This document shows positions 1 to 64,000 of a DNA stretch of 64,000 bases, piece by piece. Origin of the DNA: Enchytraeus crypticus (Eukaryota > Annelida > Clitellata > Enchytraeida > Enchytraeidae); contig CAJHZI010000266.1 in assembly GCA_905160935.1 (NCBI GenBank), positions 372,001 through 436,000 on the forward strand, given 5' to 3'. Every line of letters begins with the position of its first letter. Positions within the stretch are counted from its first letter, which is position 1. The notes beneath the pieces are model-generated. The model searched no databases. It was not told the origin of the DNA and saw nothing but the letters and a program-made list of their open reading frames with translations. The position numbers were made by a program, and so were the translations under genes.

Positions 1-826
1 ATTGTCTAATTTTCATTAAAGGTGTATCCTGTTCAGGTAATGTTATTAATTTAGCACGAACTAGATACATTTTCAAATCCATAAATATTTTTCTCGGTAA
101 TTCTTCAATTATTGTTAAAAGTAAACATTTTAAATCAGTAGTAAACGGTGAAAGAATTCCTCCCACGTCAGAATGAATTTCTTCGCCATTATACAATTTC
201 ATATGTCTCGAGTTAATATTTTCCAAATATGTATATTTTCTTTGAAATTCTTCCCTGTAATTATTGATTTCGCTTAGTTCCCCAGAATATTTTGTCATAA
301 TAGCTAAAAGATGAAAGCAAATAGCCATTAATTTCTTAAAATCAACATTATCTTTCATGCTAGCAATCTGTAGATACTTCTTGTTTACCACATCAAATGT
401 TTGACTGGGGAAACCAACATTAAAAATTAAATTATGCTTCATATCAACATCTCCATTCAATGAACCACCATTAACACTGAGTTTCATATCAATATTTTTT
501 TGTAGAGCAATGTCATTAGCAACAACATCTCGTTCTACATCCTTTAAGATATCTAATCTTAAATTTTGTCCAAATTCGTTAACAAAACTATCGCAGTACC
601 TCTTTGTAACGACATCCAAATCACTTTCTGGAGGTTGCTTAACATTTAAAATTCTATTGTTGCTCATATTAATGTCTCCAGTGATATCTCCTCCAGATTT
701 GTCAACTTTTGTACTGTCGAGTCTATCAACAAGCTTGACAATTGGTCTGAAAACTGAGTCTACATGCTCCATCAAATCACCAGTTGTTGAATGCGATTTG
801 CCACCAGTTTTCGATATAGTACTCAT
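1..826 (-). CDS. Fibre-like protein with phage-tail-fibre-type repeats (3' end outside window)
   Basis: An open frame runs from the ATG at 826-824 to the window edge, about 275 codons without a stop. Two repeats of the kind GGDI(T)GDI.M..N.I.N followed by a D..TK.Y segment lie near residues 48-85 and 115-150. This pattern is typical of phage and algal-virus tail-fibre shafts. The C-terminal half is helical and matches the 290-residue protein at 12839-13711 of element B (shared EEL...F.DLK..LV). The start sits behind TTATAAAATG. It is divergent from the core-protein gene at 858 and shares a roughly 30-bp promoter gap with it. The likely role is a spike or attachment protein; this is inference from repeats and position, and no receptor-binding head is recognised. 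Confidence 0.8.
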   Translation of the reverse strand, partial: MSTISKTGGKSHSTTGDLMEHVDSVFRPIVKLVDRLDSTKVDKSGGDITGDINMSNNRILNVKQPPESDLDVVTKRYCDSFVNEFGQNLRLDILKDVERDVVANDIALQKNIDMKLSVNGGSLNGDVDMKHNLIFNVGFPSQTFDVVNKKYLQIASMKDNVDFKKLMAICFHLLAIMTKYSGELSEINNYREEFQRKYTYLENINSRHMKLYNGEEIHSDVGGILSPFTTDLKCLLLTIIEELPRKIFMDLKMYLVRAKLITLPEQDTPLMKIRQ

Positions 827-857
827 TTTATAATAAAAATTTAAATGTTATATAAAA

Positions 858-1430
858 ATGTCAAAGTATACAAACTACGGTGTAACGTTGACTAAAGGTC
901 AGGTCCAAAAACTAAAGAGCGCGTGCGATCATGATAGAGAGGTTAAAATACGAATATTAAAAAAGAATTTGTCGGGTAATACGAATCTTCCTCTCACCCA
1001 AACTCAAATTAATAAAATTAAAAAGGCTACATCTGGAATAGAATTGTGTCTGAGTAGAGCACAATTAAAGTACATGGAAAAGAATGGAGGATTTCTGCCG
1101 TTGTTGGCAGCAGCCATTCCCGCCATCGTGGGAGCTATAGGTGGATTGGCAGGTGGAATTAGCTCGGCAGTGAATTCGACTAGACAGACAAATGAATTGA
1201 AGAGACATAATCAAGAATTGGAAAACATAACCAAGCAACAACTCGGCGCAGGCTTAATCAGCGACGCAATAGCTCCAATCCCCGTTATAGGTAAAACGCT
1301 ATCAAATGCGTTGAAGAAATTTGGACTCGGTGGATGCGTCAAGAATTTGAAAGGAGCTCAGTGGGGTAATGGATTGTATTTGGAAAGAGGTGGATCAGGA
1401 GTTTTTTTAGAAAGACAGGGGGAGGCATAA
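858..1430 (+). CDS. pX/pVI-like virion core protein (190 aa)
   Basis: Two imperfect repeats built on LT..Q..K+..A......+RL (residues 10-38 and 46-72) precede a glycine/alanine-rich hydrophobic stretch (77-105, beginning GGFLPLL), then a charged helical and Gly-rich tail. The same architecture is in element B at 14515-14946. In Polintons such proteins lie beside the protease and are compared with adenovirus core or membrane-lytic proteins (pX, pVI); the exact role here is inferred. The start follows TTATATAAAAATG. The last codons overlap the protease frame, and a -1 frameshift signal sits at 1403-1439 just before and across the stop, so this protein is probably also made as a fusion with the protease. 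Confidence 0.8.
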   Translation: MSKYTNYGVTLTKGQVQKLKSACDHDREVKIRILKKNLSGNTNLPLTQTQINKIKKATSGIELCLSRAQLKYMEKNGGFLPLLAAAIPAIVGAIGGLAGGISSAVNSTRQTNELKRHNQELENITKQQLGAGLISDAIAPIPVIGKTLSNALKKFGLGGCVKNLKGAQWGNGLYLERGGSGVFLERQGEA

Positions 1431-1439
1431 ACTTCCCCC
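1403..1439 (+). promoter_or_regulatory. -1 programmed ribosomal frameshift signal, core protein to protease
   Basis: The slippery heptamer T TTT TTA (1403-1409) is in the reading phase of the core gene. After an 8-nt spacer comes a hairpin: GGGGGAGG (1418-1425) pairs with CTTCCCCC (1432-1439) around a 6-nt loop CATAAA. The 0-frame stop TAA (1428-1430) is in the loop. The protease frame is the -1 frame and is open from the heptamer to 1864. The heptamer is the same as the HIV-1 gag-pol slip site. A one-base deletion in the T run is the alternative reading, but heptamer phase, spacer length and GC-rich stem all fit a functional signal. Confidence 0.75.
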
Positions 1440-1864
1440 AATTTTTAAACTCATTCAAATCTCTTAAACCGCTAAGCAACTTTGATATAATAAAAAAATG
1501 TAAAGAGCTAAATGTAAAAAATTTCAAAGGTGTATTCATGCGAGATGAGCTAAAGGGATCAGTTAGTAATAACGAAAGTTTAATTCTTAATATTGATGAC
1601 AGCGAAGGGAACGGGACCCATTGGGTATTTCTTTATAGTAAGAATGGCAAATGTCTATATTTTGATAGTTACGGCTTCATACCTCCATCAGAAGTTCAAC
1701 ATTATTGTAAAGGAAAGGAAAATTATTTTAACACTTTTAAAATTCAAGCACCAAACGAAGTCATCTGCGGTCATTACTGTATTTACGTGCTATATAAACT
1801 GAACAATGGGAGTCTATTCAAGGATGTATTAGATGAATTATACGAAAGAAACAATTTAAAATAA
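1409..1864 (+). CDS. Adenain-like cysteine protease, expressed by -1 frameshift
   Basis: Maturation protease of the adenovirus (adenain, C5) type, expected to process capsid proteins inside the particle. Counting from the ATG at 1538, the GTHW His is residue 28, the Asp of YFDSYG is 43, Gln is 70 and the nucleophile Cys is 77 (ICGHYC). The Q-x6-C spacing equals that of adenain Gln115-Cys122. The ATG at 1538 lies inside conserved sequence: about 20 residues upstream (PLSN, then NFKGVF) match the N-terminus of the element B protease, so 1538 is not the real start. No in-frame ATG exists upstream and there is no TATAAAATG motif. The frame joins the core-protein frame at the frameshift signal. 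Confidence 0.85.
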   Translation, partial: RKTGGGINFPQFLNSFKSLKPLSNFDIIKKCKELNVKNFKGVFMRDELKGSVSNNESLILNIDDSEGNGTHWVFLYSKNGKCLYFDSYGFIPPSEVQHYCKGKENYFNTFKIQAPNEVICGHYCIYVLYKLNNGSLFKDVLDELYERNNLK

Positions 1865-1880
1865 TAACTACTACATAAAA

Positions 1881-2609
1881 ATGGTAGACTTGAATACTAA
1901 CTATTCGAAAATTTATCAAAAAATTTACGGTAGCAACTATGAGAGCAAGCATCACGATATATTTCCTAAAAATATATTTATGATACTAGCTGGCAGCACC
2001 GGTTGTGGCAAGACAAATCTAATGATGAACTTCATTATGAAAAAATTAGTGTACTATGATGATATGATGGTGTACACAATGACACCCGATCAAGACGCGT
2101 ATAAATTCCTTCGGGATTGTAATGATGAATCAAGGAAGAAGTCTAAAACAAGTCAAGATATTGTTACTTTTCACAACCCAGATGATGGAATAGTTCACCC
2201 TTCTGAACTCGATAGAAATAAAACACATATTGTAATATTTGATGACGTCATGAATGAAAATCAGAAAGATATGACAGATTACTTCTGTCAAGGTCGACAT
2301 AATAATGCGAATGTATTCTATTTGTGTCAGAGCATTCATAAGCTGAAAAAACATGGAATTCGACAAAATGCTAATATTTTTATTCTATTTCGACATGATA
2401 AAAAATCGCTTAAATATTTCTATGACACTCACGTAAGTGGTGATATGTCATTTGAAGAGTTTGAAAAAATATGTAATGAAGCTTGGATGAATAAGCACGG
2501 TTACGTTGTTGTAAATCTGTGGGAGGAACCTGAATGTGGTAGATATTTGTTAAATTACAATGCAATGTACATACCTGAAAAATATCTAATAATACCTAAT
2601 AGTACCTAA
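1881..2609 (+). CDS. FtsK/HerA-type genome packaging ATPase (A32-like, 242 aa)
   Basis: Walker A GSTGCGKT lies at residues 38-45 and Walker B IVIFDDV at 117-123, followed by the helical segment with FCQGRHNN. This is the pattern of the A32-like packaging ATPases of Polintons and large DNA viruses, which pump the genome into the capsid. The homologue in element B (20373-21296) has 307 residues and adds a C-terminal zinc finger, which is missing here. The start follows CATAAAAATGG, 16 bases after the protease stop. A repeat tract follows the gene directly. Confidence 0.93.
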   Translation: MVDLNTNYSKIYQKIYGSNYESKHHDIFPKNIFMILAGSTGCGKTNLMMNFIMKKLVYYDDMMVYTMTPDQDAYKFLRDCNDESRKKSKTSQDIVTFHNPDDGIVHPSELDRNKTHIVIFDDVMNENQKDMTDYFCQGRHNNANVFYLCQSIHKLKKHGIRQNANIFILFRHDKKSLKYFYDTHVSGDMSFEEFEKICNEAWMNKHGYVVVNLWEEPECGRYLLNYNAMYIPEKYLIIPNST

Positions 2610-2712
2610 TAATACCTAATAATATCTAAAAATACCTAATAATACATAAAAATACCTAATAATACATAAAAATACCTAATAATACCTAATAATACCTAAA
2701 AATACCTAATAA
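2589..2712 (+). repeat. Tandem AATACCTAA minisatellite
   Basis: About 13 imperfect copies of a 9-bp unit (AATACCTAA, AATACATAA, AATATCTAA). The tract begins in the last codons of the ATPase gene and fills the gap to the next gene. The variants are interleaved, which suggests repeated slippage. Confidence 0.9.
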
Positions 2713-2734
2713 ATAAATATATGTATGTAATAAA

Positions 2735-3595
2735 ATGATGGTGGAGTTTGATATTAACCGGTATAACAAGGCCAAGAACGAAGTCAAACAAATGTTTCTG
2801 AATGAGAAACTAGGCAATCAACAGTCATATGAGAGTCAAGCAAAGTTATTCAAACCGTTAATCGACACTACAAAGGAAACGGCTCAAATTCTAGAACAAA
2901 AGATTGTCGACAACAAACAAAACTTGAGTGATATTTTAGTTACCTTTACTAATCAATTGATGCGTTCAAATGATCACAAAGAGGCTATACAGGCAATGCC
3001 ATTTTATGATTCACCTATTCCTGAACGTGAATCCACACCAAGGAGGGATCCTGTAATTATTAATTTAGACAAGAATCTCAATGAAAGTGATCGAGAGAAT
3101 CTAGATCTGCTCGACCTGAAACTTCCAAGTGAAGTCTATGAAAATAATGAAATTGAAGCCACATTAAAGGAGATTCAAACGCATAATAGACGAATAGGGC
3201 AGTTTTTAGGAAACAACAGTAAAAAGACTCCAGCTGAGAAAACGATATGCGAGTCTCAACAGAAAACACTGGAAAAATACAAGAGCATATTGACTAAGGT
3301 AAAAGCAGGGAGTGAACTCGTCGGAGAAGGACTTAAGAAGAAGAAGAGAAAACTTGTAATGCCTGCAGGTAAACAAAAACGTGGACGAGGTAGACCAAAA
3401 GGAGATCAAGTTGTACACTATGAAAATCCAGATCAATTGGTCCATCTGCTGGTGGAAAATCTTGCAGCTCTAGAAGCTGGAAACAATGGAGCATACAATA
3501 CCGCAGTTGGTATATTGGATGAACTGCTAAGAATTGGTGCAATCACCAAGGGGAAATATGATGATATATATAAAAACCATTTCGAAATTCTCTAA
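2735..3595 (+). CDS. Coiled-coil virion-module protein with AT-hook (286 aa)
   Basis: The protein is highly charged and mostly helical. A basic stretch near residues 200-225 includes KKKKRK and the AT-hook core RGRGRPKG, which suggests DNA binding or nuclear targeting. Its position before the minor capsid gene, and its N- and C-terminal similarity (NLNE.DR..L; GILDELL..GAITK against AILDILF.KGIITK), make it the homologue of the 402-residue protein at 17523-18731 in element B. That protein lacks the AT-hook and has a longer middle. No catalytic motif is visible and the function is unknown; a DNA-condensing or scaffold role is only a guess. The start follows GTAATAAAATG. Confidence 0.75.
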   Translation: MMVEFDINRYNKAKNEVKQMFLNEKLGNQQSYESQAKLFKPLIDTTKETAQILEQKIVDNKQNLSDILVTFTNQLMRSNDHKEAIQAMPFYDSPIPERESTPRRDPVIINLDKNLNESDRENLDLLDLKLPSEVYENNEIEATLKEIQTHNRRIGQFLGNNSKKTPAEKTICESQQKTLEKYKSILTKVKAGSELVGEGLKKKKRKLVMPAGKQKRGRGRPKGDQVVHYENPDQLVHLLVENLAALEAGNNGAYNTAVGILDELLRIGAITKGKYDDIYKNHFEIL

Positions 3596-3631
3596 AATAT
3601 CCAGTTTAAAATTTAATCCTGCTATAAAAAA

Positions 3632-4363
3632 ATGGCGAAATTAACTCAGTCGAGCACGTCAACAGATTTTACTACATATCTGCACCCTCCAATAAGTTTG
3701 GATCCTAAGAAAAAGTATGAAGTAGCATTTATATCTCTGATGACGTACAATTCAATTCCTAACATCACGGAAGTCAACAATAAATTTAAATATTCCACCG
3801 ACGGCGGAAGTACTTGGAAAATAATCACGCTTTCAAAAGGTGCTTACGAATTAAAAGATATTAACGCTACGATTCAAAGGGAAATGCGAGAAAACGGTGA
3901 CTACGATACAATTAATGAAAAATATTACATAAATATAAGTCATTTAATTTTCAAAACAATTTTGACTATATCACACGAAAAGTACATGGTTGACTTTGGA
4001 ATTGACAATTCATTAGGGTCTACTCTAGGATTCACCGATGAAAAACTGTCAAATGGAACTCATCTGTCTCCCAACATAATTGATATAGAAAAAGTCAATT
4101 CGATACAAGTCCATTGCGATATTGCTATTGGTAACTATCTTAATGGTAAAAGATCTAATGTTATTCATACATTCACCCAAAGAGTAAATCCAGGCTATAA
4201 GATAATAGAGAATCCTACTCCTGAATTGATATTTTTACCAATAGTTAATAGGCTTGAAATTGATAGTATAAAACTGTGGCTGACCGATCAAGACAACAAA
4301 CTTATCGATCTGATGGGTGAAAAAATTACTATTGTATTACTAATTAGAGAAAAATCTAATTAA
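3632..4363 (+). CDS. Minor capsid protein (penton-like, single jelly-roll, 243 aa)
   Basis: The sequence is beta-rich, with the conserved segment FKYSTDGGSTWK followed by an IT..KGAYEL.DIN..IQR motif. These are typical of the Polinton penton/minor capsid protein, which forms the vertices. The element B homologue is at 16722-17516 (264 aa) and shares these motifs, the LGST/LRSILGF region and the C-terminal PVNRL..IDS.KLWLTDQD..LID pattern. It lies upstream of the small protein and the major capsid gene, the same block order as in B. The start follows GCTATAAAAAAATGG. Confidence 0.88.
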   Translation: MAKLTQSSTSTDFTTYLHPPISLDPKKKYEVAFISLMTYNSIPNITEVNNKFKYSTDGGSTWKIITLSKGAYELKDINATIQREMRENGDYDTINEKYYINISHLIFKTILTISHEKYMVDFGIDNSLGSTLGFTDEKLSNGTHLSPNIIDIEKVNSIQVHCDIAIGNYLNGKRSNVIHTFTQRVNPGYKIIENPTPELIFLPIVNRLEIDSIKLWLTDQDNKLIDLMGEKITIVLLIREKSN

Positions 4364-4384
4364 AAATATATTGTATTTAGTAAA

Positions 4385-4672
4385 ATGATTGTCAAAGAGA
4401 AATGCAAAGCATACAGTTCAAAACAAACTCTAATACATGGACGGGGGTTTGTCGATACACTGAAAGATATGGGTTCATACGTCTATCAAAATAAAGATTT
4501 AATTGCAAAACCGATGTTAGGAGCGGTGGGAGATATTGCTGCATTCGGTTTAACAGAGGGCGGCAAAGCACTCATTAAAAAGATAGCAGCCAAAAATAGT
4601 CGTCTAACTCCAGAATCGGAACAGATACTAGAACAACTACAAAAATCGGGCAGTGGATTAAAACGATTTTAG
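4385..4672 (+). CDS. Small conserved virion-module protein (95 aa)
   Basis: A short basic protein with the motif HGRGFVDTLK near residue 20, shared with the 99-residue protein at 16364-16663 in element B (GKGFVDILK). A hydrophobic, alanine-rich helix follows. It sits between the minor and major capsid genes in both elements, so it is probably a structural or cement protein. No known domain is recognised. Confidence 0.75.
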   Translation: MIVKEKCKAYSSKQTLIHGRGFVDTLKDMGSYVYQNKDLIAKPMLGAVGDIAAFGLTEGGKALIKKIAAKNSRLTPESEQILEQLQKSGSGLKRF

Positions 4673-4699
4673 TTTAAAAATTATTATTATTTATATAAA

Positions 4700-6079
4700 A
4701 TGGAAACTGAATTGCCAAACGAAATTTTCACACAACCATCGTCAATAATTGTTGACAATAGTGTAGAAAGTTGTCAATACTCGTCTTTTATTCCACAGAC
4801 TAAAGCCGACTTTGATGCTAATGGTCATGTTATTGAAATTGATATTCCTGCAAGTGATTCGTATTACAACCCAGCTAAAAGCTTTCTTAAAATAAAGGGA
4901 AGATTAGTTCGAAATGACAATGGCAATGCTTTTGATAGAACAGCTCAAATAGCTTTGATAAATAATGCTATTCCTTACTTCTTTGAAAATATTGAATATA
5001 TTCTAGGAGGTAAATCAATTGAAACATTACGTTTTCCAGGACAGACTACGTCAATGTTGGGTTATTTGTCTTATCCTGACGATTTCAATAGCAGCGCGGG
5101 ATTGAATCAATGTTGGAGAAAGGACACAAACGTCGGTGCAGTGTCCTCTAAATATAGACAATCTCCAGCAGTTGCAGGAGGCGCAGCCATTGTTGCCAAT
5201 CATTTTACACCGCAAGAAAATCCAGATTACAATGAAGGATTTGCGATTCGCCGACAACTTCTAATGAACAACGATGCGCCAGGTCAATTTTCATTCAACA
5301 TTCCATTTTCGCATCTATTTGGATTTTCCGATTATAACAAAGTACTTTACAATTTACGACATACGTTGAGGTTCACTAGAGAGGATGTTAAATCAGGTAT
5401 TCATAGAGCGAATAACGTTTTTGAAGGTAAAGTTTCACTAACGGATATTAGGTGGATGGTACCAAGAATAAAACCGTCAGTTGAAATGATAACTTCACTG
5501 CGAGAGTCTGTTGTAAGTAAAAGGAAAATTCCAGTAAGTTTCAGCAGAAGAACTGACCAACGTACTACAGTTACGCACAACGTGCAAGAATTTGAATGGA
5601 TGATCAATAGAGACGCTGGAAGTAAAAAGCCTAGATGGATAATTGTTGGATTTCAAACTGACAAATCAAGAACACAGGAACAAAATCCAGCTGTGTTTGA
5701 TCACCTTAACTTGACTAGTGCTTTTGTTGAATTAAATGATCAGAGATATCCTGCTGATGAACCGAGAATAAACTTTGCTACAAATGACTATGTAGATTTC
5801 TGCGCTATGGCGGATGAATTTAAGAAGGAACACTTTGGTTTTAATCATTTAATTGGAGGTACACAGATCGATATGATGAATTACAAAAAGCTATTTCCAC
5901 TTGTAGTCTTTGATGTAAGACATCAGAGTGAAAGAATCAAAACTGATGTTATGAATATGAAACTTAATTTTAAATTTAGTCAAAATGTTCCAGAACATAC
6001 TCATATGTATGTTACGATACTTTCCGATAGAGTGATGTACCTAACATCCGATGGTCAGACTCCGATTATTATAGATTAA
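4700..6079 (+). CDS. Major capsid protein (hexon-like, double jelly-roll, 459 aa)
   Basis: Length and position fit the Polinton major capsid protein, which forms trimeric capsomers of an icosahedral shell. It aligns along its length with the 461-residue protein at 14963-16348 of element B: an S..K.FL.I.G..... segment, IEYILGGKSIE..RFPGQTT against RYHIGDHEVERFQYPGHTT, and a C-terminal FDV..QSER.K..V...... segment. The start follows TTATATAAAATGG. The frame is open and looks intact. Confidence 0.92.
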   Translation: METELPNEIFTQPSSIIVDNSVESCQYSSFIPQTKADFDANGHVIEIDIPASDSYYNPAKSFLKIKGRLVRNDNGNAFDRTAQIALINNAIPYFFENIEYILGGKSIETLRFPGQTTSMLGYLSYPDDFNSSAGLNQCWRKDTNVGAVSSKYRQSPAVAGGAAIVANHFTPQENPDYNEGFAIRRQLLMNNDAPGQFSFNIPFSHLFGFSDYNKVLYNLRHTLRFTREDVKSGIHRANNVFEGKVSLTDIRWMVPRIKPSVEMITSLRESVVSKRKIPVSFSRRTDQRTTVTHNVQEFEWMINRDAGSKKPRWIIVGFQTDKSRTQEQNPAVFDHLNLTSAFVELNDQRYPADEPRINFATNDYVDFCAMADEFKKEHFGFNHLIGGTQIDMMNYKKLFPLVVFDVRHQSERIKTDVMNMKLNFKFSQNVPEHTHMYVTILSDRVMYLTSDGQTPIIID

Positions 6080-6132
6080 TAAGTTTTCTAATATGAAAAT
6101 TATGTTATAAAATTTTATAATGTAATTTAAAA

Positions 6133-6663
6133 ATGTACTGCTTGAAATGTAAAAGGAAAACTGATTCTACACAGACGCAGGAAAGGTTAACTGCTAATAA
6201 TAGAAAACAGCAATTTGCTATTTGTGGAGTGTGTGGAAGTAAAAAGTCAAAATTTGTCTCGGGTCAGGGTGTGTTTAATAATGTATTATCAGCAGTTGGA
6301 AATACAGTTGGAGAACTACATTTACCTGCCAGACGTGGAGAGTACGTACCTAACGGTTCATTTAATAATCTCAACAAGTATTCGTACTGCGGTCCAGGCA
6401 CAAAGTACGAACTGAGAAATCGCGAAGGTTATCAGGGTATAAATGAGTTGGATGGAATGTGTAAATTGCACGACCAGTTTTATACTGCAAATACCGATAC
6501 AGCGAGCAGAAATATAAGCGACGAAGCTTTGGCTCATCGAGCATACGAAATTGCTAATGATTCAAGATTTGATAGTGCACAAAGAAATATGGCTCGATTT
6601 GTATACCACATCATGAAAAATAAGGCAAAGTTTGGTCTTGGTGTTGAGTCAAAAAACGAATAG
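6133..6663 (+). CDS. Zinc-ribbon phospholipase A2 protein (176 aa)
   Basis: The N-terminus carries a zinc ribbon (C3, C6, C31, C34: YCLKC...CGVCG). A phospholipase A2 domain of the parvovirus VP1/secreted-PLA2 type follows: the calcium-loop motif YCGPGT is at 85-90 and the catalytic pair H113-D114 is in MCKLHDQFY. Such domains breach the endosome membrane during entry; this role is inferred here. Element B carries the same fusion at 19501-20048, broken by a frameshift. The start follows TTTAAAAATG. The final codons form an A AAA AAC slip site, and the integrase lies in the -1 frame, so a PLA2-integrase fusion is likely. Confidence 0.88.
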   Translation: MYCLKCKRKTDSTQTQERLTANNRKQQFAICGVCGSKKSKFVSGQGVFNNVLSAVGNTVGELHLPARRGEYVPNGSFNNLNKYSYCGPGTKYELRNREGYQGINELDGMCKLHDQFYTANTDTASRNISDEALAHRAYEIANDSRFDSAQRNMARFVYHIMKNKAKFGLGVESKNE

Positions 6664-6710
6664 AGGGGTCCAGCGAAGAAAGAGGTTTGAAGCGAAACGT
6701 TGGACCCTTT
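6651..6710 (+). promoter_or_regulatory. -1 programmed ribosomal frameshift signal, PLA2 to integrase
   Basis: The heptamer A AAA AAC (6651-6657) is in phase with the PLA2 gene, two codons before its TAG (6661-6663). After an 8-nt spacer, GGGTCCAGCG (6666-6675) pairs with CGTTGGACCC (6698-6707) in a 10-bp stem with one G-U pair. The stem can extend three pairs downward (6663-6665 with 6708-6710). The loop is 22 nt. The -1 frame is open from here through the integrase. A AAA AAC is one of the most efficient known eukaryotic slip sites. Element B has a slip site at the corresponding place (19540-19546, minus strand). Confidence 0.85.
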
Positions 6711-7643
6711 GAAGAATTGGCTAGAGAATTACACAAACCGATTCGCAGAAAATTTACAAGACGACAAGTTCACGTGTTTGAAGTTGATGAGATATGGGGA
6801 GCAGATTTAATCGAAATGCAGGAGTGGAGTAGAGTAAATAAGGGCTACAGATACATGCTTAACGTCATTGATGTGTTTTCCAAGTATGCATGGAGCGTTC
6901 CGTTGAAAGACAAGAGAGGTGAAACAACTGCAGAGGCATTTAAACAAATAGTGTCATCGTCGGGAAGACAGCCTAAACATTTATGGGTTGATCAGGGTAA
7001 GGAATTTTACAACAAAAACTTGGATGATTGGTTAAAGAAACTTGATATCAATAGATACTCTACATTTGGTGAACATAAATCAGCAGTCGTCGAACGATTC
7101 AATAGAAGTATCAAGGAAAAGATGTGGAAAAGATTTACTGCGGAAAATACGAGAAATTGGATTGATATGATTGACGATTTAATTGCAGAGTATAACAACA
7201 CGAAACATTCGACTGTAAAAATGACTCCAATTGAGGCGAGTAAAAAGGAAAACGAAGCATTTATAATTAACAGTAGGAAGTATAGAAATTTGGAAACGAA
7301 TCGAAAATTTGAGGTTGGCGATAGAGTTAGAATTAGTCGGATTAAGGGTGTGTTTGAAAAGGGATTCCTACCCAATTGGTCTGAAGCGGTGTACAAGATA
7401 TCCAAAGTGCAATACACATCCCCGATCACTTATAAATTGACAGATTCGTTAGGCGAAGAGATAGAAGGAGGTTTTTACGCAGAAGAATTGCAGAAGACAA
7501 ATCAAGAAAATTATAGAATTGAAAAGGTTCTACAACGGAAAAAGATTAAAGGTGTGGAACATGCCTTGGTTAAATGGGTGGGTTACAACAAGAAATTTAA
7601 TGAATGGATTCCCATATCTAATTTACAAAATTTAGATTCATAA
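6657..7643 (+). CDS. Retroviral-type (rve) integrase with chromodomain, expressed by -1 frameshift
   Basis: Polinton integrase, which inserts the element and makes the 6-bp target duplication. Counting from the TTG at 6687, the catalytic triad is D40 (GADL), D102 (VDQGKEF) and E136 (VVERFNR). An SH3-like segment follows near 210-260, then a C-terminal chromodomain (about 276-318, with ALVKWVGY and NEWIP) that may guide insertion to certain chromatin. The conserved N-terminal motif ELHKPI.RKF.RR precedes the triad, and no in-frame ATG lies upstream of it. The first ATG is past the first catalytic Asp. Together with the absent start motif, this favours translation only as a PLA2-integrase frameshift product. 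A TTG start at 6687 is the weaker alternative. Confidence 0.93.
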   Translation, partial: RIEGSSEERGLKRNVGPFEELARELHKPIRRKFTRRQVHVFEVDEIWGADLIEMQEWSRVNKGYRYMLNVIDVFSKYAWSVPLKDKRGETTAEAFKQIVSSSGRQPKHLWVDQGKEFYNKNLDDWLKKLDINRYSTFGEHKSAVVERFNRSIKEKMWKRFTAENTRNWIDMIDDLIAEYNNTKHSTVKMTPIEASKKENEAFIINSRKYRNLETNRKFEVGDRVRISRIKGVFEKGFLPNWSEAVYKISKVQYTSPITYKLTDSLGEEIEGGFYAEELQKTNQENYRIEKVLQRKKIKGVEHALVKWVGYNKKFNEWIPISNLQNLDS

Positions 7644-7680
7644 AAAATTTCTATTTAAATATTTTCTTGGACTATATAAA

Positions 7681-8025
7681 ATGGCAACTACAAACTCAAA
7701 CTCAGAAATAATCAAGTTTCAAAATCTCAAAGTTGAAGATAAATATATTGTAATGGGATTGAAACCTATACACACAAAATTCGGCAAATCATATATTCTG
7801 TACGTTATACAAAATGAGGGTGAAATCCCTAAAAAAATGTGGTCCACAAAAAAGATTAATGAATATATTAAAGAGGAAGAGTTGGAAATGGACCATGAAA
7901 GATTTGAGTTTACGGTAAGAGAAATCAATAACGGAAAATATAAGGGAATGTGTATGCAGAGATTGATGGTTTCAATACAGACAAAGATGATCCTGAAGTT
8001 GTTTGGTTTTAGAGAATTATTTTGA
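7681..8025 (+). CDS. Small OB-fold-like protein, putative ssDNA-binding (114 aa)
   Basis: The pattern Y.V.G.KP...TKFG.SYIL (residues 22-45) recurs in the 97-residue protein at 20064-20357 of element B. It resembles OB-fold strands of single-stranded DNA-binding proteins. In both elements the gene sits beside the PLA2/integrase pair. A replication role is inferred. The start follows ACTATATAAAATGG. A poly(A) signal AATAAA lies at 8050-8055, shortly after the stop. Confidence 0.65.
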   Translation: MATTNSNSEIIKFQNLKVEDKYIVMGLKPIHTKFGKSYILYVIQNEGEIPKKMWSTKKINEYIKEEELEMDHERFEFTVREINNGKYKGMCMQRLMVSIQTKMILKLFGFRELF

Positions 8026-8040
8026 AACCAAATGTGGTTT
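8025..8040. terminator. Hairpin in the convergent gap between the OB-like gene and polB
   Basis: AAACCA (8025-8030) and TGGTTT (8035-8040) form a perfect 6-bp stem with loop AATG at the point where the two transcription units meet. AATAAA follows at 8050. It may mark 3' ends; no direct evidence. Confidence 0.3.
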
Positions 8041-8065
8041 GAAAATATTAATAAAAAATTACATT

Positions 8066-10164
8066 TTATATATTTAAGCTATAATGTCCGTAAGCTAGAG
8101 TGTGAACGCCATCGTTCATGATTACTCGCTTATCGTCATCTGCGCTGAGAGCAACTTTATTGACTTCCTCAGTATAGACATCGTGCAAGCGTGATCTAAT
8201 AACGTTCATGCTTCTAGAATGGTAATTTTTCTCAAACAGACAATCTCTGTAATCATCATGTGTTATTGTCCTCTCAACAACATTCTTCTTGACACCTTTA
8301 CATTTCTTGTGCTCCTCATCTGCTAATTTGTAAGAGTACAACTTTGCTCTCAATCCAACAAATTCTTCAATTTCCTTTCCACAAGCTTCGTCTTTAAACA
8401 TTCCAATGACTTTCTTGTTAACTCCAGTCTTAATGCCTGATGGATGAACTCTCGGATAATCGCTAGTGTCAAATCTGCGTTCGACGTCATTAGATATGTC
8501 TGCGTAAAAATCTTCCGTCTGTATTTCGTACATCAACGAATCCGTGTCTGTAAACAACAGCTTGGCTTTATCATTGTATTTTTCCTTTATGTAATTATAG
8601 TGAAATTCGTACATTAAAGTTTTACTTAAATCTAATATTGCCATACCTAGGTAGATTGGCTTATTGTATACCAATTTAGTCTTTCTCATGTGGACGCCGA
8701 CAAGATTTTCGTCAAATATCACTGTTCGGTCATAGTACGGCTTTGCAGCCAATTTAACAGCCTTTTCTCTATTATCAACCAATCTGAAATCTATCCTATT
8801 TTCAATATTCTCCATAGTTTTTCCAAAAACGCTATTGTTCATTAGTTTAAAGAAATCTTTCTCAAAGTCGTTGGCAGCCTTAGTGCGTAGCTGTGTATTT
8901 AAATCGATGTAAGTTTTAAGCCATGGACTTTCTTCAAATTTTATGCCTCTGTGTATTTTGGTAATTTTCAGTCCCATACTTTCGTACAGTTTCAAATTCT
9001 CGTAATGTAATGTGTACTTTGTTTTATTATTCAAATTCGGTATCAATTTCTCTACTTTATTCACTTTCACAATTTCGGGGGCTAAAGGATAGTCGTTATG
9101 GAGATCGTGCAGCGCTGCAGGATATTCCAAGTCAACTTCGAGGATACACTTCATTTCTTTTCAGTTCTCCAGTTCTTTTTCTGTCATCCATTCGAACCCT
9201 TGTGTGGGTAGGGGCTTACTCATCGAGTAGCCATAAAGGTTATTCGAATCTAGGTATTTGATAAATTTGGAAGGTTCATCAACGTTAAAATTTTCATCCA
9301 TGTATTTATTATTGGCTTTTGCGTAACGGTTTGAAATAGTACTTACGCCACCTCTTATTCCGTGCTTAATCATCAATAGCATGTCGTAATCACTCAACAG
9401 TTCAAGTTCAACTTCAGTCAATCTTAATGCAGCATCCCAAGCCAGTCCTGGTGACGTGTAGTACCACGCGGGATCTAATTTATAGTGGGTCATACATACA
9501 TCTCTGAAATTTTCAAAGACATCTGCTAGTAAAAGCACATCGGATATATTGTACAAGTCGTGATAGTCTCGAAATGTTTTACAACCAAACTCTCTCCAAA
9601 CACTCTGTGCGTGATTATAGTCATCATCACTGATACTGGTATCGTTAAGTTTTGAGTAGAAAGTTTCCTTTGGCGGTAGTTTGGTTTCATTAAGTCTTTC
9701 TAACGAACTAATATAATCGTATGGGTAAACTCCTTTTCTCAAAAGCAAATCCAAATGCTTTCCAGAGTACTTACTTGCAATATTCTTACACTGATCTTTA
9801 CTTAGATTCTTTGAAAGTGTATCAAGACTCGAAGCCATAAACCTAAAGCTATCGATAAAACGCAATTCTCTTTTCACTTGGACTTCTTTACCTTTTTTAT
9901 TAATATACTTGTCAACCAACACTTCCCTAGAGAAGCTGATATACTTTTCTTCGTTACACGGAATACAAGTAATGTTTCCACCTGCCAACTTCTTTATAAA
10001 TAAGTGACTGTCGTATCCTGATAAATTGTGAAAAACTACTGGAAAGAATTTTGGAATCTTGTATTGTAAATTACATTCATCGTGTGCTGCTCCTCGGAAT
10101 TTGCCAGATAGATGACAGTGGTCTCTGACACGATCGTCGCCCAGCTCTTTTTCGCATATATAAC
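8066..10164 (-). pseudogene. DNA polymerase B of element A, C-terminal part (gene split by element B)
   Basis: Protein-primed family B polymerase that replicates the element. This part holds the second exonuclease motif (FHNLSGYDSHLF), the third (YNISDVLLLADVF), motif A (LDSNNLYGYSMS), motif B (NNSVFGKT) and motif C (FTDTDSLMY). The frame is open upstream of 9988 to the insertion point at 10164, including a DHCHLSG zinc-binding motif. An in-frame TGA at 9161-9163 separates two otherwise continuous segments. The N-terminal part is at 26931-28659. Counting one copy of TATAAC, the two parts total 3822 nt, divisible by three, so the gene was in frame before the insertion apart from the TGA (about 1273 codons plus stop). 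Confidence 0.93.
10159..10164. repeat. Target site duplication TATAAC, left copy
   Basis: The six bases directly before the AG terminus of element B equal the six bases directly after its CT terminus (26931-26936). A 6-bp duplication is the Polinton norm. Confidence 0.95.
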
Positions 10165-10279
10165 AGTAGATATATGGTACCTTCAGTACACAAACTCTAA
10201 AACTCCTAATTTTCGCTCACCACGCTCACTCAAATTAGGATTTTAAGAGTTTCTCCCCTGAATGTACCATATATCTACT
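10165..10279. repeat. Terminal foldback hairpin, left end of element B
   Basis: The outermost 115 bp are themselves an imperfect palindrome: AGTAGATATATGGTAC... at 10165 pairs with ...GTACCATATATCTACT ending at 10279, and AAACTCTAAAA..CCTAATTT pairs with AAATTAGGATTTTAAGAGTTT. The loop is CGCTCACCACGCTCAC. A hairpin end of this kind could act in replication priming or end protection (inference). A small stem GGCTC/GAGCC follows at about 10283-10300. Confidence 0.85.
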
Positions 10280-10589
10280 AAAGGCTCAATTTTTAGAGCC
10301 TAGTTGCCCCTTATTTTTTCTCGCGAGCAAATATCTTGAAAAAATTAATTTTTAAATCGACCCAAATATTATAGGACTACTTTACGTTGCTCATTAATAT
10401 TTGAGTGAATGTAATTTTGCGTACTAGATTTTTTCTTTCATATAATTTTGTGTACTATAAATGGTACTAACAATTGAAGAGCTCCATAAACTAAAACCAT
10501 TTTCTAATTTACAGTTAGATCGTAATCAAGTGGAAATAATTTTAGCCCGTAAATTAACGGACAAAGAATGGAAATCATATACTAAAGAC
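10165..10589. repeat. Element B left terminal inverted repeat (425 bp)
   Basis: It matches the reverse complement of 26506-26930 with three visible mismatches: at the foldback arm (two) and in the CTAGTTGCCCC/CTAGTTGACCC stretch. The inner part (10461-10589) duplicates the first 43 codons of the element B polymerase, so the repeat contains the polymerase start site and its ATAAATGG promoter motif in both orientations. Confidence 0.95.
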
Positions 10590-10658
10590 TATCGCAAAAT
10601 ATTTACTCCCATAGCTAAACAAGCTGCTGCAAATCTAATCCAAAACTCGGTAGCTTAA
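10461..10658 (+). pseudogene. Duplicated polymerase N-terminus inside the left TIR
   Basis: The first 43 codons are identical in frame to the start of the element B polymerase, because the TIR covers that start. Beyond the TIR edge at 10589 the frame continues for 22 unrelated codons to a TAA. It could be transcribed from the TIR promoter motif but is most likely a by-product of the repeat. Confidence 0.7.
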
Positions 10659-11053
10659 AAGATCCTGTTTAACAATTACAGAATAATTCGCTTTGTTAAT
10701 TATAGAAGAATCCGCTTTGTCAATTATTTTAAAAGAATAACTTTATGGATATGTTCTATGATTAGTCGCATTCCATGCATTCCCTCGTCTAGGTACCTAG
10801 ACTACAGAATGTGTAATGTTGTGCTCAACCTTTGCAAGTTTACAGCAATCATGTTATACCGTTAGCATGTTAAACTGTTAAAATGCCCCGCCGATACTCG
10901 GTTGGTTATACCAAAAAAACGGCAGAAATTAGTTACAGAAGCAATCCCAGCTTGCTGTATAAATTAACGTTACCGGCGCTTTATTAAAACAGAAGGGTAT
11001 ACTACTGCTTTAGTAAGACATTAAATATTTTTTAGTAATCAATTTTTATCGTT
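10590..11053. other. Element B left intergenic region
   Basis: No convincing gene. Two near-repeats of AATTCGCTTTGTTAATTAT and AATCCGCTTTGTCAATTAT lie at about 10687-10726. A TATA box (TATAAAT, 10958-10964) lies about 90 bp before the ATG at 11054 and is the best promoter candidate for that gene. Confidence 0.5.
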
Positions 11054-12420
11054 ATGGCTGATATTAAGAAAATAACTGGATTCTCTGAAGATGCTATTGA
11101 GCAGTGTATGGAGAGAGTGTTTTCGCCTGAACAAAAGAAGGAATTTATGGAAATGTCTAGGAAACTTTCAGAAGGCCTTGGGGACCGCAAAAAAGTAGTT
11201 GTAAAACGAAAACCTAGTACTCTCCTTCCATCGGCACAAGACTTATTCAATACCAAGATTTTGCTACAAATTAAGTGTAAACTGAATGTATACGAAAATG
11301 ATCAAGTGAGTGGAGGTTCGCGTAAACTAACTATGGATCTTTCTAAGTTTGATAAGGATTATTCATTACTCCCACTGCAAGAACTCCAGCAAGCTCATCA
11401 ATCTATACTGGTACAAGAAGAAACAGTTGGTGCTATAACTTTGATTGTGAAGTTCTATCGTGGAATGCTTTATGTAGAAGCCTATAAACGAGCAATGGAA
11501 AATGCTGCAATCTTAAAAGAATGGTTTAGCATGACATTGAATGTAAGCTATGATACAGCAATGCGATATATGACATTCGCGTGCTTAATACGTCGATTTC
11601 CAAGGCTAATAGTGTGTGATCTGAGTTTTGAACAAATTCTTAAACATCACAAGAACCTCATAGACTATCTTTCAGGTGATGATGATTTATCCGCCAAACT
11701 TTCTATTGCTACTGAATTTAACCACTTGTCAGATACAACTACAAAGCGACTAAAAATTGAAGCCTCGGAAATATACATACCAGGTTTGTTTAAAGCTTTT
11801 TGATTTAGTGCTATGGGCAGTTTGGCCTAAAAAAGTATTAAATAAATAGCTAAATTATTTATTAAATTGGAGCAGTTGCTTTTTTTTGCTCAAAAATAAC
11901 TACTAAGCTGTTTTTATATAAATATCAATAAGTATATACATGTAGTATTACAACTGCGTAATGTAATTTTTAATTAACTTAAAGTGAGCAAAATTTTAAA
12001 ATCAACACAGTATAATGCAGGCTATATTTATATAAACTAAGGATAGGATTATAGATTAGTATACAAATACCAAGCTTGTTTAAGACTACTCAGGCTCTTG
12101 TCAAATGTTAATTATGTGCTATATTTTTATTTTATTTAGATTTATCGTATAATTCTGACCCTGATGTGCATTATTATTCTTCGAATCAAGAAGATGATGA
12201 TGCTTTCTCAAACTGGATGGAGGACCACCAGCGCCGTGGCGACTTGAACAAAATCATGTTTCCCGAAGACAGCAGTCAGCGTATGGAAGACATAATGCGA
12301 ACAGTTGCGAACTTATGTATATCTCCAAATGAATCTATATCAAGTTCCAGATCGATTAGTTATGGAAGAGGAAGAGGCCAAGCAGCTCTAAAAGCTCTAC
12401 CACCGTCACATAAGCCATAA
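11054..12420 (+). CDS. Probably spliced accessory gene of unknown function (exons 11054-11783 and 12140-12420)
   Basis: The first open frame (249 codons if unspliced) has a helical C-terminal half with LKEWFSMTLNVSYDTAMRYM, resembling the helix-turn-helix-like region of phage DUF3102 proteins; this likeness is weak. A donor CAG|GTTTGT at 11783/11784 and an acceptor behind TTTTATTTTATTTAG (12139) keep the frame. The second exon is acidic then Ser/Gly/Arg-rich and ends at 12420, with ATTAAA at 12454. Unlike the other B genes it has no TAAATG motif, has a TATA box instead, and lies on the opposite strand. It may be a captured, host-style gene. The unspliced 249-residue product is the alternative. 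Confidence 0.6.
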
Positions 12421-12497
12421 CTGACTAAATTATTATATACATTACTTCGGTTATTAAAGCACTATATTATGAGTGTCTATATTTTTAACGTTTTCTA

Positions 12498-12835
12498 TTA
12501 AAAAAACTTATAACTAACATAACCAGATATACTTTTAATAAATGCAGTAACAAATATTTCATTATATTTTTGCTCATTATTAGGTTTATAAAAATCACTT
12601 AATACAGGTTTTCTAGATAATTTTATTACACCATCAGGATGTGTATTATTATAAAATTCTAATGCTCTATCTACATCATCAAAAGTGCTTCTTGCATCAT
12701 TTTTATCTCTCATTTTATTATTAATAAAATCTAATGTATCTAATCTTTTTGATTCCATTCTTGATTAGCTCGTTGTAAATCTTCAATAGCTTTATCGTGA
12801 TTGTTGTGGATAACGTCAGTTTCATAATTCATCAT
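12498..12835 (-). pseudogene. Small element B gene with one-base deletion (about 112 codons)
   Basis: The start ATG at 12835 lies in AGTAAATGATG, immediately after the fibre gene stop. The frame stops at 12740-12742. The following frame, from a run of five A's (minus strand, 12750-12746) to 12498, continues as a helical 86-residue frame. The whole is 338 nt, one short of a multiple of three, so a single lost A explains the break. The slip context is not a frameshift heptamer. Function unknown. Confidence 0.65.
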
Positions 12836-12838
12836 TTA

Positions 12839-13711
12839 CTATACAAGCTCTGCTAATAATTCTTCACTCAAATATATAAATCCTAAATCAATAAGCAATA
12901 AATTCTTTTGAATCAATAATTCTTTTATATTAGTATTCTTTATCTTAGGACTTATACTGTTTACAAATTTCCTGTACCTCCTACGAACAGTTCCTTTCTC
13001 TGGTGTAAAAACTAGATTTTCTTTCACAAGATTTCTCTTTAAATCAATAAACTCATCCTCAAATAGTTCTTCAATAACTGCGATGATAACAACTTGTAAG
13101 TCTTTTATATGTGTAAAATATTCAAATTCATTAACAACATCCTTTCCATCATAAACTTCATTAAGAACAGCGGATAGGCTGACAGCTAATGTATACATTC
13201 TGTTAAAATATGCGACATATTTCTGAAGAAGCGGATTTCTATCTATTATTACAGATACAACATTTGCAATTTTCACCAAATTTTCTAAACTTATCTCGTG
13301 AGGTTTCCTTGTAACTTTTAAATAAAGTTTATTAATTACATCAAGGCTATTATCAGGAAATTGAATATTTGATATAGTATTAAAATTCATATCAAGTTTT
13401 CCATCACCCGTTTTGTTCAACTTCAATCCAACCTGTGCATCTACATAATCCTTCGTAGCACAGTCTTGACTATCTATGGGATTTTTAACATTTATCAGCT
13501 TATTACTTTTCATATCTAATTCACCTCCCTCAGTTAATTTAATTCCATTAGCCATTAAACCATTAGCAGATAGACTTAGCATATTATTGATATTAGGATC
13601 TATCTTTACCGATAGTGAATCGTTTTTAGAACTAAGTCCTCCATATGACAACAGTTTTAAATTAGATTCTAGCTTTTTAGATTGTCTACCAAATAGATCT
13701 ACAGTGTTCAT
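12839..13711 (-). CDS. Fibre-like protein with phage-tail-fibre-type repeats (290 aa)
   Basis: Homologue of the truncated gene at 1-826. Repeats GGELDMKSNKLINVKNP...DCATKDYVD (in part, residues 60-93) and DGKLDMNFNTISNIQ (100-115) match the shaft motif of phage tail fibres, in which each repeat ends with the stem of the next. The C-terminal half is helical, with charged patches. It follows the membrane-protein gene and its start lies in TAATAAATG. A spike or attachment role is likely but inferred. Confidence 0.8.
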   Translation of the reverse strand: MNTVDLFGRQSKKLESNLKLLSYGGLSSKNDSLSVKIDPNINNMLSLSANGLMANGIKLTEGGELDMKSNKLINVKNPIDSQDCATKDYVDAQVGLKLNKTGDGKLDMNFNTISNIQFPDNSLDVINKLYLKVTRKPHEISLENLVKIANVVSVIIDRNPLLQKYVAYFNRMYTLAVSLSAVLNEVYDGKDVVNEFEYFTHIKDLQVVIIAVIEELFEDEFIDLKRNLVKENLVFTPEKGTVRRRYRKFVNSISPKIKNTNIKELLIQKNLLLIDLGFIYLSEELLAELV

Positions 13712-13717
13712 TTATTA

Positions 13718-14104
13718 CTATAAAAATTCTTTAATGATATCATTTGATTCCTGTTCTGTTAAATCTCCATTACACTTAATCACATAATTCATTTGTTGTT
13801 TCAATCTATCTAACCTAGATATCATATTATTTAGTGCCGCTTTCCTACTTTTGAGATTAAATTTAGTTGATATAGCAGTTGATAAAGCTCCAACAGCTGA
13901 TAACGTAGTAATGATTACTGTAGGAAGTAATGGCAATGCAAATACGCCAGATATTGTAGTTGTTACTGTTGAAACACTTATTGATGTAACTATTGTTATA
14001 CCATAAACTACTTGAACTATTTTTCTCTTTCTTTTCAAATGTTTGATTTTAGCTTCACAATCTTCTAGCTTATCACTCAAAAATTGTTTTACATTATTCG
14101 TCAT
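13718..14104 (-). CDS. Two-helix membrane protein (128 aa)
   Basis: Charged, coiled-coil-like ends (residues 1-27 and 85-128) flank two hydrophobic segments (about 30-52 and 55-78), separated by a short turn containing Pro. The shape recalls holin- or fusion-like small membrane proteins in Polintons, but no family is recognised. No counterpart in element A is visible within the window. The gene lies between protease and fibre. The start lacks an exact TAAATG (TAAATAGAATG). Confidence 0.7.
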   Translation of the reverse strand: MTNNVKQFLSDKLEDCEAKIKHLKRKRKIVQVVYGITIVTSISVSTVTTTISGVFALPLLPTVIITTLSAVGALSTAISTKFNLKSRKAALNNMISRLDRLKQQMNYVIKCNGDLTEQESNDIIKEFL

Positions 14105-14105
14105 T

Positions 14106-14507
14106 CTATTTAACTAAAGATAAAATTAAATCTTTATAATCGGATCCTTCACTTAAACGTTTTAGTACAATCAAACACCATTTTCCGCAATTCTGATCCA
14201 TCAATCCTTGCAATTGAAATGTAGAGTATAAAATAGGTGATCCTAAATATTCAATTACTTCCTTTGGTGGGGGCAAACCAAAACTGTTAAAATAATATTT
14301 TTCATTATTAATTTTATACCAACAAGTCCAATGACTGCCACTTTCACTAGATAAATTTAAATTTAATATTCCACACTCAACTTTACAAGATTTTAAATTC
14401 TTCAATTCATCTCTCATATAGCAACCCCTAAAACTTTTAATTTTTAACATTTTTGAATAATTCTCAATTTCAATATTACTAAGAGCCCTATCAGGAATAC
14501 TATCCAT
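14106..14507 (-). CDS. Adenain-like cysteine protease (133 aa)
   Basis: Catalytic His59 lies in GSHW and Cys107 in NCGKWC, with Gln100 seven residues before it, as in adenain. The usual acidic partner is Asn74 (YFNSFG), whereas element A has Asp. Unlike element A, this protease has its own ATG in CTAAATGG, 8 nt after the core-protein stop, and does not overlap it. Its N-terminus shows where the conserved fold begins, and so shows that the element A ATG at 1538 is internal. Confidence 0.88.
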   Translation of the reverse strand: MDSIPDRALSNIEIENYSKMLKIKSFRGCYMRDELKNLKSCKVECGILNLNLSSESGSHWTCWYKINNEKYYFNSFGLPPPKEVIEYLGSPILYSTFQLQGLMDQNCGKWCLIVLKRLSEGSDYKDLILSLVK

Positions 14508-14514
14508 TTAGTGG

Positions 14515-14946
14515 TTATAATCTTAATCCTTTTCCCTTTGATCTACCTTTTCCTGTCTTTAATTGATCCTCAAGCGCTCTATTATGTCTTGCAGTTTCTT
14601 TATCAGCTTGACTTTGTTGAACTCTTGATGCAACAGTTCCTGCAACTGTACTTACTCCTCCCAAAGCAGCAGCAATAATAGGAATTAATACTGCTAAAGG
14701 TAAAAGCCCCCCTTTCTTTATTTTATTACTTATAAATTTTAATTGTGCTGAAGAAAACTTTAAATCATGAACATTACCATCATGCAATTTATTTATTTGA
14801 GTTGCAGTTAATGGTAAATTATATCCATGTTGGTTCATATCTGTTTTACTTAATCTCAAAGTAACTTCTGTATTGCCTTTAATCGCAATAGCAATTTTCT
14901 CTATCTGGCTTTTAGTCAAGGTAAACTTTGTTTGATAATAAGTCAT
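14515..14946 (-). CDS. pX/pVI-like virion core protein (143 aa)
   Basis: Two repeats with LTKSQIEKI..A and PLTATQINKL precede a hydrophobic GGLLPLAVLIPIIAAALGG segment (about 79-97) and a basic tail ending GKGRSKGKGLRL. Homologue of the protein at 858-1430, shorter by the Gly-rich C-terminal extension that carries the frameshift signal there. The start lies in CTAAATAAATG. Next gene: protease. Confidence 0.8.
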   Translation of the reverse strand: MTYYQTKFTLTKSQIEKIAIAIKGNTEVTLRLSKTDMNQHGYNLPLTATQINKLHDGNVHDLKFSSAQLKFISNKIKKGGLLPLAVLIPIIAAALGGVSTVAGTVASRVQQSQADKETARHNRALEDQLKTGKGRSKGKGLRL

Positions 14947-14962
14947 TTATTTAGATAAAAAT

Positions 14963-16348
14963 TTAATATCTGATATATTGTTTACTACCATCTGATTCTA
15001 TCGACCAAATTCTATCATGATATACAACTGCATAAGCTGTAGTATTTGCGGGAGCATTTGCACTAAACTTAAAAGTTACTCTGATATCTACAACAGTATT
15101 TTTAAGTCTCTCAGACTGTTTCGATACATCAAATACGTATAACCTAAACAACTTCTTAAAAGCTTGATACGATATACAATCATTCTCTTCTTCATCTTCA
15201 GAATAACTTTTCTTAAATTCTTTAAACGAATTATAAAATTGAGCATACTGATTACTGTCATAATTAGTTATATAATCATTGCTAGGATATCTTTCACTAT
15301 TCAATTCAACATAAGCATTAATTACTTGCACATTAGCATTGAATATAGCATAATTAGTTTCTGCTTGATTAGCTGCTGGAGATTGAAAGCCTACAACGAT
15401 ATACCTAGGTTTTTCGATACCTGAAGCTATAGATAATCTCCAAGCAAATTCAGTAGCTTGGGGAACAATAGTGTTCTCAGATTTCTTGTTCATAAAACAA
15501 AGCGGAAACGATTCCTTTTCCTTAATGTAATCATTTAAAATTCCTCTTTCTTCTAAACTTACTGTAACTACTGGAATATGCCATTGTATCTTAGTTAAGT
15601 TTACCTTACCAGCATTAGCAACTCCACCATTTCGTATTATTGCCTGAGTATCAGTTTGTCTAGGAAAAACAATTGAATGCTTACATCCGTAAATAATCTT
15701 TCTATATTGTTTACAGAAATTGAATATAAATTCTAAAGGAATTTTGAATGCAAATGATCCAGATGTATAATTTCTTCTTTCTTCAAATCCCTTATTTTGA
15801 TTGATCATTCCATCTGTTAATCTCGTAACAGTTGTTTGTAAAGCTGTTAATATATTAGCAGCAGTATTTCCTGGAATATCTCCTGCTACTAAATTAACAA
15901 TTTCACTTAAAGTCTGAGGTGTTCCATTTCCAGAATCTAAGCTCCAACATTGATCCATTCCATTGAAACTATTACTTTTAGTTAATAATGCATCTATTGT
16001 TGTAGTATGACCTGGATATTGAAATCTCTCAACTTCATGATCTCCTATATGATATCTTGCTTCGCTAAATAGATACATCATAGCATTATTTTGTAATGCT
16101 ACTAAACTATTTGCAGCATAAGGTTGATTAGTAGTAGAATCTTGTAATTGTCCTTCAATGTAAAGAAAACTCTTACAAGGTAATGACCAGATATCTTCAC
16201 TTAAAATTTGAATTCTAATTTCTTGTCCATTTGCATTAAGTGCAGTTCCTTGAGATGGATCATAAACTCTGTATTGAAACTTTTCTACAGATTCATCATA
16301 ATTAAAAGATTTTTCAAGCTCCAGATAAGACTCCTTTACTTTCTCCAT
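14963..16348 (-). CDS. Major capsid protein (hexon-like, 461 aa)
   Basis: Double jelly-roll capsid protein, colinear with the element A protein at 4700-6079. Shared anchors are the FQYPGHTT motif near residue 110, the IEKPRYIVVGFQ segment near 310-320 and YVFDVSKQSERLK near 410. The frame is intact and the start lies in TTAATAAATGG. It is preceded by the small conserved gene and followed by the core protein. Confidence 0.92.
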   Translation of the reverse strand: MEKVKESYLELEKSFNYDESVEKFQYRVYDPSQGTALNANGQEIRIQILSEDIWSLPCKSFLYIEGQLQDSTTNQPYAANSLVALQNNAMMYLFSEARYHIGDHEVERFQYPGHTTTIDALLTKSNSFNGMDQCWSLDSGNGTPQTLSEIVNLVAGDIPGNTAANILTALQTTVTRLTDGMINQNKGFEERRNYTSGSFAFKIPLEFIFNFCKQYRKIIYGCKHSIVFPRQTDTQAIIRNGGVANAGKVNLTKIQWHIPVVTVSLEERGILNDYIKEKESFPLCFMNKKSENTIVPQATEFAWRLSIASGIEKPRYIVVGFQSPAANQAETNYAIFNANVQVINAYVELNSERYPSNDYITNYDSNQYAQFYNSFKEFKKSYSEDEEENDCISYQAFKKLFRLYVFDVSKQSERLKNTVVDIRVTFKFSANAPANTTAYAVVYHDRIWSIESDGSKQYIRY

Positions 16349-16363
16349 TTATTAATGAAAAAA

Positions 16364-16663
16364 CTAAACGTAAGCAAATCCAGTTCCAATTTTAAATTGA
16401 TTAATTCTATCAACAATATTTTGTAACTCAGGTTTTCTTTTATTCCTTATCTCTTGAACAATTGCTTTTGTTGAATCAGCAAACTTTACAGTATTTGTTA
16501 TTGCTTCCGTTGGAGAGTTAATACCAATGTCTTTAGGTAAAGATAAAACTTTTAAAATATCTACAAAACCTTTACCACTTACATATTCTCTATTTCTACA
16601 ATGACAATAACCCTTTCCACATATTACTTTTCTACTTTCTCTCCTCTTTAGCTTGAGGCCCAT
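16364..16663 (-). CDS. Small conserved virion-module protein (99 aa)
   Basis: A basic N-terminus with CGKGYCHC (possible metal site) is followed by VSGKGFVDILK, the motif shared with the 95-residue protein at 4385-4672. The rest is helical. Its position between minor and major capsid genes is conserved. The start lies in TTAATAAATGG. Function unknown, probably structural. Confidence 0.75.
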   Translation of the reverse strand: MGLKLKRRESRKVICGKGYCHCRNREYVSGKGFVDILKVLSLPKDIGINSPTEAITNTVKFADSTKAIVQEIRNKRKPELQNIVDRINQFKIGTGFAYV

Positions 16664-16721
16664 TTATTAATCATTAATTTATAATTATATATATATTTTT
16701 TCGGCATCCTGAGTAATAACA

Positions 16722-17516
16722 TTATTTTACACTTCTAATATGAAATCTACAAGTAATGTTCTCTCCTCTAAAATCTATAGGTCTTCCATCTTGATCTGTT
16801 ATCCAAATACTAAATTCACTCAATGTTTTCCTGTTCAAAGGTAAATAAACAAGATTAACAGGTGATTCTACAATTCTAAAACCTGGTGATACTTTGGGAC
16901 CAAATGAATATATAACTGGAGATGATATTCCATTAACAAACGATTCAGTTATACAATCGCAATTAACAAATATACTGTTGAACTCAATAATGTTAACAAT
17001 ATTTTGAGATACATTATGACCCTTTGATAAAATATAAGAATCAAAACCTAATATACTTCTTAGTGAATTTGGTATTGTAAAATCAACTTTATATTCTGAA
17101 TTTGTAATATCGATATTCGATTTCATAGTTGAAGTATTAGGTGATAAAGTTATGTAATAAGCATTACTAACAGAATCCCAGTCTCCATTTAGTTTCATCA
17201 ACCTCTGAATCTCATCATTTATTGCTTCAATTTGATACGTTCCAATTTCTATTGTTATTAATTTCCAAGTATTCCCACCATCTATCGAATATTTAAAATT
17301 ATTATTCTTTTCTGTAATGTTTGCAAAACTGTACCATGTCTCTAAATTTACAAGTGCAATTTCAAGATCATAATCATTAAGAATAATAGGATTAGTAAAT
17401 TTAGTGGTACAAAGTTCAGATGAATTATTGTATGATACGAGTATATTTTTAGATATATGCCTTTTCTGAAAGTAAGCAGAAATGGGTTCAAGTAAATTAA
17501 TTAATTTCTGTTCCAT
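16722..17516 (-). CDS. Minor capsid protein (penton-like, 264 aa)
   Basis: Homologue of 3632-4363. It shares FKYSIDGGNTWKLIT, the IEAINDEIQRLM.LNGDWD segment and the C-terminal FSIWITDQDGRPIDF. A single jelly-roll vertex protein is expected. It has about 20 extra N-terminal residues relative to A. The start lies in TAATAAATGG, a few bases after the stop of the 402-residue coiled-coil protein. Confidence 0.88.
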   Translation of the reverse strand: MEQKLINLLEPISAYFQKRHISKNILVSYNNSSELCTTKFTNPIILNDYDLEIALVNLETWYSFANITEKNNNFKYSIDGGNTWKLITIEIGTYQIEAINDEIQRLMKLNGDWDSVSNAYYITLSPNTSTMKSNIDITNSEYKVDFTIPNSLRSILGFDSYILSKGHNVSQNIVNIIEFNSIFVNCDCITESFVNGISSPVIYSFGPKVSPGFRIVESPVNLVYLPLNRKTLSEFSIWITDQDGRPIDFRGENITCRFHIRSVK

Positions 17517-17522
17517 TTATTA

Positions 17523-18731
17523 TTATTGAATTTTGCGTATAATGTTTCTTAGTTGTTTCTTAGTTATTATTCCTTTATTGAATAAAATATCTAAAATAGC
17601 ATTAATTTCATTAAACATACTTTTATTTCCAGCTGAATATTCTCCAATCAATAGATTTAATCTTTCTTTTAAGGTATCTACATTATCTGATAGAATTATT
17701 GTATTTAGTCCATTACCAATTACTTGAACATCTTTATCCAATTCATTCAATCTATTTAGTTTTTTAAGCACGCTGTGTAACTTTTTACCTATTGTTTGAT
17801 GTTGCCTGTAATCTAATCCCGAATCAATGCATATTGTTAAATAACTATTTAAATCTGTATCTAATATTCTTTCATCTAAATTGGGATTAACTCTATTCAA
17901 CAATAACTCTAAACCTTGTGTAAGAATATGTTCTTTATCTGCAATTTTAATTTTGTTATCTTTGAATAGAACATTGTAGTTACCAAATTTTACAGTATCA
18001 GGATCATTTTCTTCGTAATATAAGATAGGTGAAACAGTTACGATTCCATATTTACCTTTATTATTTATTCCAGGATTTCTTTTCATTAAACTAACCATTA
18101 CTTCTTTATACATTTTATTATCACTTGGGCTTTCCTGAAATACAGAATCTGTGTAAGTAGGTAATTGTACATCTTCTTCTTCATGTTCTGAGGTTTTAAT
18201 TTTTTCTTGTATCCCATAATATTGTACGAGTGTTCTTAGATCATCATCATCGAGATGATTTAAAGGTTCTAGTGTTTTTCTGTCTTGTTCATTAAGATTC
18301 TGTATACCATCAGGATGCATAATTTTCTTTACTAATTCTGGATAGTTATTTAATTTGTTAATTAATTCTGCTAATAATGGTTGTTTAGCTATTGAGCTGA
18401 TAATATCTAAACCTTGTTGTCTAGTTTCTTCCTTACATCTCACTAAACCTCTAATAATATCTGCAAGTAATCGTGATGATCTATCATGTTTACCTTGTAA
18501 ATCTGTTAACAATTGTTGAAACAAATCATCCGTTCTTGTAATCTGCTTACTGATTGCTAACTGTTGTGTATCTGTAATAGGTTTGTATATTTCTTTTAGC
18601 TCTGTTTGTACATTTTGTTTAGCAATAACTTCATCATCAAATCTTTTCCTTAATTTTCTATTCTGAGTTGATACTTTCTTGAGCAATTCTTGATTTTCTC
18701 CATTCATCAACTCTTCTTTAAACCTACTCAT
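17523..18731 (-). CDS. Coiled-coil virion-module protein (402 aa)
   Basis: Long charged helices fill residues 1-120 and 290-402. The middle has NLNEQDRKTLEPL, matching NLNESDRENLDLL of the element A protein at 2735-3595, and both end in a similar helix pair (AILDILFNKGIITK). A beta-rich insert near 225-285 is absent from A, and the AT-hook of A is absent here. It lies between integrase and minor capsid genes. The function is not recognised. Confidence 0.75.
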   Translation of the reverse strand: MSRFKEELMNGENQELLKKVSTQNRKLRKRFDDEVIAKQNVQTELKEIYKPITDTQQLAISKQITRTDDLFQQLLTDLQGKHDRSSRLLADIIRGLVRCKEETRQQGLDIISSIAKQPLLAELINKLNNYPELVKKIMHPDGIQNLNEQDRKTLEPLNHLDDDDLRTLVQYYGIQEKIKTSEHEEEDVQLPTYTDSVFQESPSDNKMYKEVMVSLMKRNPGINNKGKYGIVTVSPILYYEENDPDTVKFGNYNVLFKDNKIKIADKEHILTQGLELLLNRVNPNLDERILDTDLNSYLTICIDSGLDYRQHQTIGKKLHSVLKKLNRLNELDKDVQVIGNGLNTIILSDNVDTLKERLNLLIGEYSAGNKSMFNEINAILDILFNKGIITKKQLRNIIRKIQ

Positions 18732-18748
18732 TTATTAACTATATTTTT

Positions 18749-19540
18749 TTAAAATGATGATAAATTCAATTCTTGCTTGTAGAAAGATCCGATAATATCT
18801 TCTCCGTTTAAATCTTTTATTTTATATGTTATTGGAGATGTATTGATAATTTTAGATACAGTGAATATTTCTTCAGTCCAATTTGTTTCGTAACCTTTTG
18901 AAAATAATTTTTTATATTTATAAATTCTAACTCTATCACCTATTTTAAATTTTGGTTTCTCTTTAGTAGGTTGTGGTATGTAATTAATTTTGTGTTCATT
19001 TTCCAACTTTGATCCTTCAGTTGGAGTCATTTTAATTGCAGAATGAATTGTATTATTATATTCATGAATCAGTTTAGGTAAAGCATCTAAATATTTATTA
19101 CTTCCTGTTTCAGTAAAATATCTCCACATCTTTTCTTTAATAGTTCTATTAAATCTTTCAATAACAACAGCTTTACCTTCATTGAACGTTTGATATAACT
19201 CTATTTCATTATCAGTTAAGAATTTCTTAAATTCTTTGTTAATAAATTCCTTTCCTGCATCAGTCCATAATTTTTTAGGTTTTCTTTCTTTGAATAATTG
19301 TTGAAATAATTCAATCATTTGTTTACCTGTCTTAACTTTTATCGGTATTGCCCAACCAAATTTAGAGAATACATCTATTACAGTGAGAATGTAATTGAAT
19401 CCTTTATTTTGCTTTGCGTATTGTCTCATATCAACTAAATCTGCTGACCATATATCATCTATATTATACACTATAACTTTTCTTCGTTTAAATTTCTTTA
19501 TTATGGGTTTGTGTAATTCTTTAGCTTCTTCGATTTTGTT
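18749..19540 (-). CDS. Retroviral-type (rve) integrase without chromodomain, in -1 frame of PLA2
   Basis: Catalytic residues: Asp in SADLVDM, Asp in WTDAGKEF, Glu in VIERFNR, with 33 residues between the last two as in element A. An SH3-like segment (FKIGDRVRIYKYKKLFSKGY) follows, and the protein ends soon after; the chromodomain of A is missing. The conserved N-terminal ELHKPI motif lies upstream of the first possible start (GTG at 19471), with no ATG and no TAAATG before it. The frame is the -1 frame of the PLA2 gene and is open from the slip site at 19540-19546. Confidence 0.9.
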   Translation of the reverse strand, partial: NKIEEAKELHKPIIKKFKRRKVIVYNIDDIWSADLVDMRQYAKQNKGFNYILTVIDVFSKFGWAIPIKVKTGKQMIELFQQLFKERKPKKLWTDAGKEFINKEFKKFLTDNEIELYQTFNEGKAVVIERFNRTIKEKMWRYFTETGSNKYLDALPKLIHEYNNTIHSAIKMTPTEGSKLENEHKINYIPQPTKEKPKFKIGDRVRIYKYKKLFSKGYETNWTEEIFTVSKIINTSPITYKIKDLNGEDIIGSFYKQELNLSSF

Positions 19541-20048
19541 TTTTTTAATGTTCCTAAACCTAATTTATATTTTGTGGCTATAATCGGTTTGATAACTGCT
19601 TTACCTAATTTTTCATTAAAATTCAAATCTTTAAGATTATCAAGTTCTTGTAACATCTTCTTATCTGCTTCATGCCTAGTTCCCTTTCCTAAATCAGAAT
19701 CTCTATAAGCTAAATCATGTTTTAAACAAACTTCATCAACTTTATTTATAGGCTTTGACCATTCTTTTGGTGTGTCATCAGGATTTAATCTTTCCTCTAG
19801 CTTTGTATTTGGACCGCAGAATGAATACTTTTTACCTTTCAGAGTTCTAAGATGAACTTCAGTAGGTATTTTAGAAATTACAGATGAAACTATATCCCTC
19901 CAGTTTTAGACTTTGATATAAATCTATTCTTTTTAGATCCACAAACTTCACATATACCTTTAAGTATTGGTTTATTATTTTTAGTTATGGATTCAATTAA
20001 GTCTAAAGTTAAAGTCTTACTTTTACATTTAAGACAATATATTTCCAT
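19501..20048 (-). pseudogene. Zinc-ribbon phospholipase A2 gene with one-base deletion
   Basis: The first frame starts at 20048 in CTAAATGG, encodes the zinc ribbon (YCLKCK...CEVCG) and stops at 19890-19892 right after a GGG run (19898-19896). The next frame then carries the PLA2 domain (YSFCGPNTK, then VCLKHDLAY with the His-Asp pair) to the TAA at 19501. One lost G explains it. The fusion is the same as at 6133-6663, so the ancestral gene was whole. A sequencing error in the run is possible. Confidence 0.8.
19540..19546 (-). promoter_or_regulatory. Candidate -1 frameshift slip site A AAA AAA, PLA2 to integrase
   Basis: On the minus strand the PLA2 codons TTA AAA AAA ACA create an in-phase A AAA AAA heptamer about 45 nt before the PLA2 stop (19503-19501). 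Slipping back one base enters the open integrase frame. I do not see a strong hairpin 5-9 nt downstream, unlike element A, so efficiency is uncertain. Confidence 0.55.
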
Positions 20049-20063
20049 TTAGTGGAATGAAAA

Positions 20064-20357
20064 TTAATTCAATTGAATATAAGATGAGCAGTTTGGAATA
20101 TATCCAGAAATCTCAGCGTATGTGTATTTAGAATTTTTTCTAACGGTGAATAAAAATTTATTTTTTGGGGAATTTAGAGAAATATATGAAGCTATTAGTT
20201 TAGTGGCAAACATTTCAAATTTTTCATCATTAGAGATGTGTGTACATGTGATAATATAAGTATCTCCAAATTTAGTATTTTTTATCGGTTTATATCCGAC
20301 CACAAAATAAGATTGATCAATTTGTAAATCGGCAAGCTTCAGAAGTTGTGCGTCCAT
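20064..20357 (-). CDS. Small OB-fold-like protein, putative ssDNA-binding (97 aa)
   Basis: Homologue of 7681-8025: LADLQIDQSYFVVGYKPIK followed by NTKFGDTYIIT aligns with LKVEDKYIVMGLKPIH...TKFGKSYIL. Beta-rich throughout. It lies between ATPase and PLA2 and starts in CTAATAAATGG. A role in replication is inferred from the fold-like pattern only. Confidence 0.65.
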   Translation of the reverse strand: MDAQLLKLADLQIDQSYFVVGYKPIKNTKFGDTYIITCTHISNDEKFEMFATKLIASYISLNSPKNKFLFTVRKNSKYTYAEISGYIPNCSSYIQLN

Positions 20358-20372
20358 TTATTAGCTGAAAGA

Positions 20373-21296
20373 TTATATGAAAGCTTTTTCATGACGCTTC
20401 GATTTAATATGTTTAGCATGACTAGAACTTAACATTGTTAGGTTGCAAGCTCTACAAGTTTTTGTAGCTCTACGTATTCTATCTATAGGTTGTGATACTA
20501 TATTTTCAACTAACTGTACAGGTTTTTCAAGTTCTAATTTAAATCTATATTTTTCATTGATATTTGTTTTTGATTTATCTATAACTAAATATCCATATTT
20601 CTTAGACCATGCTTGTTCACACAACTGTCTAAATTTATTAATATCTTTAAAATCAACGCTTGCTCCAGAATCTCTATATAGATTATCGGTGTCCCCGGGA
20701 TCTAGATTGAATAATATTAGGAAATTAGAATTTGATCTAATAGTATGTCTTGGTAAATGATAATAATTTTGAGAAATGTATATGCAATCGATATTATTAT
20801 GTCTACTTCTGGTAAAAAATGCTCCAGGTGCCGATTGATTCTTATCTGTCATAATATCGTCAAATATTATTAGATTCTTGTCCTGTTTATCAAACTCTTT
20901 AGGATCTGGAATATCGGATGGATCTTCATAATATTCGCAAGATATATCTCCTTTCTCCTCATCTTCTAAGTCATATGCAAGTCCTGCCGCTATAACTTCC
21001 GGCTTTTCATCGCGTTCATTAATCATAGAATTATGCATTAGGATTTCTGTTATATCAGACTTAGGTAATTTATTATCAAAGCCGGCTTTTAGTATTTGAT
21101 ATTCTGGTTGATGGAGGGATCTTCCGAATACATATAGTTTATTATAATCTAACATATCTTCCTGAAGTAGCATCCGCATAAGTAAAGCCGTTTTTCCGGA
21201 ACCCGATTGACCGATTATTAAGCATCGGAATGACTCCGGAAATATATCGGAATGCTTCTTACTCTTCTTCGATATCCAATAATACTTCGCTTCCAT
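20373..21296 (-). CDS. FtsK/HerA-type packaging ATPase with C-terminal zinc finger (307 aa)
   Basis: Walker A GQSGSGKT is at residues 29-36 and Walker B NLIIFDDIM at 141-149, followed by the FTRSRHNN helix also seen in element A. The last 30 residues form a U1/matrin-type C2H2 finger (CRACNLTMLSSSHAKHIKSK, then RH), absent from the A enzyme. A nucleic acid or partner contact is plausible. The start lies in GATAAATGG. It is divergent from the lectin-like gene. Confidence 0.93.
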   Translation of the reverse strand: MEAKYYWISKKSKKHSDIFPESFRCLIIGQSGSGKTALLMRMLLQEDMLDYNKLYVFGRSLHQPEYQILKAGFDNKLPKSDITEILMHNSMINERDEKPEVIAAGLAYDLEDEEKGDISCEYYEDPSDIPDPKEFDKQDKNLIIFDDIMTDKNQSAPGAFFTRSRHNNIDCIYISQNYYHLPRHTIRSNSNFLILFNLDPGDTDNLYRDSGASVDFKDINKFRQLCEQAWSKKYGYLVIDKSKTNINEKYRFKLELEKPVQLVENIVSQPIDRIRRATKTCRACNLTMLSSSHAKHIKSKRHEKAFI

Positions 21297-21349
21297 TTAT
21301 CTGTATAAACTCCACTCAAAAATATTTCAATAAAATATTTACCTATTAA

Positions 21350-21595
21350 ATGAAAGTAGAGTTTGGAAAGCAAAATATATTTGGTTCAAGATTTAGTGGT
21401 GGATCAGGATTTACACCTCATAAATTTACAGAACCTCCAGTTGTTATTTGTCAGTTAGTAAGATCAGCTCGATATGGTCAGGATTGGGCTCTGCATATTA
21501 ACCCGTGTAATATTACAAAGGATGGTTTTCAATATTTTGTAGAAGGTCATTATAAACCTGGAGATCAATGTCACTGGATAGCTATTGGTAATTAG
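21350..21595 (+). CDS. H-type-lectin-like protein (81 aa)
   Basis: The chain has the H-type lectin pattern: F.EPPVV near residue 27, then alternating strands, N.TKDGF near 53-59 and the closing CHWIAIGN. H-type lectins (as in snail agglutinins) bind GalNAc-type sugars as trimers. It is shorter than a usual 100-residue domain at the N-terminus and has no signal peptide. It is one of only two B genes on the plus strand and starts in ATTAAATG, the late-type motif, so it is probably expressed with the virion genes. A sugar-binding attachment factor is a reasonable guess. The call rests on pattern, not on a search. Confidence 0.65.
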   Translation: MKVEFGKQNIFGSRFSGGSGFTPHKFTEPPVVICQLVRSARYGQDWALHINPCNITKDGFQYFVEGHYKPGDQCHWIAIGN

Positions 21596-21634
21596 TATAT
21601 CTTTACCTGCTGTTAAAAGTTATCTTAAAACATC

Positions 21635-21730
21635 TATCATAATAATATCATAATAATAATAAAATAATAAAAATAATAATATTATAATGAATAATAATAA
21701 TAATAATAATAATAAAGAATAATAATCGAT
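21635..21730. repeat. (AAT)n microsatellite
   Basis: Imperfect then perfect AAT/ATA repeats fill the convergent gap between the lectin-like gene and the Cys-rich gene. Confidence 0.9.
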
Positions 21731-21774
21731 GTCACTAAATAACTATTAATGATTAGTATATCATAACCTAGTTG

Positions 21775-22368
21775 TTAAAAGTCATCATCATATCTCCTTA
21801 AAAATCTAACACCACCACAGTCACCACCACAGTCACCACCACAGTATATACATAGCTCAGAGCATATCATATCACAGTCACCACCACAGTATCTACATAC
21901 TTCTTCTGCTTCTGTATTGTTCTTATAACATCCACATATGACTAAATCTTTACCACACTTTTCACATATTAACTTTTTTGTATTTCTTAATTTAGCATAT
22001 ATGGAGTCCGTAAAAGGCACATGAGCAATAAGAACTAAAGTACCCTCATCAAGTCTATTAAAATCTATGCCATCAAGCAGTATATGTTCGATTATTTTAA
22101 AATCATCATCATCATAATCATCATCTCCAAACTTAATACCCTTCATCCTTGATAATTCAAAGCACAAATTATCGATCAATACGTAAGTATCATCAGTAAT
22201 GTTACTAAACTTAATTCCTCTGCAGAGTGTAGCTTCCAAACATTTTAAAACTGGTGATTTAAGAAACAATAATTTTTCAAAAGGTCCCATACCCTCTAAT
22301 TTTTCTAAAGTTGTATCTAGCACCTTTCTCAAAGCCATATCTTGTAGTCGATTCATTGTTCCTTTCAT
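21775..22368 (-). CDS. Cys-rich protein with CGGDC repeats (197 aa)
   Basis: The first 130 residues are helical with an acidic patch (DDDYDDDDF). The last 65 hold CEKCGKDLVICGC, then CRYCGGDCDMICSELCIYCGGDCGGDCGG, a likely zinc-binding tail. The final CGGDC copies come from a 12-bp tandem duplication (TCACCACCACAG on the plus strand). No family recognised and no counterpart in element A. The start lies in CTAATAAATG, overlapping the end of the upstream zinc-finger gene by 4 bases. Probably an accessory, host-interaction gene. Confidence 0.7.
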   Translation of the reverse strand: MKGTMNRLQDMALRKVLDTTLEKLEGMGPFEKLLFLKSPVLKCLEATLCRGIKFSNITDDTYVLIDNLCFELSRMKGIKFGDDDYDDDDFKIIEHILLDGIDFNRLDEGTLVLIAHVPFTDSIYAKLRNTKKLICEKCGKDLVICGCYKNNTEAEEVCRYCGGDCDMICSELCIYCGGDCGGDCGGVRFLRRYDDDF

Positions 22369-22589
22369 TTATTAGAGGATTCTATATATGAAAGAAAATT
22401 TTTCAAATGTAGTTTTGTTTTAATATGATCTGAGTAATTGTATAGTGTCATGGTTTTATCACATATTTCACAGTAATACTTTTTAGCAGCATATTTTTTA
22501 TAAGCTTTTAACTTTGCTTCGTTTCTCTCTTCCTCTGTGTCATACTTTTTAACTCTTCTAATTAAATCACCTGTTAGGCGATCACTCAT
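22365..22589 (-). CDS. U1-type zinc-finger protein (74 aa)
   Basis: A basic helix (residues 10-38) precedes one finger, YCEICDKTMTLYNYSDHIKT followed by KLH, of the same U1/matrin type as at the end of the element B ATPase. Short basic-helix-plus-finger proteins of this kind are frequent in Polintons; the role is unknown. The start lies in CTAAATAAATG, 32 bp after the polymerase stop. Confidence 0.75.
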   Translation of the reverse strand: MSDRLTGDLIRRVKKYDTEEERNEAKLKAYKKYAAKKYYCEICDKTMTLYNYSDHIKTKLHLKNFLSYIESSNK

Positions 22590-22621
22590 TTATTTAGTAA
22601 TTAAATTATTAAAATTAAAAC

Positions 22622-25600
22622 TCAATATCCATATGGTAATGTGTATATTTCATTATCACTTATTCTAACTATACGTCTTTTATCAAATTGAAATCCCCAT
22701 TGCTTTAATAAATCTTTTGTAAATATCTGACTATTTTTAATAGTAAATTGAGTATATTTAATATTCACATTAGAAATACTACCTTTAATAAGATCTACTC
22801 TAGCTTGATGATTCATCTTATTCTCAGTTTCAGATGTTACTCTGAATCCTTTAACTTTTCCTTTGTATTTTCCATCATCTAATATATACCCATAATCTTT
22901 TGATTGAGCACAAGCCCAAAATTCAATGTACTTACCTTTCAATTCATCTGTCCATTCTCCTAAGGAATCCCCTATGTATTGCTCAAATATGTACTTATTA
23001 GTTTCATCTTCAATGTAAACAACGCTATCTGTATCCATGTAGCATACACTCTTTCCCAATCTATCAATCATATCATATAATCTTAATCTAGCCCAGGCTG
23101 AAGTAAAGCATGCGATGTAAATATTAGTATTATAACTTGTTTTTACGAATTGATCTTTAGTTTCATAGGATGCATAAACTATGGAATCATTTAAGAATGA
23201 TAGAGACAAGCTTTCTATTTTATCATTCAGTACAATTTGATAGAATTCTACCTCGTTATCTATATATTTATTTTTTGTCTATGTTTAGGTACTTGACCAA
23301 ATTTACCCCATAATGAATTTAAACATATTTTAGCTATAAATCTTAAGCCTGGATTATATTCTAACTTACCTAATTCAATACCCAAGTCCCGGGCTTTTTG
23401 TCTGTACTCTTCTTCAGAACAATCAAATTTACTGCTTTCTAGTTTAATTTTCAAGAACTTTTTTATATACCCTTTGAACAAATTATTACTAGCGCTCTCA
23501 AAATGTTGTACCTCATAAATGCGTTCAATCTTATAGCCTTTTTCTAGAGCCTTCTCAATTTCATTAGTACACCAAATCCCTGTAATAGCTCTTTCATCAT
23601 CTGTATGAAAGCATTCTCCATTTCTAATATTGTAACATTCACTACAGTTTTGCTTCATAAATTTTCTAACAGATATACATTCTGCGCACTTTTTACCTTT
23701 ACAGTCTGATTTACATTTTACAGGTTTTTGATGAATGCATTTTAAATCTATTCTATTCATGCATGTTCTACATAACCCAAATAATAGTTTATGAGCTTGT
23801 TTAGTTTTCTGCTTGTAAGGTAGTACAGGTTGATATAAATTTCGTGGAGGTATAACTTTACAATATATAAAACCAAACCAATTGTAATCATATTTTTGAG
23901 GTTTAAGGATTCTAGTAGGATGACCAGTAGGATATTTATCGTAATACATAACTGTAGGATACAAACTTACTACATCTATATATCTTCCTTTTTGTTCAGT
24001 ATTTGCTTTACAATCATGAAGTAGCTTTATTGGTTCACATCTACCACCAAAGAAACTATCTCTTATGTTTGGGGGCTCAATTAAATCATACTCACTTAAA
24101 GATATGTTTTTCATTTCAGCTTTATTATCAAATTCATGTTCCCAAATAGTTTCTAAATTATATCCAGCTTCTCGTATTGCTTTATCAATTCTGCAAGTTT
24201 TTTCATATAATTTATACATATATTCACCTGATACTTTATTCATTGTTAATTCATTGTAACAGTTAGGACATCCGTGAAAGTAGCATCCGTGAAACTGATA
24301 TATTGTATTAGTCTCTGCACAAAAACCATCTACTTTTAGTTTCTGAGCGTTATTTACTACAATGCAATGTTCCCCTCCATTACAAGCATGTTTAATATTT
24401 ATATTTTGCTTTAAAGATTCATGTTTAAGCCATTTTATAGATTTTATAGAGTAATTATCGGTTTCAAGCTCATTTATAACACCAATAGTATCTTGGGGTA
24501 AGAACTCATTTCTAAAAATAGCTTGACAAACAGAAGCTATCGTCATGTACTGAAATGGATCTATTTGGGATTCCTGTAGAAATAGTTCCCTTAAACTTAA
24601 ACAACCCCTTCTTAGTATATCTACATCAGATTTACAGTATTTATACATTTCTTTCTTAAAGTCAAAGGTCTGACCTTTAACAGTTTCATACCACTTATCA
24701 AACACTTCTTTATCTTTCTTAACCATTTGTTCATAGCCATAGTATTTCTTATCAGGATATTTTCCAGTGTAGTTTTGATTTTCTTCTTTATTAAATTCAT
24801 GTGGAAAGTACCCTTTAGCCAATTCTACTAATCCAAAGGTTTCAGGAAAATCTCTCAAAGGTTGCATTGTAAAGGATAAGCTATCTATAAATCTTATGTT
24901 ATAACCTCTTTTCACCTCAAGTTGCAGTATTTTTTGTCCGTTATATATTACATTTGGTTTTGCAACTTGTGTATGAGATATGAGCCATTCTTGTACAAAT
25001 TGAAAATCGTAACCTTTTCCATAGTGAGCTATAACAGTATAATCTTTATGCTTTTTAGTAAACACCCATGTACAAAAATCATCGGCGTTATAAAATTTAA
25101 ACTCGTTTCCATTAAAATACTGAGCTATACAGTAATTTACTATATGTTTTCCATTACTATCTAAAGTAGTTTCGAAATCATAGAATATGTACTTTTCGCT
25201 AGATTCCCTTAATTTCTTTTTTTGCATAAAACATTTATGTTCCCCAATATACCACTTTTTACAGTTTGAACAGAACTTTTCTCCACATTTATGATCCTCA
25301 GGTTTTCTATCTTTTACTTTGAAAAATTTATAGCAATTCTGACATACGTATGAATGTTCGATGCATTTTTTATTTTTGATATGATTATCGTAACATGATT
25401 GACTATAAAATACCTTTCCGCATGTTTTGCATTTAATTTTATTTTCTTCATTACATTGAGTAGGATTTTTACAAGCCTCACATTTCAGTTTTTCAGCTGC
25501 TTCCCATTTTCTAGCATTGGTTCCTAGAAAAGCTGGAAGTTTAGATATTACGCTGTAGTGGTTATTATTTAAAATTAAATAAATTTTTGTTGGTTTGGAT

Positions 25601-26634
25601 AAACCTGCGTATATCTGTCTAGTGTCCATACTGTATATTTGCACTTCTATATCTAGTTTTTCTTCTATTATCTTTATATCACTAAAATCATTTCCTGATT
25701 CCTTAATAGGAATAGAGTATATTCTGTGAAAAGCTTGAGCTAATACTGTTTGTAACTTCTTTTCACCTCCTTGACGTAAATATTTTACTTCATTGTCTGA
25801 AAATATACCTTCATTGATTTTGGTATGGATACCTTGTCTCCGGAAATTTATATTTCTTATTTCCTCAACAGTTAACTTATCTTTAAAAACTTCCTGTAGT
25901 TTATCTAGATTATAAGTTAAACCAACTAATATTGCTCTTACTAAGCATATTGTGTCAGTGTTCTTGATTTGAACTATACAATGTTTATCGTCGAGATTAG
26001 ATATAACATTCGGTCTTCCAGTTCCTTGAGGTAGTTCAATTGCAGTTAATTTAAAAGTTAATTCTTCAATATTCATATCATAGTAATCTATAAAGTAATT
26101 GGTCCATTCTGTAAGATTATTGACTACTTTATCTTTTGATAGTAAGCACGTATGGGGTTCCTTGCCTGAAGGTGTTTGAATACTAACTTGAATTCTTATG
26201 TTTTGGGGTAAATACTCTGTCATCTTTGCAACTAATTCAATTATTATTTTGTGTATATTGAACAAATTAGCTGTACCAGACACTTTCCAATGGGTTAGTG
26301 TTGTTCTGTACATTTCATTGTAGTATTCATATACTTTGCGTATAGAAAATTCATCATCGGAATCTTCAGTTTTAAACAGAGGTTTTAAGAAATGATACTT
26401 ATTATCAGGTTCTTCATCAGTTTTAAATTTTCTACTGGCTACTTTAGCAGCTTGTATAGCAACGTTTTTATATTTCTTTTTAAGTTCTTGATCAGGATTA
26501 GTGCTGTCTTTAGTATATGATTTCCATTCTTTGTCCGTTAATTTACGGGCTAAAATTATTTCCACTTGATTACGATCTAACTGTAAATTAGAAAATGGTT
26601 TTAGTTTATGGAGCTCTTCAATTGTTAGTACCAT
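22622..26634 (-). pseudogene. DNA polymerase B of element B, one-base deletion before motif C
   Basis: The N-terminal region resembles the OTU-like domain seen in other Polinton polymerases (CLVRAILVGL; NNHYSVI). Zinc fingers (about 380-470) follow, then exonuclease motifs FYDFETT (about 485), AHYGKGYDF and KSDVDIL (about 670), a nuclease-like insert with FHGCYFHGCPNC (about 790), motif A DVVSLYP (about 890) and motif B LNSLWGKFG (about 1110). The frame stops just after motif B. Motif C, YMDTDS, is in the next frame (22622 onward). The break coincides with a run of six A's (minus strand, 23276-23271). The whole is 4013 nt, one short of 1338 codons. The run is not in slip-site phase, so this looks like a mutation or sequencing error. 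The start lies in CTATAAATGG inside the TIR. Confidence 0.93.
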
Positions 26635-26930
26635 TTATAGTACACAAAATTATATGAAAGAAAAAATCTAGTACGCAAAATTACATTCACTCAAATATTA
26701 ATGAGCAACGTAAAGTAGTCCTATAATATTTGGGTCGATTTAAAAATTAATTTTTTCAAGATATTTGCTCGCGAGAAAAAATAAGGGTCAACTAGGCTCT
26801 AAAAATTGAGCCTTTAGTAGATACATGGTACCTTCAGGGGAGAAACTCTTAAAATCCTAATTTGAGTGAGCGTGGTGAGCGAAAATTAGGAGTTTTAGAG
26901 TTTGTGTACTGAAGGTACCATATATCTACT
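26506..26930. repeat. Element B right terminal inverted repeat (425 bp)
   Basis: Reverse complement of 10165-10589 apart from three mismatches. The last 115 bp (26816-26930) form the same foldback hairpin as the left end. The polymerase start (26634) lies within it. Confidence 0.95.
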
Positions 26931-26936
26931 TATAAC
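26931..26936. repeat. Target site duplication TATAAC, right copy
   Basis: Same six bases as 10159-10164. The continuation of the element A polymerase gene follows directly. Confidence 0.95.
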
Positions 26937-28659
26937 ACACTGTTGCTTCATTGAATTTCTTCTCGTCAGATTTAGTGTAAATCATTGGTTCAGAAAACTT
27001 GAATTGATTGTATATTTCTTTAATATTTTGCTCTAAAGTGTCAAAGAATATTTGAGCAACATCATCTGCATCATTTGTTGCAGTAAATGTGACTGGAGCT
27101 TGTTTGTAAATATTATCATCAAAACACTTTATGTAATAACAGAACGAGCTAGGTGTGTGCTTCTGGTATTGGTTAGTGTATGACACACTTGGATCCGGTT
27201 GACATGTATTAATTGGTTTGATTAAAGACTCAAAGTCAGCGTAAACTATGAATGGTACTCGCATCGATTTTTTATAGTGATTGAATTTCATAAACGTTCC
27301 AGAGTCAGGTAACACAATTTTTTGAGCGTCGTGTTGTGAACAATATTCAGTGTGATTATTAAGAGCATTTTCACTTGTGAAACCGTTTAAGCATCGTCTG
27401 CAGTAATGCATTGCATGGTGATTTCCTTCTATTGACATCAATCTATTGAAGTTCTTAATCCAGCAGTAATGATTATTATAACCTTTTGATATTAGTAACA
27501 AATCTACTGCGTTTTGACTATTAAATGTTGAAATCCTTAATGGTATTAATTCTTCTTCTTTGGCCCACGCCTCTAGCTTTTCATATCCAAACACATGAAT
27601 TGATACATTGTTATTCTTTTCAAATTTATCAATATCTTTCAAATTAACCGGAAAATCAATACCATTCCAGTTAAATTCTTCGGCCTGCTTCTTTAATTGT
27701 TTATCAATGCGTTGTGGATTTTTTTCAACAGGATTTAAGGCTCTAGCTAAACACCATTTGAAACACTGATCGTCTTCATTTTTCATATTTATAATAGCCT
27801 TTTTATCAGCTAATTCTTCAGGAAGAGGAATGTAGGAGCTACCTCGTAGTGGCTTGTATTCTACAGTATTTATTTCTAATTTCATCACTCTGCGAAATCT
27901 CCAATTACTACCCCGCATCTGAAAATTAGCCATTGACTCTAGCATTTTACGTTTAGTCTTTTCATACACCTCTGCGGTATCTGTGGATGGTAAAATTATT
28001 TCAGTTTTTGAAAGAAAAGGGGTGTCAGACGATGTAATTTCCTCAGTCTTCAAATCCACCCTTTCCATTGTACATGTGAGTGTTAGATTAACTTTTGACT
28101 GAGGGTTGTTGTTTAATATATTTAACACTTTTGTCTGAACGCTATTGAGAAATGACACTGCATCCACTCCATTTCGACCATCAATGGTATATTGCTTAGT
28201 GAATCCCTTTAAAGCTGATTTTGTTTCTTTGATTTCATACGTATCCGCCTTAGACTTGTTAAATATGTTCTCAACTTTAGACTTTAGTGTCTTATACGAT
28301 TCTCTTACTTTACTTTTAGTGTTGCTTGGTACATCGCTTACCAGCCAATCCCAATATGATTTGATAGTTGCCATTACTCCAGTCTTAATTGGTGCAAGAA
28401 TCTCAGTTTTTATATCAGGCACCGGTGTGTCGAGCAAATTGCCATAATGTCTCTTGGGTGATGGTTTATATTTAGTTGGAACTAAAATCGGTTGTTGAAT
28501 ATCTGGTACAGGAGAATTGAGCAAATCTACAACACCACCGATTGTTTGTGATGTCGATGACAACGCATCAATAAGCTCTGCCTTGCGAAGAGAATAGTAT
28601 CTTTTAATACCTCGTTGCTTCGCGACAAGTCGCAATTGTTTCACCGTTTGAGTTTCCAT
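26931..28659 (-). pseudogene. DNA polymerase B of element A, N-terminal part
   Basis: It starts at 28659 in ATATATAAAATGG. Residues 1-35 form a SAP/Rho-N-like motif (LRLVAKQRGIKRYYSLRKAE). An OTU-like region with KNEDDQCFKWCLARAL and NNHYCWIKN follows (about 290-395), then a C2H2 finger (YCRRC...H...) and the first exonuclease motif VYADFES (about 475). The frame is cut by element B and ends at a chance stop inside its TIR. The SAP start and YADFES/LDSNNLYG motifs mark a polymerase clade different from that of element B (FYDFETT, DVVSLYP, FHGCYFHGC). Confidence 0.93.
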
Positions 28660-30300
28660 TTTATATATGTAAGAAAAAATATTTAAATAAAATTCATATA
28701 TTTTTAATTTTTATTATATTTTCATTTTCTTTTCTATATTTATGTTTTTGCTATTCACGGAATGAGTACCACTCCACTACTGAAGCTCAACTTTCCAGCT
28801 GTTTAACGTGTAGGCTGCAGCAGAGTATACTCGTGTATACTCTGCTGTCTAATAAAAAGATTATAGCTGCTGATGTGTAACTCAGTGTACCACGTACATT
28901 AGCTTAAGACACAGCGAAGATGGCTATGAATTTGATATTTGGGTAACAGTAAATATATTGATTGCTTCATAAAGTAACTACATTTATGAATTTTGGAAAG
29001 TATACTGTAGAAATATACACGTATAGGCTTTTCACTTTCGCTTTCCACAGAGTTACAACATCTGAGCATCGGCATCGAGTAGCTGTGTCTTTTTACTAGA
29101 GCTTTTTACAGCGCTCAGTATATATAAACATCCAGCTGTTATTTTAAGCTAAGTATCTGAGAGTATACTCTGCTGTCTCGGGTATAGGCTTTTACATACA
29201 TGTATAGTTACTTTAAGGTAGCTGAACAGCTGCGTTATTTTAACCCGACCGTTTACAGCTAGGCTAGGAGAGTGGTTATCATACTTTCAGTACATACGTT
29301 GATGACAAGGCTAATATAGATATAAGCTTAGGTATCAAGGCTAAAGATGCCTGTTAAAATCATTTTGTCTCTGCCTTGTGGATGAAATGATGTGAATTGA
29401 AATCGTTTTTGTCCTCGTGAGCTGTGGGCGTGGGCGTGCTTGATTTTACGCTTGTGTGTTAGATTATTGATAGGCAAGGCTATGCTTCAATTGTAATGGT
29501 GTAAATTTTAAGGCAGAAAATAGAAATGAGCAAGACTCAAGGCATGTCTGTGCTTAATATTCATGTAACATTTATGCATCAAGGCTAAAATAGAATTTAG
29601 CTATGTTTTAAGGCTATTCTATGCTTGAAATGATTAACGTTCATCTCAGTATGCCTAATCAAGGCAGGGCAAGGCTAAAAAGGAAATTTAGCTAGATTTT
29701 AAGCTTAGGTTGTGCTTAAAAATCATAATGTGCCAGCCCCCCAATAATCCTACTACTACCGTGCTATTTCTATCATTAAAATAACGAACAACCCTGCGCA
29801 AGGAATGAATTGCATTAATACATCCAACTTGTTTTTAAAGCCTATTTCAACGTCCCATCATTCATGCTCTACATTATCGTCTGCAGTCCATTCTCGCTTC
29901 CGGCTACATTTCATATAATTCAAGGAGGGTAGGCCTACCTAATATATCTGTTGATAGAATTTGAAACCGGAAAGCGTCTGTAAAATAGTGTAATAATTTC
30001 TCAGAGGGCAATCGTAAATGTGGCGTAACTCAAAATGGAACGGTTTCTCTAATCCTTGTTAATATAATTGTGTTTTAATATAATACTTAATGAACTGCAA
30101 ATATTTCAATTAGGGTGTTTTAGTTTTAACATGTATGTTTGCTGCAGTATGTATTCTGATGCTATCGTTTTATTGTCTGCATACGCTCAGTGTCGGATCT
30201 TCAGAATATGCTAACTATATATCATGACGTTGCTAATGATCTAGACATGACTTTCTATCCTGCGAAATCAAAATGTCTTTTTGTAGGACAGGTCCTATAG
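28660..30300. other. Right terminal region of element A and junction with host (boundary not resolved)
   Basis: No gene. A perfect 13-bp stem, CAGCAGAGTATAC (28818-28830) with GTATACTCTGCTG (28835-28847), loop TCGT, may belong to the terminal repeat of element A. AGAGTATACTCTGCTGTCT recurs near 29160, and GTATAGGCTTTT occurs near 29021 and 29182. Degenerate repeats around CAAGGCTAAAA and TTTAAGGCTA occupy about 29325-29730. The matching left end is outside the window, so the terminus cannot be set. Confidence 0.4.
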
Positions 30301-30469
30301 AATATTGAACCCTCCAAAATGTTCATTTTCAATAAACATTTACAATTATGACCTTCAATGTGAATCTCTTTATTTTTTTCTGCACACTTGTGTGTTTTGC
30401 CTGCTGCTTTATTTTCTTTTGTGATTTTTGTGGAATTATTCTGCCCATGAAATTGATTTTATATACAGT

Positions 30470-30477
<8 letters not shown>

Positions 30478-30530
<53 letters not shown>
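30478..30530. repeat. (TA)n microsatellite
   Basis: About 25 TA units. Similar tracts occur elsewhere in the host part. Reading frames across it are artefacts. Confidence 0.95.
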
Positions 30531-30535
<5 letters not shown>

Positions 30536-30574
30536 GTCTAAGTATGCTAATATAAAGACGAAAACAGAAAACAG

Positions 30575-30645
30575 TGAAAGCGGAGGCGTTATCTACTATG
30601 GACCTGCCAGTAGGCAGTGCACAGAGAGAGATAGAGTATAAGTTC
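30575..30645 (+). mobile_element. RTE-like LINE 3' end fragment
   Basis: GGAGGCGTTATCTACTATGG followed by ACCTGCCAGTAGGCAGTGCAC matches the 3' end of the LINE at 61170-63225. Confidence 0.7.
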
Positions 30646-30659
30646 ACATACATGTGCTG

Positions 30660-31360
30660 TATAGCCTAGTACTAACTAAACGTTGTTGATTAATTATTTT
30701 AAATAGTGGACTTATTGACTTAGCCAATGTGCAAATATTATATGTAGACCTGTAATAATGTGTTACTTATAATTATATACTGTCTTCCTAGACGCCGAAA
30801 AACTAACAATGCACCAAAAACTTGATTCTGTAGATCATTCCATTTAGGCTTACACATTCAGCTTATTTACAACTATAAAGTTTTTAAAATACACTTTATA
30901 ACAATACTGACCAATGGTACTATATCTATCTTATTTCAAGTCGCACAAAAACATATTTTGCTATTTAATGCAAGTTTTATATTTTTTAAATATTTTGTTA
31001 TTTAATGCAAGTTTTATATTAATACGAGATTAAATAATTAATTAATGCATCTAGTTTGTTTAGAAATTTTTTAAAATCAATGCTAAACATTCAATTATTT
31101 AACTTCTTAGCAAATTGCCACTCACGTTCCAATCTGTGTCTGTTTTGTTGTTTTGATCCCTATTTTTTTAAACAAATTAACATTTCGCCTATGCTACCAA
31201 ACTTGTTTGCTAACTTTGAAACTAACCCTTGATTTTGCAGATAGATTTCTTCAATTCGTTATGATAAATTGATTGAACAAATTGAATGTTAATAAATGTT
31301 ATTACCAGAGATTTGCCAAATAAATAAACCGAATGAGTTTTTTGTATCCATTCTTCTGAA
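30660..31360. other. AT-rich host DNA, nothing recognised
   Basis: No open frame of note. A short duplication of TTTTATATTTTTTAAATA-like sequence lies near 30960-31020. Confidence 0.5.
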
Positions 31361-31364
31361 ATAT

Positions 31365-31600
31365 TCTTCATCATCATTTTCCCTTGAATCCCAGTTAAGC
31401 TAGGGTCGGTCTTCGAAAGTTTTGTAGGAGTTTCTGCAGCCTAGACTATAATCACCCAAATACCCTTTCTGACGTTTGATTGGATCTTAGGGCTCTGTCG
31501 CCTTTTACTACACGTGCAATCTACGATTGGTGTATTCTTCAGCATAGCATCCCGGACACCACACGTGTACCCGAACACAATACGGGTAATATTTTTGTAG
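31365..31600 (-). repeat. Dispersed repeat family with CCCAGTTAAGCTAGGGTCGG end
   Basis: Related, in the opposite orientation, to 63600-63790 (GACCCTAGGTAAACTGG, GTCGTAAAAGGCAACAAAG) and in part to 51400-51460 and 57520-57560. Short length and number of copies suggest a SINE. Confidence 0.6.
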
Positions 31601-32084
31601 AAAAATACTGAGCAAGTGAAAGTAGGTGATTATTCCAACAGCATAATTAATTATCTTAGTAGGGTATCTGAGAGATCGTTGGCATGCATGTAATTACAGT
31701 ATAATTGGAAAAGAAGTCTTACAATAGATAAGATAGAAAACAAACATTGGCATAACTAGGGGGCACGGTGGCAGCTGCCTCCCTAAATAAGAGGGCTGCC
31801 ACCCCAGCTACCCCGAAAACAGAAAGTACAGTGAAGCTAGTAGTTAAAAACTATTATTGTAATTAAATGGTAATAATAATCCGTGAATTCGTTTTGTCCA
31901 AGTTGATGGGTAACATACATTTGATCATTAGACAATAATTATTGTCGTATTCCGATATTTGTAGCCTCGGCTGCCAATTCATCATGTTAAGTTGCTACCT
32001 CCTAAAAAATAAGTTACGTTTAACAAATTGTACACATATCAATAATTGAAATAATGATCTCTGATGATATCTATCGCATTTAAT

Positions 32085-33156
32085 TAGCGATGGGAATTTT
32101 ATGAATTTCCAGAGTTCGGTTCGTTGAAAATGAAAGTTCGATTCGGTTCGGGTCAGTTAGTAGCTGACAATTTGAGAGTTCGGTTCGGTTTGGCATCCTT
32201 GTATCAAGGGTTCGGTTTCGGTTCGGGTTCGGCTTGCTTTCTACCTCACAGGAGTTCGATTCGTGTTCGAAATGGTTTGGTTTGGATATGGATAATGATA
32301 CAATTGTTTAACATTACTTATAATAATCATGGTTATGATAAACATGTTTAAGATGGTTTATGGTAAATGTGCTTAAAAATACATGAAGTCATAATAACTG
32401 TCACATATTTCACCTGAATGTGAAATGAAAAAGGAGAGAGTTGGTATTTATTCCAGTACATTTCTGAATAAATTGTAAATTGACCAACGAATGTTCATAG
32501 AATAGATATTTAGCTTTATTACTGTATCTGAAATATTCTCTTTGATTATAACCAGAAAATAGAATGCTTCATCAATTTTTAAATAAATTTTGTCACTAGG
32601 CTTCTATATTAGAAACGTTTAATTAAGTGGAAGTGTCTTGGCTAAAATTTGATCCAATATTTCAGAGAAAAACTGAAATTTATTAACATAAAAATGTCAA
32701 ATAAGGACGATTTGGTATAACCGTCAACATCCACAGAAAAATGATCATAATATATACGGTTTGCTATCAACTGAACCAGTAATAAACTTCATAATTTACC
32801 GTAGAATTTCAAATTTGAAACTCTCAGGTCAATTATGAAGTTACGAAAATAGCTATGAAAATTATTGCATTGCTAGGGTGCAAAATTATTTACTCCAGAT
32901 AGCCGTAACACACATAAATGTCAAATAGAATTATTTGTAAATCTGGTTGCAATAATATTAAGATGGCACACTAAACTCGCTTTGACCAAGTCAGGGTTCG
33001 GTTGGGGTTCGGCCAGAGTCTGGTTTCGGATCCGATTCGGGTTCGGCCAGAGTCTGGGTTCGGGTTCAGTTCGGGTTCGGCCAGAGTCTGGTTTCGGGTT
33101 GGGTTCCGTACAGTCAAAATTCCAGATTTCAAGGTTCGGTTCGATTCCCATCTCCA
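32085..33156. mobile_element. Non-autonomous hAT-like element with GTTCGG subterminal repeats
   Basis: An 8-bp duplication CATTTAAT flanks it (32077-32084 and 33157-33164). The ends TAGCGATGGGAAT and ATTCCCATCTCCA are inverted with 11 of 13 matches. GGTTCGG-rich blocks lie just inside both ends (about 32110-32280 and 32990-33145) in opposite orientation. No transposase frame; open frames in the GTTCGG blocks are composition artefacts. Confidence 0.8.
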
Positions 33157-33214
33157 CATTTAATATCACATGTTTAACGATTAGGCGGTTTAGTCAATTA
33201 TCAGTTATGTGAAT

Positions 33215-33420
33215 GCCCGAGATTTTACTCGCTGATCAGATCTACCGGGAATTACATAACGGCACACTGGGTCAGGAAGCACAGATGCTTGTTTAAAACC
33301 AATTTCCTCCTTCCTCGCCATGGTTATTAGTAATCGATCCCAGGATCTCTGAAGCATTCGCTTATTAAGCAAAACACCATCGATTCAATCCCGTTGAACC
33401 GACTCTGAGTGTAAATCTTG
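33215..33420. repeat. tRNA-like dispersed repeat remnant
   Basis: GCCCGAGATTTTACTCGCTGATCAG at the start of this stretch resembles 48835-48905 (GTCCGAGATTTTGCTATCAGATAAG). Probably an old SINE. The flanking 33420-34070 is plain AT-rich DNA. Confidence 0.4.
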
Positions 33421-34073
33421 TGATAGGCTATATACTGTATATACATATATAATTCAAATTTAGATTTATCGGTTTTCAAAATTAAATATAAGTGATAATC
33501 TCCAAAAAACCGGACTTAAGTCGAAGACTAAAAAATTGAGTTAGGTATTCATTCTTATAGAGAATTAATTTACTATTTCAGCGAGATAACGTACAGAATT
33601 GTGGCTGTTAAAATAGGAAAGATAAGTAAATTTTAAGTCTAAATATGACACATGGCAAATTAAGTGAAATTTGAAATCAAGCTTTGCCAAAATTGAAAAC
33701 TGAATTATCAATAAGCATTACTCGTCTTGGTACATTTTTTACTTGAACCAAAAAATAATCAGAATATGGAGCCAGTTTCAAAAGATTTCGATGACATATT
33801 CTATTGATGTATCTCTGTGCATTTTATTCTACGATATTAAATCACCTATCATTCATTCAGAAATGAATGATAGATGATTTAATTGCGCATTCCTGTTAAA
33901 ATTGAAAAAATGCGATAGTAGCGACAATGCATTTCTTTACAGTTAGTAACTATAAAGTTCAATCTTGACTGGCCCTTGGACATTTCTATAATTATAATGA
34001 GAGGTAACTTTTCCTTGCTGAGACAGTGAACTTTCATTTCTTTTCTTGAGTTGATAGGGACTTAAAGAGATCA

Positions 34074-34077
<4 letters not shown>

Positions 34078-34125
<48 letters not shown>
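34078..34125. repeat. (TA)n microsatellite
   Basis: About 22 TA units directly before a SINE copy. Confidence 0.95.
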
Positions 34126-34126
<1 letters not shown>

Positions 34127-34140
34127 CATATATACATTTA

Positions 34141-34275
34141 CTGGCTGGAGCCAGTGGCGAAGTCTGTAAGATACTCGACCGCGGATCAGTTGATGCGGGT
34201 TCAAATGCTGGGCTCGACCGTCACTGACATCGCTTTCGAGCGAGGAAACTGACGTTAACCTTAGCTTTACCAGCT
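34141..34275 (+). mobile_element. tRNA-derived SINE
   Basis: A box A-like AGTGGCGAAGTCTG and box B-like GGGTTCAAATGC are spaced as in tRNA genes. The 3' part CGTCACTGACATCG...GAAACTGACGTTAACCTTAG recurs at 49540-49631 (minus, interrupted by a hAT element) and, more degraded, at 59160-59290. Confidence 0.75.
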
Positions 34276-34287
34276 TTTTTACATGCA

Positions 34288-34310
34288 TATATATATATAT
34301 ATATTTATTT

Positions 34311-34396
<86 letters not shown>

Positions 34397-34402
34397 AAGA
34401 GA
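34288..34402. repeat. (TA)n-(GA)n compound microsatellite
   Basis: About 70 bp of TA-rich repeat followed by about 40 bp of GA repeat, at the 3' side of the SINE. Confidence 0.95.
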
Positions 34403-34835
34403 GTGTTTTTTTCATCTTGACTATACAACACTTCCTACTGGTCTTTCCTTAAGTTAAGTATGTGCTATGAATTTTTTATTGTGGCTTGTGTTGTATTTAA
34501 AACGTTATCATGGTAACTGAATTGTATTCTGACATTGAAAGTACGAATGTATGCATTGTTATACTGTAATTTGTACTAATTTCCAGTGGTACCGCTCATT
34601 TAAACTTATATGTATTTCAATCAACCCTATACTCGATACGAAAGAGAATTTATTGAACACTGAGTTGGCTTTCTTTTGCCTTTATGAAACCTTGTGCCAC
34701 TAGACAGCAGCAAACATTTCACGTCCACAAAATGAAGAACTGTAAAATATTTTTGAAACTGCTATAATCTGATCAATAGGCTGCATGCTAAGAGCAATTT
34801 CTACGGAAGCGCACGGTGTGAATAAGGCTACTGCA

Positions 34836-34913
34836 AGCATTTGACGTCCCTGACATCATCCCTGGATGAGAAAACGGACGTTAAACCTTTATTATTATTA
34901 TTATTATTATTAT
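34836..34913 (+). mobile_element. L2/CR1-like LINE 3' end fragment
   Basis: GACGTCCCTGACATCATCCC, then GATGAGAAAACGGACGTTAAACC and (TTA)n, is the 3' end also seen, reversed, at 42121-42190, 55500-55545 and 56065-56130. Shorter relics lie at 37150-37192 and 39318-39380. Confidence 0.7.
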
Positions 34914-36240
34914 TTCATGTAGCATATCGAGATGGTAAAGAAGTCATATAGTTATAATTGAATTTCAAACAGAAATGCTGTCTGATTCATAATCTACATC
35001 AGGAATAATGCAAAACAGGGTTAGATTACTATGTTTCCTCAAGGTTAATCGTTATGGTGTAGGGTTGAAAGATTGTCATGGGGAGAGTGTTAAAACTTCA
35101 GTATGGGATAACACATTTGCCAAGGGCGGTCGAACCCCAGACCCCCAACGAATCCAACTCTGCCCTTAAACGCCTCCTTCTGAACATTTCCTCTACTTGT
35201 TTACAGTTTATGATCAGTTGTTGCAGTGCCTAAATATATACATGTATAACAAAATGCATGGCATTACGATGTTGTATAATTCGATGCCAAAAGTTACTCT
35301 AGGAAACGATATTTCTAGAATTAGAACTTGGGTTCCCGTGTTCGCCAGACCAGATTGCTCCAATTCGAAAATTAATTCTATAGTTAGCCAACATGACGCT
35401 TATTTATCATGACACAACATGATAAATAAGCGTTGAATTTTGGCATTTTATTATCTTATAAGAAAATAAATTAAATTTCTTCACATATTAGCTTAAAATA
35501 GCCAAATAAAATGTGTTAATTTAAAATATTCAATCTCTGTTTTGTCCAATCCACGCAGCAACAACAATTTTGACTTGGAAAATGGTCAGAAAATGTACTC
35601 TCATTAACGCATAAGAAATCTAAACATCTCTTGCAGTTACTTCTGAGAAATTTGCTCTGACTAAATTGTAAATATTGTATCACTGTTTTATCTACAGTAT
35701 ATCTATTTAACCTAAGGCATTCTGCTCAGCCGATCCTTGGTCACTTAATGATCTAAATTTTTATATCTCTTTTCATAATTTATTTATGAGCTGCGAAAAA
35801 CACGCTTCTTTGTCTCCCTATCTTTAGATTTATTAAGCGGATATAAGATTAGCACCCTTTTTGGCCTATTTTGCTAGTCAGTTTTGTTTTGAATCTACAC
35901 TGATCAATATTGTCGTTGATGCTCTAATACTCTAATCGAACTAATCTAATCGAACACTCTAATCTTTATTGCTAATGAAAATGTTCTGAGCCAATTAAGT
36001 GTACAGAAGCCACTAATTATAAAATTAAAGTAGTACTGCACTGCTGAGTACCTGTCAAAAGAAGACTCTCATACATACTCTTCTGATCTTGCTCTGGATT
36101 TTGAGGTCGATCATGATCTACAATCAAGGAAATAATTTATGCACTTCTTAAATTTCAAATACCTTAACTACATTTGATAAAGTAGAAACTTAAATGGACA
36201 TCAATTATTTTCTAGTATAGATATTTTTTATATATCCCTC
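34914..36240. other. AT-rich host DNA without recognisable genes
   Basis: A short palindrome lies at about 35395-35425 (GCTTATTTATCATG..CATGATAAATAAGC). Otherwise there are no codon-like frames. Confidence 0.5.
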
Positions 36241-36246
36241 GTAAGT

Positions 36247-36509
36247 GTTCTGCCAAGTATCTGGTCCAAGGTACAGATTCATATTTAGAGTCTGCTTTCG
36301 CGCTCCAATAAGAGCACCACTTAGATCATTTAGTTAAACCTCTCTCAAAAGGCTATGTATCATTCACACTTTAATGTAGCATATATCTCGAAAATAATAT
36401 GGCTTCTGAAGTGGTTTCCCGTTCAGTCTTGTTCATTCGTCTCTTGCGACGAGTGCAGTTCACGGTTGGTCTATTCTTCATCGTCCCGCAGGTACAATAC
36501 GGAAAATAC

Positions 36510-36557
<48 letters not shown>

Positions 36558-36660
36558 GCTAAGAGAACTTTCATGTAGGCCAAAGTGGACAGGGGTTCGA
36601 AGGGCTAGCTCTGAAGTTCTGAACTCATCTGTCATCTGCTGTTGCCATAGATAAGAATGC
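36247..36660. repeat. Dispersed repeat (AAGTRTCTGGTCCAAGGTAC family) with embedded (TA)n
   Basis: The stretch TCCAAGGTACAGATTCATAT...AGTCTGCTTTCGCGCTCCA has relatives at 38090-38300 and 54400-54560. A TA tract lies at 36512-36553. Confidence 0.55.
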
Positions 36661-39218
36661 ATTATTATTAGTCTTTTACCCAGTTAAATAATCTTGTGTC
36701 ATGTATATTTGGTCAATTTTTTCGTGTGTTCTTTTTCATTCAAGATTCAATTGAACTGTACAGTACTACGTGCTTCACAACCCACTCCGGACCTTATTAA
36801 TATCGCTGCTTATTGAAAAACTGTACGCTAAATCTTGACTTTTGATTCATTTTTTGATAGATGCTCATTAACCGTAGGTGTTTTAGGCGGTCAACTAAAA
36901 ATGTAAAAAGAAAAACTTAAAACATTGGAATGCAATTTTTCAAATCTAATCAGATCAATTATTTTAAATTCTGTTACAACATGTTGCAATATATAGGAGA
37001 TTGCATTGTTTAGAATTTAGGACACTAGGCAGTTTATACTTTTGGCTGTTTAAACTGATGAATTTATAATGTCATATTAAGATATAATCTTATTTAGTAT
37101 TAATCTTATTTTCGATTTTATATTTTAGTAATTGAATATGATGTTTGTGACACCATCCTTTATGAGAAAACGGTCGTTAAACCTTTATTATTTGTTACTT
37201 TGTAGTAGAAAGTCTCAGTATGACGTCAGAAATGCAGCATCACTTGCATTACCTGATGTTCTAATATGTTCATAGGTTCTCAGTTCAGCATAATCCAGAA
37301 TAAAGGATTGATGCCCTACTCCGCTTTCTGATGAATTACCTGCATGTAATGCAGTTAAATGTCATCAATGCTGTCAAATATTAAAACTACTAAAATAAAT
37401 AACTATTTTTAATAACCGAAATCCTATATACTAATACTTAGGCTCAACACGTTTGATTGCACGCACCTAGGATGCAAAAGGAGTAAAAGAGAAAGCGATT
37501 CTGATCTCGAACATGTTGAATCAGCAGTATATTATTTTTAAGGTTAAGCAACTAAACAAATAGAGCATTAACATAACACGAATTTAATCAATTTTTGTCT
37601 GTGTCTAATGTAATTTCATTGGACCTGCAAGTTAAACTGACAACTATATCGTGCAAACTTAAAAAATGATAGGCTAATAATCAAATTCACCGTAAATTCA
37701 TCAGTATCTAAAAACATACTCTATCATATTCTGAACCCTAAAGCATTCAAAAGCATGTAAAACGCAAGAGTCTATTGCATCAGTTTTCTGAATAGTAAAT
37801 TTTAAATTCAAATTAATTGAAGACATCACGGAATTGTATATATTATAAATAACTAACCAAAAACATTACAGTTAACTAACTAAAGAGTTAGTCTATTAAT
37901 TCTGATAATTTTCTTACTTGTTTCTGCTAAACAGGCGTATATGTTCTCCTGATAGGCCTCACCTGAGGACTGATTGCTAATTCTACTTTCAGACCCAATT
38001 CCTAAACATATCTCAAGCTCAGTTAAACAAAAATGCAATACACTAGGCTAAACCGCATAAATATACCGTAATTCTATCTCTCTAATATTCCGCCAAGTGT
38101 CAGGTCCAAGGTACATATTAATACAGATAATCCTTTGCTCCATACAGAGAGCATTCTATAGATCAGCAAGTTAACCTCTTCACAACGGTTATGCCTTTAT
38201 AAATGCATTATGTTCCCTCTGCTTTCCTAATTTTTTGCTTGTCACGTTTTACGATACGTTTAGTTAACGGTTGATCAATTCTTCTGCGTATCGGATACAA
38301 CACGGGATACATATTATGTACCAAGTTGCAAACACAGGGAACATATTATGTTTTCAAGTTGAGATATATTACATGTATATTGAAACTGATGCATGTTAAT
38401 TAAGTAAATTGCTATATTCAAGGTTAGCATCCCTTTGCTCCAGATATTTCCTGTCCAAAGTCCGTTGTACACTTACTCCAACTGTGACATCCTTGCACAA
38501 GTCATTTAAAATACTTCTAACTGGATGAAGCCGGCAACATAATCGGCTAGATGTCGGACTGATGATATGTAGGTGCAAGATTCAAAATTCGTGCAAGTTT
38601 CGTCATCGAAATGTCATCGTGACAGGACATTATTTTTAAACTAAACGTAAAAATAAAATGATCTAAGATTACGCTTACGTTTTAGTGAAGTCCTCTAAAA
38701 TAAGATTATGGATATATATATATATATATTAATAGGATTTATGAATTATTTTGCAATTATAATAAAATATTGTGCAATTAAAACTTTATAAATGAGTGTG
38801 AGAAGGAAGTACAGATAATCCAAAAGCATTCAGAAAGTATTCAGAAAGATATTTTTGACCATCAATAATTATGCAGTATCTCATTTTACTCAGATTTATT
38901 GAACTTTATAAAACTAGATAATTTTTTATACCTTTTTCAAATCTCCTTATTTCGTTTTTCGCGCAACATATTATTTTCTGGTAAAATCTAAAAGAAATCT
39001 CAATGATACCATAAATAAAAGTAATGTAGCGCCTGCGTTAGGACTATGAGATATATGTAAAAAGCATTACAAATTACAATTTTAAATTCAAACTAGATCG
39101 TTGGCGAAAACTGTCTGTGAAGAATTTAAATTTGCAATGGTAGTGGTGTGAATAACTTTGTAATGATGCATCACACTCTATCAATATCCACAACAAAAAT
39201 TTGCATTGAAGAAAACTA

Positions 39219-39279
<61 letters not shown>

Positions 39280-39730
39280 TGTAGGCACTAAGCATACTTA
39301 TTAATATATACGTACGATGGGGACGTCCCTGACATCGTAATAGTATGAGAAAACGGCCAGTAAATCTTTAATATTATTATTATTTTATTATTATAATATA
39401 TTTTTAATATTTATACCCCGGGTGGAAAGAACCAGAGGTTTTATAAAAACAATTCGATCAATATATGCTGAATCGCCGCCCGGCTACTAGAGGTCTTGCT
39501 TAAAAGAATTGCTGAAGCAGACTGCATTAAATCTTTACAAATTCACAGAAAGCCTTTGCGAAAGAAAAGATGCCTCTCTCTTATTATTATTATTATTATT
39601 ATCATCATCATCAAATTTCTATTATTCTTCCAAGAAACTTAAAATTAAAGTTACTAATATTATTAATATTCATATTAATATTATTTTTGTTATTTGTAAT
39701 ATCAAATTAAGAAAGTTCTGAAATATTTCG
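36661..39730. other. AT-rich host DNA, repeats only
   Basis: It contains a relic LINE 3' end near 37150, the dispersed repeat at 38090-38300, and (TA)n at 38709-38729 and 39222-39271. A 60-codon frame at 38396-38578 (minus) does not fit the phase of the receptor exons and is not called. Confidence 0.5.
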
Positions 39731-39733
39731 TAC

Positions 39734-39820
39734 CTGCATTAACAACTTGTCCAGGAGTGTAATCTTGGATTTGCACCGGATTTGATGATTGAAAGCGAAT
39801 TTCAATCTTAACCGAACAAC
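39734..39820 (-). CDS. Ig-type receptor gene, cytoplasmic exon
   Basis: An 87-nt exon-like block with acceptor GCTTTAG| and donor |GTACGA, phase 1 on both sides. It continues in frame from the transmembrane exon and encodes a polar segment with VKIEIRFQSSNPVQIQDYTP. The 3' terminal exon was not found. The call depends on splice-site and phase agreement. Confidence 0.5.
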
Positions 39821-40170
39821 CTAAAGCTTTAACAGGACAATATATTTAAAATGAGTACATAAGTATTCATAAATAAAACAGCACAAAAGTTAAATATATA
39901 AGCAACAGAAGAAGTTTGATAAAGAAAATCAGAATTTATAAAGACTGTTCAATTCTGTCAGTCCATAAATTAATTAAAATATATATTTAGTTAAGTCTTT
40001 GTTACAAATGCATCTTCGAGATTAAGTGAACATTGTCGTTCTTTGAATAACTTTAAAGCAACTGAGTACCTTTTAAACTCACTATAGACAGATAAACCGA
40101 ATAGGTTAATTATTTATTTTATATGATATGTTACAGATAACTCAATGAATTGTTACTGAATGATACATAC

Positions 40171-40278
40171 AATTGCAACAAAATGTGACGATAGAGAATA
40201 TGAGAATGAGGGGCAGTAGAACACTTCCAACAACTGAGACTACCATCCAACTAGAGCTGCCTTCATCCGATGATTCAA
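40171..40278 (-). CDS. Ig-type receptor gene, transmembrane exon
   Basis: The acceptor TTTCAACAG| and donor |GTATGT bound a phase-1/phase-1 exon. After a short acidic, Ser-rich linker it encodes WMVVSVVGSVLLPLILIFSI and then VTFCCN, a clear single-pass membrane helix followed by cysteines. It lies 400 bp downstream of the Ig exon at 40681-40974. Confidence 0.65.
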
Positions 40279-40680
40279 CTGTTGAAATTGTGTTTTATAA
40301 AATGATAACTTAGGATATACACATTCTAAAAGTAACATGTTAATACGTTACAATTTTATTCTTGAAAATAACAACTTGAGATAGACATATTTTTAATAGC
40401 AGGCAGTGATCTTAAGTGAAATTGGTCAGTAATTATTCTCACTACGTTTGATTACTAAGAATGTATAGGCAAAATATAAAGTTGGTTTATAATAATGAAA
40501 TAAATAAGTATAAGGGTGTCACTTAGGACTTAATGAAGGCACTTAGTGGCACTTTTAGAGAACGATCGGCAGAGTTTTTAGTTACAAATATGACTATGAG
40601 TTACTAGACTATCGGTATATAAGTTAGTATACTACATTCTATTAGCTATTATACTGCAACAAAACTGCAAATTTGCTAAC

Positions 40681-40974
40681 CTGCCATCATTGGCTTCTTG
40701 TAGTAGAACTTCCAATCTTCTGTTAAATCTTTAATTTGAGGTTTGATGGTACAAGTCAGAGTGGAAATGGCATGTTCCTCTACAAAGCTGTCAAGATTGT
40801 AATCGGTTCCGTTCTCATTATATTTGAAAGAGTTGGTAAATAGTATATTTTTAGATAGTGTGGTTCCATTGATTGTTGCAATATGACATGTTAGTTCTGG
40901 AGTACTAAAACCGGCATATGTGATATTACAAATCAAGCGTGATCCATTTTCCATCGCACAACTTGGTAGACTTT
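40681..40974 (-). CDS. Ig-type receptor gene, second Ig-like exon (copy b)
   Basis: A 294-nt phase-1/phase-1 exon with donor |GTTAGC. It contains two Cys in RLICNITYAG and TCHI, and later TLTCTIKP and WKFYY, an Ig-like pattern with several N-glycosylation sites (NGT, NIT). It is a paralogue of the exon at 48287-48580, which has the same length. The acceptor here (AAAAAG|) lacks a pyrimidine tract, so splicing may be weak. Confidence 0.65.
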
Positions 40975-41797
40975 CTTTTTACAACAAATATATGTAAAAT
41001 ATAACAAACTTAAAGTACATTTATTACAACCATTAAAACGGAAGATAATATCAAAATTTATCAGTTTAATTTCAATGTGTGTTTCAGAAGTGCAGGAGCA
41101 ATTGGAAAGCTTACACCTAATTTTATAAGAAATATAATATTAATGCAACTTTACTTGTATGTAGTCGATTAAGAGGGTTGATTGTGCAAGCTTTATAAAA
41201 ATAACGCTAATCTTATAAAGCATTGGTGTAATATATAAATTTCATTAATCAATCTATTTTTAACGTGATTAATGTTATTTGATGTAATATATAAATATGT
41301 AGGTAAATTAAATACTATAGGCTTGTAATTGCATGTTATGATGTCTCATAAACGTTTCCAAGTGCTTTGTAGTATTTTAGGTGTATATATTAGGGGCACC
41401 TGTTAGTGCTTACGGGCTTTTATGTTCCAAGTCACTTTATTTGCATATTTTAATTGTATAAGGTTGAATGGTGCCTGGAGTGAAATAAACTTGATTCTGA
41501 TTCTGATTCTACAACTAATATTGAGTTACATTAGGCTGAGCTGGCATCACGTTGTCAAGGTGTCTGCCCGCAGAATAGGGTTCAAGAAAATTAGTAGGCA
41601 GTGACGGGAGCGCAAATTCATTGACGGTAAGTAGAAATTCAATACTTTATCCTTCACTCACAAGCATATGTAAAAAGAAAAAACGATAAATGTCGTCTTC
41701 GTTTTCGATATTGAATGAAATTTAATGGAGATCCGGCATACTCTATGCCTTATTCCAATAGAGAGTTTTATAAAACCAATTATTCAAAATTACTTAC

Positions 41798-42115
41798 TGT
41801 AAATTGACAAAACTGCTGATCCGTGTTCGACCCCCTTTTCTTTTTGGAAAATGTACCTTCCGGCGTGATACAGTTGAACGGGAGTAATTATTATGTCGAA
41901 TTGACCAGGTTGAGCTGTATCGATGAAAACAGCTGAACTTAATTTAGGGTTAAATCTAATTCCATTATAGATGGTTGATGTCCTGATTTGGTTAATCTTT
42001 TTCCAGTGTATGAGAAGAATAGCGCTTGAGTTGTTCTTATTATTTTTCAATCTGCAGCTATAACGCACTGTTTTGTTGACGAGTGTTGAAATGTCCGATA
42101 CCTCTTCACACAAGT
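41798..42115 (-). CDS. Ig-type receptor gene, first Ig-like exon (copy b)
   Basis: A 318-nt phase-1/phase-1 exon, donor A|GTAAGT. V-type pattern: NKTVRYSCRL, an IHWKK-like W strand, and HAGRYIF in place of the usual D.A.Y.C. The paralogue is at 50969-51322. The 3' tail of a LINE ends 5 bases before the exon and supplies its pyrimidine-rich tract (TTATTATTCGTAG|). Confidence 0.65.
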
Positions 42116-42316
42116 CTACGAATAATAATAATAATAATAAAGGTTTAACGTCCGTTTCCTCATCCAGGGATGATGTCAGGGACGTCCCCAACAGCACACA
42201 TCACTACAGATCAATTCACCCAGACCAATCTGCAAAAGAAATGTGCCGAGGAGAAGTAAGGTCCTAAACGAAAGCCAGTCCGGTGATCAAAAATGGTCAG
42301 AGTAGATTGATTATGT

Positions 42317-43678
42317 CTACGGTGGGAAAGGGTAAGTCTGAAGCTTTCTAGAGAATGTTGAAAGAGAAGAACAAGAGCGAAGATTAGCAGGTAAAGAGTT
42401 CCTGATTGTGGGTGCTGTGTAGGAAAATGAACGTCTGTCCAATGATGTGAGAATATTTGGAACAGAGAGAAAATTGGCATCGGTGGAACGAAGTGAACGT
42501 GAGGGACGATAGGGAAGAAGAATTTCAGATAAGTAAGAAGGCTTGCCAAATCGCAGAGTTTTCAAAGTTAATAGAGCTATTTTATATTTTATGCGTTGAT
42601 TAACAGGGAACCAGTGAAGTCTGCGAAGTAAAGAAAGAGAGCGAAATTGAAGTCGAGAGGACTTGCAAACAACACGTGCAAGAGAATTTTGGACGTGCTG
42701 CAAACGATTGAGAGAAGAAGTAGGCAATCCATGTAATAATGAATTACAGTAGTCGAGCTTTGAATGAACTATAGAATTAGCAAGGATAGTGGCTGAATTT
42801 CTAGTAAGGGATGGACGTATTTGCCTAATCTGAGGAAACTGAAAGAAAGAAGCGCGACAAACAGAAGAGATATGAGATTTAAAGTCAAGGTTTTCATCAA
42901 ATATGACTCCAAGGTTTTTGGCGGATCGAGAAGGTGAAAGAGCAAGATTCTGAAAGTTAACAGAATTATTAGTAATTTTATTTCTTTGCAAAGGAGTGCC
43001 AATTAAAAGGTATTCAGTTTTGAAGGGATTAACAGCAAGACGGTTAGCACAAAACAAGGAATAAACCTTGTCTATAATGGATGAGAGATGGGCCAGTTTC
43101 TGATCGGAATCATGATTAGAAAAGAAAATATACAGTTGAGTGTCGTCTGCATAGAAATGAAAATTTATGGAAGACTGAGCAAGCAAGTAGCTAAGAGGAG
43201 TGATATATAAAGAGAAGAGCAATGGACTCAACACTGAACCTTGAGGAACACCGCGTAGGAGGGGTAGTTCAGAAGAGCGATTTTGACCAATAACAACTGA
43301 TTGTGTGCGACATGAGAGATATGATGTAAGAAGGGAAAAAGCAGAATCAGAAATGCCAAAACAAGATTTAAGCCTATTTATTAGAATGCCATGGTCAATT
43401 GTATCGAAGGCAGCAGAGAGATCTAGACGAACCAAGGCAGAACCCTGTTTACTACTCATGGCCAAGCTAAGATCATTATGTATACGAAGAAGAGCGGTTT
43501 CAGTGGAATGGAGTTTTCTATAGGCAGATTGATAATGAGATAGAGAAGGGAAAGAATCAAGATGAGTACATAAACGGGTATAAATTACCTTTTCAAGAAG
43601 TTTAGAGATGAAGTTAAGATTGGAAATAGGACGGTAACTGGAAAGATCATCTTTTGGTAGAGAAGGCTTTTTTAGCAA
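42317..43678 (-). CDS. LINE reverse transcriptase, C-terminal part of ORF2
   Basis: The frame has RT motifs VRLDLSAAFDTIDH, GVPQGSVLSPLLFSLYI and the catalytic YADDTQLY, then the L2/CR1-type C-terminal domain (LLRRLHWFPVNQRIKYKIAL; RRSFSYTAPTIRNSLPANLR). This 453-codon frame is intact and its catalytic Asp pair is present. It is separated from the endonuclease part by stops near 43870. Confidence 0.92.
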   Translation of the reverse strand: MLKKPSLPKDDLSSYRPISNLNFISKLLEKVIYTRLCTHLDSFPSLSHYQSAYRKLHSTETALLRIHNDLSLAMSSKQGSALVRLDLSAAFDTIDHGILINRLKSCFGISDSAFSLLTSYLSCRTQSVVIGQNRSSELPLLRGVPQGSVLSPLLFSLYITPLSYLLAQSSINFHFYADDTQLYIFFSNHDSDQKLAHLSSIIDKVYSLFCANRLAVNPFKTEYLLIGTPLQRNKITNNSVNFQNLALSPSRSAKNLGVIFDENLDFKSHISSVCRASFFQFPQIRQIRPSLTRNSATILANSIVHSKLDYCNSLLHGLPTSSLNRLQHVQNSLARVVCKSSRLQFRSLSLLRRLHWFPVNQRIKYKIALLTLKTLRFGKPSYLSEILLPYRPSRSLRSTDANFLSVPNILTSLDRRSFSYTAPTIRNSLPANLRSCSSLSTFSRKLQTYPFPP

Positions 43679-43870
43679 AGGAGATACAACTGCTTGTTTG
43701 AAGGAGGTTGGGAAGATACCTTCTGAGAGTGAGAGGTTGATTAAGTATGTAATAGGAGCAACTAAAACATCAATACAAGATTTCAGTAAGCGTGTAGGAA
43801 TAACATCAAGGCAGCAAGATGAGTCGGTTGAGAGAAGAATAAAATTGCGTATTTCTTCCGGTTTAGCTGG

Positions 43871-44670
43871 TTAAAAACTAGAAAGTAGTGGTGGCTCAGG
43901 CATATTTACAGAAATGGTGTTGTCCATGTCAATAGAGTTGGAGGGTATAGAGCTACAGAGTTTGGCAATTTTGTCATCGAAAAAGTTGAGGAAAGAGGTA
44001 GGAAGAGATGATGGTGAGGAGCTAGAGGGGAGTGACTTGGGAATGGTGCGATCAAGCAGAGAATCAAGTGCTCCCCATAATTTCTTGGGGCAATTTTGAT
44101 TCTGCGAGATTAGATTTTGATAATACAAGCTTTTAGCAGAACTAATCATTTTATTTAATAATTTTCTTTGTTTGAGGTATTTGGACTTAATGTCTGGATT
44201 TTGTAGTTCAGGTAGATTTTTCAGATTCTTCCTGAACTTAGTTTTGAATGTTCAGATTTTTGTTTAAGGATTTCTTCAGAAATGAATGGTTTCCTAGGGT
44301 TTGAGCGGCAATGAATGGTTGTGAGAGATTTACAGAGAATTGCACTGTGATCTGATAATGAAGGATCAGAGATTCCATGATCAAGAAATGACATGTTATT
44401 TCGAGTGATAAGCAGATCAAGAATGTGACCAGAGGAGTGAGTAGGGGAAGATGTATGTTGTGTGAGATCAAAGGCATCAAGTGTTGATAAAAAGGCAGAA
44501 GAATAATGGTCATCGGAATCAAGGTGGATGTTGAAATCACACATAATTATTAAATCAGTGGGTGATGAGGCAATATCTTCAAGAAGCAAGGAAAAATCAG
44601 AAATGAAATTGGCCTTGGATAAAGAAATTGGTCTGTAGACGATCACAAAGAGATAGATTTGGTTTTGCAT
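43871..44670 (-). pseudogene. LINE ORF2 upstream part, AP-type endonuclease remnant
   Basis: Frames at 44221-44670 and 43871-44149 show the endonuclease signatures MCDFNIH, LDLLITR and SDHSAI and then the linker to the RT. Frame breaks near 44220 and 43870 and the truncation at about 44680 make it non-functional. Confidence 0.8.
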
Positions 44671-45006
44671 ACAAGACGGAACGACATATATTCAAAGGAT
44701 AAAAACGGAGAACAGTTACAAAAAGAGAAAGAAAAAGTTGACCTAAAAATAGAGAAAGAAAAAGTTGACCTAAAAGTAGAATGTAAAACAACAATTTCCG
44801 TATTTAAGCATAATGATTATATCGTAAAATTATCGAGATTACGCAATTATACAGTTAAGTGATCGTCCATGGTGATATCAGTCACTTTAATTATCAAAGA
44901 TTAGATGTTTAAAGAATTACGCTTAACGACGATTATAGACACCAGTAAGACGAATGATCAGGATTATAATCTCTGATCAGTTCGGACAAGAATTTTGTCT
45001 ATGAGA

Positions 45007-45395
45007 GAGATCCTAACATCAGGATCATATCACCTCAGGATCATCTCACCTCAGGATCATATCACCTCAGGATCATATCACCTCAGGATCATATCACCTC
45101 AGGATCATATCACCTCAGGATCACTTCACCTCAGGATCACTTCACATCAGGATCATCTCACCTCAGGATCACTTCATCTCAGGATCACTTCACCTCAGGA
45201 TCACTTCGCCTCAGGATCACTTCAACTCACGATCATCTCACCTCAGGATTATTTCACCTCAGGATCATCTCACATCAGGATCACTTCACCTCAGGATCAC
45301 TTCACCTCAGGATCACTTCACCTCAGGATCACTTCACCTCAGGATCACTTCACCTCAGGATCACTTCACTTCAGGATCATCTCACATCAGAGTCG
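45007..45395 (+). repeat. Minisatellite, 16-bp unit TCACCTCAGGATCACT
   Basis: About 24 copies with variants at two or three positions (ATATCACC, ATCTCACC, CTTCACC). The single open frame across it follows from the repeat. Confidence 0.95.
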
Positions 45396-45709
45396 GTCAT
45401 TTTTAATTTTCAAGATTTCACTTACAAATGGGATATTTACAATATTTAGACATTTGTATGTTTGCAAGTATGTGTGTACATATGTGTGCGCGAGTGTGTG
45501 TATGAGTGTGGGTGTATATTTTATGTGAGTGTGTGTGTGTCGCGACCCTCCAGAGAGAAAAACTTTAATGGCTTTATCTTAGTTAATTAAGTTTGTGTTT
45601 TATATTTACGTTTATTTTTTGCTTATTTAGTACGTGCATATTGTTCTGCATTCTATAAAATAATTTCTGAAAATTATAAAAATGCTAGCTACGCCACTGT
45701 TGGTTTGAT

Positions 45710-45870
45710 TGTTCGTCTTTTAAAGATTCAAAGTTTTCAATCACCCGCATGTTCAGAAATTCCGCAAGTGTCAGGCATTGTCAGGCAATCATCCTGACTG
45801 GGAGGTAGGCGGGGTCCAGGATGATCTGTAATATAAACAGAATAAAGCAACTTTATGAGTTAGAACAAGA
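45710..45870 (+). repeat. Dispersed repeat related to 63240-63400
   Basis: CACCCGCATGTTCAGAA.TTCCGCAAGTGTC, then CATCCTGACT.GGAGGTAGG and GGGTCCAGG are shared, about 150 bp in all. A short nonautonomous element is likely. Confidence 0.65.
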
Positions 45871-45904
45871 ATCGAGCTTCAGTCAGTGTAAGTTCATTTG
45901 ACCA

Positions 45905-45990
45905 TGTTGTTCTATTGTTGTTGTTCTATTGTTGTTGTTCTATTGTTGTTGTTCTATTGTTATTGTTCTATTGTTGTTGTTCTCCTTGTT
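45905..45990 (+). repeat. TTGTTGTTC tandem repeat
   Basis: Five to six copies of a 15-bp unit of the type TATTGTTGTTGTTCT. Confidence 0.9.
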
Positions 45991-47735
45991 GTTTTAAATG
46001 TTCTAATCTGTTTTATAAATATACTACTAATTTTGCGTTATGCAATTATATATTTCATACTTTATTATAGATGTGATTTTCTAAATGTCCTGTTTGATTA
46101 ATGACAACAGCTACGAATTTATAACATTGAAGCAACGTAATAAGCCGTGTAGAATTATTAACCATTAAATTACTTTTAAAACGTTTGCATTTAATAGGAG
46201 GGTTTGGATACGGAAGATAGAGAATCTGTGTCTGGGATTTTTACTTCCCGGATTCCAATCTTGCTGGTACTATAAACGTGTTAAAAATTTGTCCTTTAAT
46301 TATAATTATTTTCTATTTTTATACGCCATTTAATCTTGGAGAAAGTATTTTAGGGTGAGTAGAGTACCTTCGCTTCTTTTGCTCCTGCCTTAGTCTCCCC
46401 TTACGTACAAGCGGTGGCTATTTGCCGTTGTCCTATTGTGCTGTGCTATCAACTAAACTCGGATACAACACGAGGCAATGTGTTGAAATTAAACTATCCG
46501 TTGCCTATTCATTATTCGCATATATTCTACAGTTGAAATAATAAATCGTAACATAATTAATAATTATTTGCTATGGTAATCAACAAGGTCGTGATATTTA
46601 TTCTGACGTTAAATAATTTGATTGTGTACGATTATTTGAAATCTTATTATTGTTTCTTTAAGTATATGGGAACTAATGATGCGCCGTAATTAATTCATTT
46701 GTAGTTAACTACGTGGATTAACCATATCAAGTAGATTAAACCAGAAAACTAAACTAAAATAACTCAGATGCAGAGTAGCTAACATACTTTGAGATAATGA
46801 ACTATTTTCGGCTCCAAATTATTATTTTTTATAAATAAGTGTTTCTGTGGAACAATTTCAAATTCTTTTTATTCAGACTTCGCATCAATCAACATGCACT
46901 GCACTAAATTGCCTTTTGGAAGTATGAAGATGTTAAACTAAATATAATGATTTAATACCTAATCCTTCAACAGTTGAAATGTAGATTACAGTGGTTTAAC
47001 TTTTTTAACCTTCTTTTTGCTCGCCGGAATATTTCTTCTCAATAGTGCTAGATGTTGTCATTGATGACTGACTGTAGCACTAATTGTTGTTACTGTTGTT
47101 ATTATTATTATTAACAATCTAAAGTATCTGATAGTAACTTAACTAATTTAAAGTAGTTAAGCTTCAACGTGCAAGTGATGTAACCATTTCCAAGTCGTTA
47201 AAGAGCAACAGCTTAAGAGCCTAATCAAAATGAAGTTAACACAATTGCTTATGTAATCAGAAGTAGTTAGAAAAGTAGTTAAATATTTACTACCAATAAT
47301 CAATCTAATATCCGACTAATGTATGGAAGAGTGAGACTTATGATAAGTGCGACAATTGCTTAACAATTTATTCTGACGTTCAATAATTTGATTGTGTACA
47401 TAAATCTGTCTTGATTTCAAATAATCTTTATGATTATTTGATTAATCAGTCAATCAATTATCAATCTATGAGTATACTTACATGTACATAAGGTCGCTTG
47501 AAACAAAACTACCAGCGGCAAGTAAACTAAAAATATAAAGTATTGTGTGAGAGAAGAGTGCCTTATTCGGTGTGATAGACTTCAATGTTATCATACAAAA
47601 AGAACTTATATGTATTTACCGTGCAAGTAATATATTGCGCTTTTTAGGGATTCTCAAAAGAGAACCATAGAAATCATAAGAGAAGAGATAATGTATATAT
47701 ACAATATTATTTTTTAGCCCCCTAAGTAGGGGATT
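45991..47735. other. AT-rich host intron or intergenic DNA
   Basis: No exon recognised. A repeat fragment with CTCCTGCCTTAGTC.CC.TACGTACA (46380-46470) has relatives at 54655-54745 and, reversed, at 53930-54045. AATAATTTGATTGTGTAC occurs twice (46611 and 47381). Confidence 0.5.
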
Positions 47736-47740
47736 CTTTT

Positions 47741-48190
47741 TTAATCATGCTCTCCACTCCGAAATGCCGTGTCACCAAAAGTACCACGGAAACAAACTGC
47801 ATTGTATCGCTGCAGAGCCTTTGACAAACGTTGCCACAGGAAAGATTTCTCGCGTAGATCTCCAGTAACGGCAGTAGTCCTGTTACCAATCACATCAACG
47901 AAGTCTGCGTCTACAGAATTTATGGGTCCCAGGATCTCAAAGGCCATGGGTGCAAAAATGTACTTACAAGACAATTCGTTGTACTTAACGAGTTTCCTGC
48001 TAGCAGCTGCTTCGGCCGCAGAACCAGCAGCGCAACTAGAAATGCAAATGTTACTAGCGGCAAGAGTGTCAATGACAGGACGTCCCATGTAATACATTTG
48101 CCCTCTGACCACGGAATTTGGGTTACTCCATCAGGTCGCTTCCCATCAGATCTGAGCAGGCCCAGCGGTTCTTTGATAGCGGGGATGTTA
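47741..48190 (-). pseudogene. Retroelement ORF fragment (KRPDG...ITWDV family)
   Basis: The frame begins KEPLGLLRSDGKRPDG and continues IPWSEGKCITWDV, then switches frame near 48080 to AAEAAASRKLVKYNEL and PIAFEILGPIN-type sequence ending at 47741. I know this arrangement from many animal genomes as the C-terminal part of a non-LTR-associated ORF. One indel breaks it, and (TTA)n follows at 48218-48247. Confidence 0.65.
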
Positions 48191-48214
48191 GCTTTGTTCT
48201 TCTTCTTCTTCTTC

Positions 48215-48247
<33 letters not shown>

Positions 48248-48286
48248 GCATTCACCTAAAATGAATTGATCAATTTTCAGTCTAAC

Positions 48287-48580
48287 CTGTTGTCATGGAT
48301 CTATCGTAGAAAAACATCCAGTCACCTGCTTTATCTTTAATTGAAGGTTTAATACCACAACGCAAAATGGAAATTTCATGTTTTTCAAGACTGCTACAAA
48401 TCGTGTAATCAGTTCCATTCGCGCTATGTTCTGAAATGTTTCTAAAAGACATCTCTTCAGTCATTGTCTCTCCTTTGACGGTTACAATATGACACATCAA
48501 TTTTGGAGTGGTAATGCCGGCATACGTGATATTACAAATCAAGCGTGGCTCATTTTCAATAGCACAACTTGGTAAACTCT
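48287..48580 (-). CDS. Ig-type receptor gene, second Ig-like exon (copy a)
   Basis: A 294-nt exon, acceptor GCGTGCAG|, donor G|GTTAGA, phase 1 on both sides. Cys residues lie in RLICNITYAG, LMCHI, TICSS and LRCGIKP, with W in DWMFFYD. It is about 60 percent similar by eye to 40681-40974. In a phase-1 gene it can be included or skipped without shifting frame. Confidence 0.65.
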
Positions 48581-48599
48581 CTGCACGCAACGAAATATA

Positions 48600-49530
48600 T
48601 CAAAACATAATCATGTGGGTTTAGAAAAATAATAACTTAAGCGATAATAAAATACTCAATATTATCGAAATAGCAAAAAAAAGTAAACGCGCATTATAGT
48701 GAAATGATCACCTACTTTTAATACCGCTTAATAGGTTTATATAACACCGCTTTAATAATATAATATTATACCGCTTTAATACGTTTAAACTGTTAGAACA
48801 TTCGACCATTTTCCGTATAACCATTCCAGTGAATGTCCGAGATTTTGCTATCAGATAAGCGCGGCTGGTATTCGAACCCACGAGGGTTCAATTCACCTCA
48901 GAATCTGTCATTTAAAACTTCATGACATTGCCCCTACTCTATTAAGATATTCTATCACAGTTGCGAATACAATTTAAAAATGAAAGCTTAGTAAGTATTA
49001 TACTAAATCCAGATTAGTGAATCACCAGAAAGAACGTTCAGAGCTGACTAACTACAACATTGAGCTATGCCTATGGAAAACCAGATAGATCTCATTAAAC
49101 AATAACTCTATATTAAATCCAAATGAATTTGGACTCTCCTGAGTATAACGATAATTTAGACATTAAAAGTAAATTTGCAACAGATAGCAATGACTCTTTG
49201 TCGAGTATTCGTTACAAATTTTGGTGGTATTTGAAAAATGCTCTATTGTAACTATTGCACGGTATGTTAAATTTTTTAGACTATTAGACTTTTATGTAAA
49301 CTTTTTATTTGTAAGCTGTTGTATCACGTGTTGCAATATAATTGTATCTGTGTACGCTCTCTACAAGAAATGGTGAAATAAGGATTATATATAAATGAAA
49401 TATAGTCGGCTATATTAGCGGTGAGATTGATCACAGACAGTGTATGAGGCTATAAGTTATTGTCAGTTCCAAAGAGGTTCGGTCAATTTTAGAGTTAGTT
49501 ACTAGTTATTATTTAAAAAAGAAAAAAGCT
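48600..49530. other. Host intron DNA with tRNA-like remnant
   Basis: A tRNA-like stretch with GGTATTCGAACCCACGAGGG lies near 48869-48890. The rest is AT-rich and featureless. Confidence 0.4.
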
Positions 49531-49534
49531 AATG

Positions 49535-50180
49535 TTAACGTCAGTTTCCTTACTCGAAAACAATGTCAGTGACGGGAGAGCCCAGGATTTGAACCCAGCA
49601 CTTACTGATCCGCGGTCGAATATCTTACCGGCAGTGGCGGATCCAGGGGGGGGGCCCAGGGGGCCCGGGCCCCCCCCTTAGGTCCGGCGATAAAATTTTG
49701 TAGCTATATTTTCATTGCTTCTATGGCAATTTCTATGTGCCAATATGTTTGTAAGAGCAGTGGATAGAGGGGGGGGGTACGAGAGGTTCACTGTACTTAA
49801 GCCACCCTACCACCAAAATCAAAATTAGGTCACTTTTGCTATTCGTCCAGGTTCGCTGAGTTTCTTCAGATGTGAAAAATTAACCTACTTTTTTCCAAAA
49901 CAAATGTAGGATTTCAGGCATTTTAGGTATTCCTCTCACTTCAGTGCGGATATGACAGGGGGCGGGGTAAGATACGGGGACACACTCACTCTATGAGTTG
50001 AGCGCAGTAGTGAAAAAAATTTGAGTCCTCCCCCGCAGCATTTTCTGGTTGTGTCACATGTCCCGAAGAAGGCGGGGCGTAAGCAAAAATGTGTACTTTC
50101 AAAAAAAAAATTCTCCCCCTCTTCAAAAATTCCTGGATCCGCCCCTGCTTACCGACATCGCCATTGGCTCCAGCCAGGTT
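49535..50180 (-). mobile_element. tRNA-derived SINE interrupted by a hAT-like element
   Basis: The two SINE pieces (49535-49631 and 50148-50180) together match the SINE at 34141-34275 in reverse. The break is the hAT-like insertion with its 8-bp duplication. Confidence 0.75.
49632..50147. mobile_element. Non-autonomous hAT-like element, 516 bp
   Basis: The ends CAGTGGCGGATCCAGG and CCTGGATCCGCCCCTG are inverted repeats with one mismatch, of the hAT CAG...CTG type. The flanking 8-mers are CTTACCGG and CTTACCGA. Subterminal G/C runs are present and there is no transposase. Confidence 0.88.
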
Positions 50181-50189
50181 ATTACAAGT

Positions 50190-50960
50190 ATTTATTAGTT
50201 ATTGAAGTTTGGTCAACTAAAACGTAGTTAATTCAATTCATTTAGTGTATGCGTTAATCCAGGTAACTGATTCAGTTGTAAGCAGCTTAATGTCGACAGA
50301 TCACCCGACAGGCAGGCTACGGGGCACTTCGCAACGATGTGTTTCATGGAAAAACACATTAGTACATATATGTACATATAAGGAAGGAAATCTCGGAAGC
50401 TCTCCAGATATATCTAAAAAGTGACGCCAATAGATGGTGATGACCATACTCGTTTCAACAGTACTTGATACAAAGTCAAGAATTAAGTGATATCTAAACG
50501 ATGGTTAATCGAGTACCACGTAAGCAAAGAAGAATAGGACTTAACACTGACCAGAAAGCCACGTTATTTGTCTTATTTATGAGGTTATTTGTAATTCAAT
50601 GAATGTTTGCACAATTATTTTTATAATTCATATACATACGATACATGTATACCGAATGTGCTACAAATGTTTCCTTGTCAAGAGTGTTTTGAAGTTTTTA
50701 TCTACTATCTTTAACTCTTAGTATTAATAGTATTTTCTTTGACTAGGTATGATTTAGGCATAATCTTCAAACGCATTTAGTGTACAATAGTCCTAAAGTA
50801 GTTTAAAAATAGAAAAAATGTAGTTTATCAACAACAGAAATTGCAGCTTGACGAGGCGATATCCTTTTATTCTAATTTATTCTATTTAAAAAGGCGACTT
50901 TGATTTTAAATTCGAATTACAATAATAATAATAATAATATAGGTTTAGTGAAAAGGACGT
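50190..50960. other. Host intron DNA, nothing recognised
   Basis: AT-rich, with an (AAT)n tract at about 50922-50940 next to the receptor exon donor. Confidence 0.5.
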
Positions 50961-50968
50961 AATATTAC

Positions 50969-51322
50969 CGTAAATTGACAAAAATGCTGATGTGTTTTTG
51001 TCCCACTTTTCTTTTTTGAATATGTACCATCCGGCATGAAACAGTTGAACGGGAGTAACTAATAACTCCTGTTGACCAGGTTGAGCTGCTTTGATGAAAT
51101 GAGATGAGTTGTATTCAGGATTTATCCTATATCCATCATATATGGTGAATTCGGGGTTAATCTTATATCCACTATGTACGTTTGGTACTTTTATGTTGCC
51201 AATTCTTTTCCGGTATATGAGAACACTGGAATTTTCTTTTTGCGATTTATTTTCCACTCTGCAGTTAAAGGAAGCTGTACTGTTGACCAGCGTCGTGACA
51301 TCTGGTAGTTTCTCGCATAACT
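50969..51322 (-). CDS. Ig-type receptor gene, first Ig-like exon (copy a)
   Basis: A 354-nt exon, acceptor TTCTTGTGTAG|, donor G|GTAATA, phase 1 on both sides. V-type pattern: LCEKLPDVTTLVNSTASFNC, then SVLIYRKRI and HAGWYIFKKE. It carries a short internal duplication relative to copy b (GYKINPEF and GYRINPEY, residues about 55-75). It joins in frame to the signal-peptide exon. Confidence 0.7.
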
Positions 51323-51394
51323 CTACACAAGAACAAAAAATAAACAATAATAATAATCTAGGTTTAAATACAAATCGGTGATAAATAATAGTAA

Positions 51395-51480
51395 TACTAA
51401 TCATCATCATCGTCTCTTTATTCCCAGTTTAACTAGGATCGGCAGACGAATAGACCTCCACTCTGTTTCTTGCTATGCCA
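51395..51480 (-). repeat. Dispersed repeat fragment
   Basis: ATTCCCAGTTTAACTAGGATCGG relates it to the family at 31365-31600 and 63600-63790. Confidence 0.5.
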
Positions 51481-51794
51481 TCAGTCAATCCCCTATATGC
51501 TCTTCCATTTGTTTTAGAAAATCCTATATGAATTTTCGGGAGCCCAGGCACAGGGTCATCACCATGACCTGAGAACACAATTATGCTTATCCAAATGCTC
51601 TTGAGGTACTTATATGAAGCGTACACTCTTCAATTCTGAGTAAAAATATGGATCTTGAACCTGGCACTCAGCAGAATACTTTAAAGATCGCAAGGGACAG
51701 AGATAGGCCTAAACATGTATATTGATGTTCTGTGCATTAAACTCTGTATACAATAAATAATTGCATACAATTAAATCAAGTAAAAATAGAAGTT

Positions 51795-51962
51795 GGTTAA
51801 CTCTCAAAAGTATTTTAAAAGTAGGCCTATTTTCAAAAATGCTTTCAAAGTGCACTTCAGTTTTATGTTTTCCAAATACTTTTGAAACGTATTTTACTTC
51901 ACTATTTCTAAATACATGTGAACGTATTTCAAAAGTATTTGTAAAATACTTTTACAATTAAA
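51795..51962. repeat. AAAGTATTT-rich element
   Basis: AAAAGTATTT and its reverse complement AAATACTTTT recur several times on both sides of the block, as in some hAT-type miniature elements. Ends not defined. Confidence 0.45.
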
Positions 51963-52012
51963 TGACTTTACAGTCGTCAAGCTCACCATCTGGTAGCACA
52001 CCAACTTAGATT

Positions 52013-52350
52013 GAAATAAAACTGCTTTACTCGCTGAACTTAAATAAAACTGCTGTACTCACTGAACTTAAATAAAACTGCTGTACTCACTGAACTTAAA
52101 TAAAACTGCTGTACTCACTGAACTTAAATATAACTGCTTTACTCACTGAAGTGACTTAAACTGCTTTCTCACTTACGTGACTTAAATAAAACTGCTGTAC
52201 TTACTGAAGTGACTTAAATAAAACTACTTTACTAACTTAAATGACTTACATAAAACTGCTTTACTCACTTAAATAAAATCACTTTACTCACTTTAATAAG
52301 ACTCTTTACTCACTTAAGTGACTTAGAACTGCTTTACTCACTTAACTGAA
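52013..52350. repeat. Tandem repeat, about 28 bp unit, in receptor intron 1
   Basis: Units of the type TAAATAAAACTGCTGTACTC plus ACTGAACT, about 11 copies, decaying toward the right into CTTAAGTGAC variants. The tract ends 40 bp from the signal-peptide exon. Confidence 0.9.
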
Positions 52351-52392
52351 ATAGAACTGCTTAAACCTTATAGAGACTTAATTTGTAGTTAC

Positions 52393-52489
52393 CTGCTGCT
52401 AATGTCAACAAACATCTGCTTCCAGCTATGTAGAATAATAATATTAAATCAATCTTTAATCGCCGGATCAAAATTCCTGAAAGATACAT
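52393..52489 (-). CDS. Ig-type receptor gene, signal-peptide exon
   Basis: ATG at 52489. The exon encodes a basic N-region (LIRRLK) followed by a hydrophobic core (IDLILLFYIAG) and CLLTLAA, then ends in phase 1 at donor G|GTAACT. The next exon in phase is at 51322. Gene order on the minus strand is therefore: signal, Ig, Ig, (Ig, Ig), transmembrane, cytoplasmic. Confidence 0.6.
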
Positions 52490-53190
52490 TTTGAATCATT
52501 CGACATGTAATTGCAGTAACAATAGCAACAACAATTTCCATGTTGACGCATTGAAACTCTTAACACTCTCGCTTTTAATGAGAACACGGGGCCCTAATTA
52601 AGGCATCTGAAACTTGTCTGAAGGTTGAAGTCACTCGACCTGAGCAGCCCCTCAAATGTAAGAAAACTCAAAAGTGTACATTAATACTCAGATTACACAT
52701 GTATTGCATACTGACGATTAAAACTACAACAATAATAAAAACCAGAGCGCAACTATCATCCATGACATTACCGAGCACTATGAAATCAAAGTTATTGCGA
52801 AGTGTACAAACAAAAAATACAAATCTTTTATATTGTCTATAAATAATACAGATCCATTAGGCCTATATAAAACCAGTCGATGATTTCACTAGAAGGCTAA
52901 TGTATTAAATTACTTTTGATAACAAATAAATAATAAGAGTTATTAATAGGCCTAATAGTTATTCTGTTTTTTCCAAAATACTAATAATAAATTAAAAGAA
53001 ATAACAGTGTAATAATAAAAAGTGTACTTTTTAAAATGGAGAATACAAGCTTTAAAGAACTTTCTAAACACACAGATTGGGCTTCTCTTCAGACAGCTGC
53101 AACTCAGTCGGTATCGAGGTCAAATTAAGCTTCAACCTCGATCTTCTTCCAAGCGATACATTATAATATTGTACTAAATAGGCAATGAAG
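52490..53190. other. Host upstream region, nothing recognised
   Basis: AT-rich. A promoter for the receptor gene would be expected here, but I see no clear element. Confidence 0.4.
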
Positions 53191-53194
53191 GAAG

Positions 53195-53480
53195 TTAACA
53201 GGAAACTACAGTCAATGGAAATGTGGATATGAAGAAGAATGGACGGGATTAGCTGGACTTAAAAGGTTACAAAAGAAGAAGTTCGAGAGAGTTGGTACAG
53301 ACAGACAGTTGATAAATGTATTTAGAAATAGGAAGAAGAGTTGGATAGGACCTATTCTTTGAGGAGAAAGTCTACTAAAATAGGTAATAGAAGGCAGAAT
53401 GGAAGGAAATAGAGGCAGAGACAGGCTGAGATATGCAGAAATATTCCATGCACCTCTCTCTGAACTCATGATTGTTGCTA
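53195..53480 (+). mobile_element. RTE-like LINE 3' fragment
   Basis: GGAAATGTGGAT.TG.AGAAGAATGGA and the following 250 bp parallel 62895-63130 of the LINE copy near the right end, with indels that break the frame. Confidence 0.75.
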
Positions 53481-53819
53481 CTTACAACATATCGAAGTAA
53501 TATTAATTTCACTTAAAATATATAAGGATATAAAACCAAGCTTAAAGTCAATTTTCTGTCTGGAAATCATAGCAGTGGCAGGGCTACCACTGGATTCCAA
53601 CTCTTCACCTACTGATCGTGCAAAAGCTAGAACTCAGATTAATATTGACTGCATAGGTCTATGACATAATTACGCTATTAGCTAATTACTAATTACTCTA
53701 CTAGCACTATCTCGGAACTTTCCCGGAAACTCATTAAACTTTAGCTGCAGCTACATTAGCTACTATACTCTCGCATCGAGTATTTATATGGACAATTATC
53801 CTAATACTCCTCAATCTCT

Positions 53820-54046
53820 CTCTTAGTGCACTGCCCATTGGCAGGTCCATGGTATATAACGCCTCCACTCTTCTCTGTTTTCCGGTTTCTCTTCATGTCC
53901 ACATATAGATGTATCTTTAAATAATCTATAGCAATCCTTTCCCGTGTTGCGCCCGGGTGTGGTTGGAACCACTGCAGAATAGTGCAACTGTAAGAAAACT
54001 GCCGCGTGTACGTAAGAGGCGACTAAGGTAGGTGTGAGGAAGGCTA
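53820..54046 (-). mobile_element. RTE-like LINE 3' end and adjoining dispersed repeat
   Basis: AGTGCACTGCCCATTGGCAGG, then TCCATGGTATATAACGCCTCC, is the LINE 3' end in reverse. The following block (TGCGCCCGGGTGTGGTTGGA...GCGACTAAGG) is the reverse of 54655-54745. Confidence 0.6.
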
Positions 54047-54419
54047 CCTCGAACCTGCCACTTGGCAGTGCACTGAAGAAGAAGAAGATATGAATTTCTA
54101 ATCAGATCAAACAACATCCTATGTCTTGGTCTTCCTCTTTATCTTTTCCCTTGCATTCTGCATTCTATTACATCCTTTTGTTGTGTATGTCATGTAAAAC
54201 CTGAGAAAAAAATTGCATGGTAAGGTGGGTCCCCTTAACCCACCTTACCATGCAATTTTTTTCTCAAGCTTTACATGACATACACAACAAAAGGATGTAA
54301 TGGAATGAAGAATGCAAGGGAAAAGATTAAGAGGAAGACCAAGACATAGGATGTTGTTTGATCTGATTAGAAATTCATATCTTCTTCTTCAGTGCACTGC
54401 CAAGTGGCAGGTTCAAGGT
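54047..54419. repeat. Near-perfect palindrome, arms about 183 bp, of LINE 3' sequence
   Basis: The left arm from CTCGAACCTGCCACTTGGCAG is repeated in reverse complement up to CTGCCAAGTGGCAGGTTCAAG. The centre is GGGTCCCCTTAACCC at about 54226-54240. Only scattered mismatches are visible. The sequence is the 3' part of an RTE-like LINE (GRPRHRMLF frame), present head to head. Confidence 0.88.
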
Positions 54420-54750
54420 ACATATTCATACCCAAAGTCTGCTTTCTCACTCCATAAGAGCACTTCTTAAATCAACAAGTTAATCCCTTCACGAAGTCTA
54501 TGCCTTATCCATACCTTCTGTACATGTAGCTTATGATTGGGAAAGGATTGCCTTCTGAGGTGTTTTCCCGTGTCCTTCCTCAGTTAGATGGATTAATTAC
54601 CATTTAATCTCGAGAGAAAATATTTCATGGTGAGTTGGGTCCCATCTTGGCATCCTCAGCTCCTGCCTTAGTCGCCTCCTACGTACACGCGCAGATTGTT
54701 TGTGGTTGCCCTATTCTGCAGCGGTTCAACCACACCCGAGCACAACACCG
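54420..54750. repeat. Dispersed repeats
   Basis: It contains the GGTACATATTCATACCCAAAGTC family (compare 36247 and 38090), followed by the TGCCTTAGTCGCCTCCTACG family. Confidence 0.55.
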
Positions 54751-55285
54751 GGGAGAAATTCATATATAGAGTTGAACAGGTATACTAAGGATACAATTTA
54801 TTGGAAGAGTTCCTGCCGCTTGGCAGTGCAGAAGAACATTCCTTTTGCTATACCATTATTCTTGAGGATTATGCTTATGAAGAAGTGGGCCACCTATGCT
54901 TTCCTCAACACTGATATAATATAATATATTAAATGTTAAATTACATTTAAAATATAATAATAAGAAATACTAAAATTTTAAATACAAACCATATTAATAA
55001 AGTAATAATAATAATATATTAGTAACATTAATAAAATTAATGCACATGTATATTCATAATGCAAAACGACAGATATCTTCCGATTTTTCATGAGGCAAAA
55101 CGCACAAGATTATTTATAATCCAGTTAATATTTTGCTAAATTTCATATCCTGAATAGACGATAACGAGATACATGTATCTAGGCTATCAAGTATTTACTA
55201 AATGTCGTATTACAAATTATTGTGTTGATTTATACTTCAGATTAGGCCTATTAATAACGAGTTTATGCGCAATTTATTAATCATT
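54751..55285. other. AT-rich host DNA
   Basis: Nothing recognised beyond AATAATA-rich stretches. Confidence 0.4.
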
Positions 55286-55286
55286 T

Positions 55287-55288
<2 letters not shown>

Positions 55289-55341
<53 letters not shown>

Positions 55342-55476
55342 TATATATGTATATATACATACATATAGGCCCAATGCAGTATACATGTATATATATATAT
55401 ATATATACATATTTATTTATATACACATACATACATATATGTACATTGTACATATATATAGGTATATACATACATG

Positions 55477-55490
<14 letters not shown>
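55289..55490. repeat. (TA)n / TATACATA microsatellite cluster
   Basis: Long TA tracts at 55289-55337 and 55388-55410, with TACATA variants between. Open frames here are artefacts. Confidence 0.9.
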
Positions 55491-55509
<19 letters not shown>

Positions 55510-55945
55510 AGATTTAACGTCCGTTGATGATATCAGGACGTCCCCATCACATGACACTACAATTCTATTCACCCCAAACTATCTGAATAAACATGTGCTG
55601 AAGTGTAAGAAAATGATCCTAAACGCTGCCGGTCCGGTGATCGAAAAACAGTCAGACAAGATGAAAAAAGTATATGGTGGGAAGAGATATGTTTTCAACC
55701 TACAACGGAAAGTGAAAGTAGTATAGCATGAGCGAAGATCAGGGGGTAGAGAGTTCCAAACAACAGGAGCTGAGAAAGAAAATGAACATCTGCCTAAAGA
55801 ACTGAGGATATTAGGAATTTTTAGCAGTTTGGAATCGGAAGAACGAAGCTTAAGAGAAAGGTTGATTTTGGCCTGGAGCCTTGAGGATCGACAGACAACA
55901 CATGTTGAGAATTCTGAACGCTTTGAAAACGCATGAGAGAAGAAG
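55491..55945 (-). mobile_element. L2/CR1-like LINE 3' fragment
   Basis: (TAA)n, then AAAGATTTAACGTCCGTTGA and GGACGTCCCCATCACA at one end, resembling the tail region of the LINE at 42120-44680. Diverged and frame-broken. Confidence 0.65.
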
Positions 55946-55964
55946 ATAAGCTATTATATACAGC

Positions 55965-55968
<4 letters not shown>

Positions 55969-56045
<77 letters not shown>

Positions 56046-56055
56046 TATATATATA
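55969..56055. repeat. (CT)n-(TA)n microsatellite
   Basis: About 17 CT units followed by about 25 TA units. Confidence 0.95.
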
Positions 56056-56057
56056 AT

Positions 56058-56436
56058 AGTAATAATAATAATAATAATAATAAAGGTTTAACGTCTGTTT
56101 CCTCATCCAGGGATGATGTCAGGGACGTCCCCAAAAATAACACACATCACTACCGATCAAATCACCCAGACCAATCTGCAAAAGAAATGTGCTGAGGAGA
56201 AGTAAAGTCCTAAAAGAAAGCCAGTCTGATCAAAAAATGGTCAGGGTAGATTGATTATGTCTATGGTGGGAAAAGGTAAGTCTGAAGCTTTCTAGAGAAT
56301 GTTGAAAAAGAAGAGCAAGAGCGAAGATTAGCAGGTAAAGAGTTCCTGATTGTGGGTGCTGTGTAGGAAAATAAACGTCTGCTCAAAGATTTGAGAATAT
56401 TTGGAGCAAAGAGAAGATTGGCATCGGTGGAACGAT
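56058..56436 (-). mobile_element. L2/CR1-like LINE 3' fragment
   Basis: It begins with (AAT)n and AAAGGTTTAACGTCTGTTTCC on the plus strand. It includes the last 60 codons of the RT ORF (SFSYTAPTIRNSLPANLRSC equivalent at about 56320-56380). It is closer to the 42120-44680 copy than the fragment before it. Confidence 0.8.
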
Positions 56437-56459
56437 ATATATATATACAGTACATGTAT

Positions 56460-58490
56460 ATATATCCATTTTGCAGATAGGCCTATATTGACTCAGTGGA
56501 AGTAGTTTAACTTGTCATCAGGGTAATTATCACAATTGATTACATACAATATATCAAAGATATCGTGTCAATAATTTTAGTGTAATTGTGAAAGAAGTCG
56601 AATAAAAATAAAATTAAGTATTACATATACAAAAAATAATAATTAACAAATATAATGAAATCAAATCAAAATTACAAAATTATAAAAGAAGTCAATGAGA
56701 AAGTTAAAAGAGCATAACATGGCAACATTATTTATCTATAAGTGGCAATAAATTTGTATGTAGTGACTATAGATCTAAAATTCATTTTAACGTACTTTAC
56801 AATCTACAGCAACAATCTTTAGAATCCTTAAACATCTTCTAACCCTAATCAATGGTTAAAGTGGAGATACGCCCCGTAGCTCTAATTTTTTCTGATGTTC
56901 GTTCCCCTGCGGGGATCCCATATTAGATACTAGGAGATCTGTAAATATATGTACATTACAGGGAACCAGACAAATTGTGAACGTTCCCCTAGCACTCAAT
57001 TCATACTTTAACCACTGACTCTAATCCCAACTCTGATCCTACTTCCCAAAACCTAACCTTGAAGATATCTGCAAATAAATTGTTCAAGAGAAAGAAAACA
57101 TTTAAATAAAAAACTTAATGGTGCCATGGAAGCATATCCGTATCATTAATGACCTTCACCAATTCTTAGCGTAGCAGTAAGCTTTCGAAAGTATAGCTGC
57201 GCTCGTTGGCCATTGCCTTCTACCCTTAACGCTTAATCGCCTAGTACGACTGCATTTTACGGTTTAAATTTGCTGAGTAGTTAAGCCTAGGTTAATTAAT
57301 TTAGCCATTAATTATGAATGACAGGTTTGAAACAAACTCTCACAATAGTTCGCAGAAAGAGTCAATATGGAAATAAACGATGCTAAGTTAGAACATTTAA
57401 AGAGTTTAAGATATTTGAGACATACGATACCACAAAGTGTTTTAAACGAATTGAAGAGTTTAAATAGGAGATAGACCGATGATACGGTGTGGGACGGAGA
57501 GGAAAGGAGTGGAGAATGTTTATTCAGGCCATCCCGACCCTAGTTAAACTGGAATGCAAGGGAAGAAGAAGATTCAGTATTAAATTGTTATAATGTTTTT
57601 ATTAGGTACAAATTAAGTGAAAATGTAAATTGAAAATATGCAAAATAGAACCCTTTTGTAAAGTAAAGACTAGCTTAAATCAGACTAATTACTTTATTTT
57701 ATTTCAGGAATAAATATAAATATTGAGATAAATTGAACTCTGCATTAGATCTTGTAGTTAACCGATCTTTTACCGATCTTTTGCCGATCTTTTACCGATC
57801 AGTTTACTGATGATTTACTGAGAGTAGAGTAAAATCTCGGGAATTCCCGTGACGGGTAAACCGATAATTATCTAAATAATTTAGACAAGTTATTAAATAA
57901 GCTTAGAATTAAGATATTGAAAACTAAATCGATAGATATAAATATGAATTAATGTTTTCACTACTGAAATAATGTCATTTAACCTGCTATTTTAATGAGT
58001 ATATCTTAATCCAATTGAGAATAATCAATATAACACCAGGAAAAATATCAATTTTTCTATTTTTGCGTACACAGTACGAAACAACCTTGAATATTAATTT
58101 AGCTTCTAGATATCTAAATTTAACAAAATTTAACTAATTAGGCCTACATTAAATTGTATCAGCTTAATAATAGTCCATATAAATAAGCTATATCCATGAC
58201 AGCTTCTTTATTAAAGATAGGATTATAATATTACAGTAAAGTAAGGATTATAAGAATAGACAATAAAAATAATCAAAATGAATTTTTATCTAGAATAGAT
58301 ACTATAATTCATTGATGATATTAATTATTGATTAATGGACCCCAATTATTCGAAGTTTATTTGTAAAAATTTTCATCCTGTATGGGAATAATTTTACATG
58401 GTTCCGATGTTTCTGATCAGACAAGTCATCGAAAAGAAGCCTTTATTAGAGTAGAATGAAGAGGCCATAATGTGCTTTGTTCATTTTTCA
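56460..58490. other. Host DNA, no recognised genes
   Basis: AT-rich. A repeat fragment CCCGACCCTAGTTAAACTGG lies at 57530-57550. A local repeat of CGATCTTTTACCGATCTTTTGCCGATC occurs at about 57764-57800. Confidence 0.5.
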
Positions 58491-58499
58491 CACGCTAAT

Positions 58500-59660
58500 G
58501 ATTCAGTTTCAAGAAAATGTTAGTGGAAAATCCTAAAGAAATACAAAGTGTGACAATAATAATCAGAATCATTGGCAATTGCAAACTTTAGTCTGGATGG
58601 AAGTGTAAAGGATTCTGGATTCAAGGTAGAAACGAGGCTCAGACAAGGATACATCCTCTCCTCGATATTTGAGACGTCCGGTATTGAAACTACATCATTT
58701 GTAAAGAATCTACAAAACTCAAAACGCATACAATGTTGAGTGATTGCTGAGAACCAAGCAAGAATTATGGGCTACTGGAAGCAATGACTACAGAAAGTGG
58801 CCAGTTTGACTTGAGAATTGATCAAAATAAAATCAAATTGATGTTAACAACAAGAAATGCAATGTCCGCAAAGCAGTTAAACTCCAGGAATAATTTAATG
58901 AAATTTTAAGTAAGTTTGTTTATCTCATAAGCGAAATGAAAGCAGAAGGAAGATCAGACTAAGAAATTAATACATGTAGAAGAATTGCTCTAGTAGGGGC
59001 AACATTTAGAAAAAAGGCAGAAAGTCATGATAGGGTATGATGCCAAACTTGAGATTAAAATCAAAATACTCAAAACCTGCGTGATACGGTTCTAACTTAC
59101 GGATATGAATCGTGATAAATATCATTATGTAATGGAAAAGCAATTAAATGGAATTTTTGCTTTGGGCTGAACAGGTGGCATGTTGTTAAGTTGCTCGACG
59201 TCAGATCAGTATTTCAGGCCTCAAATCCAGTGCTCTCCCCGTCACTGATATATTATCCAGCAGGAAACCTACGTTAAACTTGACTTTACATCTAAGCTTT
59301 AGTTGTTGAAAATCAATAACTGATTTTGGAGAATATTTATAATCCGTTAAATAAATGAGGATATTATAGGAGAAGGATACAAGAATAAATGGTGAGTAAA
59401 ATTAATAAGAAAAGAATAAAGAAATGAGCAGAACATGTGCTGCGGATGGAAGATAGCAGTATCCCCTGATAGCTATTTAACTACAAAACTGATATCAAAA
59501 CAACAGTGGAAAGATCTAAAAGAAGATGGAAAGATTGTTTCCAAGACGTTCGGAAAGCTGCTGGATTTAATATTCAAGAGCAAACAGGTGAAAAAAGGAA
59601 TGAACATCAAACGTCGAGGTGATGGCAGAGAAGAGAATTTTGTGGAGGAACATCATTAAA
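58500..59660 (+). mobile_element. Degraded RTE-like LINE with SINE inserted
   Basis: Recognisable pieces of the LINE C-terminal region (a TFRKK...LEIKIKILKTCV-like stretch near 59010-59075) lie upstream of a SINE relic at 59160-59290. WKDLKEDG-type sequence follows to 59660. Many frameshifts. Confidence 0.55.
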
Positions 59661-59802
59661 AAATCGTTGACTGGAACTACTCCTACGATGATTGCACGAC
59701 AGAAAGATTAATGTAGATAGAAAAGTTTGTTTATGATTAAACCAGTAGGCTCGGTACAGATATTTCTATAATGTAGGCCCATAGTGTGTATGAGAGATTG
59801 GA

Positions 59803-59954
59803 TTAAATTTCATGACAAATGTTGAATTCAGGATCTAGTTCTTTGATTTCGTGACTAATGGTTTCAGCGTCATCTTCTTTCACAGAGCTTTCAACTGCAT
59901 TCAGCATGGCCATGCATTCAACCTGAGAGGGCATAGTTGTTGGACTCAAAGTTT
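59803..59954 (-). CDS. Terminal coding exon of another host gene
   Basis: A good acceptor (TTATTTTGCAG|) opens a phase-1 exon of 50 codons ending in TAA at 59805-59803. The product is acidic and helical (PSQVECMAMLNAVESSVKED...EIKELDPEFN). The phase matches the Ig-type receptor exons. It could be the cytoplasmic end of a third receptor copy whose other exons lie to the right, but no such exon is seen before 64000. Confidence 0.45.
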
Positions 59955-59959
59955 CTGCA

Positions 59960-61165
59960 AAATAAATAATTCTTAAACAATCATTTTAATAAAGTGAGGA
60001 ATAATCCTGATTTGTTTCAAAGTCTGAATTTTTATCAGTGACGGATGAGTATCTATTTCAATATTTAGGCATTCGGTTCGTAAAATTTGAGAGACGTTGC
60101 TAAGCTTCCAATACCCCTATAGTGATATACCAATTTGTAGGTCTAAACTACATATTTTTGCTTAAATATTCTTCTAAGTACACTGCGTACTATTAGGTAG
60201 ACCAAAAAGTTGATAATTTCACTAAGATAATGCCTTTTCTAACCCTTATTGTCCTGGTCTGTGAAATATTATACACATAATTCCTCGTTGCCTTAATCAA
60301 TTTTACTTTATGCATTAGGGAATTCTCCTCCAATACATGTATATGGTTATATATTAGAATGCACTACTAATCAAAGTAACATTATTTTATGTAAAGTATG
60401 TTAGTAAATATAAATTGGCTTAATTGTTTGTTCTCCCTGGCATCGATCAAATTGATCTAATTAAAGATAAAGCTCACTTGATTGTAATACGCCAGATTAA
60501 ACAAACGACCGATTTGTTTTGTTATCAATAGAACGTTTAAGTAAATTTCAGGATGTGCCAAAATCGCTAGAGAGACATTGTTCATGTCAATTAGTACTGC
60601 TTATTATCAAAATTATGTACCATTTTTGGCAATATGTAGGTCGCAAATCAGTTAAATATTTGACTTGCCTATTTACTACGTGCATTGTTCGTGTATATTA
60701 ACGATGGTTACAAAAGTGTTTCTAAAAACAAGTGATTTCAGTTCATAAAATTTGCCTTGCAGATAAATTTAGCCAAGTTAGCATCAGTTTCCTGCTCGAT
60801 AGCTAACCAGTTACTGGTTAGAACTGGATTTAAACCCTGCTCATACTGGTCCACTGTCAAACGACTTTCCAACATGCCATCAGCCCAGCCCATTTTGCCC
60901 AAGACCTATCAATTTTTTATCCATATTAAATATACTGTCGAATTAGATGTGAGCAGACGTATAATTTTCAAATTAACTATCTGCAGGGAGCTCTGTGAAA
61001 TTTGCCCTTTGCTGTCCCAGTTTGCAAAAATTAAATTCTATAAAAATTTCCTCATGCCTTAATATTATCTATTTCAATTCAGCCACTAGGGAATTCTGCT
61101 CCTCTGCATGGTTCTACATTATAATGCATTACTATCAAAGTAAGATTATTTTAAACAAAATATAT
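59960..61165. other. Host DNA, no recognised genes
   Basis: A segment at about 60240-60400 and another at 61020-61150 share ATTAGGGAATTCTCCTCC / CTAGGGAATTCTGCTCC and a TATAATGCA.TACTA.TCAAAGTA.. stretch, suggesting an old duplicated repeat. A possible tRNA-like SINE relic lies near 60755-60905. Confidence 0.4.
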
Positions 61166-61169
61166 TCGC

Positions 61170-63225
61170 AGTTTCAGGAAGTAGTTGAAAGAGAAGTTAA
61201 GGAAATGAAGGACTACAAAAGAACAGGGGTAAATGAAAGATGGTGTCAGCTAAAGGAGGCAAATAGGTGTAAAAGAAGTTTTTGGCTTTCGTAAAGCAAA
61301 TACAGCTAAAAATCCTTGGATCACAAGCGAGATGCTATACAAAATGGATGAAAGGAGGAAATGGAAAAGTATTGACACCAGTCATGGCCGAAGGAATCAT
61401 AGAAGCTTAAACAATGAACTTAGAAGAATTACAGACAAAGCAAAAGATCATTGGTGGAGTGAAAAGTTTAATGATTTAGCAGAATATGATAGAAGAGGGA
61501 GATCGGATCTATTATACCAGGAAGTCAGGATATTAACAAGAACCGATAAGAAAAAGAAAGGAGATGCGAAGAACATTAGTATAATGGGTAAAGATGGGGA
61601 ATTGAAGACCGAGCTGGAAGAAGTAAAAGAAAGATGGAGAGAATATGTAGAGGAATTGTATGATAAGGCTGGTAAACCAGTTCAGGAGAATTTTAAAATA
61701 CAAGAAAATATCATAGAAAACGATAAAAGGGGCCCCGATTTAATGAAGGAGGAAATTTATTCTGCAATTAACAGTATGTAGAAGGGGAAAGCAGTAGGAA
61801 TAGATGAAATCCCAGCAGAATTCTTAAAAATGTTGGAAGGAGAAACACTCAATAAGTTAGTGGAGGTATGTATGGAAGTGTACAATACAGGTATTTGGCC
61901 AGACGACTTTACCAAGTCAGTGATGATTCCAATTCCTAAAAAAGCCAATGCTGTGGAGTGTTCGGATTACAGAACAATCAGTTTAATACCTCATGCATAT
62001 AAATCTTATTAAAGATAATAAATAATGGCATTCAGTCGAAAGCGGAGATGATACTGAGCAAGACACAATTTGGTTTTAGGAAAGGATGCGGCACAAGAGA
62101 AGCAATAGGGGTAATGCGGGTGCTTTGTGAAAGAAGCCTAGAATATGAAAATGACGTTTTTGTATGCTTTGTAGACTTCGAGAAGGCCTTTGACAGGATT
62201 GATTGGATAACGATGAAGAATATCTTGAAAAGAATAAGAATTGATTAGAGAGATAGAAGACTAATTTTGAAATTTTACATGAATCAAAGAGCAGTAATCA
62301 AAATTCAACAAGAATATTCAGAAGAAGGCGAAATAGGACGTGGAGTAAGACATGGTTGTAGCATTTCGCTGCTGCTATTTAACATTTACGCTGAGGCAAT
62401 GATGGGGGAAGCCATGGAAGACATGGAAGAAGGAATAAAAGTAGGAGGGAAATTGTTACAAGATGTACGATTTGCATATGACCAAGGAATGGTAGCGGGT
62501 AGCGAGATTGGACTGCAGAAGATAATGGATAGGCTGAATGATACGGCATTGAGATATGGCATGAAGATTAATATAAAAAGATCAAGGTTATGAGAGTGTC
62601 CAATAATAAAGGTGAAGTTAATATCACAATAAATAGTACGAAATTGGAACAGGTAAAGAGTTTCAAATATTTGGGTCATATTATAACCGATGACGGGAAA
62701 TATGAGACTGAAATATACAGTAGGATTGCACAAGCAAAAGCGGCCTTTGGTAGTAGAAAAGAACTATTAACAAAAAGTCTAAAGAAAGACACAAACATAA
62801 AGATAGTAAAAACTTTGGTTTTCACCACGCTATTGTATGGATGTGAAACATGGATCTTAAGGAAGGAAGATATTAGGAAACTGGAGGCATTGGAAATGTG
62901 GATTTGGAGAAGAATGGAGAGGATTAGCTGGACCCAAAAGGTTACAAATAGGAAGTTCTGAAGATAGTTGGCACAGATAGACAGTTGATAAATGTATTAA
63001 GGAAGAAGAGTTGGATAGGACACATTCTAAGGGGGAAGGTCTATTAAAAGAGGTCATAGAAGGTAGAATGGAAGGAAAAAGAGGCAGGGGTAGGCCGGGA
63101 TTAGGTATGTTAGATGTTTTAAAGACCCACTCATATGTGGAAATGAAGAGGAAGGCGGAAGACAGAGAAGAGTGGAGGCGTTATATACCATGGACCTGCC
63201 AGTAGGCAGTGCACTAAAAGAGAAT
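61170..63225 (+). mobile_element. RTE-like LINE, degraded copy
   Basis: RT sequence can be followed from EMKDYKRTGVNERW (61200) through GIDEIPAEFLK (61800), FGFRKG (62070) and CFVDFEKAFDRIDW (62165) to the C-terminal FKYLGHIITDDGKYETEI (62665). The catalytic FADD is changed to FAYD near 62470. Stops lie at 61779 and 62246, with frame shifts near 62010, 62590 and 62960. The 3' end GGACCTGCCAGTAGGCAGTG is shared with fragments elsewhere. Confidence 0.85.
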
Positions 63226-63239
63226 ATTCGCAAAATCTA

Positions 63240-63400
63240 AATTGCTTTGATAGTTTGCTTTCTTAAATCAGCAAAGAGTCTATTCACCCGCATGTTCAGA
63301 ACTTCCGCAAGTGTCATTCATTGCCAGGTAGTCATCCTGACTAGGAGGTAGGAGGGGTCCAGGGTAATCTGGAATAAGAACAAAATAAACATATTTGTGA
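63240..63400 (+). repeat. Dispersed repeat related to 45710-45870
   Basis: Shared core CACCCGCATGTTCAGAAC and CATCCTGACTAGGAGGTAGG; both copies lead into an AATAAA.CAA-like end. Confidence 0.65.
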
Positions 63401-63594
63401 ATAAGAAAGATCATTCTACTTTTCTATTGATCATGTAAGTTACGTTATCTTGTGACAATCTGAGAGTAAACTCTCGGACATTCACTGGACTGGCTACACG
63501 GAAAATGGACTAAATTGCCTAACGGATATAACATGTGGTACTAAAAGTGATAGATATCAACATAGTTAATCATTTCACTATAATGTGTTATTAT

Positions 63595-63800
63595 TATTAT
63601 TATACCTGTGTTGAGTTTGGGTTGCTGAAGAATAGACCAGCCGTGGACTGAACGTGTCGTAAAAGGCAACAAAGCACTAAGATCCGAATCAACGTCAGAA
63701 ATGACAATCTGTTGGTGTGCGCCTAAGCTCCAGAAATTGTTATACATTTTTCCTAATCACGACCCTAGGTAAACTGGGGTTAAAGGGAAGATGATGATGA
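63595..63800 (+). repeat. Dispersed SINE-like repeat
   Basis: AGACCAGCCGTGGACTGAACG, GTCGTAAAAGGCAACAAAGC and the end GACCCTAGGTAAACTGGGG followed by GAAGATGATGATGATG match the reverse of 31365-31600. The last 200 bp of the window are AT-rich with no feature. Confidence 0.6.
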
Positions 63801-64000
63801 TGATGCAAATTTAGAAAAAGAAATAATAGAAACTCTCAATTTTTATGATGATTCTTATGATTTTTAAGTCGTAAATTTAAACTGGCATCAATTCAGTTCA
63901 TTGTAGAAATTACCGTCAATCAAAAATATAACTTTTCCAGCTTTTTTAGAAGTCACGATAATTTTAAAATTTTGCCTCATTTAAAGCTTACAAGCGAATA

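What the first reader, a model, noticed from the sequence alone, without database searches (positions are those of the whole stretch)
6651..6710. PLA2-integrase fusion by -1 ribosomal frameshifting in a DNA Polinton
Seen: A AAA AAC in phase with the PLA2 gene, an 8-nt spacer, and a 10-bp stem (6666-6675/6698-6707). The integrase is in the -1 frame, has no ATG before its conserved N-terminus and has no start-site promoter motif. Known: A AAA AAC plus a downstream structure drives gag-pro shifting in retroviruses such as MMTV. Inferred: the integrase is made only as a zinc-ribbon/PLA2/integrase fusion and enters particles with the entry enzyme. I know of no description of such a switch in Polintons.
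Basis: partly seen in the sequence, partly recalled or inferred. Interest (0 to 1): 0.9.

Follow-up and report, generated by a model that had tools for sequence, protein, structure and literature searches.

The report
Frameshift-made Polinton integrase
A virus-like mobile element in a large eukaryotic genome seems to make its integrase only when ribosomes slip back one base at the end of a phospholipase gene, a retrovirus-style trick that sequence conservation strongly supports but no experiment has yet shown.

Summary
A AAA AAC (6651-6657) lies in phase with a zinc-ribbon/PLA2 gene, 8 nt before a GC-rich stem; the integrase frame is -1, with no ATG until codon 57, inside the catalytic domain. 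It is not chance or decay: in the same 524-Mb genome 60 of 67 PLA2-integrase junctions examined keep in-phase heptamer and -1 frame (16 distinct sequences; synonymous divergence between two main subfamilies is saturated). Spacer and stem persist, three pairs changed on both sides. One family (two decayed copies) has U UUA AAC with the same spacer and stem, in phase in one copy. Elsewhere, 108 of 115 PLA2 tails (120 listed of 549 homologs) keep xKN, x always a residue with an A-ending codon. A nested second Polinton also has integrase at -1, on an A-run without a stem. Related integrases also occur as in-frame zinc ribbon-PLA2-integrase fusions and, without PLA2, as zinc ribbon-integrase, so the slip probably gives the integrase its own zinc ribbon. 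Best reading: -1 programmed ribosomal frameshifting that makes a minor PLA2-integrase fusion. Packaging with the entry enzyme is inference. Ten searches of open-licence papers gave no description of it. No experiment was possible.

The parts
6133..6663 (+). Frame-0 gene: zinc ribbon (DUF5679) + parvovirus-type phospholipase A2; ends ...TCA AAA AAC GAA TAG
   Evidence: Pfam DUF5679 E 2.2e-9, Phospholip_A2_4 E 5.5e-7
6651..6657 (+). Slippery heptamer A AAA AAC, in phase with the PLA2 gene
   Evidence: in-phase heptamer and -1 integrase in 60 of 67 junctions examined; 108 of 115 homologous PLA2 tails keep xKN
6658..6665 (+). 8-nt spacer between heptamer and GC core of the stem (contains the frame-0 stop TAG 6661-6663)
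   Evidence: the same 8-nt spacing in the family A and D junctions aligned
6666..6707 (+). Stimulatory stem-loop, 10-bp core 6666-6675/6698-6707 (RNAfold extends to 6663-6710)
   Evidence: -19.9 kcal/mol, z -4.0; covariation
6648..7643 (+). Integrase (rve + chromodomain) in the -1 frame, no ATG before codon 57 (6816)
   Evidence: codons 20-56, upstream of any ATG, under purifying selection
19540..19546 (-). Second Polinton (family B), nested: A AAA AAA in phase with its PLA2 frame; integrase in the -1 frame, no stem
   Evidence: (20 of 20 best family-B loci, one of them the window's own)
18749..19564 (-). Family-B integrase, -1 frame, first ATG codon 46 inside rve
19501..19905 (-). Family-B PLA2 frame in this copy (its zinc ribbon lies upstream in another frame; of the other 19 best family-B loci 18 have one 182-aa frame, L122 one of 188 aa)
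10165..26930 (-). Whole family-B Polinton: 425-bp terminal inverted repeats 99% alike, target duplication TATAAC at 10159-10164/26931-26936

Best explanation
The junction is a -1 programmed ribosomal frameshift signal. Most ribosomes translate the zinc-ribbon/PLA2 protein and stop at 6661-6663. A minority, paused by the hairpin, slip back one base on A AAA AAC and go on into the integrase, giving a zinc ribbon-PLA2-integrase-chromodomain fusion. The integrase of these elements probably began as a zinc ribbon-integrase gene, as family C still is; PLA2 sits between the two parts, and the frameshift makes both PLA2 alone and the complete integrase. Shown by sequence: heptamer, phase, spacer, stem, their conservation and covariation, absence of a usable ATG, selection on the ATG-less N-terminus, and in-frame fusions in relatives. 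Inferred: that slippage occurs, its efficiency, that it is ribosomal, and that the fusion is packaged with the entry enzyme.
For: (1) 60 of 67 junctions in the genome have in-phase A AAA AAC and integrase at -1, 16 distinct sequences; first ATG at codon 57 in 55 of the 60, 60 in two, 64 and 125 in one each, 15 in one. (2) The codon before AAA AAC varies (TCA, ACA, GCA, GAA) but always ends in A; AAC is kept although AAT is the commoner Asn codon (12 v 27, 5 v 32, 5 v 34), with dS saturated between the window and L012 subfamilies. (3) Stem at the same 8-nt spacing in the 15 family A and D junctions aligned, 3 of 12 pairs changed on both sides, covariation score reached by 0 of 500 shuffles. (4) Family D has U UUA AAC, same spacer and stem; in L145 it is in phase with no ATG before it. 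(5) Of 120 listed of 549 separate PLA2 homologs, 115 have a tail, 108 of those keep xKN and x always has an A-ending codon; 78 continue xx[KR]G[PSL] or near it (the reading of the stem's 5' arm), 23 stop at once. (6) 40 of 120 listed (of 2198) integrases are in-frame fusions; the fused/separate state changes at least 8 times on the tree. (7) Integrase codons 20-56, with no ATG, have dN/dS about 0.13 between the window and L012 or L024. (8) In family C the zinc ribbon is joined straight to the integrase (Pfam on L130; the same match in 14 of 14 loci).
Against: No RNA or protein data. 7 of 67 junctions lack the arrangement (L022 and L027 in-frame, L070 heptamer lost, L074 decayed upstream, L073/L075/L077 family B). 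L053, a decayed copy, has an ATG at codon 15. 7 of 115 homologous tails have no KN. 16 of 120 integrase hits have residues upstream of the core, so some relatives may start independently. Family B has no stem, and its A-run length differs between copies: of 27 loci held a regex caught 20, of which 15 are -1, 4 in-frame, 1 +1; by my hand count's table about 50 family-B rows have the 271-aa open frame, 6 one of 432-433 aa and 16 one of 264-268 aa with a stop at its start. L144 has its heptamer out of phase. L026 has a mismatch in the stem. The stem arms also code protein, so part of the covariation may be coding; the count of doubly changed pairs is reached by 47 of 500 shuffles, and related rows can beat shuffles without structure. 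The relatives' codons are inferred from protein, not read as DNA. The window's own element is probably dead.
Confidence: 0.88

Rival explanations
1. Decay or assembly error: an indel near the end of a once in-frame fusion gene put the integrase out of frame.
For: In-frame fusions exist in relatives and in a few copies (L027, L022, L146-L149). Polintons often decay, and the window's older element has an in-frame stop and a nested insertion in its minus-strand gene.
Against: The same -1 offset, heptamer, spacer and stem recur in 16 distinct junctions and the offset in families A, B and D; the ATG-less N-terminus is under purifying selection; in-frame fusions lack the xKN motif (1 of 32 parsed linkers has it).
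Confidence: 0.03
2. Transcriptional slippage on the A-run rather than ribosomal slippage gives a mixed mRNA population.
For: Family B uses an A8 run without a stem, with copies of different run length.
Against: In family A the run is mostly only six A, phase-locked to codons, with a conserved stem; family D uses UUUAAAC, not a homopolymer.
Confidence: 0.05
3. The integrase starts on its own: non-AUG start, reinitiation after the PLA2 stop, or a separate promoter.
For: 16 of 120 integrase hits have residues upstream of the core, though their Met may stand for TTG or GTG; L144 has an ATG at codon 4, L053 at codon 15.
Against: Does not need a phased heptamer, fixed spacer and covarying stem; in 59 of 60 heptamer-bearing copies the first ATG is codon 57 or later, in family B codon 46; no TATAWA near the junction; family C suggests the zinc ribbon belongs to the integrase.
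Confidence: 0.07
4. The conserved PLA2 tail (SKNxKKGPxKKK) is kept only as a basic or nuclear-localising tail, and the DNA features follow from it.
For: Many tails are basic.
Against: 23 of 108 stop directly after KN; the A-ending codon and AAC are kept beyond amino-acid need; family D changes the residues to L-N but keeps a canonical heptamer.
Confidence: 0.04

Closest known systems
Retroviral gag-pro/gag-pol -1 frameshifting (e.g. MMTV; recalled)
   Same: A AAA AAC heptamer, short spacer, downstream RNA structure, integrase downstream of a particle-type protein, minor fusion product expected
   Different: DNA element; the upstream partner is a zinc ribbon + PLA2, not Gag; no reverse transcriptase in the Polinton ORFs scanned
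Coronavirus U UUA AAC frameshift site (recalled)
   Same: Family D (L145) carries this heptamer with a downstream stem
   Different: Simple stem-loop, no pseudoknot found; other kind of genome
Adintovirus Penton and Hexon-Adenain frameshifts suggested by KnotInFrame (PMC11071296, passages read)
   Same: Same broad virus-like group; -1 frameshift hypothesised
   Different: Other genes; the passages read give no conservation test and do not mention the PLA2-integrase junction
Polinton/Maverick PLA2 and integrase genes as described (PMC4642659 and PMC5803895, passages read)
   Same: Same proteins; PMC5803895 reports separate CAP (PLA2) and INT ORFs and a chromodomain
   Different: Treated as independent genes in the passages read; 'frameshift' does not occur in PMC4642659, and in PMC5803895 its two occurrences concern errantiviruses

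Membership tests
Polinton/Maverick | rve integrase, protein-primed PolB, packaging ATPase, double-jelly-roll capsid protein | tested here: met
   Met in full for the nested family-B element: DNA_pol_B_2, DJR, Pox_A32, rve. Element A: rve, Pox_A32-like ATPase, DJR; its PolB was not identified
Polinton/Maverick | Adenain-like protease | tested here: inconclusive
   Peptidase_C5 E 0.015, below cut-off
Polinton/Maverick | Long terminal inverted repeats and 6-bp target duplication | tested here: met
   Family B: 425-bp TIR, 99%, TATAAC duplication. Element A: no terminal pair seen among the 25 of 30 inverted pairs shown for 1-40000; its left end probably lies outside the window
-1 programmed ribosomal frameshift site | In-phase X XXY YYZ heptamer | tested here: met
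   A AAA AAC; A AAA AAA; U UUA AAC
-1 programmed ribosomal frameshift site | 5-9 nt spacer and stable downstream RNA structure, conserved with covariation | tested here: met
   for families A and D; not met for family B
-1 programmed ribosomal frameshift site | Overlapping downstream ORF in the -1 frame without its own early start | tested here: met
-1 programmed ribosomal frameshift site | Measured frameshift product | not testable with these tools
   No RNA or protein data held
Retrovirus / LTR element | Reverse transcriptase in the same element | tested here: not met
   No RVT in the Polinton ORFs scanned (not every ORF was scanned); the RVT at 42.3-43.9 kb lies outside family B and beyond element A's known genes

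The most novel reading that the evidence does not exclude
Polintons have a retrovirus-like way of loading their integrase into particles: PLA2 sits within an integrase gene, between its zinc ribbon and its core, and a -1 frameshift makes both free entry enzyme and a minor PLA2-integrase fusion that is packaged with it. Lineages move between this state, constitutive in-frame fusion and other slip sites, including UUUAAAC.
Probability: 0.5. Interest if true: 0.92.

Novelty: new variant of a known kind. Interest (0 to 1): 0.82.

Why it matters
[quoted passage not shown] A conserved frameshift that ties integrase to an entry enzyme gives a concrete, testable route, a retrovirus-like solution in a DNA element, and a reason why gene callers place the integrase start wrongly.

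Tried and rejected
Whole-collection looks for DNA of relatives gave almost nothing: viral contigs with integrase (19), integrase alignment (25), PLA2 alignment (46) and the slip-stem pattern (34; 20 contigs, none with a PLA2 or integrase match below E 0.7). Genome contigs gave one MAG contig, L109, eroded and with a different layout (45, 47-49). So DNA-level evidence comes from one genome plus protein-level evidence from elsewhere. A loop-to-downstream pairing (pseudoknot) was considered by eye in the window; the loop is absent or changed in other subfamilies, so I do not claim it. Rfam had no match (106). A maturation-cleavage role for the conserved FGLG motif was considered; the patterns scanned in the other genes (66) showed nothing telling, so it stays speculation. 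I first took element A's minus-strand gene for PolB; Pfam up to E 10, comparison with family B's PolB and (for one piece) a search of solved structures did not bear this out (111-113), so it is called probable PolB by position and recall only. In one search my pattern missed 7 of the 14 junctions named; those were folded. Pseudogene indel, transcriptional slippage, own start and basic tail are treated as rivals.

Full report
What is there. At 6133-6663 is a gene for a zinc ribbon (DUF5679) and a parvovirus-type phospholipase A2; at 6648-7643, in the -1 frame, is an rve integrase with a chromodomain. The last PLA2 codons are TCA AAA AAC GAA TAG, so A AAA AAC (6651-6657) is in phase. Eight bases on, a stem 6666-6675/6698-6707 folds at -19.9 kcal/mol, z -4.0. 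The integrase frame has no ATG until codon 57 (6816), inside the catalytic domain.

Is it more than chance? In-phase canonical heptamers occur at 9 of 2045 codon positions in eight ORFs of the element, A AAA AAC at one, this one. The stronger test is comparison. I fetched 80 loci (L009-L088) and compared them with the window (recounted). Four had no integrase hit and ten an integrase but no PLA2 hit; of the 67 left, 60 have A AAA AAC in phase with the end of PLA2 and the integrase at -1, in 16 distinct junction sequences; the first ATG is codon 57 in 55 of them, 60 in two, 64, 125 and 15 in one each. The seven others: L022 and L027 are in-frame, L070 has lost the heptamer but keeps the stem, L074 is decayed upstream but keeps heptamer and stem, and L073/L075/L077 belong to family B. 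Many copies are near-identical, so the independent units are the subfamilies. Between the window and L012 subfamilies synonymous divergence is saturated in PLA2 and in the integrase core, yet heptamer, phase and 8-nt spacing are the same. The codon before AAA AAC varies (TCA, ACA, GCA, GAA) and always ends in A. AAC is kept although AAT is the commoner Asn codon in the three sequences counted.

The stem. All 14 family-A junctions with heptamer that I folded, in-frame L027 apart, form it: window, L011, L012, L019, L024, L026 (with one internal mismatch), L050, L053, L055, L069, L074, L076, L078, L083; z is -2.5 to -4.4 in the eight that were shuffled. On 15 distinct junctions (13 of family A, two of family D; in-frame L022 and L027, heptamer-less L070, and copies identical or nearly so in this stretch, such as L050, L009, L047, L052, were not put in) three of 12 pairs changed on both sides, 97.5% of cells pair, covariation score 0.210 against 0.123 for shuffles (0 of 500 as high) and at most 0.046 for slid versions. 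The count of pairs with double changes is less striking (47 of 500 shuffles reach it), related rows can beat such shuffles without structure, and the arms also code protein.

A different heptamer, same layout. Family D (L144, L145; integrase about 61% identical to the window's) has U UUA AAC, then again 8 nt, then a stem whose GC core matches and whose next pairs differ in a compensatory way; its frame-0 tail reads LNSKRGPMKKK, like the tails of other PLA2 homologs. In L145 the heptamer is in phase with the GLG motif and no ATG precedes it (first ATG codon 58), though upstream its PLA2 was not recognised; in L144 the distance differs by one base and the heptamer is out of phase, with an ATG at codon 4. 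Both copies are decayed, so this rests on two copies.

Elsewhere, at protein level. Of 549 separate PLA2 homologs, 120 are listed; 115 have a tail past the FG motif, 108 of these have xKN, and x is S (93), P (5), T (4), L (3), A, K or Q (one each), all residues with a codon ending in A; x lies 2 to 20 residues past FG; afterwards 78 go on xx[KR]G[PSL] or nearly so, the coding reading of the stem's 5' arm, 23 stop at once, 7 do neither. Seven tails have no KN. Their codons were not seen. In-frame fusions behave differently: of 38 found by the PLA2 motif, 32 linkers could be parsed and one has xKN; P0014, found by a second motif, also carries SKN, followed in the same frame by LKEGSNEE...GPF, much like the two pieces that lie in frames 0 and -1 here. 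P0012 and P0032, called as separate integrases, have N-termini with FKKL, the -1 reading expected over such a heptamer.

Expression alternatives. Of 120 listed integrase hits (2198 in all) 40 are in-frame fusions by motif, 16 have residues upstream of the ELHKP stretch (one of these, P0106, looks like a partial fusion) and 64 begin in or after it (at least P0032 is misfiled, and some may be cut by contig ends). A first Met there is a gene caller's choice: P0003, 99% identical to the window, has it at a TTG of the window. On a tree of 106 rows (98 of the 120 hits, 22 dropped by the trimming rule; seven loci and the window; L145 also failed the rule) fused and separate states change at least 8 times, with one large fused clade of 32 rows. 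So the link between the two proteins seems to be kept while the way of making it changes. Integrase codons 20-56, before any ATG, show dN/dS near 0.13 between the window and L012 or L024, so this part is translated.

Why a fusion? In family C the zinc ribbon is joined directly to the integrase in one ATG-started frame without PLA2 (Pfam for L130; the other 13 of 14 loci L130-L143 by the same tblastn match and frame). The zinc ribbon at the start of the PLA2 gene therefore probably belongs to the integrase, as retroviral integrases too carry an N-terminal zinc domain (recalled). If so, only the frameshifted product is a complete integrase. The direction, insertion of PLA2 rather than its loss, is inferred.

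The second Polinton. A family-B element (10165-26930, 425-bp TIRs 99% alike, TATAAC duplication) is nested in the older one, in a minus-strand gene that by position and recall is probably PolB, though no search here identified it. Family B's integrase too is in the -1 frame, with A AAA AAA in phase and first ATG at codon 46; the 20 best-scoring family-B loci, the window's own among them, all agree. It has no stem. Not all copies agree: of 27 family-B loci held a regex caught 20, 15 -1, 4 in-frame, 1 +1, and one search's table, counted by hand, has about 50 family-B rows with the 271-aa frame, 6 with a 432-433-aa frame and 16 with a 264-268-aa frame and a stop at its start. Among 52 related PLA2 proteins 35 have a tail of 12 or more residues: 21 show the -1 relation, 4 the other, 4 are in-frame, 6 unclear. 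Family B thus supports the layout but leaves transcriptional slippage open.

Known or not. Ten searches of open-licence full texts (5, 6, 15, 16, 36, 37, 68-71) gave no description of this in the listings seen and the passages read; for 'slippery' with 'Polinton' the only paper is PMC11071296, whose passages suggest frameshifts in adintovirus Penton and Hexon-Adenain genes. PMC4642659 (passages) predicts that Polinton lipases are packaged for entry. PMC5803895 (passages) reports separate PLA2 and INT ORFs. The passages seen of PMC8097293, PMC10120064, PMC12567637, PMC7805220, PMC3671162 and PMC4028283 mention no programmed frameshift in Polintons. Many listed papers were not opened, and the adintovirus paper of 2021 is not held, so novelty is provisional.

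Verdict. Observation confirmed; -1 programmed frameshifting 0.88, unchanged by the final recount; packaging of integrase with the entry enzyme is plausible and untested.

Noticed in passing
window 10165-26930: A young family-B Polinton (425-bp TIRs 99% alike, TATAAC target duplication) sits in a minus-strand gene (probably PolB) of the older Polinton, whose ORFs 8066-9160 and 9161-10216 are also split by an in-frame stop, so that copy is probably dead.
   Followed up: partly
L110-L129, L146-L149, L073, L075, L077: In family B the A-run at the junction differs in length between copies and with it the integrase frame (-1, in-frame or +1), a possible phase-variation-like behaviour or mere replication slippage.
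   Followed up: partly
L130-L143: A third Polinton-type integrase family: zinc ribbon directly joined to rve, own ATG, no PLA2 in the gene.
   Followed up: partly
window 6133-6663 and 6648-7643 (proteins P0001, P0002): The short motif ELHxPxR occurs twice, after the zinc ribbon in the PLA2 gene (ELHLPAR) and at the start of the integrase (ELHKPIR), perhaps a trace of how PLA2 came to lie between them.
   Followed up: no
P0271: A family-B-type PLA2 that ends in the family-A slip tail (SKNSKKGS), as if the slip module had been swapped by recombination.
   Followed up: no
window 6631-6642 and homologs: FGLG motif just before the variable linker, its two glycines invariant in a 26-sequence PLA2 alignment, perhaps a processing or structural site.
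   Followed up: partly
window 837-1430 and 14515-14946: Both Polintons carry a small protein with similarity to the adenovirus mu core protein (Adeno_PX E 0.0013, below cut-off, and 1.5e-7).
   Followed up: no
window 2558-2742: A minisatellite with a 10-base unit (TACCTAATAA-like) around the end of the ATPase gene and before the next ORF.
   Followed up: no
window 42320-44691 (-): LINE-like remnant: endonuclease/exonuclease domain and reverse transcriptase.
   Followed up: no
L109: A bacterial MAG record (isolate Lab288P4bin87) holds an eroded Polinton contig, so it is probably contaminated with eukaryotic DNA; that it is from a termite gut is my reading of the name.
   Followed up: partly
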